IMG/VR virus record: IMGVR_UViG_3300013120_000025
Location: 1-36,917 of that record
Length of the DNA: 36,917 nucleotides
Direction: 5' to 3' (one strand)
From: a virus
Shown here: positions 1 to 36,917 of the stretch, one piece after another
How positions within the stretch are numbered: position 1 is the first letter of the stretch
How the letters are laid out: every line of letters starts with the position of its first letter
Made by a program: the position numbers and the translations under genes
Notes under the pieces: model-generated
Seen by the model: only the letters and a program-made list of their open reading frames with translations
Told to the model about the DNA's origin: nothing
Databases searched by the model: none

Positions 1-119
1 TGATCGGCATCTTCAACCTCACATGCTGGCTTCACCACGCAGCTTGCACATAAGTCGCGGTAATCTGCCATCACGCCTCCTTGCTCTCGTCCTTTGCTTC
101 GCAGGAATTCCATCCCAAC
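1..119. repeat. Left copy of 119-bp terminal redundancy
   Basis: Bases 1-119 are identical to bases 36799-36917. The next base on either side differs only because the window ends. This is what a circular contig looks like when an assembler leaves the overlap in place. A true direct terminal repeat would look the same. The overlap lies inside the ribbon-helix-helix gene, which becomes complete when the ends are joined. Confidence 0.97.
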
Positions 120-281
120 AGGCGGCACTATCGGCTCGCTCTGTCTCCTAATCTCAATGAAGAATCTATCCAACGCGATGCCAATCAAGTGAGTTGCGTG
201 CAGTCCGGTGTCTTCGTAAATCTCTCGCAACGTCTCGATGTGCCGCTCGTCGAGGTAAGTTGTGTAGCGTTTCTTTGCCAT
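1..281 (-). CDS. Ribbon-helix-helix DNA-binding protein (3' end cut by the window)
   Basis: The gene starts with ATG at 281 behind a GGTGAG ribosome site and runs off the left edge. Joined to the right end it gives 95 codons, ending in TGA at 36797-36795. The N-terminus (MAKKRYTTYLDERHIETLRE) has the beta strand and first helix of CopG/Arc ribbon-helix-helix repressors, followed by a second helix to about residue 42. The C-terminal third carries a C-x2-C-x5-C cluster that is not typical of the fold. It is the first gene behind the promoter at 310-338, so self-repression is a reasonable inference. An internal ATG at 71 sits 4 nt behind GGAGG and may give a 24-aa nested product. Confidence 0.75.
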   Translation of the reverse strand, partial: MAKKRYTTYLDERHIETLREIYEDTGLHATHLIGIALDRFFIEIRRQSEPIVPPVGMEFLRSKGREQGGVMADYRDLCASCVVKPACEVEDAD

Positions 282-309
282 AATCTCACCCCCCCAAGGA
301 TGTCAACAT

Positions 310-338
310 AGTATACCATACCATGTACACGCCGTCAA
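310..338 (-). promoter_or_regulatory. Sigma-70-type promoter upstream of the RHH gene
   Basis: On the minus strand the -35 hexamer is TTGACG (338-333), followed by a 17-base spacer and the -10 hexamer TATACT (315-310). Transcription should begin near 303, about 20 bases before the RHH start codon. The -35 box overlaps the stop codon of the preceding HTH gene. A second TTGACA at 306-301 begins the 12-mer TTGACATCCTTG, which also occurs in the early promoter at 6753-6742. Confidence 0.7.
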
Positions 339-565
339 ACCAGCGTCATCTGCCCCGACTTGTCCAGGCTCCACAGGGCGCACGATTTCTTCACGCCTCT
401 CTCGGTCGTCCAGTGAATCGTCTCCGTCTCAATCGGGTAGCCATCTTGCCTTAGCTCGGTGATTCGCGCCCCGCCTTCGATACACCCGAAGCGATTCAGG
501 ATGTCTAGGCGCGTCAGCTTCTCGCCATTCTTCAGGGCCGCTAGAATGTCACTTTTCTGGCCCAT
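335..565 (-). CDS. Small winged-helix/helix-turn-helix protein (HTH_39-like)
   Basis: This 76-aa protein begins MGQKSDILAALKNGEKLTRL and continues through RFGCIEGGARITELRQDGYP. That is the helix-turn-helix and wing pattern of a small phage domain often annotated HTH_39 (PF14090). The start at 565 has AAGGAGG seven bases upstream. It follows the replication gene after 17 bases. The role is probably DNA binding within the replication module. Its target is unknown. A promoter for the next gene overlaps its stop codon. Confidence 0.75.
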   Translation of the reverse strand: MGQKSDILAALKNGEKLTRLDILNRFGCIEGGARITELRQDGYPIETETIHWTTERGVKKSCALWSLDKSGQMTLV

Positions 566-582
566 GATCCTCCTTCAGCAGC

Positions 583-1557
583 TCAGTGTTCATGATCCTC
601 CTTGCGTTCTCTTGCTGTTCCCTTGTCATACACCATCGGGTCGTGCGCCATAGCTACCCGCGCCGCTTCTCTTGCTGTTAGGGTAGGGTCGTCAGCCATA
701 CGTTCTCCCTGCGTCCACTCACCAGGCTTCCTCCCGTTCTTGCTCGGCGTGTAGTCGTCTTCCCAGCGCCTATCCGTCAACCAGCCCTGCGCCATCTTCG
801 GTGTCTGATCGGGCCTCAATGTCTTCCTGCGGATAGCTTCCTTCTTTGCCCCCTCAATTATCGTATCAACCAATCCCCGAGTGAGCCCCTTGATGTCTAG
901 CCACGAATCAGCAGCGGCGGCTTTCCCGCTCTTGTATCCGAAGGCGTCCCAGAATTCCTTGAACCATTCCAGCTTGCGTCCGGTCAGTTTTCGATTCTTG
1001 CGAGTGTTGAACGTCTCTACTGCTTCAACTTCATCTGTACCTATAGCTATAACTGTATCTATAACTTGTGACTTTGGCGAGACACCGGCAAGACTCTTCT
1101 TTGAACCTTCGATTAGATCAAATAGCGGTTCGTTGCCATTACCAGAACCCAGGTACTCTCTAATCTCCACCAATCGTGGATGCCATTCATTCACAGCAGC
1201 AAGCAAGCGATTTGACAGCGGACTTTCTGGAATGTTCTCAAGTCGAGAGAGTGCGCCCGTTGCTCGATTTCCGCTCGAAAGGCAGTTGTATTTCAGGTAC
1301 TTGCAGACGAACACTACCTGCGCCGCTTGGTCGTAAGCGATAAGCCCTCGACGCTCAAGCGCCACGATGGATTGCGTCGCGCGTTCGAGTGGCCATTCAA
1401 GATCATCAGCCATGTAGGGCAAAGGCAGCAGATAGTATCCGAGCATGTTCGAGTGTTGGTTGGAAAGCAGATAGGACCATGCGAGTTTTTCAGAATCGGA
1501 AAGGCCGCGAATTGATGGACTTCTCCAGGTTTTCCCCTGAACTTCACCGTATGCCAT
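583..1557 (-). CDS. Phage replication initiation protein (DnaD-like/O-like replisome organiser)
   Basis: The protein has 324 aa from the ATG at 1557. I preferred this over 1608 because residues before MAYGEVQGKTW look like read-through of an overlapping gene. The first ~120 residues fit the winged-helix N-terminus of phage replication organisers: a WRSPSIRGLSDSEKLAW start, then a segment on monitoring each LERRGLIAYD and a VVFVCKYLKYN strand. The middle is low in recognisable motifs. Residues ~220-300 (KLEWFKEFWDAFGYKSGKAA onward, with GWLTDRRWEDD) match the helical C-terminal region of such initiators. No helicase or loader lies beside it, so host helicase recruitment is inferred. It overlaps the methyltransferase gene by 14 bp. 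The origin was not located. Confidence 0.7.
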   Translation of the reverse strand: MAYGEVQGKTWRSPSIRGLSDSEKLAWSYLLSNQHSNMLGYYLLPLPYMADDLEWPLERATQSIVALERRGLIAYDQAAQVVFVCKYLKYNCLSSGNRATGALSRLENIPESPLSNRLLAAVNEWHPRLVEIREYLGSGNGNEPLFDLIEGSKKSLAGVSPKSQVIDTVIAIGTDEVEAVETFNTRKNRKLTGRKLEWFKEFWDAFGYKSGKAAAADSWLDIKGLTRGLVDTIIEGAKKEAIRRKTLRPDQTPKMAQGWLTDRRWEDDYTPSKNGRKPGEWTQGERMADDPTLTAREAARVAMAHDPMVYDKGTARERKEDHEH

Positions 1558-1999
1558 GGTCGCGCCCCAAGCTCCGATCATACATGACGATTGCGCCAGT
1601 TGTGGCAACGTTCAAGCAATAGGTTGAGGGCACCTCAATGATGTTGTCGCATAGTTCGCTCGCATCAGCAAGGCCCGTGTCCTCTGCGCCAAGAATGTAG
1701 ATTGCGCGTTCTTGATGACAGAATCGCCCAAGCGGGACAGATCTAAATTCGATCTCTATTCCCACTAGCGCACAATCTCGCGGCTTGCTAGAGATAAAAT
1801 ACGCCAATGTGTTGAACTCAAACAGCGGGATGTGTCGCTGCGCCTTGGTCGTGTCAGTCGGTTGATGTTTGTATCTCGCCCCGATGGTGAAGATGAATGC
1901 CGCTCCTAGTGCATGGGCGCTGCGCCACAGGCCGCCGACATTCTCTTCAAACTTGGGATGATAGATTCCTATCCCGAAGTATCCACGTTGGTTGCTCAT
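1544..1999 (-). CDS. SpoU/TrmH-type SPOUT RNA 2'-O-methyltransferase
   Basis: This compact 151-aa protein carries the three SpoU-family motifs in order. Motif 1 is NVGGLWRSAHALGAAF (about residues 16-31), with the Asn and Arg expected for RNA binding and catalysis. Motif 2 is YILGAEDTGLADA. Motif 3 is YCLNVATTGAIVMYDR, where Cys replaces the usual Ser of S-L-N. Together motifs 2 and 3 form the knotted AdoMet site. Family members methylate ribose 2'-OH in tRNA or rRNA. The substrate here cannot be read from sequence. There is no extra RNA-binding domain. The ATG at 1999 has AAGGAG ten bases upstream. The gene sits between an SSB-like candidate and the replication initiator. Confidence 0.85.
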   Translation of the reverse strand: MSNQRGYFGIGIYHPKFEENVGGLWRSAHALGAAFIFTIGARYKHQPTDTTKAQRHIPLFEFNTLAYFISSKPRDCALVGIEIEFRSVPLGRFCHQERAIYILGAEDTGLADASELCDNIIEVPSTYCLNVATTGAIVMYDRSLGRDHGIR

Positions 2000-2028
2000 G
2001 CCACATCAACTCCTTACTGGTAGAGTAC

Positions 2029-2089
2029 GCGGGCGAGTCACCCCAGTAATGAAGCGACTTGCAGGGCAAGGCTCCGGTTCCTCGCCCGC
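2029..2089 (-). other. Intergenic structured element closed by a perfect 9-bp stem
   Basis: GCGGGCGAG (2029-2037) and CTCGCCCGC (2081-2089) are perfect inverted repeats with 43 bases between them. Inside, on the minus strand, CTTGC-CCT-GCAAG makes a second 5-bp hairpin. No T-tract follows, so it is not a normal intrinsic terminator. At 61 nt it is too short for a complete tRNA, although the closing stem resembles an acceptor stem. It lies in the 107-base gap before the methyltransferase gene. Confidence 0.5.
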
Positions 2090-2106
2090 TATTAGATTGT
2101 ACAAGA

Positions 2107-2565
2107 TCATGGGCGGGAATCCAATAGCGCCATCACTGCGCCTGACTGCGCGTTGATCAACGCTATTCGCGTCTCGTGTGCCTTCACCTCAGCGTCAATC
2201 GCCGCCAGCGTCAGTCGCCTTAGTTCGTCTTCATTGGGTGCTTCTACTGGTTCAGGTGGTTGAGCCGGTTTCTGTTCGTCTAAGGGCTTCTCAGTGGGTG
2301 TTTCCAGCCCTATCTCTTCGATGGTCGCGGGCCAGCGTTCGGTTGTTGAGTCGTCTTTGAGCTTGCCCTTCTTCGCGGTATACACGACGCGCTGCCCTTC
2401 CATCGTGTGAACGTCGCAGATGGCTGGATTGTTTTCCGAGTCGATTCCGGCGTACTTCTTGTCCCATAGGTTCAGCTTGTGTTCGCCGTGGTCGTCAACG
2501 TTGATGACCAATCCCCAGTGGCCTTTATTATCCCAGACTTTCTTCAGCAAACCATGTGTCGGCAT
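2107..2565 (-). CDS. Hypothetical protein with possible OB-fold N-terminus (SSB-like candidate)
   Basis: The protein has 152 aa. Its first ~70 residues alternate short beta strands with basic and aromatic residues (LKKVWDNKGHWGLVINVDD, then KLNLWDKK and GQRVVYTAKKGK), a pattern compatible with an OB-fold nucleic-acid-binding domain. A Pro/Glu-rich linker (about 90-115) leads to a helical C-terminal tail. The tail lacks the acidic DDDIPF-like end of classic SSB. The position beside recombination and replication genes supports a DNA-binding role, but this is inference. Its ATG shares one base with the stop of the upstream gene (TAATG), with AGGAGG eight bases before. Confidence 0.5.
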   Translation of the reverse strand: MPTHGLLKKVWDNKGHWGLVINVDDHGEHKLNLWDKKYAGIDSENNPAICDVHTMEGQRVVYTAKKGKLKDDSTTERWPATIEEIGLETPTEKPLDEQKPAQPPEPVEAPNEDELRRLTLAAIDAEVKAHETRIALINAQSGAVMALLDSRP

Positions 2566-2762
2566 TAGCCCTCCTCTGTTTCTATCTCAAGCACCAAGGC
2601 CGGATTGCCCGCCCATTCTTCAGCGACTTTCCTCGTTGCGAATACCGGCAATGCCCCGACTTGTCCATTCGCCCACTTAAGTTTTAGCTTGGGAATCTTT
2701 AACGGCAGATTGCTATCCACCTCCATCGTCTTGCAAAATATCTTCGCGACATATAGACGCAT
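2565..2762 (-). CDS. Hypothetical small protein (65 aa)
   Basis: The start is the ATG at 2762 behind CAAGGAGGATTG and overlapping the upstream stop (TGATG). This gives a 65-aa protein beginning MRLYVAKIFCKTMEVDS. Short beta strands alternate with basic residues and the tail is acidic (EIETEEG). I recognise no family. It is translationally coupled at both ends (TGATG upstream, TAATG downstream), so it is a real member of this early operon. Confidence 0.6.
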   Translation of the reverse strand: MRLYVAKIFCKTMEVDSNLPLKIPKLKLKWANGQVGALPVFATRKVAEEWAGNPALVLEIETEEG

Positions 2763-3007
2763 CAATCCTCCTTGAACAAACACGCGCGTTTCGCGGCGTC
2801 CGGTAACGCATCGAACACTTTCCACATATCCCAGAATCCAGCCGGGATATTCAGTCGCGGCTCGTGGTCCTTGCGCCTCAATGGCGTCGGGCCATGATAG
2901 CGATGCACCTCGAACAGGTAGCCGTCAAACTCGTAGACAGGGTGGAAGCCACATATAACCCCGTCTGGGACACCTTGCTTTCCGCTTGGCAAGCTTACGC
3001 AGGGCAT
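2762..3007 (-). CDS. Hypothetical protein (81 aa)
   Basis: The gene starts at the ATG at 3007, which shares a base with the HNH stop codon (TAATG). The 81-aa product begins MPCVSLPSGKQGVPDGV and ends in an acidic tail. It is rich in aromatic residues and Pro/Gly, with no transmembrane segment or recognisable motif. A longer in-frame reading to 3142 would overlap the HNH gene and has no better ribosome site. Coupling with both neighbours supports expression. Function is unknown. Confidence 0.55.
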   Translation of the reverse strand: MPCVSLPSGKQGVPDGVICGFHPVYEFDGYLFEVHRYHGPTPLRRKDHEPRLNIPAGFWDMWKVFDALPDAAKRACLFKED

Positions 3008-3459
3008 TAGTTGTCCTTCAGGCAGCGGATACGATTGATGATCCCAATAATCTCGTTGCGGCTTCTCATACCAGCCTCGAAGCCTCCGTAGTCTGGCATG
3101 AATCCCGGTGCGTGTATTTTGTTCTGTGAAGACGAGACGCATTCCAGATTAGCAAGACAGTTATTTGTCTTGACCCCATCTATGTGATTGGTTTCAAACC
3201 CTTTAGGATAAGGGCCGATGAATGATTCAACGACTAGGCGATGAACGCTGCATATCTTATTCTTGCCGTGCTTGTATAGATCGACGTGCAGATACCCTCT
3301 GCTACTTGCTGCCGACCTCAAGATCTTATTGATGAACGATCCGCCACCAGGTTTCTTTCTGCGTACTCTCCCATGATCGCTGACCTCATACCACCCCTCA
3401 TAGCCAACAACAGGCAACCATCGTTCGTTTGGGATTGATTTGTCTTGTGCTTTTGTCAT
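3007..3459 (-). CDS. NUMOD4-HNH homing-type endonuclease
   Basis: The ATG at 3459 follows AGGAGG at ideal spacing and gives 150 aa. Residues ~12-35 (ERWLPVVGYEGWYEVSDHG) are a NUMOD4 motif. Residues ~60-105 form the HNH_3 core, with VHRLVVESFIGPYPKGFETN, then H-x-D-G and the NNCLANLECV strand. Such free-standing nucleases cut DNA without the gene and spread between phages. It interrupts the run between the YqaJ exonuclease and small early genes, typical of a mobile insertion. The reading frame stays open upstream to 3573 through a structured RNA, so an N-terminal extension of 38 residues is possible but less likely. Confidence 0.88.
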   Translation of the reverse strand: MTKAQDKSIPNERWLPVVGYEGWYEVSDHGRVRRKKPGGGSFINKILRSAASSRGYLHVDLYKHGKNKICSVHRLVVESFIGPYPKGFETNHIDGVKTNNCLANLECVSSSQNKIHAPGFMPDYGGFEAGMRSRNEIIGIINRIRCLKDN

Positions 3460-3483
3460 AACCCTACCTCCTACAGTAGTTAG

Positions 3484-3544
3484 TGCGAAGGCCCGCGCCG
3501 TCTGTAGGACGGGCGCGTATGGCCCACGGGTTGGGCCTTTCGCA
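3484..3544 (-). promoter_or_regulatory. Structured leader (three-way-junction-like RNA) before the HNH gene
   Basis: On the minus strand TGCGAA (3544-3539) pairs with TTCGCA (3489-3484) and encloses two hairpins. One is GGCCCA-ACCCG-TGGGCC (3537-3521). The other is CGCGCC-GTC pairing at 3517-3494 with one bulge. The outer stem can alternatively extend GGCCC/GGGCC at the expense of the first hairpin, so two folds compete. It ends about 15 bases before the ribosome site of the HNH gene. Translational control of the nuclease is inferred, by analogy with hairpins that gate homing endonucleases in T4. Confidence 0.55.
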
Positions 3545-3566
3545 CATAGATTATACACGACTTTCA

Positions 3567-3604
3567 ATCTCATTGCATACCTCTTATCTCATTGCATACC
3601 TCTT
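3567..3604. repeat. Perfect 19-bp tandem duplication at the exonuclease stop codon
   Basis: The 19-base unit AAGAGGTATGCAATGAGAT (minus strand) occurs twice head-to-tail, at 3604-3586 and 3585-3567. Because 19 is not a multiple of three, the second copy is read in a new frame. It supplies the TGA that ends the YqaJ gene and also places AGAGG six bases before an ATG at 3573. Confidence 0.95.
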
Positions 3605-4175
3605 CCAACTCATTGCAGAACTCAACGAGCGCCGTCTGTAGCTTGTCGTTAAATATGTCATCGCGATAAACGCGAAGAATAAACAATGGCAATCCTGGCG
3701 AGTAGCTGACAAAATCACACCATAATCGCTCGGTTACAAGCAACTGTCCGGCAACTTGCTGAACGTAGGTCGACGGCAACTTGTTCTTGATGAGATAGCC
3801 AACGTGCGTCTTGGCATCCGGGTTCTTAAGCTCAAGCACACCGTCCGAGCCGATAAGCCCATCAGGTGACGCACCCCATCGCCCGCAATCGCTGATGCAG
3901 AAGCCGACTTCATCAACCGAGACTTCCTGCTCCATCGCGTAGATCATGCGAGACAGCGCCTCGCGGTCGTGGCCTTCCTGCATTGCTGCGGACTGGAAGC
4001 CTTTTTTGTAGATACCAGTTATCCGAACAGCAGCACGCTCGTAGAGATATGCTGTGCGTTGCTTGGACGGCTCACCCTTGCTGGTTACGATCTTGCTGAA
4101 CTGTGAGGCGGTGGGGAGGCCACGTCTTGCCTCCCACCATTCCTCGGAGTATTGGTCGTGGCTATGCTGGATCAT
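3570..4175 (-). CDS. YqaJ/lambda-exonuclease-type recombination nuclease
   Basis: This 201-aa protein has the PD-(D/E)xK core of viral alkaline exonucleases. GLPTASQFSKIVTSKGEPS (residues 19-37) is the family opening, GHDREALSR carries Glu72, and WGASPDGLIG (Asp105) is followed by VLELKNP (Glu115, Lys117). Such enzymes degrade the 5' strand of duplex ends to give 3' single strands for a partner annealing protein. The ERF gene lies immediately upstream and overlaps by 14 bp, forming a Red/RecET-like pair. The last ~7 residues arise from a 19-bp tandem duplication at the stop codon. Confidence 0.9.
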   Translation of the reverse strand: MIQHSHDQYSEEWWEARRGLPTASQFSKIVTSKGEPSKQRTAYLYERAAVRITGIYKKGFQSAAMQEGHDREALSRMIYAMEQEVSVDEVGFCISDCGRWGASPDGLIGSDGVLELKNPDAKTHVGYLIKNKLPSTYVQQVAGQLLVTERLWCDFVSYSPGLPLFILRVYRDDIFNDKLQTALVEFCNELEEVCNEIRGMQ

Positions 4176-4824
4176 TGGACTCAGCTTTCAGCCGCTTCAG
4201 ATAGGTGGCATACGCATCATGTACTTGCGCCGCGCCTTCCTTTCCACAGTCGGCCTTGACCTTGGCTCCCACTTCCTTCCACCACGGAGCGAACGTCTTA
4301 GCATCAGTGTTGCTGGCCTTCTCGCACTCGTTCAGCCAATGTTCGATAGCATCTCGGATGGATAGGTCATCGTCCTCACCTGATGCCTCTGGATCGTCAC
4401 CCCAGGAGATGAGGAACTTGCCAGAACAGGCGTACTTGATCGCGGCGGTGTTGGCCTTCATCACAGCCTTGTCGCCGGAGTCAATGCCGGACCCCAGCCC
4501 CTGCGCCCTTGCGATGAAGATGCCGTCCGTAAAGAACAGAGAGGTCTTCACCACAGCGAGCGACTTTGCTCCGATAATGTGGAACTCCACGATGTCCGAT
4601 TCGCTCTCTACGCTGATACCTTCTTTCGCGCATTCGTCGCGGACCTTGTCCAGCACCTTGCGAGCGGTAGCGTAGGTATACGAGAACAAACTTCCCGTCA
4701 TTGTCGCGTCCTTCTGAAGATAGCCGATTGAATCCATGATGCGGACCATCTTCGCGTTGAACTCGTCCACGCGATCAAGTAGCTTTGCGTCCGTCAACTT
4801 CTCTCCAACAGCGGTAAGGTTCAT
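4162..4824 (-). CDS. erf: ERF-family single-strand annealing protein
   Basis: The protein has 220 aa. Residues ~35-60 (YLQKDATMTGSLFSYTYATA) and ~105-140 (AQGLGSGIDSGDKAVMKANT, then AIKYACSGKFLI and WGDDPEA) match the ERF signature. In that signature a Lys-rich start is followed by a G-x-G-x-D-x-x-DKA-x-x-KA core and a GDDPE end. ERF proteins anneal complementary single strands during phage recombination. The last ~70 residues are a helical, Lys/Glu-rich region of unclear role. The gene pairs with the YqaJ exonuclease downstream. Its ATG overlaps the upstream stop (ATGA). Confidence 0.9.
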   Translation of the reverse strand: MNLTAVGEKLTDAKLLDRVDEFNAKMVRIMDSIGYLQKDATMTGSLFSYTYATARKVLDKVRDECAKEGISVESESDIVEFHIIGAKSLAVVKTSLFFTDGIFIARAQGLGSGIDSGDKAVMKANTAAIKYACSGKFLISWGDDPEASGEDDDLSIRDAIEHWLNECEKASNTDAKTFAPWWKEVGAKVKADCGKEGAAQVHDAYATYLKRLKAESNDPA

Positions 4825-5000
4825 TCTGCCTCCTTGTTGCCTACCGTCATCCCATGTTGTCGTAGGATTGACGCCGCCTCAGACGTGGATAGGATGCCAT
4901 CCCTCCCAAAAGAATCGTCCAGATCTCGCGCTTCTTGTATAATCTCGCGGGCGCTGGCCAGCTTGCCGTTAATCGTATACTTCTTATCATCCATGCTCAT
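4821..5000 (-). CDS. Hypothetical small early protein (59 aa)
   Basis: The start is the ATG at 5000, five bases behind AGGAGG and overlapping the upstream stop. The 59-aa product (MSMDDKKYTINGKLASAREI at the start) is charged and mostly helical. Its C-terminal half, LSTSEAASILRQHGMTV, resembles a short helix-turn-helix or excisionase-like segment, but is too short to assign. It overlaps erf by four bases, so the two are probably co-translated. Confidence 0.6.
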   Translation of the reverse strand: MSMDDKKYTINGKLASAREIIQEARDLDDSFGRDGILSTSEAASILRQHGMTVGNKEAE

Positions 5001-5170
5001 TCTGCCTCCTTGAGTTCGCTCCAAAAGGCCATCCCGATCTCAAACAGTCGCCCGTCTACGTCAATTCTTACGGTTGATCCGCTGATCTCTTGGACCGACC
5101 ACGCTTTGTGCTTGCTGAGTAATTCAATCGCTTCCTTCTCAGTGAGATTACATTTCTCGTATCGCTTCAT
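4997..5170 (-). CDS. Hypothetical small early protein (57 aa)
   Basis: This short gene begins at the ATG at 5170 behind GGCAAGGAGGATGGACG and ends in TGA overlapping the next start (ATGA at 5000-4997). The product starts MKRYEKCNLTEKEAIELLSK. It looks like a helix followed by a small beta sheet (VQEISGSTVRIDVDGRLFEI). No family is recognised. Overlap at both ends and a clear ribosome site make it credible. Confidence 0.6.
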   Translation of the reverse strand: MKRYEKCNLTEKEAIELLSKHKAWSVQEISGSTVRIDVDGRLFEIGMAFWSELKEAE

Positions 5171-5418
5171 CGTCCATCCTCCTTGCCGTCATCATCGTGA
5201 CGGTCGTGCGTGTCGCGTACGCGCTTCTCAAACGCGAGCAGCTCGTTGAAAACTTCCTGCTCAACCTCAGTGAGCGGCGCGAGATGGGCTTGATCGTCTT
5301 CCCGGTGGTCGCGCTCGATGGAATACTCCTCCCGGCTCGCGCTGTAGAAGACTTGCTGGCCGTCGATCTTGGCGAACGTATCGAGGATCTTCACTGGTTC
5401 GTAGCCTGGATAGCTCAT
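5167..5418 (-). CDS. Hypothetical acidic early protein (83 aa)
   Basis: The product has 83 aa and starts MSYPGYEPVKILDTFAKIDG. After a short beta region it becomes strongly charged, with a Glu/Asp/His-rich C-terminal third (EKRVRDTHDRHDDDGKEDGR). It is tied to both neighbours by ATGA overlaps, and GAGGAGG lies nine bases before the start. Function is unknown. The acidic character would suit a protein that mimics DNA or binds a host factor, but nothing specific shows this. Confidence 0.55.
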   Translation of the reverse strand: MSYPGYEPVKILDTFAKIDGQQVFYSASREEYSIERDHREDDQAHLAPLTEVEQEVFNELLAFEKRVRDTHDRHDDDGKEDGR

Positions 5419-5672
5419 GGGGCCTCCTCGTCTTCAATGTGCGCGACCATCTCACGCAGTAAATGCTTGGATATAGGCGAGAGATCTTTTACGATGTATG
5501 AAATCTGGAAGACGTCACGAGCATCACCCCAAGCGAACATAGCCTGGAATGCCTCATTCAAAAAAGCTGCTTGCTGGGTTGAGTCCCCTTCAGCAAAGAG
5601 CTTAGCCATCTCTTGCGGCGATATCTCGATCTCTTCGTCTATTCTCTTGTGAACGATAAATCCGTCCATCAT
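5415..5672 (-). CDS. Hypothetical early protein (85 aa)
   Basis: The 85-aa protein begins MMDGFIVHKRIDEEIEISPQ and is predicted all-helical after residue 15. The middle (STQQAAFLNEAFQAMFAWGD) is amphipathic and the C-terminus is acidic. AAGGAGG stands six bases before the first ATG. It overlaps the downstream start by four bases. I do not recognise the family. Position and size are typical of phage early host-takeover genes. Confidence 0.55.
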   Translation of the reverse strand: MMDGFIVHKRIDEEIEISPQEMAKLFAEGDSTQQAAFLNEAFQAMFAWGDARDVFQISYIVKDLSPISKHLLREMVAHIEDEEAP

Positions 5673-5680
5673 CGCCCTCC

Positions 5681-5893
5681 TTACTTCGTCAGCTTGCTTC
5701 CCAGCGCCGTCTCGAATGCCCGGATCGCTCGCCCCGACGGCCCGCCCTTGTATACGTCGCGCTCCACGTTACTCACATACGTCACGCTGTAGCCCATCTT
5801 GTGCGCGAGGACGGCTTGCGTCCAGCGATTGGCCTCACGCGCTGCCCGGATTCGCTGGCCGATGGTCTTGAAGTCTTCGTTGTACTTGGTCAT
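5681..5893 (-). CDS. Cro/C1-type (XRE) helix-turn-helix regulator
   Basis: The start at 5893 has CAGGAGG six bases upstream, overlaps the preceding stop (ATGA), and gives 70 aa. Residues ~10-62 are a full XRE domain: IGQRIRAAREANRWTQAVLA, then HKMGYSVTYVSNVERD for helices 2-3, and RAIRAFETALGSKL. The same frame stays open to 6016 but that stretch lies inside another gene. It is likely an early transcription switch. There is no divergent promoter beside it, so it does not look like a classical lysogeny repressor. Confidence 0.85.
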   Translation of the reverse strand: MTKYNEDFKTIGQRIRAAREANRWTQAVLAHKMGYSVTYVSNVERDVYKGGPSGRAIRAFETALGSKLTK

Positions 5894-6243
5894 GATTCCT
5901 CCTGTATCGGGAAGCGCATATCCGCGCCCATTTCTACGCATAGATCGGCCAAGCCGCATGTGCTCACACCAACCAACTCTTCGGGCAAAACGGGGGCGGT
6001 CATCTTGGAAACCCATTTAGAGTGTCCGGCTTCGGCTAATTCTTTTGTCGCGTAAGTCTCTACGATTATCAACTCGCCATCGTGATATCTCGGATGAGCC
6101 ACTGCCGTTTCAAAGGGATCATCGCTATCGAACACCGCTGCTGCCGATATGTAGAGCCGCTCATCTCTCTCGTCTTGATATTGAGCGACGCGCCGTTCGT
6201 CATAATTCCCGATATGGTCGAGGAAGCCGAATAGATCACTCAT
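5890..6243 (-). CDS. Hypothetical early protein (117 aa)
   Basis: The 117-aa product starts MSDLFGFLDHIGNYDERRVA. It has a mixed alpha/beta pattern in which YHDGELIIVETYATKELAEA suggests a strand-helix unit often seen in small phage proteins that describe a value updated per element. The C-terminus (GADMRFPIQEES) is acidic. No catalytic motif is visible. It overlaps both neighbours by four bases. Function is unknown. Confidence 0.55.
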   Translation of the reverse strand: MSDLFGFLDHIGNYDERRVAQYQDERDERLYISAAAVFDSDDPFETAVAHPRYHDGELIIVETYATKELAEAGHSKWVSKMTAPVLPEELVGVSTCGLADLCVEMGADMRFPIQEES

Positions 6244-6407
6244 CCCGCCTCACCTCCGAACTCGTGCGGCTGAACTCCCGCCGCTTCCTGTAGCTCCTCG
6301 ATCGCGCAAAGCGTGCGATACAGCTTCGCTCGGTCGCCAATCTCTCGTGCGGATTCGGCCTTCGCCTCAAGCCGGTTGATCTGCTCGCGGATCTCGGGGC
6401 GCGTCAT
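6240..6407 (-). CDS. Hypothetical helical protein (55 aa)
   Basis: This short gene starts at the ATG at 6407 with GAGGCGA upstream and ends in TGA overlapping the next ATG. The product begins MTRPEIREQINRLEAKAESA and is an uninterrupted amphipathic helix or coiled coil for about 45 residues, with a Gly-rich tail. ATGA overlaps at both ends support it. No family is recognised. Confidence 0.55.
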   Translation of the reverse strand: MTRPEIREQINRLEAKAESAREIGDRAKLYRTLCAIEELQEAAGVQPHEFGGEAG

Positions 6408-6697
6408 GATTCGCCTCGGGCTTTGGCGAGGACTTCACCGATAGCTTCGGCCAACGCTGCATTGTGTTTGTTGGCTAAAGCGTACCCTTCTGCGATCAAA
6501 AGCATTTCGTACATCTCTGGCGCGGCGGCGATGAGATGGGCGTTGGCATCTGATTGAGTTTTGAATCCCACCTCGCCAATCCATGCAATCTCTTCCGTTG
6601 CTTCTGTCCCGCAAATGGGCGCAATCACCTGAGCTTCTAGCGAGTCCGGGTAGATCTCTGCTTCCCACGGTCCCTTGGTAAACTTCGCTTCGTTCAT
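6404..6697 (-). CDS. Conserved phage early protein with AAPEMYE motif
   Basis: The start at 6697 follows CAAGGAGGCAAGACG and gives 97 aa. The motif SDANAHLIAAAPEMYEMLL (about residues 48-66) is the hallmark of a very common small phage protein family of unknown function. The N-terminus (FTKGPWEAEIYPDSLEAQVI) also fits that family. It is the first gene behind the early promoter at 6725-6753, so it should be expressed first. Its role is unknown. Confidence 0.8.
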   Translation of the reverse strand: MNEAKFTKGPWEAEIYPDSLEAQVIAPICGTEATEEIAWIGEVGFKTQSDANAHLIAAAPEMYEMLLIAEGYALANKHNAALAEAIGEVLAKARGES

Positions 6698-6724
6698 CGT
6701 CTTGCCTCCTTGTCTTACGTTCGA

Positions 6725-6753
6725 AGCGTACACTATTTCAACAAGGATGTCAA
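6725..6753 (-). promoter_or_regulatory. Early promoter (TTGACA-17-TACGCT)
   Basis: On the minus strand a perfect -35 box TTGACA (6753-6748) is followed by 17 bases and TACGCT (6730-6725). Transcription should begin near 6718, leaving a ~20-base leader with AAGGAGG before the gene at 6697. It lies directly after the terminator at 6758-6790, so it restarts transcription for the early genes. Confidence 0.8.
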
Positions 6754-6757
6754 GCGC

Positions 6758-6790
6758 AAAAGAAACGAGGATGGGCGTGCGAACCCATCC
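6758..6790 (-). terminator. Rho-independent terminator closing the late operon
   Basis: On the minus strand GGATGGG (6790-6784) and CCCATCC (6775-6769) make a 7-bp stem with an 8-base loop. It is followed by a T-rich tract (TCGTTTCTTTT, 6768-6758). It is the only clear stem-plus-T-tract terminator I found and stands between the last late gene and the early promoter. Confidence 0.8.
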
Positions 6791-6810
6791 CCGCAAGCGA
6801 AACTTCAGTC

Positions 6811-6831
6811 CCTCCCTATAGGGAAGGGAGG
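6811..6831. other. Hairpin just after the last late gene
   Basis: CCTCCCT (6811-6817) and AGGGAGG (6825-6831) form a 7-bp stem with a 7-base loop two bases after the stop of the 30-aa peptide. No T-tract follows on the minus strand. It may protect the 3' end of the late mRNA ahead of the real terminator. Confidence 0.5.
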
Positions 6832-6832
6832 C

Positions 6833-6925
6833 TTAAAGCGTTCCAGTTATCAGCAGACCGGCCAGTAGGCCGATCGCCATGCCTATCAGCGCCAGTATGA
6901 TTCCCTCAAGCATCAGCCAGATCAT
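6833..6925 (-). CDS. 30-aa hydrophobic membrane peptide
   Basis: The ATG at 6925 lies one base after the lipoprotein stop codon. It opens a 30-codon frame that begins MIWLMLEGIILALIGMAIG and is almost wholly hydrophobic with small residues, a single membrane span. The ribosome site is poor (CCGGGGTG), but coupling to the upstream stop could serve. It could be a holin-like or antiholin-like peptide at the end of the lysis region. A chance open frame cannot be excluded. Confidence 0.45.
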   Translation of the reverse strand: MIWLMLEGIILALIGMAIGLLAGLLITGTL

Positions 6926-6926
6926 G

Positions 6927-7889
6927 TCAGCACCCCGGATAAGACGTTGTAGGGATTGACCACGACTCAGTAGTTGTTGCGCCCATCTCATCCTCAAACG
7001 TTGCAGTGATTACGGTCATGCCAAACGGAATAGCGTCCTTGGGCCATTCCAGCCCGCACGTTCCTCCACCCGGATAACCTCCACCAACCGACCAATCAGG
7101 AGGCGAGTATGGGCGGTCCGTCCCGACAACAACCGGGCCGATGTTCGCCCAGTAAGCCTTCGCCGGAGGAGCCTTGGTTGCGGTGTTTTGCTTGCACCGA
7201 TAGGCAACGCCATCCTTCCGCACCAGATCTCCAACGACATACGCACGGTTCGCCTTCCACCGAGCGAAGACATTCAAGCTTACATCAATCGGCGCATTCC
7301 AGATAGCAAAGAACATGAAGGCATTCTCAAGCGTTCCTTGCCCCGTCTCGACGTGATACACATCAGGCTTCGGGGGATTCATGCCCTCATAAGGAGGACA
7401 GAACACCGAGTTCTCTTCGCCTTGACCCGTGTTAAATACCGTCACATTAACCAGCGTTACATCACCGCCCTGCGGATCGTAGGTGTCCGGGAATGTTACA
7501 GTGTATTGCTGTCGTGGATGTATCCACCAAAGATCCTCGATGCCGTTTAACCGAGGAAGCCCGATCACAGGCCCAGTGTTCTCCAGCCCAATCCTGGCCG
7601 TCGCCGTCTGGTAATCGCCGTCACTACTTTCCCAGGCCACCTCAACAGTACAAGGCAGACTGTGTATCGTCACTATCAACTTGTTGCTCGTCTGTACATA
7701 GGTCTTGCCCTCAACCGTGAACGCGTATTGTCCATCTCCCACGCCAGAAGCAATCAACATCGCCTCAAGCGGAGGGTATCCGGATTCAGGAGCAGACAGA
7801 GTAAGTACCCCTACACCACTATCCGGAATCAAAGTGCATCCGGTTAGTAGAAAGGAAAGGAATAGGAAAAACAGTAGTTTGCGTTTCAT
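6927..7889 (-). CDS. Predicted lipoprotein with a C-terminal carbohydrate-binding module
   Basis: The ATG at 7889 (GGGAGG seven bases upstream) gives 320 aa with a textbook lipoprotein signal: MKRKLLFFLFLSFLLTGC, with Cys18 as the lipidation site. Residues ~25-200 are beta-rich and resemble Ig/PKD-like folds. About residues 210-255 match the chitin/cellulose-binding CBM5/12 pattern (WKANRAYVVGDLVRKDGVAY, then RCKQNT and a closing YW). The protein should be anchored in the host envelope, facing periplasm or surface. Possible roles are superinfection exclusion, envelope remodelling or binding a surface glycan. None can be chosen from sequence. It is the penultimate late gene. Confidence 0.75.
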   Translation of the reverse strand: MKRKLLFFLFLSFLLTGCTLIPDSGVGVLTLSAPESGYPPLEAMLIASGVGDGQYAFTVEGKTYVQTSNKLIVTIHSLPCTVEVAWESSDGDYQTATARIGLENTGPVIGLPRLNGIEDLWWIHPRQQYTVTFPDTYDPQGGDVTLVNVTVFNTGQGEENSVFCPPYEGMNPPKPDVYHVETGQGTLENAFMFFAIWNAPIDVSLNVFARWKANRAYVVGDLVRKDGVAYRCKQNTATKAPPAKAYWANIGPVVVGTDRPYSPPDWSVGGGYPGGGTCGLEWPKDAIPFGMTVITATFEDEMGATTTESWSIPTTSYPGC

Positions 7890-7905
7890 TTCGCACCTCC
7901 CAGTA

Positions 7906-7935
7906 CGAGAATGCAGCGCAGGGGCAGCTCTCGTT
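7906..7935. other. Hairpin before the lipoprotein gene
   Basis: ACGAGA (7906-7911) pairs with TCTCGT (7930-7935), and inner GC/GC pairs strengthen the stem. On the minus strand it lies in the 92-base gap between the secreted-protein and lipoprotein genes, about 15 bases upstream of the lipoprotein start. No T-tract follows. It could modulate read-through or translation. Confidence 0.45.
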
Positions 7936-7981
7936 CTACCCCCGCGACTGCGCAAGGAGGCCTTCGATGAAGAAGACCGAT

Positions 7982-8491
7982 TTACAACTCGATGTCGAAG
8001 TCAACCCTGATGCCAAGTGTAGGCTTGAAAGTAAGCCAGTTGGTCCCATCCCAAGGGAAGGATGCCCCTCCCCACAACGCCAGCGGCCCCACATACCCCT
8101 CAAGCATAAACCCAGGTTCTCTGGCAATAAGTTTGTATTGCACAGGATATTGCGACTTGTACGTGGCTGTCTGGAATATAGCTAGCGAGCAGCCATAAGC
8201 AAGACTACCCGTTTGGTTGATCGTTGCTCGTTGATTGAAGTATACGTTCGCGTCGAAGTCCAAGTTGAACTTGCGATTTGCGTTTAGGATATTCTTGTCG
8301 AAATACTCAAAGCCCATGTCCATCGTCCATGCGTCGGCAAGAACCCCCTCGACAATCGCACCAACCTCCAGAGTGGGCGCTGCTGTTATCCCCACGTTCT
8401 CGATCTCGAAATATGGATTGATACTTGGTCCTGCAAAAGCGACCGCCGATAGAACTGCTGTCATCAATAGCGATAGTATCCGTCGTTTCAT
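7982..8491 (-). CDS. Secreted beta-rich protein, possible outer-membrane barrel
   Basis: The 169-aa product has a Sec signal peptide (MKRRILSLLMTAVLSAVAFA, cut after AFA). The mature part is a run of alternating strands rich in Phe, Tyr and Trp: INPYFEIENVGI, ANVYFNQRATI, YPVQYKLIAR, WLTFKPTLGI, ending RVDFDIEL. The strands and size (~150 residues) fit a small outer-membrane beta-barrel, but the final residue is Leu rather than the usual Phe. AGGAGG stands five bases before the ATG. In a phage late operon it could alter the host surface. A role in phage exclusion or release is inference. Confidence 0.6.
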   Translation of the reverse strand: MKRRILSLLMTAVLSAVAFAGPSINPYFEIENVGITAAPTLEVGAIVEGVLADAWTMDMGFEYFDKNILNANRKFNLDFDANVYFNQRATINQTGSLAYGCSLAIFQTATYKSQYPVQYKLIAREPGFMLEGYVGPLALWGGASFPWDGTNWLTFKPTLGIRVDFDIEL

Positions 8492-8499
8492 ATTTCCTC

Positions 8500-8766
8500 C
8501 TAGATTCCTACTGTAGGATCTGCCAGCAAACTCTCAACGAAGTCATTCACTTTCCGCCATCCGGCAGCAAAAGCAGCTTGCCAATCCGGGCCGGTTACCT
8601 CGAAGAGTTTCCGCAGATGAGGCCGAACGTCATCGGCCAGTTTGAGGGGATCGACTTTCGCCAATAGCTTGATTGCTAAAGCCGCGCCCTGTTTCCGCAC
8701 AAGGACCACAATCAATTCCAGTCCTTGCTCCTTGATCCAATTCCACGCCGAAGTCAGAATGAACAT
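8500..8766 (-). CDS. Hypothetical protein (88 aa) in the lysis region
   Basis: The 88-aa protein begins MFILTSAWNWIKEQGLELIV, with a moderately hydrophobic N-terminal helix (LELIVVLVRKQGAALAIKLL). The remainder is amphipathic (PHLRKLFEVTGPDWQAAFAA). It could be membrane-associated, and its place after a holin candidate suggests a lysis role. There is no lysozyme, amidase or peptidase motif. AGGGGGCG lies before the ATG, and a promoter (8790-8817) is predicted directly upstream. Confidence 0.5.
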   Translation of the reverse strand: MFILTSAWNWIKEQGLELIVVLVRKQGAALAIKLLAKVDPLKLADDVRPHLRKLFEVTGPDWQAAFAAGWRKVNDFVESLLADPTVGI

Positions 8767-8789
8767 GCGTCGCCCCCTTGTATGCCAAG

Positions 8790-8817
8790 ATTATACTTCA
8801 TTCATCCTTTGACGCAA
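8790..8817 (-). promoter_or_regulatory. Possible late/lysis promoter (TTGCGT-16-TATAAT)
   Basis: On the minus strand TTGCGT (8817-8812) is followed by 16 bases and a perfect TATAAT (8795-8790). It overlaps the end of the holin-candidate gene and lies 24 bases before the next start. A consensus -10 in a coding end could be chance, so support is moderate. Confidence 0.5.
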
Positions 8818-9061
8818 AACCATCGTCGATGCGGTCCTCTGCCCGTCTGTGGCGATTCCGACTGTCCGACTCCCTCACCGCCTTGATGATATCCTTTACG
8901 TCCGTCGCGGACATGCCATTGCTCTTAGCTGTTACCACTGTATTCGATGTGATCGCATTTGTGAGTTTCCGTATTGCTGGATCGAGCCTCACTAGAACGA
9001 ACGTCGCCACGAACACAGGAAAGCCAACCGCCCCGATGAAATCTCCTATTGTCTCCCACAT
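8798..9061 (-). CDS. YvrJ-like membrane protein, holin candidate
   Basis: The 87-aa product begins MWETIGDFIGAVGFPVFVAT and has one membrane span (about residues 8-26) ending in VLVRLDPAIRKLTNAI. The pattern G-FPV-x-V-x-x-x-L-V-R-x-(D/E) is that of the YvrJ family, small proteins often found near phage lysis genes. The rest is polar and helical. It would insert in the host inner membrane. A holin role is inferred from family, size and position after the tail genes. AAGGAG lies before the ATG. Confidence 0.65.
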   Translation of the reverse strand: MWETIGDFIGAVGFPVFVATFVLVRLDPAIRKLTNAITSNTVVTAKSNGMSATDVKDIIKAVRESDSRNRHRRAEDRIDDGFASKDE

Positions 9062-9070
9062 GCTGACTCC

Positions 9071-10141
9071 TTAGAAACCCGCCGCCTCTAATCCAGGCGT
9101 GGCCGCCATCCCGTAGAATTTCACGTTCACGTAAGACTGCCATCTCGTCACATAGTTTCCGTTCTTGTCTACTTTATAGATGAAGTTGCCGGATGAACCT
9201 GCAAGGTACCGATAAACAACATAGACATTCCCTTCGGCATCGACCGCGCACGCATAGGCATAAGACGACAGCCCCGGCGTGTATTCCCAGATAGTGACCC
9301 CGGTCGAGGGCTCAAACTTGCACACCTTTTTCTCGGACTCGCAGGTGAAATATCCGTAACCGTTATGAGCAATTTCTATGCTGTGAATGGCGTCGCCGCG
9401 CGTCTTCGTCCAATACACATATCCATCCGAGCTGAGTTTGTTATAGTTACTATGAGAATCCCCGCTATAAACCCTCCCGGATGTATCGCACGCCAATGCC
9501 ATAATGTGATATGAGCTTGAGAATATCTTGACGAATGTGCCTGTACTTACAGCCGCGCGCCACACCCCTTTCGATGCAGCAGCAACTCCAACACCGGCAT
9601 ATACAAGACCATTCGCGGCATCAACCGCCAACGCGTACACCGGCGGAGTGAATGTGATGTCCACATTCACAGACCACACATCAGAAGAGGAGGCTCCATT
9701 ATCGCGCAAGCAAATGACACCGCCGCCGAAGTCAGAGTAATACACATAGGTGACTCCAAGTCTGTTCTCTAGCGCAACGGCCAATGATGTCTCTGCCCAT
9801 CCAGCGTGGGACCATGCGAACGACCCATCAGCGTAGAGCTTTACAAGCGTTGTGCCCACACACCAGTAGGATTCCCCATCAGAGTTCACGGCAACAGCAA
9901 GCGCATCTGCTAGATCATAGTGCCAATCCTCTACGCCGGTATCGGTGATTCGGTATAGTTCATCATTGACTGACTCAGAGGTATAGATATAACGGTCGGC
10001 CTCGGCCAACGTGATCTGCTTGATGCCATCAATGTCTACCGCGTTGATTGTGCCGGTCACGATAGCGCCGCCGACCTTGGCATACTCCCCGACAACTTGT
10101 TTGATCGCCCCGCCGATTTTTACGTACTTGCCTTCAGCCAT
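9071..10141 (-). CDS. Beta-propeller-type tail adhesin candidate
   Basis: The 356-aa protein starts with a short repeat-like linker (GKYVKIGGAIKQVVGEYAKV, then GGAI). From residue ~45 it carries six or seven copies of a ~45-residue blade with D-x-x-G-x-x-Y/W motifs (SDGESYWCVGTTLVKLYADG; DTSGRVYSGDSHSNYNKLSS; DAEGNVYVVYRYLAGSSGNF). This is the pattern of NHL/PQQ-like beta-propellers. In a tail operon such a domain would most likely bind a surface ligand. It follows the fibre-like gene at 10143 by one base. No enzymatic motif is seen. Confidence 0.7.
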   Translation of the reverse strand: MAEGKYVKIGGAIKQVVGEYAKVGGAIVTGTINAVDIDGIKQITLAEADRYIYTSESVNDELYRITDTGVEDWHYDLADALAVAVNSDGESYWCVGTTLVKLYADGSFAWSHAGWAETSLAVALENRLGVTYVYYSDFGGGVICLRDNGASSSDVWSVNVDITFTPPVYALAVDAANGLVYAGVGVAAASKGVWRAAVSTGTFVKIFSSSYHIMALACDTSGRVYSGDSHSNYNKLSSDGYVYWTKTRGDAIHSIEIAHNGYGYFTCESEKKVCKFEPSTGVTIWEYTPGLSSYAYACAVDAEGNVYVVYRYLAGSSGNFIYKVDKNGNYVTRWQSYVNVKFYGMAATPGLEAAGF

Positions 10142-10142
10142 T

Positions 10143-10613
10143 CTATACCTCGTAAACCATAGCTATCTCACCATTTTCGAGATCGCCCGCACCCGGAACA
10201 GAAGTCAGCAGTTTGATGTTCCTGACCATCGCCGTCGTGTAACTCGTGTCGGGGAAGTCTCCGATTAGCGGGCCTGTCATCGTGTCGCCGCCCACGTCCA
10301 CCTTTGCCTCATCAAGGGCTGTAATAGCATCGCTTAGTACAGTATCCGCGCTCGCCCTCGCTGTTGCTTCTGTGGTCACGTCCGACTTCAAGGCGATGTC
10401 AGTTTCCTCATCTGGGGCGGCAACCTTTGCGCGTCCCTCTGCGTCGCGGATAAGGATCTTGCTCGCCGTCGCTGCCGATACCGCGCCGTGAACTCCCGTC
10501 GTTGCATCGGCGTGCTCTTTCAGGTAAACGAGATTCTCACCTATCTCATTGAGGTCGCCATACGCTACCCCGTTCTCTGCGCTCCAATCTATCTTTGGTG
10601 CTGTCCAAGCCAT
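10143..10613 (-). CDS. Tail fibre/collar-like protein (156 aa)
   Basis: The N-terminus (MAWTAPKIDWSAENGVAYGD, then LNEIGENLVYLKEH) matches a segment frequent at the start of phage tail fibre and structural proteins. Residues ~40-110 contain HGAVSAATASKILIRDAEGR and a helical stretch TTEATARASADTVLSDAITA typical of trimeric fibre shafts. The C-terminus is beta-rich. It lies between the tail hub and the beta-propeller gene, consistent with an adsorption module. GGAGGAGATC precedes the ATG. The exact position in the virion is unknown. Confidence 0.65.
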   Translation of the reverse strand: MAWTAPKIDWSAENGVAYGDLNEIGENLVYLKEHADATTGVHGAVSAATASKILIRDAEGRAKVAAPDEETDIALKSDVTTEATARASADTVLSDAITALDEAKVDVGGDTMTGPLIGDFPDTSYTTAMVRNIKLLTSVPGAGDLENGEIAMVYEV

Positions 10614-10622
10614 GATCTCCTC

Positions 10623-13568
10623 CTAATTGACAGTTCCAATTACATTCGCCGTTCCGGTCAAGGACTTATGGAATATCTTCATCTTGTCTATCGCCCCGCC
10701 CACGTTTACCGTTCCCGCAAGCGCCTTGGCTGTCTCTCTTCCAACCGTTCCGGCTGCGTTCACTGTCGCCATTATTTGCTTGCTGATAACTCGCTCGACT
10801 GATGCAGAGATCTCAATCCCGCCCTCATGAGGATTCGGCGCAACCACAATCGAAGGCTCCACATTCAGCGTAGTCGCCAGTGACTTGTGATAGATCGTAT
10901 GTCCGCCGATGATGTTCTGCCCGGTAATCATCACTTCCATGCCGCCGTCGTAGTTGATGTCTTGCCGCGCAAGTGAGAACTCGCTAGTCACTTCGTCGCT
11001 GTAGTCAGGGGCGATGATGCGATCACCTAGAAGCTCCGCGATATTCCCCCGCGCTTTGATCTGTACATTGCGAAGAGGATCTTTCCACGATGCCAACAAA
11101 GCGTCCGCCGCTGCCTGTGATTGGGCTTCCGTCTGCCAGAACTCAGAGGTGATGGGCGAACTCAAAGTCTGTCGCCCGTTTGATGCGATGCTGGTTGCGT
11201 CTTCGGCTTCTACTATCCTGCCACCTTGCACTTCTAACGGTTTGCCCTGGATCGTTACCGAAGTAACTGTTTCATCTCCACCATTGCCATTCTCGTAAGT
11301 GGCAACGCAACCCCAAGCGTAGGTGGTAACCGCCGTGCAAGTTACGTTGCCGCCCGGATTTACAAATACCCAGGCAGCAGGATTGTCCGCTACATCGACA
11401 CACGGCGTGAAGTCAAAGAAGTGTGTCTTGGATACCGAGCTTCCGGTTGGCACAGTGAATGTCTCAGTGTCCAAGCAGATGTCTTGCAGAGCAGAGGCTA
11501 CTCGCGGATTTGCTCTAGCTTGTACTGAGTTGATCATCTTCGACCAATCAAGCGGGTGGTCAATGTCAAAGAAGTTGCCTTCGTAGAACTCGAAATCATG
11601 CGTCGTAGCTGCCGCCGCTTCGTAAATCTCAATGACTACAATGCCATCACGATTACAGTAGACTTGCCCAAGCGCCGCCGCTGCGATCCTCCTCAGGGCT
11701 TCTCTGTGAGACATCGGAGAGAACCACGCGTAAGGGATTGTATAGTCTGCTGTGTCTAGCGCGGCATCAATGTCCCAATCGGCAGAAGTCAACCCCGCGT
11801 CAGTCATCACAGTCACGGCGAGATCGTGCAGCGTGACATCCGTGTAGACTTCCGAGGTGGAGAACTCTGTCTGCTTCAACCTGTCAAGCATATCGTAGCC
11901 AGTAACCTCAGCCCACGCCTCACCCTCGGGCGCTTTCCAGTCACGGCTATAAAACGTCCCAAGCGGGAACCATGCCCGGACACCTGATCTGCAATCGCAT
12001 CCGAGCCATGCTTTGATTGCTCTGTTGTTCAACAACATCCCAGACAGCCGCGAATGATAGTTACCATCCGTGAACAGGCGGTCAATGTTATTCAGCCTAA
12101 TCCTGATCGAGTTAGCTGAGATATTCCCTTGCGGAATCGTCGGTTCAGAGTATTCCATTTCTTCCAACACACGAACACCGAATAGCTCGCCGTCCTCGGA
12201 GGTGTAAGTCTCCTCAAGCATCGTGTAGAACTGAGAAATCTTACACACTGATGAAACGCGGCTCCACTTCAGAACGTCAAGAGTTTGCTTCACGATGTCA
12301 GCCTGATCAGGGCAGTCAAACTCATAGGTGACAAGCGCGTTCTCAGTTACGACCTTGGTGTATTCCAAAACATCGCCAGTCGAATATAGGCGAACGGTAA
12401 AATCAACGGGATACTCTTCCAGCTTATCGTCTCCAACAACCAACAGACTCTCAATCGTGCGCGCCGTGTGAGTGATGGTCAGAAGCTGACTCCCCGGCGT
12501 GAATGCCCCGGTCACTGCGTTGGAGAGAGTTGCGCCCCACCATCCTACACTGTATTCCTGATTAGACGGCAGCGGGTGAAACGTCCCGTCAAGCGTGTTT
12601 CTGTGAAGTGAGAACCACTTAAAAGCCTCTGTCTGCACGTTATCCGTAGTCTGGGTAGGGTATGTGTATCTGCCCGTCTCAGTAGCTTCGGCCTCAATTC
12701 CGGCTGAGAAAAACGGATCGGTGTAGGTGATCTGAACCTTGGCGAGAATGGTCCGAATCGTCTTGTTCATCTCGTAAGCCATATCGTAGGCTTCACGTGC
12801 AACTGTAGCGCCCGCGTTGACCGTGGCCATGATCGATTTGTGAATGACCCTTCCAACTGTCGCAACAATCTCAACACCGCCGCCGACGATCTTCCCGGTT
12901 TCTCGCGCAACAGCCGCAGAGATATTGACTACGGCTGCAAGGGCTTTCGATATGTCCCGTCCGACTGTGCTGTGGATGTTTACCGTTGCCGTGATTGCTT
13001 TTCCGATTGAACGCTGGACCGCGCCAGAGACTTCAACTGTAGCGGCGAGAGCCTTGTGAAATATCTTCATCTTGGTCAACGATGCCACGATGTTGACTGT
13101 GGCTGTCAGGGCTTTTGTCATTGCACGCTCAACCGTGCCATGTATGTTTACCGTTGCCGTGATCGCTTTCGTCATCGCCCTGGCTACGGTGCCATGTATG
13201 TTGACCGTCGCAGTCAGTGCTTTTGTCATCGCACGCGCTACCGTGCCGTGGATGTTGACTGTTGCTGACAGCGCTTTTGTCATTGCTCTGGTTACGGTCA
13301 CTGATGCTTCAACCGCAGCCGTGAGAGCCTTGTGGAATATCTTCATCTTGGTCAGCGACGCAGAGACGTTGACCGTTCCTGCTAGGGCTTTCGCAATCGC
13401 TCGCGCTACTGTGCCGGATACGTTGATAGTTCCGGTGATGGGCTTACCTACCGCACGCGCAACCGATCCCGAGACATTGACAACGGCAGAGAGGGCTTTG
13501 GTAAATATGCCAGCCCGTCCGCCTGCTGCGCCATACCTTGTTGTCCCATATCGATTGCGTCCGTACAC
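10623..13568 (-). CDS. Large tail-tip/hub protein bracketed by 18-residue repeats
   Basis: The 981-aa product starts with GTG at 13568 (AGGTGATTT before it). Residues 20-259 are 13 tandem ~18-residue units with consensus like MTKALTATVNIHGTVARA. Residues ~265-880 form a non-repetitive core resembling tail-hub/baseplate proteins, containing GVRVLEEMEYSEPTIPQGNI, NSIRIRLNNIDRLFT and EVTGYDMLDRLKQ. The last ~90 residues return to the 18-residue repeats. A family role in the tail tip between tube and fibres is inferred from the core and from its place after the tape measure. The flanking repeats probably form an extended beta structure that contacts the host or neighbouring tip proteins. Confidence 0.75.
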   Translation of the reverse strand: MYGRNRYGTTRYGAAGGRAGIFTKALSAVVNVSGSVARAVGKPITGTINVSGTVARAIAKALAGTVNVSASLTKMKIFHKALTAAVEASVTVTRAMTKALSATVNIHGTVARAMTKALTATVNIHGTVARAMTKAITATVNIHGTVERAMTKALTATVNIVASLTKMKIFHKALAATVEVSGAVQRSIGKAITATVNIHSTVGRDISKALAAVVNISAAVARETGKIVGGGVEIVATVGRVIHKSIMATVNAGATVAREAYDMAYEMNKTIRTILAKVQITYTDPFFSAGIEAEATETGRYTYPTQTTDNVQTEAFKWFSLHRNTLDGTFHPLPSNQEYSVGWWGATLSNAVTGAFTPGSQLLTITHTARTIESLLVVGDDKLEEYPVDFTVRLYSTGDVLEYTKVVTENALVTYEFDCPDQADIVKQTLDVLKWSRVSSVCKISQFYTMLEETYTSEDGELFGVRVLEEMEYSEPTIPQGNISANSIRIRLNNIDRLFTDGNYHSRLSGMLLNNRAIKAWLGCDCRSGVRAWFPLGTFYSRDWKAPEGEAWAEVTGYDMLDRLKQTEFSTSEVYTDVTLHDLAVTVMTDAGLTSADWDIDAALDTADYTIPYAWFSPMSHREALRRIAAAALGQVYCNRDGIVVIEIYEAAAATTHDFEFYEGNFFDIDHPLDWSKMINSVQARANPRVASALQDICLDTETFTVPTGSSVSKTHFFDFTPCVDVADNPAAWVFVNPGGNVTCTAVTTYAWGCVATYENGNGGDETVTSVTIQGKPLEVQGGRIVEAEDATSIASNGRQTLSSPITSEFWQTEAQSQAAADALLASWKDPLRNVQIKARGNIAELLGDRIIAPDYSDEVTSEFSLARQDINYDGGMEVMITGQNIIGGHTIYHKSLATTLNVEPSIVVAPNPHEGGIEISASVERVISKQIMATVNAAGTVGRETAKALAGTVNVGGAIDKMKIFHKSLTGTANVIGTVN
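10626..10901 (-). repeat. C-terminal block of 18-residue repeats in the tail hub
   Basis: About five units occupy residues ~890-981, including ISKQIMATVNAAGTVGRE, TAKALAGTVNVGGAIDKM and KIFHKSLTGTANVIGTVN. Their order copies that of the N-terminal block (a GGxEI-type unit, then IMATVNA, then a KMKIFHK unit). The protein ends abruptly in the middle of a unit. Confidence 0.85.
12792..13511 (-). repeat. N-terminal block of 13 tandem 54-bp repeats in the tail hub
   Basis: Residues 20-259 contain 13 units of 18 residues, three of which are 20 long because of a KIFHK insertion. Units 5-8 are nearly identical (MTKALSATVNIHGTVARA, MTKALTATVNIHGTVARA, MTKAITATVNIHGTVERA, MTKALTATVNIVASLTKM). The DNA is conserved too: GCCTTGTG-AATATCTTCATCTTGGTCA recurs at ~13328 and ~13046 with single-base changes. 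Confidence 0.92.
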
Positions 13569-13575
13569 AAATCAC

Positions 13576-14097
13576 CTATACTTTCACCGTTGTGTGGATT
13601 TTCTTGGCAAGGGCTTTCGACTCTGAAGTGATCGCTGCATCGTAAGCAGCGATCACTTCAGATGTGTGGATTTTCTTGGCAAGGGCTTTCGACATGACAT
13701 CCGCACCACTCGGATCTTGCCCTGGTGCAATCCATGATCTATGGTATTTCTTAGACACCTCAATCCCATCATCATAAATGCGAGTGATGCGTCGGATCGA
13801 TATTCGTCCCAAATCGTCCAGGGTGCGATCGTAAGTGACGACTTCTTCAATCCCCTCGCCCACAGGCTCTTGATGCTCAATAGTAAAATCAGCCAGCACC
13901 TTCTCGTCAGTGATCGCGGCGACAATATCCTTTGACACATCATCCCATCCGACCATGTTTGAGGTGTCTGCTGGCGTCATAGGGTCGCCGTATTTCTGGC
14001 TTATCACTTCGTCGCCTTCCGTATATTCAGTGAGTAAGCGCACTTGGATGTGTCCATTCTCCGTGACTGAGTGGTGAAATTTTTGTTGTTTGTTCAT
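13576..14097 (-). CDS. Tail-associated protein with duplicated domain and repeat-expanded C-terminus
   Basis: The 173-aa protein contains two related segments. The first is ENGHIQVRLLTEYTEGDEVI plus SQKYGDPMTPAD (residues ~13-45). The second is DLGRISIRRITRIYDDGIEV plus SKKYHRSWIAPGQD (~95-128). The second matches a family commonly encoded next to tail fibres, which usually ends shortly after an EVIAAY helix. Here the end is extended by a duplicated SKALAKKIHT motif. GGGGGGGCG precedes the ATG at 14097. The role is probably structural in the tail tip. Function is not known. Confidence 0.6.
   Translation of the reverse strand: MNKQQKFHHSVTENGHIQVRLLTEYTEGDEVISQKYGDPMTPADTSNMVGWDDVSKDIVAAITDEKVLADFTIEHQEPVGEGIEEVVTYDRTLDDLGRISIRRITRIYDDGIEVSKKYHRSWIAPGQDPSGADVMSKALAKKIHTSEVIAAYDAAITSESKALAKKIHTTVKV
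13591..13693. repeat. 31-bp direct repeats flanking a perfect 17-bp inverted repeat
   Basis: The 31-base sequence beginning TGTGTGGATTTTCTTGGCAA occurs at 13591-13621 and 13663-13693 without mismatch. Between them TCTGAAGTGATCGCTGC (13622-13638) and GCAGCGATCACTTCAGA (13646-13662) are perfect inverted copies with a 7-base loop. The whole array stays in frame at the C-terminus of the tail protein. Confidence 0.95.
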
Positions 14098-14116
14098 CGC
14101 CCCCCCTTTTTATGTC

Positions 14117-15142
14117 CTAGTCAGTCATATAGACGCCAGAAAGGACAAGTTCCGAATCGTTGGCCCAATCTGCGTCAGTTATATTTGTTCGGACACCGGC
14201 ATTCGTGATCTCGTGCATGATGACTGTCGTTGTATTTTTGTTTGAGAAACCAATCGGATAATCAGCGAATGAGATCTTGTCCGGCCATATCATTAGAGGA
14301 ACACTTGACCCCCACGCATCAGCGAGCGTAAACGGCAAATCCTTTACTTCAGCATTGCCGTTTGATGACCCCTTAGAAGTTAGCTGGAGGACAGAAGATA
14401 TTGTCACGGCATTCCCCACCTTTGTATAGAATCCGGCTTGCTGAGAATAGGTGATACCAACCTTGGCACCACCAAACTGTAGGTCAGGAGTCCAGCTACC
14501 CTCTTCATAGTCATCGAGGGTATTTGCATCTGCGCTTGGAACTGCTGTGGCAGGAAAGGCTATCTGCCCTCCATCTAAAGCGACCGTCCCGACATTCGTT
14601 AAGTTCTGATCGGCAAAGTCAAAAGCGGCCCCTGCCTGCCCCGATAGAAGGGCCATAACTTGAGCTGGTGTTAGATCGTCAATGTTTCCCGCCGTGATCC
14701 TGCCAACAAGCCTCTGCTCTGCAACCGTTACCGCTGCGGGGGTATCATCTGTATTCGCCGCAAGGATCGTGTTAGCATCAAACAGTGTCTTGCTTACCTT
14801 ATCTGAGAATAACAGCGCGATCTCATCAACCGCGCACACCAACTCAACAACACAGCCAATCGGGAATTCGTAAGCCTCATCACCGACACTGACGTTCTTC
14901 GCCAAGGCGTAGTCAGTCGCACCGCCACCCATCGTCAGCACGTGGGTCGCCTTGCTCGTGTAAATGACAAGACACCACTTTGTTTCATCTGCATTGTAGA
15001 TGTAGATAACATGGCCTAGCGGAGTCGGGCTAGGAAACAGAGTCCCATCAACTAGCGTAATAGTGGTATCCGTTCCCCGCGTGTAGCTCGCCGCCAATGT
15101 GCTCTGGCACTGATTCACGCTAGGCGCAGCAATGGTCGTCAT
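14117..15142 (-). CDS. Tail fibre/receptor-binding protein candidate (341 aa)
   Basis: The first ~110 residues form a beta-rich N-terminal domain (TLAASYTRGTDTTITLVDGT onward) of a type that attaches fibres to the tail. Residues ~115-200 form a linker with a helical stretch (GNIDDLTPAQVMALL). From residue ~205, ADANTLDDYEEGSWTPDLQF is the widespread phage fibre C-terminal motif, followed by GFYTKVGNAVTISSVLQLTS. That C-terminal beta domain is usually the exposed adhesin part. ATGGAGGTGAGAG precedes the ATG. This is the best candidate for the primary receptor-binding fibre. Confidence 0.75.
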   Translation of the reverse strand: MTTIAAPSVNQCQSTLAASYTRGTDTTITLVDGTLFPSPTPLGHVIYIYNADETKWCLVIYTSKATHVLTMGGGATDYALAKNVSVGDEAYEFPIGCVVELVCAVDEIALLFSDKVSKTLFDANTILAANTDDTPAAVTVAEQRLVGRITAGNIDDLTPAQVMALLSGQAGAAFDFADQNLTNVGTVALDGGQIAFPATAVPSADANTLDDYEEGSWTPDLQFGGAKVGITYSQQAGFYTKVGNAVTISSVLQLTSKGSSNGNAEVKDLPFTLADAWGSSVPLMIWPDKISFADYPIGFSNKNTTTVIMHEITNAGVRTNITDADWANDSELVLSGVYMTD

Positions 15143-15157
15143 CTCTCACCTCCATGA

Positions 15158-15181
15158 GCGGGACCCTGAATAGAATCCCGC
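15158..15181. other. Short intergenic hairpin
   Basis: GCGGGA (15158-15163) pairs with TCCCGC (15176-15181) around a 12-base loop in the 49-base gap before the fibre gene. No T-tract follows, so termination is unlikely. Confidence 0.35.
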
Positions 15182-15191
15182 GACCGCTACC

Positions 15192-15608
15192 CTATAGTAT
15201 GTCCGGATCGAACTTGACAGTGATCGTGAAGTCAATCGAGTTGCCGACTACCAGATTAATCGCGTCAAACGTCGCCCGCATGAACATCGTATCACCCGTA
15301 GGCGGTTCGGTTTCATCGTACGCATTGAACAATCCAACTTCGGTAATCGCCGCACCTGCTGTTGCTTTTGTGATCAACGCACCGGCAACAACTGAGTCAT
15401 CTGTCAAGGTCGTGGTGGCAACTGCGTAATCATCGTTCACGCGCGCTTCGTTACAACCCGTTTTCGTTTCAAGGTCCGTATTGCCCACAACAGGCGGTGT
15501 AGTTCCAACGCCCCACTGTGCCCACTTCGGCGCAATAGCCGCCAATGCTACCAACGCCGTTGTAATCAAAGTCAATCCTGCTGTCGTTACAATTGCAACA
15601 TCAGCCAT
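15192..15608 (-). CDS. Phage tail structural protein (138 aa)
   Basis: The protein opens with a small hydrophobic helix (TTAGLTLITTALVALAAIAP), then WAQWGVGTTPPVVGNTDLET, a motif common in minor tail proteins. A beta-rich half follows (AVATTTLTDDSVVAGALITK; SIDFTITVKFDPDIL). AAGGAGATGAAAC precedes the ATG at 15608, which overlaps the upstream gene by 8 bp. It sits between the tail-completion gene and the fibre, so it is probably part of the tail tip. The specific function is unknown. Confidence 0.65.
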   Translation of the reverse strand: MADVAIVTTAGLTLITTALVALAAIAPKWAQWGVGTTPPVVGNTDLETKTGCNEARVNDDYAVATTTLTDDSVVAGALITKATAGAAITEVGLFNAYDETEPPTGDTMFMRATFDAINLVVGNSIDFTITVKFDPDIL

Positions 15609-15831
15609 GTTTCATCTCCTTTCCTTCTATCCTCTTGCGGCGGGCTTTCAATTCCGCCAGCTTCCTCTGCGTCTTACGCGCCTCTGCCTTCGTCCGCGGT
15701 CCTACTATCGTTCCGAGATCAGCCAACAACTCACCCGTACCGTTCGGGCCAGAATATACTTTCGCCGTTATCAGCGTAACTGCACCAGCACCGGCTACAA
15801 TCCCATCCCCAGCCTTTTCCATCTCCGGCAT
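15601..15831 (-). CDS. Small hypothetical tail-region protein (76 aa)
   Basis: The 76-aa product starts MPEMEKAGDGIVAGAGAVTL. It has a short beta region (ITAKVYSGPNGTGELLADLG), then a strongly basic helix (RTKAEARKTQRKLAELKARR). AGAGGAGGTATAGG precedes the ATG one base after the upstream stop, and the end overlaps the next gene by 8 bp. No family is recognised. Close coupling makes it a real tail-operon gene. Confidence 0.6.
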   Translation of the reverse strand: MPEMEKAGDGIVAGAGAVTLITAKVYSGPNGTGELLADLGTIVGPRTKAEARKTQRKLAELKARRKRIEGKEMKHG

Positions 15832-15832
15832 C

Positions 15833-16204
15833 CTATACCTCCTCTAAGATAAACGTGGCCCCTTTCCAGAGCCATTGATCCATCGCCAGCAAGCGCGTCC
15901 TCTTGAACGGCTTGAAGACTACCGTGTATTCGTCAATCGAATCATCATCACGCTCTACCTTGAAGTTGAGCGTCGAGCCTCGATTGTATTCCGTCATCAG
16001 ATTGTCAAGCGTCGTTTGATTCATCACCGAGTACGTCAGCTTGAAGCGTTTTTTCGTGGCTATCCTATCCATCACAAGGTCGCCGTTTGCCACTCGGCCC
16101 CTTCGTTCGATAACGTAATCCTCTTCCAGCAAGGCACTCCACCCTGACTCGAATAGCGTTTCTGAGTCTTCAACGCCTAGCCACAATCTGCCGGCAACGC
16201 TCAT
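15833..16204 (-). CDS. Distal tail-like minor tail protein (123 aa)
   Basis: The protein has a beta-rich layout (LWLGVEDSETLFESGWSALL; then RGRVANGDLVMDRIATKKRF; then YTVVFKPFKRTRLLA, ending ATFILEEV). The middle motif, in which an object is stripped to GDL-x-RD/MDRI and followed by K-x-x-F-K-x-T-Y, is typical of small proteins that cap the tail tube after the tape measure. Its ATG at 16204 overlaps the tape-measure stop by four bases. Assembly at the distal tail is inferred from position and fold pattern. Confidence 0.6.
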   Translation of the reverse strand: MSVAGRLWLGVEDSETLFESGWSALLEEDYVIERRGRVANGDLVMDRIATKKRFKLTYSVMNQTTLDNLMTEYNRGSTLNFKVERDDDSIDEYTVVFKPFKRTRLLAMDQWLWKGATFILEEV

Positions 16205-18972
16205 AGTGTGCCTCCTCGCCGTTCGTCCTCTGCCTGTAGTGGCTCATAGAGCGCCTGAGCAAGTCGTGTCAAGAGATCCGGCGCTGATCCTGTACTCCGT
16301 TTCTCTCCCGCGATTTCCGCCATGGCATCGTATGTCCCCGCATAGACCGCCTCGCCCATGAGTTCGTAATCAAGTGCGCCCGCTGCCCTCTCTTCTGGCG
16401 TTAGAACTTCCTCGCCGCCGTGAACGATTGCCATTTGAGGCGCACCGATTGGGCCGGGTACAACGCCGCCTAGTGCATAAGACGGTGCCACTTCCGCATT
16501 CCTTATGTCGAAGAAAGGAATCAGACTGATCAGTTCTCTAATAGATTCATCCAATTGTTGCCCAAATTGGTGCGTCTTTGCTGGATCTGTTTGTCCATAG
16601 GCCAGTGGAGCGAGAAATGCAAGTGCAGGCGATAGGCTAATTCCGGCTCCAATTCCAGCCAATGCGGTGTTGGCTGACTCAGCCGCAAGTTCTGATTCAA
16701 ATGCGATGTTCCATATTTGATCAATCGCCCACTCTGCGGCCTTGTCCAGGCCGGATTGGATAATGGCATTCGCCATATCCTTGAAACCTTCCTCTATGAT
16801 GTCTTGCATCCTTCGTTGATGATCTTCTTCTGCGTCTTCTGTTTTTCGATGGAACGTAGCAAAATCCCATAGCATATCCGCGACTGTAGACGAAACAATG
16901 TCGCGATATGTTTCTCCCCACACCTTCACATCGTCAGTGCTGTCCTCTAATGTAATACCAAGCTTTTCATAAAGCGCTATGAGTTCCAACAGCCTCACGG
17001 ATACATCTTTACTCTGGCCTATAACTGCTTCCTCAGCCGCGATCAGCTTTGCATACTCCGAGCGAATCTTTTCTACAACAACGATATAATCTAAGCTTCC
17101 CTTTTCGGTATTATCTAATTCAGCTCTTAGGTCTTCTAGCGCCTTCTCAGCGGCTTCAATCTCAACCGTCGTGAAAGCAGCCACCATGTCTTCGATGTCT
17201 TTCGTCGTATCTTCAATCTCATCGCCGACGGTTTCTGCTGTCTCGGATAACCCAAGCCATGTATTGATTAGCTTTTGAGCACCTTCATCGTTTTCAGCAA
17301 GAGCTTCTAGCAAAGCAAGAATCGCAATTTTCGCTTCGATGGCCGCCTCTCCAACGGGCACATCCTTCATCTCTTCGCCAATGCGAATGAGTCCAGCAAC
17401 AATTGCCTTATAAGTGTCTTCGGATAATTGCCCCACATTAAGCAACTCAGCCGCCGCCGTAGAAACAGCATTGATATAGATAGATACTGTCTTTTCGGCG
17501 TCGCCCACTAATCCTGGTATTATACTGAGAGAGAGGGAAAGGGATGCTAACGCAAGATCCAATTCCGACGTTTTATTAGCAACCTTATCTAACCCATCTT
17601 TCAAAGCAGCAGCAGCAACTTCCGCATTGAGCATCTCTTTTGCAGAACTTTCAACTCCAATGATGAAAAGAGCGATACCCCCAGTCAGTAATCCAATAGA
17701 CGCGCTGAGAGGATCAATCGCGAAGCGAACCGCAGCGAATCCTATTGCTATAGTAATCAAGGCGGACTTGACTGCGCTTGCGTTTCTCTGTAACCATTCG
17801 AGCCCCGCAATAAGGCCATCGAAGATTGATTTGATGGCACTTCCAATTCCCTCTCGGTTTTCCTCCAACCAGTACAACAAGTCCTTCAGGTTTTCAGTGA
17901 GGTCTTTTCCGATATCTACCCTGAGGGTTTCCCACCACACAGCAAGCTCATTGAGTTGAAATTGGATACCCGTTGCCATCTCCTCATAGGCCGCATCCGC
18001 CGCACCGGCAGAGTTTGCCATCTCGTCTAGGATCTCGCGCAGGTTGCCTAGTGATACGCCGGACAGATTGAGCAATCCTTGTTGTGCCTGAATATTGGTG
18101 GTTAACTCGGCTATACTAATCCCCGCTTTGTCGGCAGCTCCCTGCAAGATTTCCACGATGTCTGCGATGTCTCCACCGGCTTCGAGATATGCAGGGAAGG
18201 ACATGCCAGCAGCCTCAACGAATACCTTGTTGAGTTCCTTGCCCTCGAATGCAACCTCATTCAACAGCGAACGAATCTGTGTCATGCCAACGCGCATCGG
18301 GACACCGCTCAATGTGATTTGTGCAGCCGCTGCTGCTACGTTGTGGAATTCAAGGCCAAGTTTTGCAGCTAGTGGAGCAGCCTGGAACAGGCGGGCAGCC
18401 AATTCGTCAAAGGTTGTCTTGCCTTCCTTGACGGTAGTGAACATGATATCCGCAGCTTCTTGCGCGGAAATAACTTCAGAGCCGTAGGCATTCACCACTG
18501 TCGTCAAACCATCGACTGCTACTTCTAGTTCCGTTACTCCACCGATAGCAGCCTTGCCCGCAATCTCCATGAACTCAAAGACGTTCTCTTTCGGAATGCC
18601 TGCGCTGATTGCTTGATACAGAGCTGGAATGACTTTGGTAGGCAGGACAGCAATCTCTTTAGAGAGCGCCTTTACATCCTTCGTCATTTCCTGTCTGGCT
18701 TGAGTAGACAGCTCAGGCATCAACGTGAATACTTCCCTCATGCCCGTGTCGAATTCTACAAAGGTCTTGACAGCGGAAACACCAAAGGCAACAACGGCAG
18801 CAGTGGCCGCAAGCGCAGCGGCCTTAGCATACTTCGTGACAGACGCAGACATCTTGCCGACAGTCTTGTCGAAGGTCGAGACTTTCTTTGTCGCCCCGTC
18901 CATCTTGCGGTCGAAGTCTTTCATGTCGCCCAATAGGGCAACTGCCATAGAACCTACGTTACCTAGTGCCAT
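16201..18972 (-). CDS. Tail tape measure protein (TP901-type)
   Basis: The 923-aa protein is the largest head-tail gene after the hub. Residues 1-60 contain a helical start (MAVALLGDMKDFDRKMDGAT). Residues ~60-330 match the TP901/PhageMin_Tail core, with FDTGMREVFTLMPELSTQAR, LYQAISAGIPKENVFEF and a TTVKEGKTTFDELAARLFQA segment. A membrane-like stretch lies near 390-450 (ALITIAIGFAAVRFAIDPLS), and long coiled coils follow. The C-terminus has VHGGEEVLTPEE. It sets tail length and is ejected ahead of DNA. At ~0.15 nm per residue it predicts a tail of about 140 nm. GGGGAGG precedes the ATG. Confidence 0.93.
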   Translation of the reverse strand: MALGNVGSMAVALLGDMKDFDRKMDGATKKVSTFDKTVGKMSASVTKYAKAAALAATAAVVAFGVSAVKTFVEFDTGMREVFTLMPELSTQARQEMTKDVKALSKEIAVLPTKVIPALYQAISAGIPKENVFEFMEIAGKAAIGGVTELEVAVDGLTTVVNAYGSEVISAQEAADIMFTTVKEGKTTFDELAARLFQAAPLAAKLGLEFHNVAAAAAQITLSGVPMRVGMTQIRSLLNEVAFEGKELNKVFVEAAGMSFPAYLEAGGDIADIVEILQGAADKAGISIAELTTNIQAQQGLLNLSGVSLGNLREILDEMANSAGAADAAYEEMATGIQFQLNELAVWWETLRVDIGKDLTENLKDLLYWLEENREGIGSAIKSIFDGLIAGLEWLQRNASAVKSALITIAIGFAAVRFAIDPLSASIGLLTGGIALFIIGVESSAKEMLNAEVAAAALKDGLDKVANKTSELDLALASLSLSLSIIPGLVGDAEKTVSIYINAVSTAAAELLNVGQLSEDTYKAIVAGLIRIGEEMKDVPVGEAAIEAKIAILALLEALAENDEGAQKLINTWLGLSETAETVGDEIEDTTKDIEDMVAAFTTVEIEAAEKALEDLRAELDNTEKGSLDYIVVVEKIRSEYAKLIAAEEAVIGQSKDVSVRLLELIALYEKLGITLEDSTDDVKVWGETYRDIVSSTVADMLWDFATFHRKTEDAEEDHQRRMQDIIEEGFKDMANAIIQSGLDKAAEWAIDQIWNIAFESELAAESANTALAGIGAGISLSPALAFLAPLAYGQTDPAKTHQFGQQLDESIRELISLIPFFDIRNAEVAPSYALGGVVPGPIGAPQMAIVHGGEEVLTPEERAAGALDYELMGEAVYAGTYDAMAEIAGEKRSTGSAPDLLTRLAQALYEPLQAEDERRGGTL

Positions 18973-18991
18973 CCATCACCTCCCCTCCCCC

Positions 18992-19605
18992 TTAAACTGA
19001 CACGCTCCCTGATCCGTACAGAGCGCGGATAGCCGCCTTGTCTGGCGAGTCTCCGCCCTTGACAAACTTTGCTTCTGGATCAACGCCTCTCAATCTGTTC
19101 TGTAACGCCCAAGCCTGTGTCCACCACCATACGAGTTGCTCTACATTCATTCCCCACATAACAACTCGCGGCTCCCAGTGCATCAAGCCTGTTGTCTCCC
19201 CGACGAGTCGGCCTAATCGGATGTAGTCTCGCCGGTTTTTGCGTTTCCCTCTTCAAGGAACTCCTCGGCCTTGTCGGTCATCGGCTGAAGGACGAACTTC
19301 ATAAAGGCTGAGAACTTAGCCATATTCAGATGCTTCATGAGGAAGTCCGGCGTAAGTTTCGGATTGCTCACAATACAGACATCCGAAACAAGCTGGAATA
19401 GATGCCTGAGTTCTGCGTCCGAATCCTTCTCAGCCGCAGCCAGCATATCGGCCTTGCTCATGTCTTGCCGTTTTGCCATTGCCAATGTCACGGCTACGGG
19501 AATAACGGAAACGTCAACCACTTCACCGCCCACTCGTGCCAATCGCGGTTCGATGACCAGTGCGTCGAAATCGTAGATGCCCTGTGAATCCTGCTTTGCT
19601 CTCAT
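18992..19605 (-). CDS. Tail assembly chaperone GT (made by -1 frameshift)
   Basis: A ribosome that slips back one base at G GGA AAC (19249-19243) leaves the G frame. It then reads RKNRRDYIRLGRLVGETTG and the rest of the downstream open frame to the stop at 18992, giving 204 aa in all. RRDYIRLGRL is the typical start of the T part in such chaperones, and NVEQLVWWWTQAWALQ continues it. GT binds the tape measure and recruits tube subunits but is absent from virions, as established for phage lambda. The open frame downstream lacks a convincing start of its own. Confidence 0.85.
19213..19605 (-). CDS. Tail assembly chaperone G
   Basis: The 130-aa protein starts at 19605 behind AGGAGGCTTCA. It has the layout of lambda gpG-like chaperones: a short beta start (GIYDFDALVIEP), then a helical domain with PVAVTLAMAKRQDMSKADML and HLFQLVSDVCIVSNPKLTPD, and a disordered acidic tail (EEGNAKTGETTSD) over the slip site. 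It lies between the tail tube and the tape measure, the standard place. Most ribosomes end at the TAG at 19215-19213, giving G in excess of GT. Confidence 0.85.
   Translation of the reverse strand: MRAKQDSQGIYDFDALVIEPRLARVGGEVVDVSVIPVAVTLAMAKRQDMSKADMLAAAEKDSDAELRHLFQLVSDVCIVSNPKLTPDFLMKHLNMAKFSAFMKFVLQPMTDKAEEFLEEGNAKTGETTSD
19243..19249 (-). promoter_or_regulatory. Programmed -1 frameshift site G GGA AAC
   Basis: The heptamer is in the correct phase (GAG GGA AAC in the G frame). It fits X XXY YYZ and differs from the lambda site G GGA AAG by the last base. It lies 28-34 bases before the zero-frame stop. I saw no strong stem directly downstream. Confidence 0.88.
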
Positions 19606-19650
19606 TGAAGCCTCCTAATTGGGGCGAGGTTTCCCCCGCCCCGTTACGTG

Positions 19651-20694
19651 CTAGTCTGTGTCTTGCGTGTCGGTGATCCCGAATAGCTGTTCACCGCTAG
19701 TTCTCGTGCTGTCAATCTTCCCTATCAACGTGATGGGACATGGCACAGGATTCCGGTCATCATCTGCCGGGAAGTCCAGGCTTAACCCATCTCCGATATA
19801 CGCCTTATACACCAGCATGATCCACGTCTTGTCATTGACGTCGGTGTTGGTCAGTCGAACGATTCTTGCCGTCTTGGAAGTTGCCCCACCCGACGTATAG
19901 GTTCGGGAAGTCAGTGGCGTGTAGGTGTAGTTTGCGTACACCGTCGCGCCTGTTGCGATTCCGCCGCGAGTTATCGTAACCGTATCGCCTTCAACTTCGT
20001 CGACAAGCGTTTCCGAAACAGTGATTGTTCCAGCTACCGCCGCCGTGACTGTCTTGACGCCATTGTTTGCCGCATCCGTGAATCCAGACACGGTGATGTG
20101 ATCGCCGATTGCAGGCAGCGCATCCCACGCGCCTGCACTTAGGAAATACTTGCTTGTGTCAGTGACTGCGATCTTCACCGATGCCGTCTCAATCGAGGTC
20201 GCATAAGCCCGCGCAATCGTCGTGTAACCATCGGGTCTTGTGACTACAACATAGTCGCAATCCCGAACGTAGGTAACTACCGCCGTCGCTGCATCATCGA
20301 CTGAGATGCTTGCCACTTCGGACCCGTCACCGTTCTTGTGTTCCAATTCGGTTGCGTCGTAGTCGGTCAACACGATTGCTTCGTCAGTAATAGCTACAGG
20401 GTCAGTCGTTACCGTGTCCGCTGTACCAATCCCCGCGAAGGCAATCCCTAGATTGGCAACGTTGATCTCTTGCCATATTCCGTTAATTGTCACGATGTGA
20501 TCCGTGATACCCTCTTCGATAATCCCCGCGTTGTCGGATTTCACGATTACATCTGTCCAAGATTCCTTGAACGACGCATCTACCAACGCGCCAACGTCCG
20601 TGTACCCTCCACCATACGGACCGATCTCAAACTTCACCGATCCGATTCGGATAGTCTTGCTATCCTGTATGTCTGTCTGTTGCTTGTAGGCCAT
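19651..20694 (-). CDS. Major tail tube protein with inserted or appended beta domains
   Basis: The 347-aa protein begins MAYKQQTDIQDSKTIRIGSV and continues FEIGPYGGGYTDVGALVDAS, as in tube subunits. The C-terminus (TWIMLVYKAYIGDGLSLDFP; LIGKIDSTRTSGEQLFG) closes the fold. Tail tube proteins of this type are usually ~150-220 aa. Here residues ~100-270 hold an extra beta region (AVTDTSKYFLSAGAWDALPA, GDHITVSGFTDAANNGVKTV), likely an Ig-like or EF-Tu-like surface domain. GGAGGAATGAG precedes the ATG. Position before G/GT and the tape measure supports the call. Confidence 0.85.
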   Translation of the reverse strand: MAYKQQTDIQDSKTIRIGSVKFEIGPYGGGYTDVGALVDASFKESWTDVIVKSDNAGIIEEGITDHIVTINGIWQEINVANLGIAFAGIGTADTVTTDPVAITDEAIVLTDYDATELEHKNGDGSEVASISVDDAATAVVTYVRDCDYVVVTRPDGYTTIARAYATSIETASVKIAVTDTSKYFLSAGAWDALPAIGDHITVSGFTDAANNGVKTVTAAVAGTITVSETLVDEVEGDTVTITRGGIATGATVYANYTYTPLTSRTYTSGGATSKTARIVRLTNTDVNDKTWIMLVYKAYIGDGLSLDFPADDDRNPVPCPITLIGKIDSTRTSGEQLFGITDTQDTD

Positions 20695-20695
20695 C

Positions 20696-21070
20696 TCATT
20701 CCTCCCAGTAATTCACTTTATAGTCTGCCGGGAATGTCTCCCGCCCTGTCTCTGGATCGTAGACGTGAGTGTCGTTCAGAAAGACAATCCCCGTCACCGT
20801 CATTCCCGCGACTACCCCCTTGTACCTCTGAAGGCATTGTCTTATCGCCGTCGCTAAGTCCTCTCCTGCTTCGTAAGTATCAGCCCATGCCGTCACCTGC
20901 ATTCGCGGATGGGCATAATCTAGAACGTCATCCTGATTCCCACTCACCTTCTTGATCGTGATCCACGGGCCAGAAACACCCTGCGGCGCGCGCGGCTTAA
21001 TCGTGGTCGTGATCGCGGCCACGTCTTCGTCTGCCAGTAAGAGGGTTCGTATCGTCACGAATGGGCTCAT
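20696..21070 (-). CDS. Tail terminator/completion protein
   Basis: The start chosen is the ATG at 21070 that overlaps the upstream stop (ATGA), giving 124 aa. A second in-frame ATG at 21082 adds four residues. The pattern FVTIRTLLLADEDVAAITTT, then GPWITIKKVSG, RMQVTAWADTYEAGEDLATA and a closing FLNDTHVYDPETG fits the phage tail-completion family (DUF3168/gpU-like). These proteins cap the tail end that joins the head. The gene sits between the HK97-gp10-like gene and the tail tube, the expected position. Confidence 0.8.
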   Translation of the reverse strand: MSPFVTIRTLLLADEDVAAITTTIKPRAPQGVSGPWITIKKVSGNQDDVLDYAHPRMQVTAWADTYEAGEDLATAIRQCLQRYKGVVAGMTVTGIVFLNDTHVYDPETGRETFPADYKVNYWEE

Positions 21071-21513
21071 GTTGCCGTCCATTTCTTGACCAACATCTGG
21101 ACCGCTCGCTTCACTTCGTCATTGACTTCTTTCCGGTTGTTATCCAGCGCCGGTCTAAGGTGAGGCTTGTGCAAGAATTCCTGCGGCGGAGCATAGACAA
21201 CATCGGTCCCGACTAGGATCTCTGCCTTGCCTCTCGTCTTCAATGAGTTTGCCACTTGAGATACCGCGCTCATATCCACAGGCTGGTATGCCCCGTCAGT
21301 CGCCTGTGGTTTCGTGATGTCTCGTGTCTTCGTCCCGATGTGATACGACCGTCTCAGGTTTCCGGTGAGGTAGGGCGCATTCTCTTTCGCGTCATTCGAC
21401 ACAGGAAACGCACCGGCAAGCAGAGCCGCACCAAAGCCCTTGTACATCTCGGCTTTGATCTTCTCAAACTTCGCCATTAGCTTGTCTGCGCCCTTCACTT
21501 CCATCCTAATCAT
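21067..21513 (-). CDS. HK97 gp10-like head-tail/tail completion protein
   Basis: The 148-aa protein has the HK97-gp10 pattern: MEVKGADKLMAKFEKIKAEM at the start, then AKENAPYLTGNLRRSYHIGT. The second half has ILVGTDVVYAPPQEFLHKPH and LRPALDNNRKEVND. These small proteins belong to the neck/tail connection of siphoviruses. The start site is weak (GAGAGAGGGCGGTCACTAGAC before ATG). An ATG at 21504 is an alternative. It overlaps the completion protein by four bases. Confidence 0.85.
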   Translation of the reverse strand: MIRMEVKGADKLMAKFEKIKAEMYKGFGAALLAGAFPVSNDAKENAPYLTGNLRRSYHIGTKTRDITKPQATDGAYQPVDMSAVSQVANSLKTRGKAEILVGTDVVYAPPQEFLHKPHLRPALDNNRKEVNDEVKRAVQMLVKKWTAT

Positions 21514-21532
21514 GTCTAGTGACCGCCCTCTC

Positions 21533-21706
21533 TCAAGTTCTGTTACGCAGCCTCAACGAATCCATCATCAGTAATCGGCTGCCATTCGACATGCCAATGG
21601 ATAGCCCCGCCGAGACATACAGCAGGGCTTCGGTCGCAATGTCGTCCTTCAGGAGGAAACTCCCCGCAGGAGCACTCGAGACAAAGCTCGTCATATTGCT
21701 GTCCAT
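21533..21706 (-). CDS. Small hypothetical connector-region protein (57 aa)
   Basis: The ATG at 21706 shares a base with the upstream stop (TAATG), with GAGGTG eight bases before. The 57-aa product begins MDSNMTSFVSSAPAGSFLLK. It has a short beta-rich core (ATEALLYVSAGLSIGM) and a basic tail. No family is recognised. Its position among connector genes suggests a minor head-tail protein. Confidence 0.55.
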   Translation of the reverse strand: MDSNMTSFVSSAPAGSFLLKDDIATEALLYVSAGLSIGMSNGSRLLMMDSLRLRNRT

Positions 21707-22068
21707 TACGTCACCTCACTTGTCAGTATTCTTGTCGTCACACCGTGGCTATCGCACTGAACCAGCAAAATGTCAAACACTACGCTATCAATGACCGCCC
21801 TCATCTTCTCTGTGATCGTCGGATAGTAGCCTCTCAGGGATAGCGTGTAGTTTGATACAACGTAAGTCTGGTCGGACTGCTTGACTTCTCGTCCCTTGTT
21901 TGGACCATGAGCGCAAGCGATATCAGAATGACCGGCGACCGCTTGCCAATCATCGACAATCTGGCCGTAATCATCCTCAACCCCCTCATTCTGTTGAATG
22001 GTGCATAGCGATGGGAAGTAATCCGCCAGCTCTGTCATCATTCTGGGGTCGAAAATCGCTCTAGTCAT
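21706..22068 (-). CDS. Head-tail joining (head closure) protein
   Basis: The 120-aa protein has the layout of phage head-tail joining proteins: ADYFPSLCTIQQNEGVEDDY, GQIVDDWQAVAGHSDIACAH, then SNYTLSLRGYYPTITEKMRA with a VIDSVVFDILLV strand. Such proteins close the portal channel after packaging and receive the tail. GAGGGGATC precedes the ATG. It lies directly after the adaptor gene at 22140, the standard order. Confidence 0.75.
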   Translation of the reverse strand: MTRAIFDPRMMTELADYFPSLCTIQQNEGVEDDYGQIVDDWQAVAGHSDIACAHGPNKGREVKQSDQTYVVSNYTLSLRGYYPTITEKMRAVIDSVVFDILLVQCDSHGVTTRILTSEVT

Positions 22069-22077
22069 GATCCCCTC

Positions 22078-22127
22078 TGCGTTTCAGGCCGATCTATTGA
22101 GAGGCCCCTTAAAGCCCCTCAAACGCA
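22078..22127 (-). other. Intergenic stem structure before the head-closure gene
   Basis: TGCGTTT (22078-22084) and AAACGCA (22121-22127) are perfect inverted repeats. Inside, GAGG-CC and GGCC-CTC segments around CTTTAAG make a second hairpin. The element fills most of the 71-base gap. No T-tract follows, so it looks more like an mRNA processing or stabilising structure than a terminator. Confidence 0.45.
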
Positions 22128-22139
22128 TTGACCCTACTT

Positions 22140-22532
22140 CTACACGTCCTCCAATGCCTCATTCACCGTTTGCTCAACCCAGCTCCAATGCCCCAGCAAC
22201 ATTTCAGCTACCTCGAATCCAGCATCAGACGAAGACGTGATCGCATCAGATCTTAGAGCAGCCGCCCGTGCCCTCATCTCAGCCGATACCTTTGCGCCAT
22301 CCACTTCAACGTCAAGCAACGTAACGACCTTCAAGATTAGCACCTGATTCGATGCCCACGATTCCAGCGCGATAGCCGAAGCGTTGAAGACCGTATCGCC
22401 ATCAAGATCACCAGCCAACGTAATGAAGGCGTCAATCTCAGCGTCGGAATAGAACTCGTATGTTGAATCTGTATCCTGAATCAACAGCCTGACCTTGCCT
22501 CTGTCAGTTGCCAGATCGTAGGTAAAAGTCAT
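22140..22532 (-). CDS. Head-tail adaptor protein (gp6/gp15-like)
   Basis: The 130-aa protein begins MTFTYDLATDRGKVRLLIQD, then YEFYSDAEIDAFITLAGD and a helical body (ASAIALESWASNQVLI; VSAEMRARAAALRSDA). This is the pattern of small helical adaptors that bind the portal ring (HK97 gp6, SPP1 gp15). AAGGAGTAGAT precedes the ATG. It is the first gene after the major capsid protein, separated by a structured 103-base gap. Confidence 0.75.
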   Translation of the reverse strand: MTFTYDLATDRGKVRLLIQDTDSTYEFYSDAEIDAFITLAGDLDGDTVFNASAIALESWASNQVLILKVVTLLDVEVDGAKVSAEMRARAAALRSDAITSSSDAGFEVAEMLLGHWSWVEQTVNEALEDV

Positions 22533-22554
22533 ATCTACTCCTTCGCCGCAAGGA

Positions 22555-22616
22555 ATACTCGGCCAGTTGCTTTAGGCTCCTGTGTTAGCTTATTTGTCCC
22601 ATTCCAAGCCGAGTAT
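22555..22616 (-). other. Structured element between the capsid and adaptor genes
   Basis: ATACTCGGC (22555-22563) and GCCGAGTAT (22608-22616) form a perfect 9-bp stem enclosing 44 bases. The layout (9-bp stem, ~44-base interior) closely parallels the element at 2029-2089, though the sequences differ. It begins 20 bases after the capsid stop codon. There is no T-tract. A role in mRNA stability after the highly expressed capsid gene is inferred. Confidence 0.55.
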
Positions 22617-22635
22617 CCCCTCTATATCTGGCGAT

Positions 22636-23772
22636 CTATCCTACTTGTGCGTAGGCACATCGTGGGTCTAGGTAGTTTCCACCAAGACACAAACGCACCC
22701 TGAACATCACGTTGTCAGACTCGAAATCACCGTCGAACGGAGAAATCGGAGCACCGGACAGAGTGACCTTATTGCTCGCCTTCATGCAGATTTTCGGCCC
22801 TTCATGTCCACGCAGATGGTCAAGACCAATAGCGTAGTTGAAAGACGTATCAGCGAACAGATACCACGTAGTAGCAACATCGCCGCTCGCGTCAATCTGA
22901 GCCAACCAAGGATCGACATGGAGCTGAATGCCTAGCTGTGGAACGATGTTCGTGGTAGGGACTGGAATACCGCCACCAGCGCCAACCTCAGTCCACTGCT
23001 TCAGCGCAGACGTAAGAACAGCTCTAGCCTGGAATTCCAACTGAACCGGAACGACTAGATGTAATCCGCGAATGCTCAGAGGGCGTCCGTTAACGTCCGT
23101 CTGTGCAGCCATCAAGCCCATTGTCGTTTCCAGGTTCGCAATAGTAAGCGCCAACGCTCCGAGGTTCGTCACGTTCACACCGTCAACGTCAGCAATCGGA
23201 GCACCGAACAGAAGCACGTCAGGCCCAGTCGCATCAGCAATCAGGCCCGTCACTTCTGCGTGGTTCGTGTTGACTGCCATCTTCGCATAGTCTTCTGCGA
23301 TGTCATTGAACGCGCCCATTCCATCGTTGATCAACGCTTCCCAACTGATGTCGAACTGCTCACCAACCTTACGAACCGACCGCGTGTATCGCGTTGCCGA
23401 GCTAGGCGTAACAAGGTACTCGCCCTTCTCAGTCACATTCCGCAACACACCACGTCCGCCGTTTCGACGATGCCGCGTATGCGTCAGGAAGTTCGGAACC
23501 GTTCCGGTCTTCGTGTATGCCTCATAGTCTGGCTGCACAATGCCATACTGCGCCATCATCTCACGCTCGATAGTCGTACCAAGCAGGTACGGGAAATCGG
23601 TCGTTGTGACAGCTTCCTCCATGACAAGAGCATGTCTGCGTGGGCGCAATCCGGCCTTGTTGTTGATCAAGTCCATACCACGCTCAAGCTGTTGTTCCGT
23701 GAACCGTCGATTGACCGGCTCCCATCCCTTCCAATCTAGTCCTGCTTCTTGAAACGTATTTGCAAGATCCAT
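22636..23772 (-). CDS. Major capsid protein (HK97-fold)
   Basis: I prefer the ATG at 23772 (AGGTGA before it), giving 378 aa. An ATG at 23790 would add six residues. The N-terminal ~85 residues form an arm (TFQEAGLDWKGWEPVNRRFT; then ALVMEEAVTTTDFPYLLGTT). The core includes SVRKVGEQFDISWEALINDG, NVTNLGALALTIANLETTMG and RGLHLVVPVQLEFQARAVL. The end has DNVMFRVRLCLGGNYLDPRC. This pattern, the size and the position downstream of protease/scaffold identify the capsid subunit. Bases 23365-23402 are shared with the gene at 30059. Confidence 0.88.
   Translation of the reverse strand: MDLANTFQEAGLDWKGWEPVNRRFTEQQLERGMDLINNKAGLRPRRHALVMEEAVTTTDFPYLLGTTIEREMMAQYGIVQPDYEAYTKTGTVPNFLTHTRHRRNGGRGVLRNVTEKGEYLVTPSSATRYTRSVRKVGEQFDISWEALINDGMGAFNDIAEDYAKMAVNTNHAEVTGLIADATGPDVLLFGAPIADVDGVNVTNLGALALTIANLETTMGLMAAQTDVNGRPLSIRGLHLVVPVQLEFQARAVLTSALKQWTEVGAGGGIPVPTTNIVPQLGIQLHVDPWLAQIDASGDVATTWYLFADTSFNYAIGLDHLRGHEGPKICMKASNKVTLSGAPISPFDGDFESDNVMFRVRLCLGGNYLDPRCAYAQVG
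23365..23402. repeat. 38-bp repeat, copy in the capsid gene
   Basis: The 38 bases starting AACCTTACGAACCGACCGCG match 30108-30145 exactly. Here they encode SATRYTRSVRKV of the capsid protein. The match begins and ends sharply, with different bases on both flanks. Confidence 0.96.
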
Positions 23773-23807
23773 CTCGTCACCTATCCTCATCCGGGAGAAC
23801 GTAGGTC

Positions 23808-24131
23808 TTATGCACCTGTTGTGCCTTTCCCTTTACGTGTCGCCGCTTTGGGCGTCTCCCTCTTCTTTTTCGCCGCTGCTGCTTTCGCTCGTGCTGACCT
23901 TTTCTTCCGCTCATCCTCCCTGTCCTTCTCTTTCAAGGCTGTAGCATTCTCCTCATCCACGCCGATCTCATTGAGCGTAGCTTCAAGCACAATCTGCTGC
24001 GCTTCCATCTGCGCAACGTCGCCGTCAATCCGCTCAATCTCGATCTGATGCTCGCGGCGGGAATAGGCCAACTGGCCTAGACCCGCTCTCAGAGCATTCA
24101 GCCTATGGACAAGCGTCTCCTTAGCAGACAT
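23808..24131 (-). CDS. Coiled-coil protein with Lys/Arg/Ala-rich tail
   Basis: The 107-aa protein is a coiled coil for residues ~5-75 (AKETLVHRLNALRAGLGQLA; MEAQQIVLEATLNEIGVDEE). It then has a histone-like tail of Lys, Arg and Ala (RSARAKAAAAKKKRETPKAA). The tail could bind packaged DNA or nucleic acid. The gene lies between the decoration and capsid genes, so it is probably a capsid-associated or assembly protein. The start at 24131 follows the upstream stop by one base, with no strong ribosome site. Function is not known. Confidence 0.55.
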   Translation of the reverse strand: MSAKETLVHRLNALRAGLGQLAYSRREHQIEIERIDGDVAQMEAQQIVLEATLNEIGVDEENATALKEKDREDERKKRSARAKAAAAKKKRETPKAATRKGKGTTGA

Positions 24132-24132
24132 T

Positions 24133-25386
24133 CTAGGCCAAGCTCAAGAATGCTTCATCGGCATTTGCTGCAAATTCGCCCAGCGCCGCCGCTGCTTGTG
24201 TCATGCCATCTCGGCTAATGCAGCCGTTGGCCCGTAGCTGTTGAGTATCCTGACCGCCAGCCCCACCATTGAGTTTCATCACGCAAGCGTAGAACTCATT
24301 TTCACAGGCAACTGTGTCGGTTGAGAACTCAACGCCGCCCTCGAAGTTCATGCCGTTGGCCTTGAAACGATCGCCGATATTCGCACAGTCGATATAGACC
24401 AGGCCTTCGATGTTGTTGCCTCCGAGTCCTCTCCCGTGCATGTAGATCTTGATCAAGGAATCGTCATCAGCATGGTTCGTGACCAACGAGTAGTCGGTGT
24501 CGGTATCGTTGCTGAACCCGCAATCGCGGAACGTGACAATGAGCTTCTTGCTCGCCGTCATATTCGTGTTGTCGATTCGGATTCCATCAACATTCTCCGC
24601 GCCACTCGAAATCGTGAGATTCGCAAAGAACGCCAGATAGTTGTTCGCCCCGATAGCTACGCTCGGCTTGACAAGAATCGCCTCAGCACCCACGGTGCAG
24701 TCGATGATCGTCGATTCGTAATCGGGCGTAAGTCCGGTCACAAGAACATCTGTCACGCCTGTCGGGAAGGCCAGCGATGCGGCGGAAGTGTAAGTTCCAG
24801 GCATCAGCATAATCTTCTTCTTGGCATCCGTAACCGCTGCGAACGCTGTCGCAAGGGTCAGATACGGGAAGAAGAACGAGCCATCACCGTCATCGTCACC
24901 ATCAACCGAAACCCAGATGTAACTATCGTTGGAATATCCTAGTGCTTCCCAGGTAGGATCTTGATGGACCTTGACCGCCAATACAGCAGCAGTCCCCGAC
25001 GCATCTAGCGTGCCTAACGCAGTCCCGAATGGAATCTGTGTCTCAGCGCTTTCGATCTTGCTGAGAACACAGGTCGTGGTATTGATGTAGATTCGATCGC
25101 CGCGTGAGATAGCGGATGTGCCGCCATCATTCGAGGCAACTACATTCAGCCACCAAAGCCCCTCAGTATCGACCGCAATCAGATCTGTTGCAGCCGCTGC
25201 GCCGGACATTGCCACGCCGACGATGTTGCCAACCACCACGGGATCTTTCCCGTCAACGAATCCGTCCGCATGAGTTGGGTGAGTAATCAGCGACTCTTCA
25301 AAAGTCAGTACCCGCCCTTCTCCGCCAGAACTTAGCTCAGTCCCAGCAGATTGACTAGTGTTGTCATAGATGTCGTATGTAGGCAT
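24133..25386 (-). CDS. Capsid decoration protein (DUF2190-like) fused to a beta-helix domain
   Basis: Residues ~1-145 match the DUF2190 capsid-stabilising pattern: LTFEESLITHPTHADGFVDG, VVVGNIVGVAMSGAAAATDL, LIAVDTEGLWWLNVVASNDG, then SRGDRIYINTTTC and PFGTALG. From residue ~155, IWVSVDGDDDGDGSFFFPYL and LMPGTYTSAASLAFPTG mark the start of a pectate-lyase-like right-handed beta-helix, continuing through rungs such as YLAFFANLTISSGAENVDGI. DUF2190 proteins are normally ~110 aa, so the extra ~260 residues are unusual. GGGGGTAGAG precedes the ATG. It should coat the capsid and display the beta-helix outward, possibly as a glycan-binding or enzymatic domain. Confidence 0.75.
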   Translation of the reverse strand: MPTYDIYDNTSQSAGTELSSGGEGRVLTFEESLITHPTHADGFVDGKDPVVVGNIVGVAMSGAAAATDLIAVDTEGLWWLNVVASNDGGTSAISRGDRIYINTTTCVLSKIESAETQIPFGTALGTLDASGTAAVLAVKVHQDPTWEALGYSNDSYIWVSVDGDDDGDGSFFFPYLTLATAFAAVTDAKKKIMLMPGTYTSAASLAFPTGVTDVLVTGLTPDYESTIIDCTVGAEAILVKPSVAIGANNYLAFFANLTISSGAENVDGIRIDNTNMTASKKLIVTFRDCGFSNDTDTDYSLVTNHADDDSLIKIYMHGRGLGGNNIEGLVYIDCANIGDRFKANGMNFEGGVEFSTDTVACENEFYACVMKLNGGAGGQDTQQLRANGCISRDGMTQAAAALGEFAANADEAFLSLA

Positions 25387-25397
25387 CTCTACCCCCT

Positions 25398-26459
25398 CTA
25401 GCTGTAGAAGAGTTCAGCCATTCGCTTGCACTCTTCGTCCGTTCCTTTTCTCTCGGCAAAGTATGCCGCCGCTTTCCGGGCTACACGCGCTTCGTGCATC
25501 TCTGCCGTGTCTTCCGATCCTCCACTCTCGCCCATGCCCTTAATTCCTGGCGCTACTTTAGGTCCAAGGCTTTCGATGTAATCTGTCTCAACCTTGATAC
25601 CGTCTTCGATGAGCGTGGTCAGCGCCTCTTTATCGAGCTTGCCTTCCTTCATCGGAGCGGACTTGGTGAGTGTTTCAACCAATCGCGTCCGCGTGACTTC
25701 AGGCAACTCCTCATTCTTGCTGACCGCTTCAACTATGATGTCACGCGCATCACGCAAGGCTAATGCTTCTGCCAGCCGCGCATTCTCGGTCGTCAATGTC
25801 TCATTAGCCTCGGTCAAGGTCGTAACCTGGCCCTCAGCCTCGGTCAACTTCTCTTGTGCTTCTTTCAGTTCCATCGGTTCCCCCTCTCCTTTGGGTTCGT
25901 CCAACCATTCCATGAATCGTGCCTCTTCCGAACGTCCATCGCTTTCGACGAAAGCAGCCGCCTCCATGAACTCATTCACTCTCTCGTCTGCTGTCGCCGT
26001 CGCTGCTTCATACAGCGGCACCATCTTTCCGCCACGTCCCGCCACGGTCACAAGGTCATACCCCGCACCCGGATTGAACTTTTCAGCGACTTTCGTTTGC
26101 TTTCCGCCGATAGATTCCGTTGTGGCTTTCCCGCCCGCTCTGAGCGAGACAGCTGGTCCCAGCTCTTCGACAAAATCTCGCCAATGCTTCGCCACTCGGA
26201 ATTCGCTATACATGCCCGGACCCACTGGCCCGTTCTTGTCGTAGGTAGGTGTGCCGATGATAGGGCCGACAAGATCCCTAAGCGATCTCTCGGGCCGGTC
26301 CTTTCGTTCCTTCAATCCAGGATGATCGACGTACACCTGTCCCCCGTCGAACGCATGAACATCACGGGCAAGCTGTTCCTCTTTGTAGTAGGCCGATGAT
26401 CCCTGGCCAGGACTGATCACCCGCACCCGCGCTATTCCGTCCTCGTTGATGAATTTCAT
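25398..26459 (-). CDS. Prohead serine protease fused to scaffold
   Basis: The ATG at 26459 overlaps the upstream stop (ATGA) and gives 353 aa. Residues ~1-165 form the protease: VISPGQGSSAYYKEEQLARD, then QVYVDHPG with likely catalytic His46 and AVSLRAGGKA with likely Ser105. Residues ~195-260 are a coiled coil (ELKEAQEKLTEAEGQVTTLT; ENARLAEALALRDARDI), as in scaffold domains. The tail is basic/acidic mixed (RKAAAYFAERKGTDEECKRM). During head assembly it would organise capsid subunits and then cleave itself and the scaffold. The arrangement, protease then capsid, is standard. Confidence 0.8.
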   Translation of the reverse strand: MKFINEDGIARVRVISPGQGSSAYYKEEQLARDVHAFDGGQVYVDHPGLKERKDRPERSLRDLVGPIIGTPTYDKNGPVGPGMYSEFRVAKHWRDFVEELGPAVSLRAGGKATTESIGGKQTKVAEKFNPGAGYDLVTVAGRGGKMVPLYEAATATADERVNEFMEAAAFVESDGRSEEARFMEWLDEPKGEGEPMELKEAQEKLTEAEGQVTTLTEANETLTTENARLAEALALRDARDIIVEAVSKNEELPEVTRTRLVETLTKSAPMKEGKLDKEALTTLIEDGIKVETDYIESLGPKVAPGIKGMGESGGSEDTAEMHEARVARKAAAYFAERKGTDEECKRMAELFYS

Positions 26460-26845
26460 TCTCCCTCCCACGGGATAAGCTGCCCCGCCTGTTCGACGAA
26501 TGACGCCGCGACTGGTTTACCAGCTTCGGTGTTCGTTGTCGTCGGGTAAGTCGTCACCTTCTCCACCTCAACCGCCCCGCTCAAAGTCACCTTGCCGTCT
26601 ACACCAACGGTATAGAGCGCCTTGAAGTATTTCGTCGGATTGCCATCTCCGCCTGTCTCATAGATGACAAAATCATCGAACAGCTCCACGACGTAAGAAT
26701 ACGCATCGCCCGATGTCAACTGTCTGACAGCGTTCCCGACATCCTCGTTCAGTTTCGTGTAGCTCTTCGCCTCTACCAGCCACGCAGTCGCCGTCTTGTC
26801 GTCTTCGTCCAACGCCTCGCGCAGCGCCTCTTTCAACGAATTCAC
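26456..26845 (-). CDS. Head-region structural protein (129 aa, GTG start)
   Basis: I place the start at the GTG at 26845. It stands one base after the MuF stop with AAGGGAGG six bases upstream. The longer frame to 26866 overlaps MuF. The product begins NSLKEALREALDEDDKTATA. Its core has SYVVELFDDFVIYETGGDGN, KYFKALYTVGVDGKVTLSGA and VEVEKVTTY, a pattern that recurs just upstream of the protease in Mu-like/MuF phages. It is probably a head-assembly or minor head protein. The exact job is unknown. Confidence 0.65.
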   Translation of the reverse strand: MNSLKEALREALDEDDKTATAWLVEAKSYTKLNEDVGNAVRQLTSGDAYSYVVELFDDFVIYETGGDGNPTKYFKALYTVGVDGKVTLSGAVEVEKVTTYPTTTNTEAGKPVAASFVEQAGQLIPWEGE

Positions 26846-26846
26846 G

Positions 26847-27635
26847 TCAACCCTCCCTTGATACACGTCTCAAAACAGAACACCGACAGCCCGGAAAGCG
26901 AGGATACGTCTGATCGCCGCTTGGGAAATCTTCATCGTACTGAATCCAACCAGCATCCGAGTTCTCCTGGCATCCATCGCTCACGTTATTGTCGCCTACC
27001 GTCTGCCATTTCTTCTCAGTCCGAATCCCCGTCGCCTCGATCTCATCAATCAGCGTCGTCTCACCGTGTGCATACCCCACTGCGTTCTCGTTGATCGCTA
27101 CAAGATGAGCCCTTGACTGGATGTGCGCCTGTGGCTTCCCCACAGCGAACTCGCCAAACTGCTTCGTAATCTGCCGCGCTACCTCATCGTAGCTGGCCCC
27201 CTTCTCAAGGCCACGAGTCACCATGTTCCCGATGCGCTTCTTGGTCGTATCGTTAACATCCGCAACATCCTTAGCCGCTTGAACCTTCGCCCACTTCACA
27301 GCTTCCGGTTGCTTCAATTCGAACGCCGCTTGCATCCCGACTTCCTCGGCCATTGCCGTGTATCCTTGACTCACAGCAGGGACCAATCCAGCTTGGAAGA
27401 TCTCCTCGCCGTTCATCACCGTCACCTTGAAGACATCGTCTAAGATGCTGTCGATGTCGCTAGTCGCGGACTCGGCAAACCATTTCTTCATCCTCGGTAA
27501 CCGCTTCGCCACCTCTTTGCCCTGTCGCCTGAACCACGCCCCCACTGCTTTCTCCATGCGATCTGTGTCTCGCTTCTTCTGCAACACAGAAACGGCCTCC
27601 ACGAGAGAGGCCGTGCATTTGGATACGCGGGTCAA
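26847..27635 (-). CDS. MuF-like minor head protein
   Basis: The 262-aa reading starts at a TTG at 27635. An ATG at 27557 (from MEKAVGAWFRRQGKEV) is an alternative. The C-terminal half carries the MuF signature: IQSRAHLVAINENAVGYAHG, KKWQTVGDNNVSDGCQENSD and FPRFPGCRCSVLRR-like end (YPRFPGCRCSVLRR). The N-terminal half is helical (AMAEEVGMQAAFELKQPEAV; KRIGNMVTRGLEKGASYDEV). MuF proteins sit inside the head near the portal and are ejected or guide assembly. No toxin domain is fused. It lies two genes after the portal. Confidence 0.85.
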   Translation of the reverse strand: MTRVSKCTASLVEAVSVLQKKRDTDRMEKAVGAWFRRQGKEVAKRLPRMKKWFAESATSDIDSILDDVFKVTVMNGEEIFQAGLVPAVSQGYTAMAEEVGMQAAFELKQPEAVKWAKVQAAKDVADVNDTTKKRIGNMVTRGLEKGASYDEVARQITKQFGEFAVGKPQAHIQSRAHLVAINENAVGYAHGETTLIDEIEATGIRTEKKWQTVGDNNVSDGCQENSDAGWIQYDEDFPSGDQTYPRFPGCRCSVLRRVSREG

Positions 27636-27645
27636 GCATTCAGTC

Positions 27646-27975
27646 CTAGTCAGGTGTCATCACAGATTCCCCCTCTTCATCGTTCTCCTTGCTTGCCGAC
27701 ATCATCGCTGCAATATCACCTTCGAGGTTGAGTATCTTCGACGCCATCGACTCAATCTGTTCCATCATCGACGCCTCAGCGGATTCATCTTTCTTCAGGT
27801 CTTCCATCAGCGCATCGAACACCTTCAGCAGGATCGCAATCTGCGTCGTCTCTTCGGCTATCGCGGCGGATGTCAACTCGGCGCGTTCAAGGCATTGCAG
27901 CTTCTCAATGGCGAGTGTGCCCACACGTCCCTTGAGTGTTTCGATCTTGGTTTCGAGATTCTGTAGGGTGATCAT
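27646..27975 (-). CDS. Coiled-coil protein (109 aa) between portal and MuF
   Basis: The protein is helical throughout: MITLQNLETKIETLKGRVGT, LQCLERAELTSAAIAEETTQ, SMMEQIESMASKILNLEGDI, with an acidic tail (SKENDEEGESVMTPD). The heptad pattern of Leu/Ile suggests a coiled coil. TGGAGCCATC precedes the ATG, which overlaps the upstream stop. It may be a minor scaffold or internal head protein. No family is recognised. Confidence 0.55.
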   Translation of the reverse strand: MITLQNLETKIETLKGRVGTLAIEKLQCLERAELTSAAIAEETTQIAILLKVFDALMEDLKKDESAEASMMEQIESMASKILNLEGDIAAMMSASKENDEEGESVMTPD

Positions 27976-28331
27976 GATGGCTCCATTGCTAGGATGAATG
28001 CGCGGGTGATGGCGCGCGGGGCAGATAGATCACCGGGACAATCGCCCGATCGTTCTCCACACTCTCGATCTACCAACACCATTCGCGCCCAAATGTCGTC
28101 TTTGCCGCGTGCGCCCGGGAAATAGACTGCGTAGTCCACGCCCCTCTCGATCAACTCCCACGCCACCGCGATGTTGTTCGGGTAGTCGGGGATTGCTGAT
28201 GTGGATTCCAATCCAGGAGGAATGCCACCCGCGCCTATATCGTTGTAAAAACACATCGTCCATCCCAACAATTCAGCGGCCTTGATCCGCAATTCCTCAT
28301 CCGTCATCGCCATCACTTCGTCTCTGGTCAT
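27972..28331 (-). CDS. Phage ABA-sandwich domain protein
   Basis: The 119-aa product contains the Phage_ABA_S pattern (PF18066). A helix, DEELRIKAAELLGW, leads to IPDYPNNIAVAWELIERGVD and then AITRAFILAMEPS at the end. This small fold (alpha/beta/alpha sandwich) is found across phages with no known function. It overlaps the portal stop and the next start by four bases each. Its GAGGCGGA ribosome site is the portal gene's last codons. Confidence 0.7.
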   Translation of the reverse strand: MTRDEVMAMTDEELRIKAAELLGWTMCFYNDIGAGGIPPGLESTSAIPDYPNNIAVAWELIERGVDYAVYFPGARGKDDIWARMVLVDRECGERSGDCPGDLSAPRAITRAFILAMEPS

Positions 28332-29992
28332 TCCGCCTCCTTGCTCTTCACCGCTTCGATGAACGCCCCGGCAAGCCCCGTCACCACTTCGCTGATAGGA
28401 ATCTCGCGGGCTTCGCTCATCGCTTCAATCGCTTGCTGCAGATCCTGCACCGCGCCAGCTACGGCGACGGCTTCCGGCTCCTCGCCTTCGGGGAATAACT
28501 TCTCTATCACCTCTTCAATGGACGTTTCACCAAGCACCCTCAGCAATCGCTCGGTCGTGTACTTGGCGTCGATTGTCCCAGCAAACGGACTGCCATTCAA
28601 CGTAGCAGATGCCACGATAGCATCAACCTGGGCCTTCTGATCGTCTTCAACCAACTTGGGAAAGTCCACGTTGACGGTAGTATCAATCGGCTTTCCTCTT
28701 AGGTCGGGATTCTCGTTCTCGGTATCGAAAACGAATGTCTCCTCTTCCCAGGCATCAGGCTCCCACTCGCCGGATAGTGTGCCTTTCACATTCGGATCAT
28801 CGCTTGTGTATCCAACCTCAGCAACGGATCGAATCACGTACTCGCAGATGCCCTCGATGACCGTCTCCCACAATAGCTGTCTCAGGGAGAAAGCCAGCTC
28901 AGTCGGTCGATTCAACGAACGCGCGGTTGCTAGGGTGCCCACAGATACGTCGCCGTAGAACGTCTCAGGCAATCCCGTGGCCGCGCAAACCATGAGTAAC
29001 AACCGCCGTCCGTCTTCTGCCGACGTCGTTGCGCCCGCTGTACGCAACGGCAGCATCTTTGTAGCGTCATCAGTAATAGCAACCCCGGCTGTTGCCGGTG
29101 ATGGCTGATATTGGCCGCTTGAGATCTTCGAGTCCAGCTTGTTCTTGACCGCAAGCCGACTAGCCGATCCTGCCTTCTTCGTAATCTGCCAAGCGAACCG
29201 AGCATAGGATCGAACAATCGTCGCCCAATTCTGCAGGAACTTGTTGTAAGCCTGCGCCCAATCCTGCGCGGAATAGATTTCAGAAAGTCCGAACTTCTGA
29301 TTTAGGACACGGTTGACAGCAACGTGATAAACTGGACTCTCCCAGTGGACCGTCTTGCCGTTGTATGTCGGCTTCTGATTCGCTGGCCGATATTCCCAGT
29401 CGGGATAATATTCTGTGAACATCTTCCCCGTGGCCACGAAGCGCCCGGATGAATCGCGCTTCTGAGTCCATCGGCGCTCATAGAACCACACCTCGTTCCG
29501 GTCTTCTGGGTTCGTTATCGTATCCCAGATCTCATCGAAGACGATGGTGCTCACCCTCACCTGTCCCTCATTGTTACGGAACAACGCAAAGAACAGGTTG
29601 CCGTCGATGTTCGCATCCTTCTCTAGCTTCGCCAACTGAATGACGGACGAGAACACTTTCTTATTCTTGCGGTCGTTAACGAACGTCTGCACCACTTCAT
29701 CGACAAGCGGGTGAGCGGCCTTGATGGTCACGCCTTGCCCAAAGACGTAGTGTGCCTGCGTATCAACGGCGCGGCCAATCAGTGGGTTCTTCTCGTAGAA
29801 CAGGAACGAGTTCTTGCAGATCTTGCGTAGTCCATCACGGGTAAACTCACGCTCGTCAGCGCCGGATAGCTTGTTCCACCCGACATCTTCAAGCGCAAGC
29901 TCTAGCTCGGTGATTGCCTCTGAGTAGTTGTCTCGCATCACGCGGAGTTCTTCACTCAACGATGCGACAGTCGGTTCGGCGTGTTCGGTCAT
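28328..29992 (-). CDS. Portal protein
   Basis: The 554-aa protein has typical portal features: EKNPLIGRAVDTQAHYVFGQ and GVTIKAA (residues ~68-95) near the wing, an EIWDTITNPEDRNEVWFYER strand, and SPVYHVAVNRVLNQKFGLSE with LPETFYGDVSVGTLATARSL, the common portal motif. The C-terminus (~480-554) is helical and acidic. Portals form the dodecameric ring through which DNA enters and leaves. GGAGATCTT precedes the ATG. A predicted promoter lies just upstream, and the terminase and two small genes precede it. Confidence 0.9.
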   Translation of the reverse strand: MTEHAEPTVASLSEELRVMRDNYSEAITELELALEDVGWNKLSGADEREFTRDGLRKICKNSFLFYEKNPLIGRAVDTQAHYVFGQGVTIKAAHPLVDEVVQTFVNDRKNKKVFSSVIQLAKLEKDANIDGNLFFALFRNNEGQVRVSTIVFDEIWDTITNPEDRNEVWFYERRWTQKRDSSGRFVATGKMFTEYYPDWEYRPANQKPTYNGKTVHWESPVYHVAVNRVLNQKFGLSEIYSAQDWAQAYNKFLQNWATIVRSYARFAWQITKKAGSASRLAVKNKLDSKISSGQYQPSPATAGVAITDDATKMLPLRTAGATTSAEDGRRLLLMVCAATGLPETFYGDVSVGTLATARSLNRPTELAFSLRQLLWETVIEGICEYVIRSVAEVGYTSDDPNVKGTLSGEWEPDAWEEETFVFDTENENPDLRGKPIDTTVNVDFPKLVEDDQKAQVDAIVASATLNGSPFAGTIDAKYTTERLLRVLGETSIEEVIEKLFPEGEEPEAVAVAGAVQDLQQAIEAMSEAREIPISEVVTGLAGAFIEAVKSKEAE

Positions 29993-30020
29993 AAGATCTC
30001 CATGTCACATGCGATACCTA

Positions 30021-30049
30021 TTTGTAGCACACTTGCGGCTGTTGTGCAA
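30021..30049 (-). promoter_or_regulatory. Possible promoter before the portal gene
   Basis: On the minus strand TTGCAC (30049-30044) is followed by 17 bases and TACAAA (30026-30021). The -35 region overlaps a perfect 7-bp inverted repeat CACTTGC/GCAAGTG, a possible operator. Both boxes deviate from consensus, so support is moderate. Confidence 0.45.
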
Positions 30050-30058
30050 GTGCTTTCC

Positions 30059-30436
30059 TCACTTAATCTCCACGGCAAACGTCCCGTCTCTGATCGCTTT
30101 TCTCCTGAACCTTACGAACCGACCGCGTGTATCGCGTTGCCGAGCAGTCGTCTGCCTGCCAATCCGCCCAGCCTTGCGCTGCCCTCGCTTCAGCTTCTCG
30201 CGTTGTTCGTCTCGCCATTTCTTCGTCTCGCGGATGTTCTGGATCTCTGCGTGGTTGATGCCTCTCATGGCGATGGTGAGATGAGTTGACGACTTATGCT
30301 CAACCGCAAGTTCCTTCCTCTTCCAACGCTTGATGAACGCCGTTGTCTCGCGGCCTGGTTCCGGTTGCTCTAGGTCGAACTCGTCAACCATCTCGGCTAG
30401 TACCATGATTGGATAGTTACGACAACCCTTTGCCAT
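30059..30436 (-). CDS. Basic hypothetical protein (125 aa) after the SEC-C gene
   Basis: The 125-aa product begins MAKGCRNYPIMVLAEMVDEF. It has a helical middle (RRWKRKELAVEHKSSTHLT-like: KRWKRKELAVEHKSSTHLTI) and a very basic C-terminal third rich in Arg/Lys/Gln (LKRGQRKAGRIGRQTTARQR). It probably binds nucleic acid. Bases 30108-30145 within it repeat capsid-gene DNA exactly, in another reading frame. GGGAGGTAGA precedes the ATG. No family is recognised. Confidence 0.6.
   Translation of the reverse strand: MAKGCRNYPIMVLAEMVDEFDLEQPEPGRETTAFIKRWKRKELAVEHKSSTHLTIAMRGINHAEIQNIRETKKWRDEQREKLKRGQRKAGRIGRQTTARQRDTRGRFVRFRRKAIRDGTFAVEIK
30108..30145. repeat. 38-bp repeat, copy in the basic-protein gene
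   Basis: This is identical to 23365-23402. Here the same DNA is read as ARQRDTRGRFVRF-type residues in a different frame from the capsid gene. Confidence 0.96.
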
Positions 30437-30437
30437 T

Positions 30438-30647
30438 CTACCTCCCGCAGCACTTCTTGTATTTCAACCCCGACCCACAGATGCAAGGATCGTTTCGCCC
30501 TATGTCCGGCTTCGCGCCTTTGTAGTTCTCAGGGCGGCAGAATCGGCCTAGCGTCCCAGACTGCATCTTGCGTAGGAATCGCTTCGATATCTTCTTGCGC
30601 CCCTGTAGCGTGGCTGTCTTGCAGCGCTCACTTCGTAGGCCGCTCAC
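30438..30647 (-). CDS. SEC-C motif zinc-binding protein
   Basis: The 69-aa protein (GTG start at 30647, GAGG close upstream) ends in [20 protein letters not shown], an exact SEC-C zinc motif (C-x-C-x8-C-C). The N-terminal half is basic ([20 protein letters not shown]). SEC-C tails are best known from SecA and are also common in small phage proteins beside the terminase, where they may assist packaging or bind nucleic acid or ribosomes. The function here is unproven. Confidence 0.8.
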
Positions 30648-30666
30648 ACCTCAGCTCCTCTTCCAT
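30628..30666 (-). CDS. 12-codon leader ORF overlapping the SEC-C start
   Basis: An ATG at 30666 with the best ribosome site in the area (AAGGAGGATTA) opens a 12-codon frame ([12 protein letters not shown]) ending in TGA at 30628, out of frame with and overlapping the SEC-C GTG start. It could deliver ribosomes to the SEC-C gene by coupling. It may instead be accidental. Confidence 0.4.
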
Positions 30667-30685
30667 TAATCCTCCTTGTCAATGA

Positions 30686-32050
30686 TCAATACGGACTTAT
30701 CTCCTCATCCAAATCAACGCCCATCACGCCCCGTTCCTCAAGCGGTGCGGACTCCAATGTGTGAAGAGCATAGCGAAGACAGTCGGGAAGATCGTCGTTT
30801 TTCTTGATGGGCTTCTCGGCATTGTCTACCACCTTGCCCGTTACCGGGTCCGTTTGCCATCGGTACTTAGCCATCTGATCAACGAAGACAGGACACTTGC
30901 CGCGCATCACCTTCAGCCGTCCTGACTTGATGATGCCGGTTACCGTGATTATACCCGGTCTGACTGCATTCATCGACTTATAGAACGAGCCACATTGAAG
31001 CGGGCGAGCGATTCGAGACGAACAGTGAGGACAGATATATGGGTATGATTCCGTATGCAACTCCTCACCGCACTCTGGACACTCTTCATATGTCATCAAG
31101 TTCACAACGTCGGTCAATCGCGCCGGATCGTATAGCCATCCTTGGTTGATCCCCTCAATCTTGGCAAGCATCGCCTCGGCATACTCGCGAGCAGACTTCA
31201 CTTCCTCTTCGTAGTACTCATCATAGACGTAGTACGTCCCACGATTCCACGCCATGAACAGGCCGCCGTAGTGCACAGCAGGATCGACGATAGCGTAGGT
31301 GGGCCAGTCGTCGGGTATCTCGAACGGATCGACGTAGAGGTGGTCCCCGAAGTCAGGATACACAAGACCGAACGGCTTGCGAAATTTGCCGAGGTAGGCC
31401 ATCTCAAACAGCCACGTCGGCAGAGTCGCCTTTGCGTTGTCGAACTCCTCTCGTGGGTATTCGGGATTCGCGGTTGATGGTGCCTCGATTACCACGATAT
31501 TGTCCGCGCCCTTTGTCCAAGGAACATACAGATTCTCGTAGTACCAGCCCATGTTCGTAGGGTAGCCAGTAAACAGGACAGGCGCTTCGTAGAACGCGGT
31601 TCGCCGCATGATGATCGGCCAGATGAGGGACTTCATCTCGCTGGGCTCATCCAAGACAGCGCCCCTCACGTGATGCCCTTCGATGCGATACGGCTTCTCG
31701 GCAGAGCGCATGTAGATGTTGCCACCTGTGGGCAGCTCATATCGCCGCCCGCTGATGTGGTAATGCCCCTCAAGCTCGGTGTCCCTGAATCGCTCCTCAA
31801 TCTCGGGCAGGATCATATCGTTAACCATGTCGCCCGTGCATCCGATGGCTAGGTAGCGTGCGCCCTTCCCATTCCCAGCCTCATGGTCACGCATGATGAG
31901 GTAGGATAGCCAGGCAGGAATCCACCACGTTTTCCCGGAGCCGGTCCCACAGAGCATGATGATGTAACGCTTGCCCTCATCAACAGCGGTGAGAGTCGCG
32001 TCCTGGAACCAATAGGCGGTGACGGTCTTCTCAGGCGCTTCGGTTGGCAT
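30686..32050 (-). CDS. terL: Terminase large subunit (with zinc-ribbon insertion)
   Basis: The ATG at 32050 (AAGGGACGTT before it) gives 454 aa. The ATPase has Walker A GTGSGKT (residues 35-41) and Walker B GAVLDEPSEM (Asp134-Glu135). The nuclease half shows YAIVDPAVHYGG, GWLYDPARL and DDLPDCLRYALHTLE, giving the acidic residues of an RNase H-like fold. About residues 322-343 contain CPECGEE and CPHCSSR, a two-knuckle zinc ribbon inside the nuclease domain. The enzyme pumps DNA into the procapsid and cuts it. It follows the small subunit after ~60 bases. Confidence 0.92.
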   Translation of the reverse strand: MPTEAPEKTVTAYWFQDATLTAVDEGKRYIIMLCGTGSGKTWWIPAWLSYLIMRDHEAGNGKGARYLAIGCTGDMVNDMILPEIEERFRDTELEGHYHISGRRYELPTGGNIYMRSAEKPYRIEGHHVRGAVLDEPSEMKSLIWPIIMRRTAFYEAPVLFTGYPTNMGWYYENLYVPWTKGADNIVVIEAPSTANPEYPREEFDNAKATLPTWLFEMAYLGKFRKPFGLVYPDFGDHLYVDPFEIPDDWPTYAIVDPAVHYGGLFMAWNRGTYYVYDEYYEEEVKSAREYAEAMLAKIEGINQGWLYDPARLTDVVNLMTYEECPECGEELHTESYPYICPHCSSRIARPLQCGSFYKSMNAVRPGIITVTGIIKSGRLKVMRGKCPVFVDQMAKYRWQTDPVTGKVVDNAEKPIKKNDDLPDCLRYALHTLESAPLEERGVMGVDLDEEISPY

Positions 32051-32109
32051 AACGTCCCTTGATAACTGCAAGTTCTCTACGCGCACTAGTCACAACAGCC
32101 TCCTTGGGT

Positions 32110-32667
32110 TCATTCATCTTCTGGCTCTTTCTTCGCTCCTCGCACGATCACCAACGGGCCTTTGATCTTCACGTCGAGTTCGCTCCGATCAACGAACATG
32201 CCAAGGTGCTTCCCGATGTCCACTAAAGCGCCCTTCTTATCGTGGAACTTGATCTTCACCTTGCGCACTTGGCGGGCATTCTCTCCTCTACCTTCGAAGT
32301 AGTCCTCAACCAACGTCTCGGAGATCGCGGCTGCCTGCTCCCTTGTGAGGCCGGATAGGTCAATGAATGGATCGCCGTCTGGTCCGATTCTGATGTAGTC
32401 CTTCATGTTCGCAAAGCCAAGCAGTGCCAATTCCTTCAACACCATATCGGCAGTGATCTCAGTGCGCTTTGATCTCTCTTCCATGATTACAGCAAGAGCT
32501 TCTTGGATGTACACTTTTGACAACAAGTTTGCCCCGATCTGTCGCGAGGTCTTGGCGCTATACCCGGCCCGTATAGCCGCTTGTGTTGCATTCAAGTCTA
32601 CCGGATATTCCTCTACGAATCGTTGTTGCTTATCCGTTAGCTTGCAGGTTTTTGATTCGCCTGGCAT
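32110..32667 (-). CDS. terS: Terminase small subunit (Terminase_2 type)
   Basis: The ATG at 32667 (AAGGGAGTGCAA before it) gives 185 aa. Residues ~8-60 match the DNA-binding head of the family: LTDKQQRFVEEYPVDLNATQ, AAIRAGYSAKTSRQIGANLL, then SKVYIQEALAVIMEERSKRT. The C-terminal half has KVKIKFHDKKGALVDIGKHL, the usual end before the tail. It recognises the packaging site and loads TerL. The pac/cos site was not found. It overlaps the MazG-like gene by 31 bp. Confidence 0.9.
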   Translation of the reverse strand: MPGESKTCKLTDKQQRFVEEYPVDLNATQAAIRAGYSAKTSRQIGANLLSKVYIQEALAVIMEERSKRTEITADMVLKELALLGFANMKDYIRIGPDGDPFIDLSGLTREQAAAISETLVEDYFEGRGENARQVRKVKIKFHDKKGALVDIGKHLGMFVDRSELDVKIKGPLVIVRGAKKEPEDE

Positions 32668-32879
32668 TTGCACTCCCTTATCGCCGCAACACACATCGCG
32701 GCAACTTGGATCAGTTCCTTTCGTCCATCTTCGTCGCGCTTGACAAGTTCCCAATACTCGTCAAGCTCTTCCAGTATAACAGCATACGCCTCATGCTGGC
32801 TGTGAAACGCTGGGAACTTCTTCCGGGCGCTCTGAATCTCCGCTTCGATCTGCTGGTAGATTGTCACACTGGCCCCCAT
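32637..32879 (-). CDS. MazG-like nucleotide pyrophosphohydrolase
   Basis: This 80-aa protein has the MazG-like layout in a single short domain: EIQSARKKFPAFHSQHEAYA, then VILEELDEYWELVKRDEDG with the E-E-x-x-E metal motif, and ELIQVAAMCVAAIRE. Such enzymes hydrolyse nucleoside triphosphates to monophosphates. Phage copies are thought to adjust alarmones or dNTP pools. The start is uncertain: ATG at 32879 or GTG at 32867. Either way the gene overlaps the PAPS-reductase-like gene out of frame by 77-89 bp. Confidence 0.75.
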   Translation of the reverse strand: MGASVTIYQQIEAEIQSARKKFPAFHSQHEAYAVILEELDEYWELVKRDEDGRKELIQVAAMCVAAIRECKCQANQKPAS

Positions 32880-34119
32880 CCGTTTCCGAAATCTGGTTTG
32901 GCGCGAATAGATCCATCCTCCACGCTTCCCGCCGCCTTTTCATCAAGGCCAGATACTTTTGATACGCTTCGCTTTTGTGCTGTGAAAAGCCCAGCCCTTT
33001 GCTCCAATAGTCGTTCCTCAGCAGTGACTTGCAAACTCTTCTCCATGACGGAACCTTCCTTTTCGCTTCTAGCGCATAGTCTGCTTCGTCGGGGATCCCT
33101 TCAGGATAGCCGCGCTCCATCCACCATCTGTTGAATAGTATGATCTTGTTTTCGTAGTGTTCCTTAGTCTTCGGCGGCATAGAAGACACGAGTAACTTAG
33201 AAAAGCTCTCCCAGGTATGTCCGGGCGGCTTGGTTATCTTCCGGTAGCCGTTGATATTGCCCCACTCCTGAACATACATTGCCCCACCATTAGCTCCGTT
33301 TACTCGCGACACCACACGCGCCCACGTTTCTGGCTCTATGATGTGGAATAGCCACAGGCCGCGTCGCTGATCGTCTCCGTAGGGCTGGCAAATCCTCATT
33401 TGGTGTGGCGTCAGCCCTGCTTTGTTCATGTAGTCGTATAGCTCGTTGTATGGCTTGTCTGGATTCTTGTAATGGTATACCCAGATGTCCGATGTCTTCC
33501 AATCGTAGACCGGATAGATATTGTACACTTTGTCGATTACTCGCGTTGTCCACTGCCTGCCATCTAAAGCCTCTTTCGTTCTACTCGCAATCGTCCGAAA
33601 CCTGTTGAGACTTTCATCAGATCGTATACCGACGAAGCAAGCACACCGCTCGCCATTAGCATACCACGCCCCGAATTCGGGGACAAACTCTTCAAACTCC
33701 ATCCCGGAATGAAAGAAAGGGAACGAATCATTCCTAGATATAGCCTCTCTCGGCATCTCGCGTATCCAAGCATCCTCCCTGTCTTTATCCCAGCACTTCC
33801 AGAACGCTTCGTATACGCTCACAGCATTGCGAAGATGAATCGGCAAGGCGACCCAGAAAGGCTTTGTGTTGTCGGCATATAATTCATAGCACAGCCTGAT
33901 ATGGTCTATCGTTAGCTTGTACTGGCCCTCAAGATCAATAAACAACACGCCGACCTCTTGCTCTCTCTTAATCGCTTCATCCATCACAAGGTGCAACATA
34001 ACCGTGCTGTCTTTACCTCCACTGAAGCTGACGTACACTCTCTCAAAATTATCGAAAGTCCATGAGATCCGTTCGCGAGCAGCCGCGAGGACGTTTATGC
34101 CTAGCTTCGTTTTTGGCAT
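32791..34119 (-). CDS. PAPS-reductase-like ATP pyrophosphatase (DUF3440/IbrA-type)
   Basis: The 442-aa protein has the PP-loop VYVSFSGGKDSTVMLHLV (SGGKDST, residues 33-39) of adenylating enzymes. WVALPIHLRNAVSVYEAFWK, ACFVGIRSDESLNRF and VYPVYDWKTSDIWVY-like segments (NIYPVYDWKTSDIWVYHYK) follow. The C-terminal half (YENKIILFNRWWMERGYPEG, DYWSKGLGFSQHKSEAYQKY) fits DUF3440 proteins such as YbdN and IbrA. It follows the ParB-like gene and a 138-aa gene in one overlapping run. Its substrate is unknown. The last ~30 residues overlap the MazG gene. GGAGGGGAA precedes the ATG. Confidence 0.85.
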   Translation of the reverse strand: MPKTKLGINVLAAARERISWTFDNFERVYVSFSGGKDSTVMLHLVMDEAIKREQEVGVLFIDLEGQYKLTIDHIRLCYELYADNTKPFWVALPIHLRNAVSVYEAFWKCWDKDREDAWIREMPREAISRNDSFPFFHSGMEFEEFVPEFGAWYANGERCACFVGIRSDESLNRFRTIASRTKEALDGRQWTTRVIDKVYNIYPVYDWKTSDIWVYHYKNPDKPYNELYDYMNKAGLTPHQMRICQPYGDDQRRGLWLFHIIEPETWARVVSRVNGANGGAMYVQEWGNINGYRKITKPPGHTWESFSKLLVSSMPPKTKEHYENKIILFNRWWMERGYPEGIPDEADYALEAKRKVPSWRRVCKSLLRNDYWSKGLGFSQHKSEAYQKYLALMKRRREAWRMDLFAPNQISETDGGQCDNLPADRSGDSERPEEVPSVSQPA

Positions 34120-34517
34120 TTCCCCTCCAATAACGGCGACTGTTCTTGCCTCGCATTATGTTCTTGCTCCCATTTCAAAATAGCTTCGTCGGCTTTCGCG
34201 TTAGCTTTGTCCTGTTGTTCTTCTGACAAGAAGCCCCACGCCCATCTAGTTATATCTTCCGGACAATCCGTGGCAAGGCAACAAGCGGCGTGACCAATCC
34301 ATGCTTGCCTATTGATGCTTGAACAAGTCAAGTTCTGCTCGCAGGATATAGGCCATTCTTCTATAACTTTCAACATCCACTCCCCGTATAGCTCCGCATC
34401 CCCTGTGAACTGAATAGCCGCTTCCAATAGCTCTTCGCGCTTGCTGCCGTGGACATTTCGCCACATTCCGTATTTATGCTCTTCCCACTCGCTATAATGG
34501 TGGTAGATCTGTTTCAT
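34101..34517 (-). CDS. Conserved cassette protein (138 aa) between ParB-like and PAPS-reductase-like genes
   Basis: The protein is mainly helical with conserved-looking aromatic residues: MKQIYHHYSEWEEHKYGMWR, LYGEWMLKVIEEWPISCEQN, SINRQAWIGHAACCLATDCP, then EDITRWAWGFLSEEQQDKAN. Five Cys lie between about residues 79 and 105, so metal or cofactor binding is possible. I recall similar small proteins beside ParB/PAPS pairs in other phages, but I cannot name a family or function. It overlaps ParB by four bases and the PAPS gene by 19, so all three are likely translated together. Confidence 0.7.
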   Translation of the reverse strand: MKQIYHHYSEWEEHKYGMWRNVHGSKREELLEAAIQFTGDAELYGEWMLKVIEEWPISCEQNLTCSSINRQAWIGHAACCLATDCPEDITRWAWGFLSEEQQDKANAKADEAILKWEQEHNARQEQSPLLEGKCQKRS

Positions 34518-35212
34518 GCTGTGTCTCCAATCGCCAACGAGTCGTCCATATTAATAACTGATACATCCGCTTCCCACGCCTCTGTGAATTCTTGGTCTGC
34601 GAACATCTCTGCAAGGCCACTTATTTGGGCAAGCCTCAATACTTCGTCTGGGTCCATTCCCAACTCGCGTCCAATCTTTTTATCTGACCAATTGCGGCGC
34701 TTGAGTTCAACGACAATCTCTGACATTGAATCAATGCGGTGTTTCCCCCTGGCCCTGTTATGGCGAATCGTTGCCGCTATTCTGTCTCCACGATCTTGTC
34801 GATCAACGTTGATGACTGACAGCGGTAAGTACCCTTGGATTCGCGCTTGCACGAGAAGGCTTTCTCTCCCCACTCGGTTACGGTGGAATCCGTCTACTAC
34901 TTCGTAAGAATCTCCGCGCGTCCAAGAAACAATCGGCTGCGTATAGCCGTCTTCCTGGATGGAGTGTTCAAGAAGCTTCATTTCAGGAGGGGCTACCTGG
35001 TTTGGGTTATAGTTGTTTGCCTCTATTGAAGCGAATGGAACCCAAAGAACACAATCCACCGGCTCCTTAGAGAATGGCCCCGCTTCATGCAACATCTCAC
35101 GAACATCATTAAGAACTGATACTTGCTCTTCAAAGTCCATACCCTTGATGGCCTCACACAGTGCTTCCGCCTGCCCGCGAATTCCATCTATCTGTGTGGT
35201 TGTCTCATTCAT
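34514..35212 (-). CDS. ParB-like nuclease-domain protein (IbrB/YbdM-type)
   Basis: The ATG at 35212 (AAGGGGTGATGTA before it) gives 232 aa. The upstream in-frame ATG at 35302 is excluded because it overlaps the -10 box of the promoter. Residues ~60-130 are the ParB/sulfiredoxin-like domain: PPEMKLLEHSIQEDGYTQPI, YEVVDGFHRNRVGRESLL with the DGxHR box, and ATIRHNRARGKHRIDSMSEI. A helix-turn-helix-like region follows (SDKKIGRELGMDPDEVLRLA). In E. coli related ParB-like and PAPS-like proteins (IbrB/IbrA) are encoded as a pair and act together. Confidence 0.82.
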   Translation of the reverse strand: MNETTTQIDGIRGQAEALCEAIKGMDFEEQVSVLNDVREMLHEAGPFSKEPVDCVLWVPFASIEANNYNPNQVAPPEMKLLEHSIQEDGYTQPIVSWTRGDSYEVVDGFHRNRVGRESLLVQARIQGYLPLSVINVDRQDRGDRIAATIRHNRARGKHRIDSMSEIVVELKRRNWSDKKIGRELGMDPDEVLRLAQISGLAEMFADQEFTEAWEADVSVINMDDSLAIGDTA

Positions 35213-35300
35213 TACATCACCCCTTTGAGTAGGTTGCGGTCGGCCCGTCCAGCTCAAAGACAGACAACGAATTGCCCCTGAAAAGGCCTCCCGCGATTGC

Positions 35301-35330
35301 ATTATACATTCAACCGCTGATGCCCGTCAA
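35301..35330 (-). promoter_or_regulatory. Strong promoter for the ParB-terminase operon (TTGACG-18-TATAAT)
   Basis: On the minus strand TTGACG (35330-35325) is followed by 18 bases and a perfect TATAAT (35306-35301). Transcription should begin near 35294, leaving an ~80-base leader before the ParB start. It is the best candidate for the main late or middle promoter. Confidence 0.78.
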
Positions 35331-35342
35331 TAATCGCAACGA

Positions 35343-35639
35343 TCAGCCAGAAGATGGGAATAGGGTGAATTCTAGCCTGACCGTGCCTAGGAATTCATTT
35401 ATCTCACCGCTGGCAACCGCTCGCCCGCTTGATCGAAGTCGATCGACGTACTCTGCGGCCCCATCGTTGGCTAATCCATCAGCCTGCCTCAGTTCACTGG
35501 CACGATTGCCTATGCTGACGCTGCGGCTGCTGATGATACGGCTGACGGAATCGGATAGCGTATCAATGGTCTCGCGTAATTGCTCGTTCTCCTTGTTGAG
35601 TTTCTTCAGTGCCTTCTCAAGTTCTAGTTTCGTCGGCAT
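35343..35639 (-). CDS. Small coiled-coil protein (98 aa)
   Basis: The ATG at 35639 (CAAGGAGGACCACG before it) gives 98 aa beginning MPTKLELEKALKKLNKENEQ. The first ~45 residues are a coiled coil (LRETIDTLSDSVSRIISSRS), then a polar region, and the end repeats GTVRLEFTL from the upstream protein through a 28-bp DNA duplication. No family is recognised. It is the last gene before the ParB promoter. Confidence 0.55.
   Translation of the reverse strand: MPTKLELEKALKKLNKENEQLRETIDTLSDSVSRIISSRSVSIGNRASELRQADGLANDGAAEYVDRLRSSGRAVASGEINEFLGTVRLEFTLFPSSG
35360..35387. repeat. 28-bp repeat, copy 1
   Basis: The 28 bases starting ATAGGGTGAATTCTAGCCTG match 35856-35883 exactly. Here they encode GTVRLEFTL near the C-terminus of the 98-aa protein. 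Confidence 0.96.
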
Positions 35640-35928
35640 CGTGGTCCTCCTTGTCTCTCCAAACATTCACTACGTCGCCAGCAACTGTAACGTCTGCGCC
35701 GTCTTCGTCTTCGCTTTCAAACTCTCCTCTGCAATAGATCTTGTCGCCGTCTGGGAACATCAACACGACCCGCCCACCTACTCCTGGCCTGAAGTCGTCC
35801 ACAGTAATGGCGTGAAACTTATCGCCTTTCAGCATCCTGATCTGATCGCCACGCGATAGGGTGAATTCTAGCCTGACCGTGCCATTGTCCATGTCGATCT
35901 TCTTTACCTGTAGCGGTTCATACATCAT
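35617..35928 (-). CDS. Small beta-rich acidic protein (103 aa)
   Basis: The protein begins MMYEPLQVKKIDMDNGTVRL, then EFTLSRGDQIRMLKGDKFHA and GGRVVLMFPDGDKIYCRGEF, a beta-barrel-like pattern. It ends in a strongly acidic tail (ESEDEDGADVTVAGDVVNVW). AGGAGG lies six bases before the ATG at 35928, which overlaps the HNH stop by 11 bp. Residues 15-24 are coded by a 28-bp repeat shared with the next gene. Function is unknown. Confidence 0.55.
   Translation of the reverse strand: MMYEPLQVKKIDMDNGTVRLEFTLSRGDQIRMLKGDKFHAITVDDFRPGVGGRVVLMFPDGDKIYCRGEFESEDEDGADVTVAGDVVNVWRDKEDHDADETRT
35856..35883. repeat. 28-bp repeat, copy 2
   Basis: This is identical to 35360-35387 and in the same reading frame (GTVRLEFTL), near the N-terminus of the 103-aa protein. 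Confidence 0.96.
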
Positions 35929-36808
35929 CTACCTCCTGCCTCACACCCGCAATCACAGAGCCGCCTTTCAGGACGATCTCTCCTGGGCGGATCTCAACTT
36001 CCTCATCCGTCGCCGCGCTCACCTCGCGATAAGAGCCGGTGAAAGTGCGGTACTTCTTCTGCCTTTCAGGGCCCGGATACTTCTCATTGAATAACGACCA
36101 GGCTTCTGCTGGGGGTAACTCAGCGAACCATCCAGCGACCTCGGATAGATCGTCTTCCGGTATCTTGCGCAGCCTGTCGGCTACGTCGATGTCTAGCGCG
36201 TTCATGTCCTGACTGTCGCCACGGAAGCCATTCACGCGGATGCGCTTCTTGACCTCTGCGCTGGACAGGCCAAGCGATGCCCCGAGGTCTAGGTAGTCCT
36301 CACTTCCAACCGCAGGCGCAACGCCCTTGTCCTTGAACCATGCGAGATATTCAGCAACCTTCCACGCGGCGAGGCGCTCTTGCTGAATCAGGGCCTTGAG
36401 CTTTTCCGACTTCGATTCGGCTTCCTTCCAATCCCAGCGGACGTAGAACCAAAGATCAGACTGAGGAACGACGCGGCCATTCGGGGCGCGGATCTGCATG
36501 AGGCCTTCGCAATCAGCTATCCCATTCTCATCGAAGTTCACTACTTCTCTGGGCCATCTCAGATTCGTCGGCGCAATGAACTCTTCCCACACGTACACCC
36601 GCCCTTGATGGAATCGCGCATGACACTCGCCACACGATGCTGCTAGATTCGGCGGCAAGTTCTTCCAGTGCGTGGGAGGAAGCCCGCCTCTGCCTTGGTG
36701 GTCCTTGTGGGATATCTGATCGGCGGGAACTGGCGAGCGGTGGAAAAACTGGCAGTGGCCTTCGTCTCGTTCCATCACCTCGCGGCGGGTCGCGTCACTG
36801 ATCGGCAT
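35918..36808 (-). CDS. HNH endonuclease with large C-terminal region
   Basis: The ATG at 36808 (GAGG with six-base spacing) gives 296 aa. An upstream GTG at 36820 has no ribosome site. Residues ~10-70 form the HNH domain: Cys19, QISHKDHQGRGGLPPTHW (His34-His37), then NLAASCGECHARFHQ with Asn54, Cys59, Cys62 and His67. The C-terminal ~220 residues are mostly helical (KAEYLAWFKDKG-like segment VAEYLAWFKDKGVAPAVGSE; DIDVADRLRKIPEDDLSEVA) and unfamiliar. HNH proteins near the terminase often aid packaging cuts. This one lies further upstream, so replication or host DNA attack are also possible. It overlaps the RHH gene by 14 bp. Confidence 0.8.
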   Translation of the reverse strand: MPISDATRREVMERDEGHCQFFHRSPVPADQISHKDHQGRGGLPPTHWKNLPPNLAASCGECHARFHQGRVYVWEEFIAPTNLRWPREVVNFDENGIADCEGLMQIRAPNGRVVPQSDLWFYVRWDWKEAESKSEKLKALIQQERLAAWKVAEYLAWFKDKGVAPAVGSEDYLDLGASLGLSSAEVKKRIRVNGFRGDSQDMNALDIDVADRLRKIPEDDLSEVAGWFAELPPAEAWSLFNEKYPGPERQKKYRTFTGSYREVSAATDEEVEIRPGEIVLKGGSVIAGVRQEVDDV

Positions 36809-36917
36809 CTTCAACCTCACATGCTGGCTTCACCACGCAGCTTGCACATAAGTCGCGGTAATCTGCCATCACGCCTCCTTGCTCTCGTCCTTTGCTTCGC
36901 AGGAATTCCATCCCAAC
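36795..36917 (-). CDS. C-terminal part of the RHH gene (right-end copy)
   Basis: The last ~40 codons of the ribbon-helix-helix gene appear here, ending in TGA at 36797-36795. It is the same gene as 1-281, split by the linear cut of a circular sequence. The stop codon exists only in this copy. Confidence 0.8.
   Translation of the reverse strand, partial: VGMEFLRSKGREQGGVMADYRDLCASCVVKPACEVEDADQ
36799..36917. repeat. Right copy of 119-bp terminal redundancy
   Basis: This is identical to bases 1-119. Joining the two gives a circular genome of 36,798 bp. Confidence 0.97.

Follow-up and report, generated by a model that had tools for sequence, protein, structure and literature searches.

18-residue repeats on both sides of a tail hub-like core in a viral genome from IMG/VR

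In many tailed phages it is the extensions of the hub that determine what is bound. Those of Tal-type hubs have been described as mostly C-terminal, and extensions, hubs decorated with CBM domains and linker repeats are all already known, as set out in the parts of PMC7291167 on which we draw. In the same passages the Tal-like segment is placed well inside lambda gpJ (starting at about residues 326–330) and T5 pb3 (about residue 530), and fibronectin III repeats are suggested to act as linkers in gpJ (PMC7291167). Our search of the literature on repeats in tail hubs and minor tail proteins found no short repeats of the same kind on both sides of a hub. The IMG/VR virus record IMGVR_UViG_3300013120_000025, all 36,917 bases of which were analysed and are referred to here as the window, encodes a hub-like protein in which an 18-residue repeat is present both before and after the core.

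The hub gene, its core and its neighbours

The hub protein gene occupies 10623..13568, as an earlier note on this DNA had correctly placed it. It is on the minus strand and reads from 13568 to 10623, encoding a protein of 981 residues from a GTG start. The Shine-Dalgarno-like sequence AGGTGAT lies directly 5′ of the GTG, and the TAG of the gene upstream ends at 13576. The gene is located in a tail module, downstream of the tape measure protein gene (16201..18972, minus strand) and with small tail genes also upstream. Immediately downstream, and adjoining it, is the gene for a 156-residue protein (10143..10613, minus strand) with weak similarity to tail-fibre families, followed by that for a beta-propeller protein (9071..10141, minus strand; phrog_8401); both proteins are matched in all six of the related loci L013–L018 described below, the second with identities of 31–62%. 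The beta-propeller protein is a candidate for a separate receptor-binding protein. The 173-residue protein encoded just upstream of the hub (13576–14097, minus strand; phrog_6228) has no match in these loci although its neighbours are conserved, and its position is a variable slot.

Two other genes near the tail module code for a putative lipoprotein (6927–7955, minus strand), with a lipobox-like LTGC recognized by eye and a CBM_5_12 match just under the cut-off, and a protein with a signal-peptide-like start (7982–8491, minus strand); matches near the tail module are found for the former in L013, L014 and L015, and for the latter in L014, L015 and L016. The two could have a superinfection exclusion role, and they suggest that the host may have an outer membrane. 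The window also includes a phage-borne SpoU-family RNA methylase gene (1544–1999, minus strand; PF00588, E = 3e-15) and, on the record that also carries the head and tail genes, a gene of the phosphoadenosine phosphosulfate reductase family (32791–34119, minus strand; phrog_2302, E = 2e-85).

The core of the hub protein, residues 272–882 (10923..12755, minus strand), is predicted to have the fold of gp27, VgrG and Mu gp44, and its description as a conventional hub-like core is borne out by the predicted model together with the fold matches. Foldseek and VIA match residues about 272–882 to phage, contractile-injection and VgrG hubs with E-values down to 9.3e-07, and most of the hub matches of the core model have Z scores of 10–14 over 205–290 residues. 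The AlphaFold2 model of the whole protein, built from an 11-row alignment, has a mean pLDDT of 59.7; most ten-residue blocks of residues 360–830 are at 60–92, compared with about 50–60 for the repeats. By sequence, the core aligns to phrog_13879 (unknown function) and weakly to phrog_10359 (minor tail protein). The whole hub protein gave no match as a query against the phages collection, and the core alone gave weak matches to minor tail proteins of Streptomyces and Arthrobacter phages (E down to 4e-3, ~25% identity). Within the core is a CBM32-like beta-sandwich insert, residues 283–450 (12219..12722, minus strand), a feature absent from the earlier description; it matches 4uap_B, a CBM32 structure, with a Z score of 9.5 and an rmsd of 3.5 over 123 aligned residues, and as beta-sandwiches are common the likeness is one of fold only.

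The repeat blocks and their relatives

The N-terminal block extends over residues 24–261 (12786..13499, minus strand) and is composed of 13 tandem units, the number reported previously, with a spacing of 18 residues except for two steps of 20; KALTATVNIHGTVARAMT is an example of a unit. Autocorrelation of the block gives an identity of 0.46 at lag 18, against a maximum of 0.18 in 500 shuffles over lags 5–59. The 20-residue units, at residues 60–79 (13332..13391, minus strand) and 152–171 (13056–13115, minus strand), are of a variant type with a KMKIFHK loop, and the second unit from the core is a GGV unit (residues 226–243; 12840..12893, minus strand) with a counterpart at the same place in relatives. 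Alignment of 58 regular units from the clade proteins yields the consensus K-x-L-x-[AG]-x-V-x-[VA]-[TS]-G-[TS]-V-x-R-x-I-x, in which the constrained positions are the odd ones (K1, L3, A/G5, V7, V/A9, G11, V13, R15 and I17) and the even positions are less so; a charged residue is present at K1 in 90% and at R15 in 97% of these units. Most of the changes in unit length are found between R15 and the K1 that follows. The strict every-second-residue pattern makes it plausible that the repeat is beta-structured, as had been supposed.

The C-terminal block, residues 895–981 (10626..10886, minus strand), is less regular. About five units had been proposed to follow the core: three of these (starting at residues 912, 930 and 948) pass the unit profile, whose threshold was reached by 4 of 394,740 shuffled positions, and the other two, which are degenerate or partial (895 and 968), are recognized by eye only. 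Units 930 and 948 belonged to the profile seed, and autocorrelation of the C-terminal block alone is not above that of shuffles (best lag 0.26, shuffled maximum 0.27). Among homologues outside the seed, 2–5 profile units follow the core in each of L013–L018, and these back the C-terminal block. The proposal of a hub core with one repeat type at both ends is supported. The window block aligns with that of L015 without gaps over 85 residues and is collinear with it, the stop codon of the window protein lying at the point where a globular domain begins in L015. The block includes a GGI unit (residues 912–929; 10782..10835, minus strand) resembling the core-proximal GGV unit of the N-terminal block, and a 20-residue unit of the KMKIFHK variant (residues 948–967; 10668–10727, minus strand). 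Because the KMKIFHK variant and the GG unit are present in both blocks of the window protein, we conclude that the blocks are related to each other.

With the core as query, viral_contigs yielded 9 loci in a first scan and 70 in the next, and genome_contigs yielded none in the first and two in the second. Among 73 core homologues the 18-residue repeats are confined to a single clade, the window and L013–L018, plus an eighth, cut protein, L003. Across ORFs of at least 60 residues in 72 sources (the window, L003 and L013–L082), the unit profile finds one or more in-register unit pairs in only 8 of 5353 ORFs, all of them hub proteins. In a tree of 52 cores, with a root placed by midpoint only, the seven repeat-bearing rows form one group with support of 100/100, and L083, found in a bacterial MAG, is placed closest to them (95/98 for these eight together); a further 33 rows are beyond a 100/99 branch, none of them in the labelled groups with N-terminal extensions. 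Repeats are present at all seven of the N-termini visible in the clade (window, L013–L017 and L003) and at all seven visible C-termini (window and L013–L018), the units of L018 being irregularly spaced. Core homologues with non-repeated termini, which together with an absence of variation in reads the earlier note would have counted against its reading, are indeed many, but all are outside the repeat-bearing clade; the five distant hubs whose complete sequences were inspected terminate immediately behind the core.

A repeat-block scan of viral_contigs gave 12 pattern matches, none of which was confirmed, and two weak plasmid matches (E = 3e-3 and 4e-3), one of them annotated LPXTG, are read as low-complexity similarity. 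The only Pfam match of the window protein is to WIF at 0.15, and at 0.01 there is no Pfam match in the seven clade proteins, including their terminal regions beyond the repeats. The repeat block has no match among PDB sequences and scattered weak ones only among PHROGs (best 0.0021).

Repeats of another kind are found in the same N-terminal position in four other hub relatives, L021, L032, L044 and L083, in which 7–25 units of 20–21 residues follow an extra CBM-like domain and precede the core; C-terminal repeats were not seen in these four. Five more (L040, L046, L049, L052 and L057) have an extra N-terminal CBM-like domain and no clear array by the 20–21-residue profile. In the L083 hub (4314–9866), which is 1850 residues long, the core is preceded by two arrays of 20–21-residue repeats and by CBM-like domains in more than one copy. 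Some units of the two repeats are alike (KALTA occurs in both), which prompted their comparison; homology was rejected, as the profile comparison probability is 0.02%, below the best column-shuffled and reversed controls. Since different repeats, unjoined by profile, occupy one N-terminal slot, this position seems to favour spacers. Within the wider clade a spacer at the N-terminus may be an older trait, and only the clade of the window has the C-terminal repeats and the terminal domains.

The outermost parts of these proteins vary. The window protein opens with the motif YG.NRYG..RYGA (residues 1–17; 13518..13568, minus strand), which also opens the proteins of L013, L014 (in a looser form) and L016, and is found twice more near the C-terminus of L013; its presence at the N-terminus and near this C-terminus fits both ends sharing a role. 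Beyond the C-terminal repeats, five of the seven visible C-termini (L014–L018) continue into regions that from their sequences appear to be globular domains, and nothing globular is present there in the window protein. The domains are of two sequence types, one in L014, L015 and L016 and one in L017 and L018 (0 of 500 shuffles for each pair). In L003 the repeats are preceded by a long additional region. The N-terminal piece of L015, which is cut by the contig end, resembles the C-terminal domain of the same protein (score 48, null 28.0 +/- 4.8, 1 of 500 shuffles); in comparison with the terminal regions of L014, L016, L017, L018 and L003, none stands out.

Possible roles and folds of the repeats

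We think the chances are about even that the window protein is a Tal-type hub with beta-structured stalks at both ends that carry terminal adhesion modules. On this reading it is a tail hub of the Tal/gp27/VgrG type from a siphophage-like virus, and its core contains a CBM-like domain. The 18-residue beta repeats added at both termini would act as stalks, each unit forming an alternating beta segment stacked against its neighbour, and the unit count would set the stand-off of the terminal module from the tail tip. The outer ends bear globular domains or the small YG.NRYG..RYGA motif in the relatives, and in the window phage the N-terminal arm ends in this motif and the C-terminal arm is bare. 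We infer the stalk function, a trimeric assembly and binding of the host by the terminal modules. In favour of this reading are the hub fold of the core, the place of the gene after that for the tape measure, the modules outside the repeats in relatives, the differing array lengths with unit similarity declining away from the core, the scaffold-like conservation and the other repeat type in the same N-terminal slot. A C-terminal arm without a load is odd, however, and this and the pLDDT of about 50–60 in the repeats count against the stalk reading, as do the lack of a Pfam name at 0.01 for the terminal regions and the fact that of six comparisons of the L015 N-terminal piece a single one stands out. 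A bolder version, which we offer tentatively as a doubtful possibility, is a two-ended receptor-binding hub, a trimer with an N-terminal and a C-terminal arm on each chain, made of the same repeat and bearing related caps, in which modules have been swapped or copied between the ends and the 18-residue repeat has replaced an older 20-residue one; if true, there would be six arms at each tail tip.

Alternatively, the repeats themselves could be an adhesive or sealing surface that forms a beta-structured collar round the hub, as the earlier note had suggested. The repeats do sit on the hub, nothing follows the C-terminal block in the window protein, and the strong conservation of charge at K1 and R15 could give a basic surface; but the outermost part is a globular domain in five of seven relatives, the variable positions are the even, presumably exposed ones, and the unit number is not conserved. 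Because of these globular domains, and because the conserved positions look scaffold-like, a stalk is the likelier of the two, and we regard the collar as rather improbable.

A different question is how the repeats fold. Both AlphaFold2 runs model them as a beta-solenoid, and the fold search returns solenoids; the repeat part of the model superimposes on the bacterial antifreeze domain 3p4g, one of the best matches, with a Z score of 23.5 (rmsd 2.3, 250 aligned), and the repeats alone, modelled from a 40-row alignment with a mean pLDDT of 58.7, with a Z score of 11.7, although many unrelated solenoids match as well. AlphaFold2 is reported to produce confident but unrealistic beta-solenoids from repeats, with internal charges stacked (PMC11795689), and K1 and R15 do share parity with the hydrophobic residues. 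In view of the mean confidence under 60, this bias and the parity of K1 and R15, we do not rely on the solenoid model, to which an obligate trimer fold is a natural alternative. A beta-barrel pore, raised by the alternation of residues, was set aside, there being 28 aromatic residues among 1800 in the units and no aromatic girdle seen.

One trimeric arrangement would be an intertwined shaft, either a triple beta-spiral or a triple-stranded beta-helix, in which the C-terminal block would prolong the hub axis in the manner of the VgrG/T4 gp5 spike. Known proteins with this hub fold are trimers, the core end at residue 882 of the model corresponds to VgrG residues 344–345, where we take the hub to pass into the spike, the monomer model of the repeats is not confident, and the length changes fall mostly in one loop, from R15 to the next K1. 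However, the classic triple beta-spiral has a fixed Gly or Pro turn, which is lacking in the repeat consensus, and K and R are on the hydrophobic parity; we see the shaft as unlikely, though worth keeping in mind.

The DNA of the arrays bears on how they change. The units had been called near-identical in DNA, but the 13 N-terminal units compared as 54-bp stretches average 0.53 identity with a maximum of 0.80, and not one of the 78 pairs reaches 0.9; at positions with the same amino acid in two units, the codons are different in 509 of 789 pairs. Exact DNA repeats reach 20 bp at most, and Tandem Repeats Finder reports only 3.7 copies at 76% (13083–13283). Ready change of copy number by slippage, which had been expected of near-identical units, is thus unsupported, and slippage or phase variation as a present-day mechanism was rejected on account of this divergence; the arrays are old, and presumably kept by selection on the protein. 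Differences in repeat number among related phages, which the earlier note had proposed to look for, do exist: there are 13 N-terminal unit starts in the window, 17 in L013, 10 in L014 and at least 13 in L015. The 3–4 units nearest the core are about 51–63% identical among the window, L014 and L015, and similarity of units between phages drops with distance from the core. For 57.5 of 100 units the nearest relative belongs to the same protein, more than expected (13.7 on average in permutations, 28 at most), yet the best partner within its own protein adjoins the unit in only 17.1 of 97 cases. In the L016 protein (6257–9457) there seems to be a higher-order repeat as well, with a larger period, about 76 residues (unit starts 44, 120 and 196).

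The arrays are better explained by slow gain and loss, perhaps in blocks, than by slippage. Copy number acting as a length switch within a population, through slippage or recombination, could be suggested by the differing array lengths and by the partial homogenization of units within each protein, but the divergence of the unit DNA (mean 53%), the gapless collinearity of the window and L015 C-terminal blocks and the scarcity of neighbouring best partners make it very unlikely. We give next to no credence to a monomeric ice-binding beta-solenoid, for which a regular T-x-T (or T-x-N/D) face is the motif: the 3p4g superposition and the occurrence of T4-x-T6 in some units point towards it, but the model is of low confidence and subject to the solenoid bias noted above, unrelated solenoids match equally well, and ice binding was rejected because T4-x-T6 is found in only 10 of 100 units and 3 of 8 proteins, being absent from L014, L016, L017, L018 and L003.

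Comparison with described hubs

The cores that are bare, those with one repeat type and those with a second type at both ends provide a natural series for tail-tip reach and module swapping, and the repeat itself is a short, regular and probably beta-structured one that is unnamed in the libraries searched and not confidently modelled by AlphaFold2. With the Tal/gp27/VgrG hubs of siphophages, myophages and the T6SS, the window protein shares the core fold, the position of its gene after the tape measure and modular extension, and it differs from them in the 18-residue repeats that flank its core on both sides. CBM-decorated evolved Tal proteins, as presented in the relevant parts of PMC7291167, likewise have a CBM-like domain within a gp27-like core; in contrast to these, the window protein has repeat arms and only weak matches in the phages collection, and its likeness to CBMs is in fold only. 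Where lambda gpJ and T5 pb3 are concerned, the window protein has short 18-residue repeats instead of fibronectin domains, and has them on both sides of the hub. The hub relatives L021, L032, L044 and L083 share with it a homologous core, N-terminal repeats and CBM-like domains, but their repeats are of 20–21 residues and none is seen C-terminally. The hub with repeat arms is an uncommon variant of a familiar phage design.

Follow-up and report, generated by a model that had tools for sequence, protein, structure and literature searches.

The DNA analysed here, called the window below, is a 36,917-nucleotide stretch of viral origin (IMG/VR record IMGVR_UViG_3300013120_000025), and all window features described lie on its minus strand. 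An open reading frame with an ATG start at 24133-25386 encodes a 417-residue protein that combines a capsid cement domain (residues ~1-145) with a right-handed beta-helix (from ~153 to 417). An earlier note had described this protein as a DUF2190-like head joined to ~260 residues of beta-helix, and the description was borne out, since both Pfam models scored above their cut-offs and both folds agreed in an AlphaFold model. The N-domain (residues 1-145; 24952-25386), a putative cement or decoration platform, matched PF09956 Phage_cement_2, formerly DUF2190, over residues 33-135 (E 2.6e-10, 41 bits, curated cut-off 24), the PHROG 'head decoration' family phrog_122 over residues 40-133 (E 6e-6), and solved capsid decoration chains in Foldseek. 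The C-domain (residues 156-417 plus stop; 24133-24921) matched PF07602 DUF1565 over residues 161-290 (E 9.4e-5, 22.3 bits, curated cut-off 20.3). Between them lies a low-confidence linker (residues 146-155; 24922-24951), delimited by pLDDT and by tail replacement after an AVKVH motif; it is the position at which C-terminal domains switch among relatives. Purifying selection acts on each of the two domains, with a dN/dS of about 0.06-0.23 in those pairs whose dS is measurable, and the decoration gene is the single cement homologue within the window.

The gene is embedded in a head cassette. A portal gene (28328-29992; phrog_10963, E 8.6e-78) and a Mu F-like head morphogenesis gene (26847-27635; PF04233, E 2.7e-12) lie upstream, followed by a head maturation protease/scaffold gene (25398-26471; phrog_15531, E 4.7e-23) directly before the decoration gene, then a 107-residue ORF (23808-24131) and the major capsid protein (MCP) gene (22636-23790; Phage_capsid_4, E 3.5e-28; Mu-like gpT, E 3.9e-7). 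The gap from the protease/scaffold ORF to the decoration ORF is 11 nt, and the segment 25387-25400, as read from the sequence, holds the protease stop codon and a Shine-Dalgarno-like GAGGGGG just 5' of the decoration ATG. A search with the N-domain alone returned 61 loci, and the protease was upstream in 56 of the 57 testable for its position (median gap 3 nt) and the MCP downstream in all 46 testable for it, whatever the tail. Placement in the head cassette next to the MCP is typical of N-domain relatives, and the earlier note's remark that a beta-helix is oddly placed here holds, the gene being found in the head cassette and outside the tail cassette.

Several other features of the window were recorded. 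The 107-residue ORF, charged and helical-looking, is confined to the closest relatives (43-61% identical), had no confident family by family or profile matching, and diverges faster than its neighbours, being about 45% identical where the MCP is 73-87% identical. Past the head genes, on their terminase side, are a PAPS-reductase-like gene (32791-34119; phrog_2302, E 2.3e-85) and a ParB-like gene (34514-35302; phrog_2159, E 3e-71). Near the tail-gene end, a 356-residue protein (9071-10141) matches phrog_8401, a family of beta-propeller repeats (E 8.7e-19), and is a candidate tail-side binding protein. Scanning for promoters and terminators was uninformative.

Structure prediction gave a pLDDT of 37.8 from a 4-sequence alignment and a mean pLDDT of 89.4 from a 53-row alignment whose rows came solely from proteins of the window and the fetched loci. 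In the latter model, pLDDT was at least about 90 across most of residues 160-400 and below 50 at residues 147-151, between the domains; the first ~30 residues form an arm of lower confidence. The pTM of 0.66 is moderate, and the model leaves the angle between the N- and C-domains loose. VIA-align superposed the modelled C-domain (145-417) on right-handed beta-helices, reaching a Z of 19.1 (rmsd 3.1, 229 residues), the best scores being those of Geobacillus virus E2 ORF18 and the Pam1 tailspike (both 19.1) and the Fri1 tailspike, gp49 (18.2), followed by PL6 alginate lyases (about 18) and pectin methylesterases (about 17). The modelled N-domain matched capsid decoration chains of phiCD508 in Foldseek (best E 2.8e-4, TMt 0.65-0.69) and DUF2190 proteins in BFVD (TMt 0.78, rmsd 2.6), with weaker matches to capsid chains of Pam3, T1, HFTV1, TW1 and Adjutor. 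A phmmer search of the PDB gave no match. The predicted folds are a cement fold and a beta-helix; the earlier note had proposed structure prediction as a check, with a model lacking a beta-helix counting against it, and the model contains the beta-helix.

We considered whether the fusion was an assembly chimera or frameshift artefact and rejected this, because independent IMG/VR contigs carry the identical layout in proteins ~74% identical over their full length (L001, L002 and L005-L009, with L005/L008 and L007/L009 listed jointly). A more distant set with the full architecture is 40-47% identical (L010, L011, L013, L014, L015, L039 and L073). In L031 (3284-4464) the beta-helix fusion is split across two frames overlapping at 3889-3913, through either a genuine frameshift or an error in sequencing. 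All relatives are metagenomic. With the window, L086, L084 and L080 proteins as queries, tblastn found no homologue among 50,697 phage records, so that no isolate supplies a phenotype, and a scan of genome contigs found just three N-domain relatives, all in MAGs and bearing other tails. The open-access literature yielded no report of a capsid decoration protein that bears a beta-helix, including under DUF2190 or pectate lyase combined with decoration protein, and the PF09956 and PF07602 pair may be recorded in databases without comment. The beta-helices described for Peru-2 and 7-7-1 are tail-borne (7-7-1: PMC12796354).

The N-domain carries many different tails. Single-linkage clustering of the C-terminal sequence after the AVKVH motif (blastp E <1e-3) gave ten sequence-distinct groups on one N-domain, nine besides the beta-helix: REYRY (24 members), beta-helix (11 plus the window), GLDHV (6), TGLEY (6), DHAAF (2), ETGAG (2) and four singletons. 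This is a count by sequence comparison, with structure predicted for the beta-helix tail only, and there may in reality be fewer than ten tail folds, because REYRY and TGLEY (best hhalign probability 18%) and DHAAF and ETGAG (8%), which we did not join, could be distantly related. By hhalign the beta-helix had no relation to the other groups (probability <1%), an absence that is weak evidence. These natural additions to the cement domain are about 110-290 residues long, and some cement copies are tailless. Cement genes occur in twos or threes at nine loci; the additional ones are short and frequently end in an aromatic run (for example, WMDTGVWWWWFWYWEYQQPK), and one has a display domain. Short paralogues with such ends were recorded at L026:7488-7958, L035:5370-5825, L040:182-673, L042:7483-7974, L060:4434-4919, L074:1995-2471 and L076:7968-8948, mostly directly upstream of the copy with the display domain; the L035 paralogue is downstream of the MCP, and L076 has three consecutive cement genes. 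The tail of the cement protein at L062:3707-4426 weakly matches Phage_depo_C, the C-terminal beta-sandwich of depolymerases (E 3.9e-4, under the cut-off).

The beta-helix, in turn, is found on other mounts. With an alignment of diverse C-domains as query, beta-helices were recovered beyond the range of the N-domain profile, and PF07602 was also above its cut-off, at 24-37 bits, in L003, L039, L071, L079, L080, L083, L084 and L086. In L079 (E 3.1e-12) and L086 (E 1.9e-13) the beta-helix sits on a PF09956 domain too diverged for the N-domain profile, 3' of a phrog_4523 protease-MCP fusion. In L071 and L084 it has an S49-type protease on one side and a phrog_1005 MCP on the other, on a mount that weakly matches PF09956 (L071) or is unmatched (L084); near the phrog_1005 MCP of L083 and the Phage_capsid_4 MCP of L080 the mount is scant or absent. 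In L003 a 75% identical C-domain follows a Sec-like signal peptide, after a P22-type coat protein. The beta-helix gene was no more than about 710 bases from the MCP gene in all seven of these loci (L003, L071, L079, L080, L083, L084 and L086), which, regardless of the cement domain, links the module to head cassettes. Two successive L003 genes directly after the coat gene (6350-7252 and 7303-8706) encode Sec-like signal peptides (MKKIFEIGLIALVVVAMGIPVMAGWGD and MKKTSKIFEIVLVAIIVTMLSGPVIAGWGD); the first bears the beta-helix and the second ends in Phage_depo_C (PF25692, E 9.5e-6). Judged by these signals, both proteins are possibly exported, either as virion components or as secreted proteins.

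We compared tail type with capsid descent on an MCP tree of 43 rows, in which 30 of the 40 inner branches were well supported. Tail type, scored as 8 states, required at least 17 changes, compared to a minimum of 7 and an average of 23 for shuffled labels. Tail type thus follows capsid descent in part and has frequently been exchanged. Sister capsids carry different tails in the window and L024 (MCP 87% identical) and in L010 and L064 (83%), as do L002 and L037, where the MCP is 96% and the N-domain only 60% identical; L018 and L048 (MCP 92%) differ in having or lacking a tail. L022 and L024 have proteases without a single difference (pS 0.00 across 369 codons), and their following gene is ~99% identical, whereas DNA identity in the decoration gene drops to 56-93%, with pS reaching 0.37 for the N-domain and 0.60 for the tail. 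The protease and MCP segments of L013 and L014 are 94-100% identical and the N-domain drops to 73%; one segment of a 136-residue gene also drops, to 77%. Because synonymous sites have diverged as well, this pattern implies that diverged decoration alleles were imported by recombination, rather than produced by fast point mutation. Fast exchange could instead mean that the domain is dispensable, a reading disfavoured by the purifying selection on it.

The fusion, its two folds as predicted, its synteny beside the MCP, the diversity of tails and their replacement between near-identical phages are what the analysis shows, and the explanation that on balance we hold probable is that of a two-part capsid decoration protein, with a cement socket and an outward beta-helix binding module, whose C-domains are exchanged by recombination. 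The cement domain would attach to the exterior of the expanded capsid and would most likely do so in the manner of phiCD508 gp48, in trimers that occupy three-fold and quasi-three-fold sites; the T=7 head of phiCD508 carries 420 copies of gp48, arranged as trimers (PMC11948020). By analogy we infer presence in the virion, an outer-surface location and trimerization, and a copy number on the head is likewise presumed. The short flexible linker would point the beta-helix outward, where it would bind, most likely to a host glycan or another surface structure, and many weak head attachments could bring or hold the tail near its receptor. The cement domain would serve as a general socket into which related phages plug other C-terminal domains or none, swapped by recombination.

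The arguments for ligand binding are the fold class of the beta-helix and its swapping, and display-domain swaps between near-identical phages fit the pattern that a recognition surface would give. The positions invariant among 19 diverse C-domains (V159, G163, D165, G169, P174, T177, A181, K190, G197, Y199, P208, G218, P241, G268, K281, Y315, R340, G350 and G378) are mostly Gly, Pro or Ala, hydrophobic or in turns; they look structural and single out no binding face. No catalytic constellation was recognizable among them, a result that concerns residues shared by the family and leaves room for a member-specific site, and a catalytic site common to the whole beta-helix family is unlikely from these sequences. 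We therefore favour binding over cleavage. Of the adhesin or depolymerase that the earlier note had suggested as a possible aid in sticking to mucus, biofilm or particles, the adhesin agrees with swapping between near-identical capsids, and the depolymerase finds no support in the 19 members, among whose invariant residues no catalytic constellation was recognizable.

Four other explanations were weighed against this model. If the beta-helix bound nothing external and instead stiffened or thickened the shell through contacts between adjacent decoration trimers, the cement fold of the N-domain and the structural character of the conserved C-domain residues would be as found; however, a part that had to fit a fixed lattice would not be expected to come in ten versions, to be missing from some copies and to be replaced often where the MCPs are near-identical, and the same beta-helix occurs beside several MCP families. 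We regard this role as unlikely. A smaller chance is given to a capsid-borne depolymerase that cleaves host or matrix polysaccharide, in the manner of tailspike lyases or the deacetylase-like domain proposed for HFTV1 turrets. The nearest structures, which are tailspikes, alginate lyases and pectin methylesterases, speak for such an enzyme, but catalysis does not follow from fold alone, and the 19 members again lack a conserved catalytic constellation.

The recombinational replacement between near-identical phages would also be expected of a surface antigen, so the exposed domain might vary to dodge recognition (by decoy vesicles or surface proteins, or in grazing) and not for receptor binding. 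We consider this improbable, although nothing specific speaks against it beyond the beta-helix being a binding or enzymatic fold in other phage proteins. Least probable, with a very slight chance, is that the C-domain is a folding aid or scaffold cut off by the neighbouring head protease before maturation: the protease gene is only 3 nt away (median) in relatives and the linker is flexible, but a stand-alone beta-helix protein occurs where the cement mount is missing (L080 and L003), and the closest fold matches are display parts of mature virions.

Returning to the socket-and-binding-module model, we put forward more tentatively a broader idea, which may well be wrong, that in a large group of uncultured tailed phages the capsid is a second, fast-evolving recognition surface, on which a standard cement socket beside the MCP accepts about ten interchangeable domains, tailspike-type beta-helices among them, and recombination between otherwise near-identical phages changes what the head binds. 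One socket with ten domain groups is spread over dozens of environmental phages, and domain turnover outpaces the underlying capsid; capsid decoration with binding domains was previously known in a few cultured phages and was mostly Ig-like. Should the domains bind hosts or surroundings, then selection for recognition of host or habitat acts on the head too, and predicting hosts solely from tail fibres misses this. In addition, the cement domain offers a natural scaffold for displaying large inserts.

Known systems resemble the window protein in parts. PF09956/phrog_122 decoration proteins, such as phiCD508 gp48 and the TW1 capsid stabilising protein, are like its N-domain in family, fold and MCP adjacency, but the matched solved chains are about 110-170 residues long with no extra domain, whereas the window protein adds a 266-residue beta-helix. 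Its C-domain passes the cut-off of DUF1565 (PF07602), a family not tied to capsids. Hoc of T4, pb10 of T5, gp17 of N4 and phi29 gp8.5 share with it a capsid anchor and an exposed domain thought to bind cell surfaces; Hoc, pb10, gp12 and phi29 gp8.5 bind surfaces through carbohydrates and are known or thought to aid attachment (PMC7602432). Proteins of the Hoc and pb10 type have Ig-like or other folds, unlike the beta-helix of the window C-domain, and the folds given in a 2020 review are beta-tulip, beta-tadpole, OB, Ig-like and knotted alpha, with no right-handed beta-helix display domain among them (PMC7602432). The capsid fibres of 7-7-1 are used on flagella (PMC12796354). HFTV1 turrets, with proposed glycan-binding and deacetylase-like domains, are likewise capsid-mounted parts proposed to bind glycans ahead of tail engagement; they differ in belonging to a haloarchaeal virus and in being built from distinct proteins for base and head, which bear a galactose-binding-like plus a deacetylase-like domain (PMC12494034). 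The tailspikes of Pam1, Geobacillus virus E2 (ORF18) and Fri1 (gp49) share the right-handed beta-helix of the window C-domain (Z 18-19) but are mounted on the tail, whereas the mount in the window protein is a capsid cement domain and its gene lies between those of the head protease and the MCP, which sets it apart from tailspikes.

Follow-up and report, generated by a model that had tools for sequence, protein, structure and literature searches.

An IbrAB-type gene cassette with a third, helical component in a tailed phage and its possible role in nucleic-acid modification

The closest described relatives of the cassette reported here are the E. coli pairs IbrA/IbrB and YbdN/YbdM and the phage pairs of the families phrog_2302 and phrog_2159. 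The annotation of E. coli IbrA and IbrB is that of co-activators in the expression of prophage genes. IbrAB-like pairs are present in 1853 of 5426 complete E. coli genomes (a third) and in phages of several phyla. A comparable pairing of a ParB-superfamily NTP-binding protein with a nucleic-acid modifying enzyme is known from DndB/DndC and DpdB/DpdA, in which the ParB-like DndB and DpdB work with DNA-modifying enzymes (PMC12839542). DndC, which needs a cluster cysteine (C280; PMC11662687), has a PP-loop in common with IbrA. The PAPS-reductase fold and the PP-loop also link IbrA to CysH, CysD and the PAPS domain of FAD synthase. Of these, CysD and FAD synthase are AMP-transferring enzymes not known to use a catalytic cysteine. 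IbrB resembles the ParB/Noc/KorB CTPase clamps in its ParB_N and helix-turn-helix (HTH) fold and in the GxxR P motif, the arginine of which other ParB folds need in order to bind their NTP, be it CTP, ATP or GTP (PMC12704722). The IbrA/IbrB pair is already known; to it are added a third component, undescribed in the open-licence literature searched, and modular enzymatic extensions.

The DNA analysed (the window), an IMG/VR virus record of 36.9 kb, contains terminase, portal, capsid and tail genes. The cassette and its surroundings comprise the following features:

35918-36820: HNH-like protein, 300 aa, upstream of the cassette (phrog_740, 3e-5)
35301..35330, minus strand: predicted sigma-70-type promoter TTGACG-18-TATAAT, 11/12 matches
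34514..35212, minus strand: IbrB-like protein of the ParB/sulfiredoxin fold, 232 aa, with ParB_N and a predicted KorB/Noc-like HTH
34101..34517, minus strand: p138, 138 aa, predicted all-helical partner, matching no library family
32791..34119, minus strand: IbrA-like PP-loop enzyme, 442 aa, DUF3440 and PAPS_reduct
32637..32879, minus strand: ORF of 80 aa, phrog_25385/2831, possibly MazG-like
32110..32670, minus strand: small terminase subunit (terS), context (PF03592, 2.8e-38)
30686..32086, minus strand: large terminase subunit (terL), context (phrog_2, 4.3e-31), the query for finding relatives

An ORF check reproduced exactly the strand, lengths and overlaps of the three-gene cassette proposed in a preliminary description made from the sequence alone: IbrB and p138 overlap by 4 nt (ATGA), p138 and IbrA by 19 nt. 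IbrA overlaps the 80-aa ORF by a further 89 nt. This MazG-like ORF, followed by terS and terL, lies directly downstream and is probably co-transcribed with the cassette, of which it is at most a candidate member. The promoter given in the preliminary description was located at 35330-35301 on the minus strand and is the sole 11/12 site in the window, while simulated windows lead to an expectation of 0.33; it is a plausible cassette promoter, not proof of one. The IbrB start was assigned to the ATG at 35212, and its open frame extends to 35302, where an ATG falls inside the -10 box. Like the E. coli and phage pairs, the cassette encodes the same domains in adjacent, overlapping genes. It differs in the presence of p138, in the order IbrB-p138-IbrA instead of IbrA-IbrB and in its terminase-proximal phage slot.

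The IbrA-like protein reached 119.6 bits (1.7e-34) with PF11922 (DUF3440, cut-off 25) and 56.0 bits (6.7e-15) with PF01507 (PAPS_reduct, cut-off 22.5), was assigned to phrog_2302 (2.3e-85) and is 48% identical to IbrA of Escherichia phage PhiR5_2. Loss of the PP-loop residues in homologues had been named as an outcome that would refute the proposal; the motif S[GAS]GKDS is kept in 140 of 142 relatives, a result in favour of the proposal. Residues S33, G35, K36, D37, S38 and D62, and likewise E64, R166, E169, S170 and R173, are essentially invariant among the 142 non-redundant sequences. No cysteine is invariant in this set (the best column reaches 90%, with serine there in the window), and the CysH motif ECG(L/I)H is present in 0 of 229 IbrA relatives. 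The structural model (pLDDT 83) matched PAPS/APS reductases, CysD and, with the top TM score of 0.67, the FAD-synthase PAPS domain. The profile search agrees with this fold (CysD 4e-6, CysH 3e-5, FAD synthase 8e-5). Residues about 409-442 form a low-confidence tail, which overlaps the next gene. By alignment and model, IbrA is thus a PP-loop enzyme with the PAPS-reductase fold and no conserved cysteine. Compared with CysH, CysD and the FAD-synthase domain, it lacks the CysH motif ECGLH and has an extra DUF3440 region and a C-terminal module, and no CysN partner was seen.

Sulphur modification of nucleic acid was among the roles first suggested for the cassette. DNA or RNA would then be modified as by Dnd, Ssp or BREX type 4 systems, with host IscS as the sulphur donor. 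Weak profile matches to DndC (5e-8) and BrxP (1e-8) and the parallel with ParB-like DndB beside DndC are consistent with such a role, as is, with confounding, an E. coli mutant derepressing ybdNM: deletion of citR (ybdO) increased ybdN about 45-fold and also raised the cys regulon (PMC9068703, Table 1). The latter result was kept out of the main evidence because tcyP is also up in an unrelated ygfI mutant. The missing invariant cysteine, which contrasts with the need of DndC for C280, and the absence of ECG(L/I)H make a sulphur relay on IbrA unlikely, and Dnd- or CysH-type sulphur chemistry likewise appears unlikely from the alignments. Moreover, the relation to Dnd and Dpd proteins is remote in sequence, and no DndA/D/E-like or TGT gene was seen adjoining the cassette; the listed clusters of recurrent neighbours, whose ORFs were annotated in part, included no recognisable dndD, dndE or dndA/iscS, though host IscS could serve. 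We consider sulphur modification improbable: a nucleic-acid role stays plausible, while the DndC/CysH-type sulphur part of the suggestion is unsupported. The idea that IbrA is a true CysH, an auxiliary gene of sulphate assimilation, follows the reading given to phage and virome genes so annotated (PMC10434257, PMC8725595). It is hardly tenable, being already contradicted by the 0 of 229 count for ECGLH and by the obligate link to IbrB and p138. The simplest reading is that IbrA would perform AMP transfer or activation, as CysD and FAD synthase do.

The IbrB-like protein belongs to phrog_2159 (ParB-like, 2.5e-71) and is 53% identical to IbrB of phage PhiR5_2, so that the original assignment of both proteins to the IbrB/IbrA families was right; its ParB_N score of 24.2 bits is slightly under the Pfam cut-off of 26.3. 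Its two signature boxes, also recognised at the outset, read DGFHR and RHNRARG in the window, and DG.HR plus HNRAR are kept in 132 of 132 relatives. The NTP-binding GxxR P motif sits inside DG.HR in the same 132 of 132. In the model of a related IbrB-p138 fusion (locus L121) the ParB_N-HTH part matches Noc, KorB and ParB structures. Motif and model accordingly place IbrB among the ParB/Noc/KorB-type proteins: the motif that binds the NTP phosphate is intact, and an HTH follows from the fold. DGFHR and RHNRARG replace the canonical boxes of these clamps, and the pairing with IbrA sets it further apart. No invariant cysteine was present in the alignment of IbrB relatives, and no ParA was found adjoining the cassette.

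For p138 no family was found in Pfam, PHROGs, NCBIfam or PADLOC. A comparison of 129 diverse members with Pfam and PHROGs gave no consistent family, and a Psu-like match of 1 member only (E 5e-4) was treated as chance. The p138 profile reached a best E of 0.27 against PDB, and a fold search within the IbrB-p138 fusion model returned ParB matches only, none for p138. In this model of the natural fusion the p138 domain is all-helical with a pLDDT of about 97; the overall values are pLDDT 88 and pTM 0.54, and because of the latter the domain arrangement is uncertain. The first viral set contained 19 open frames in which IbrB and p138 are fused, and the full set 20 after redundancy removal. IbrB is N-terminal and p138 C-terminal in every one, and no other fusion among the three core genes was seen in the same loci. 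In position, p138 stands where ParB/Noc/KorB clamps have their C-terminal dimerisation domain. The fusions and the near-exclusive presence with IbrAB indicate that p138 very probably belongs to the IbrB machine, as a predicted helical partner that forms the C-terminal domain of IbrB in some relatives. The label "cysteine-containing", applied to p138 in the preliminary description, is literally correct but carries little weight, since its cysteines are not invariant (78-79% in the best columns). This third gene appears to be undescribed, as it is absent from the open-licence literature searched and from the four family libraries.

The three genes recur together, as the proposed check of their co-occurrence revealed. 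All three are present in 76 of 80 p138-anchored IMG/VR loci, the remaining 4 being cut by contig ends, and in 6 of 6 GTDB genome loci with p138. Of 50,697 phage records, 216 contain IbrA and 218 contain IbrB, the two lists of hosts being almost the same; p138 was detected in 6, every one with IbrAB. DUF3440 was found in 18 of 388 Pseudomonadota genomes and 4 of 395 genomes of the second phylum sampled, where IbrB adjoins the DUF3440 genes wherever the fetched flank permits. Only 1 of the 388 genomes has p138, which is therefore mainly a viral addition. Pairwise distances of IbrA and IbrB correlate with r=0.88 (permuted maximum 0.09), a value indicating that the two form an evolutionary unit. 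The correlation of p138 is only 0.27-0.30; it thus seems to diverge or to be exchanged more freely. When only IbrA or IbrB served as the anchor, 126 unique loci were obtained, comprising 100 with p138, 22 with p140, 4 with neither and 0 with both; as these are the best-scoring relatives and hence nearest kin, such proportions do not extend to IbrAB as a whole, and the E. coli and Streptococcus pairs are without p138. The unrelated small gene p140 (phrog_26647-like; L125 3251-3673, L107 3293-3697, L006 571-948) lies directly before IbrA in 22 of the 26 close relatives without p138, and the two genes are mutually exclusive. Gene6 of CV-1-33 was rejected as a p138 homologue: it is only 11% identical and belongs to the p140 family.

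Further enzyme modules accompany IbrAB in relatives. An ectoine-synthase-like cupin (PF06339, 1e-33) was found in 37 of 224 unique IbrAB loci (e.g. L071 4086-4478, L002 5075-5467) and is fused in front of IbrB in 26 of the 37 (e.g. L003 4742-5641). These cupins retain the EctC positions E57, Y84/85 and H92/93 plus R25, T40, Y52 and H55, with conserved metal ligands. Two residues through which EctC touches its free substrate (PMC6344544), W21 and N38, have been exchanged. This pattern suggests EctC-like catalysis on a different substrate. A GNAT gene is present in 14 of the 224 loci, never alongside a cupin (L244 2881-3321, L139 1878-2321, L247 2078-2518); a comparison with named phages, seeking a Mom-like name, gave no match. 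Downstream of p138, L003 (6263-6580), L002 (6239-6598), L019 (5341-5613) and about 45 further loci have a small stand-alone gene homologous to the C-terminal part of IbrA (about residues 316-400). It occurs mostly with the cupin and is present in 36 of the 37 cupin loci. It overlaps the p138 3' end in another frame, mostly by roughly 80-150 nt, as a conserved overprinted gene. What looked like second copies of IbrA in about 45 loci were such modules. The window itself contains neither cupin nor GNAT nor stand-alone module. In Microbacterium phage Leaf an IbrA-like gene annotated as adenylyltransferase ends an acetyltransferase/methyltransferase/glycosyltransferase cluster (L286 1272-4152), a stretch without IbrB.

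Cassettes of three to five components with enzyme modules and fusions are unlike toxin-antitoxin pairs. A guilt-by-association list contains Listeria lmo1309/1310 as a DUF3440 toxin with a ParB antitoxin (PMC7020466); this entry is based on neighbourhood alone, and we regard the assignment as very improbable for the present cassette. As a more specific and rather tentative proposal, the modules could belong to a hypermodification system in which an IbrB-p138 clamp would deliver DNA (or RNA) to IbrA, and IbrA would AMP-activate an acyl group or one resembling an amino acid and install it there, with the cupin fused to IbrB and the GNAT as interchangeable tailoring enzymes across phages.

The genomic slot provides additional information. 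The terL relatives (69-74%) with both flanks available, L289, L291 and L294, are all without the cassette, which is therefore accessory. In L289 a fusion of SNF2 helicase and N6_N4 DNA methyltransferase (3317-5581) fills the HNH-to-terminase interval, where the window has the cassette. The HNH-like gene is conserved in relatives that lack the cassette. In phages of Streptococcus, Lactobacillus, Flavobacterium and Pseudomonas a DEAD/SNF2-type helicase is the immediate neighbour of IbrAB, and in a Fusobacterium phage one gene separates the two; those of phrog_62, which adjoin IbrAB in three unrelated groups of phages and are one gene distant in a fourth, are L283 1758-2996, L287 1833-3002, L285 1203-2426 and L284 5171-6367. 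This helicase/methyltransferase context is supporting, not decisive. Together, the fold, the HTH, the DNA-methyltransferase replacement and the helicase neighbours make a nucleic-acid role plausible. The patchy accessory spread in phages, with terL relatives lacking the cassette and DUF3440 present in 18 of the 388 Pseudomonadota genomes, would also suit an anti-defence or signalling enzyme that acts on a free nucleotide or amino acid and adenylylates or removes a defence signal, IbrB being a DNA-anchored regulator. The adenylyltransferase-like fold of IbrA and the small-molecule substrates of EctC and GNAT relatives fit such an enzyme. Nevertheless, we find it unlikely, as a DNA-binding ParB-HTH protein as obligate, co-evolving partner would be left unexplained.

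We favour, with a probability of about 0.37, the view that this tailed phage carries the IbrAB-type cassette as an accessory system for covalent modification of nucleic acid, most likely DNA, by AMP activation. NTP-gated IbrB would bind DNA, and p138 would let it recruit or position IbrA, which may spend ATP on adenylylating or otherwise activating a group before its transfer to the DNA. In relatives the cupin or GNAT could tailor the transferred group. So marked, the DNA would be shielded from restriction or differently transcribed, which would also account for the description of IbrAB as co-activators. This proposal is based on the linkage, the IbrB-p138 fusions, the IbrA-IbrB correlation, the conserved PP-loop and GxxR, the ParB/Noc/KorB matches of IbrB and the proximity of IbrA to CysD, CysH and FAD synthase, as well as on the L289 methyltransferase in the slot, the helicase neighbours, the cupin/GNAT modules and the DpdB/DndB precedent. 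Against it, neither a cupin nor a GNAT is present in the window, phages commonly carry helicases and methyltransferases, and the HTH is equally compatible with plain transcription control.

Such NTP-switched control is the main rival. IbrB-p138 would be a CTP- or ATP-switched DNA clamp activating phage or host promoters, and IbrA would make or sense a small nucleotide that sets the switch, the DNA remaining unmodified. This is possible but somewhat doubtful: the annotation of the E. coli proteins, the KorB/Noc/ParB fold with its HTH and the fact that ParB folds are NTP switches (PMC12704722) argue for it, while the strictly conserved catalytic PP-loop and the recurrent cupin/GNAT modules point to chemistry, no target promoters are known, and the cassette phages infect hosts with very different promoters.

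With the fusions of IbrB to p138, the alternatives to p138 as third gene and the cupin/GNAT modules, the IbrAB pair becomes a testable enzyme system. In addition, phage genes called PAPS reductase (cysH) and read as sulphate assimilation may be IbrA without the CysH cysteine. Since IbrA-type proteins are without this catalytic residue, such annotations (PMC10434257, PMC8725595) need checking.
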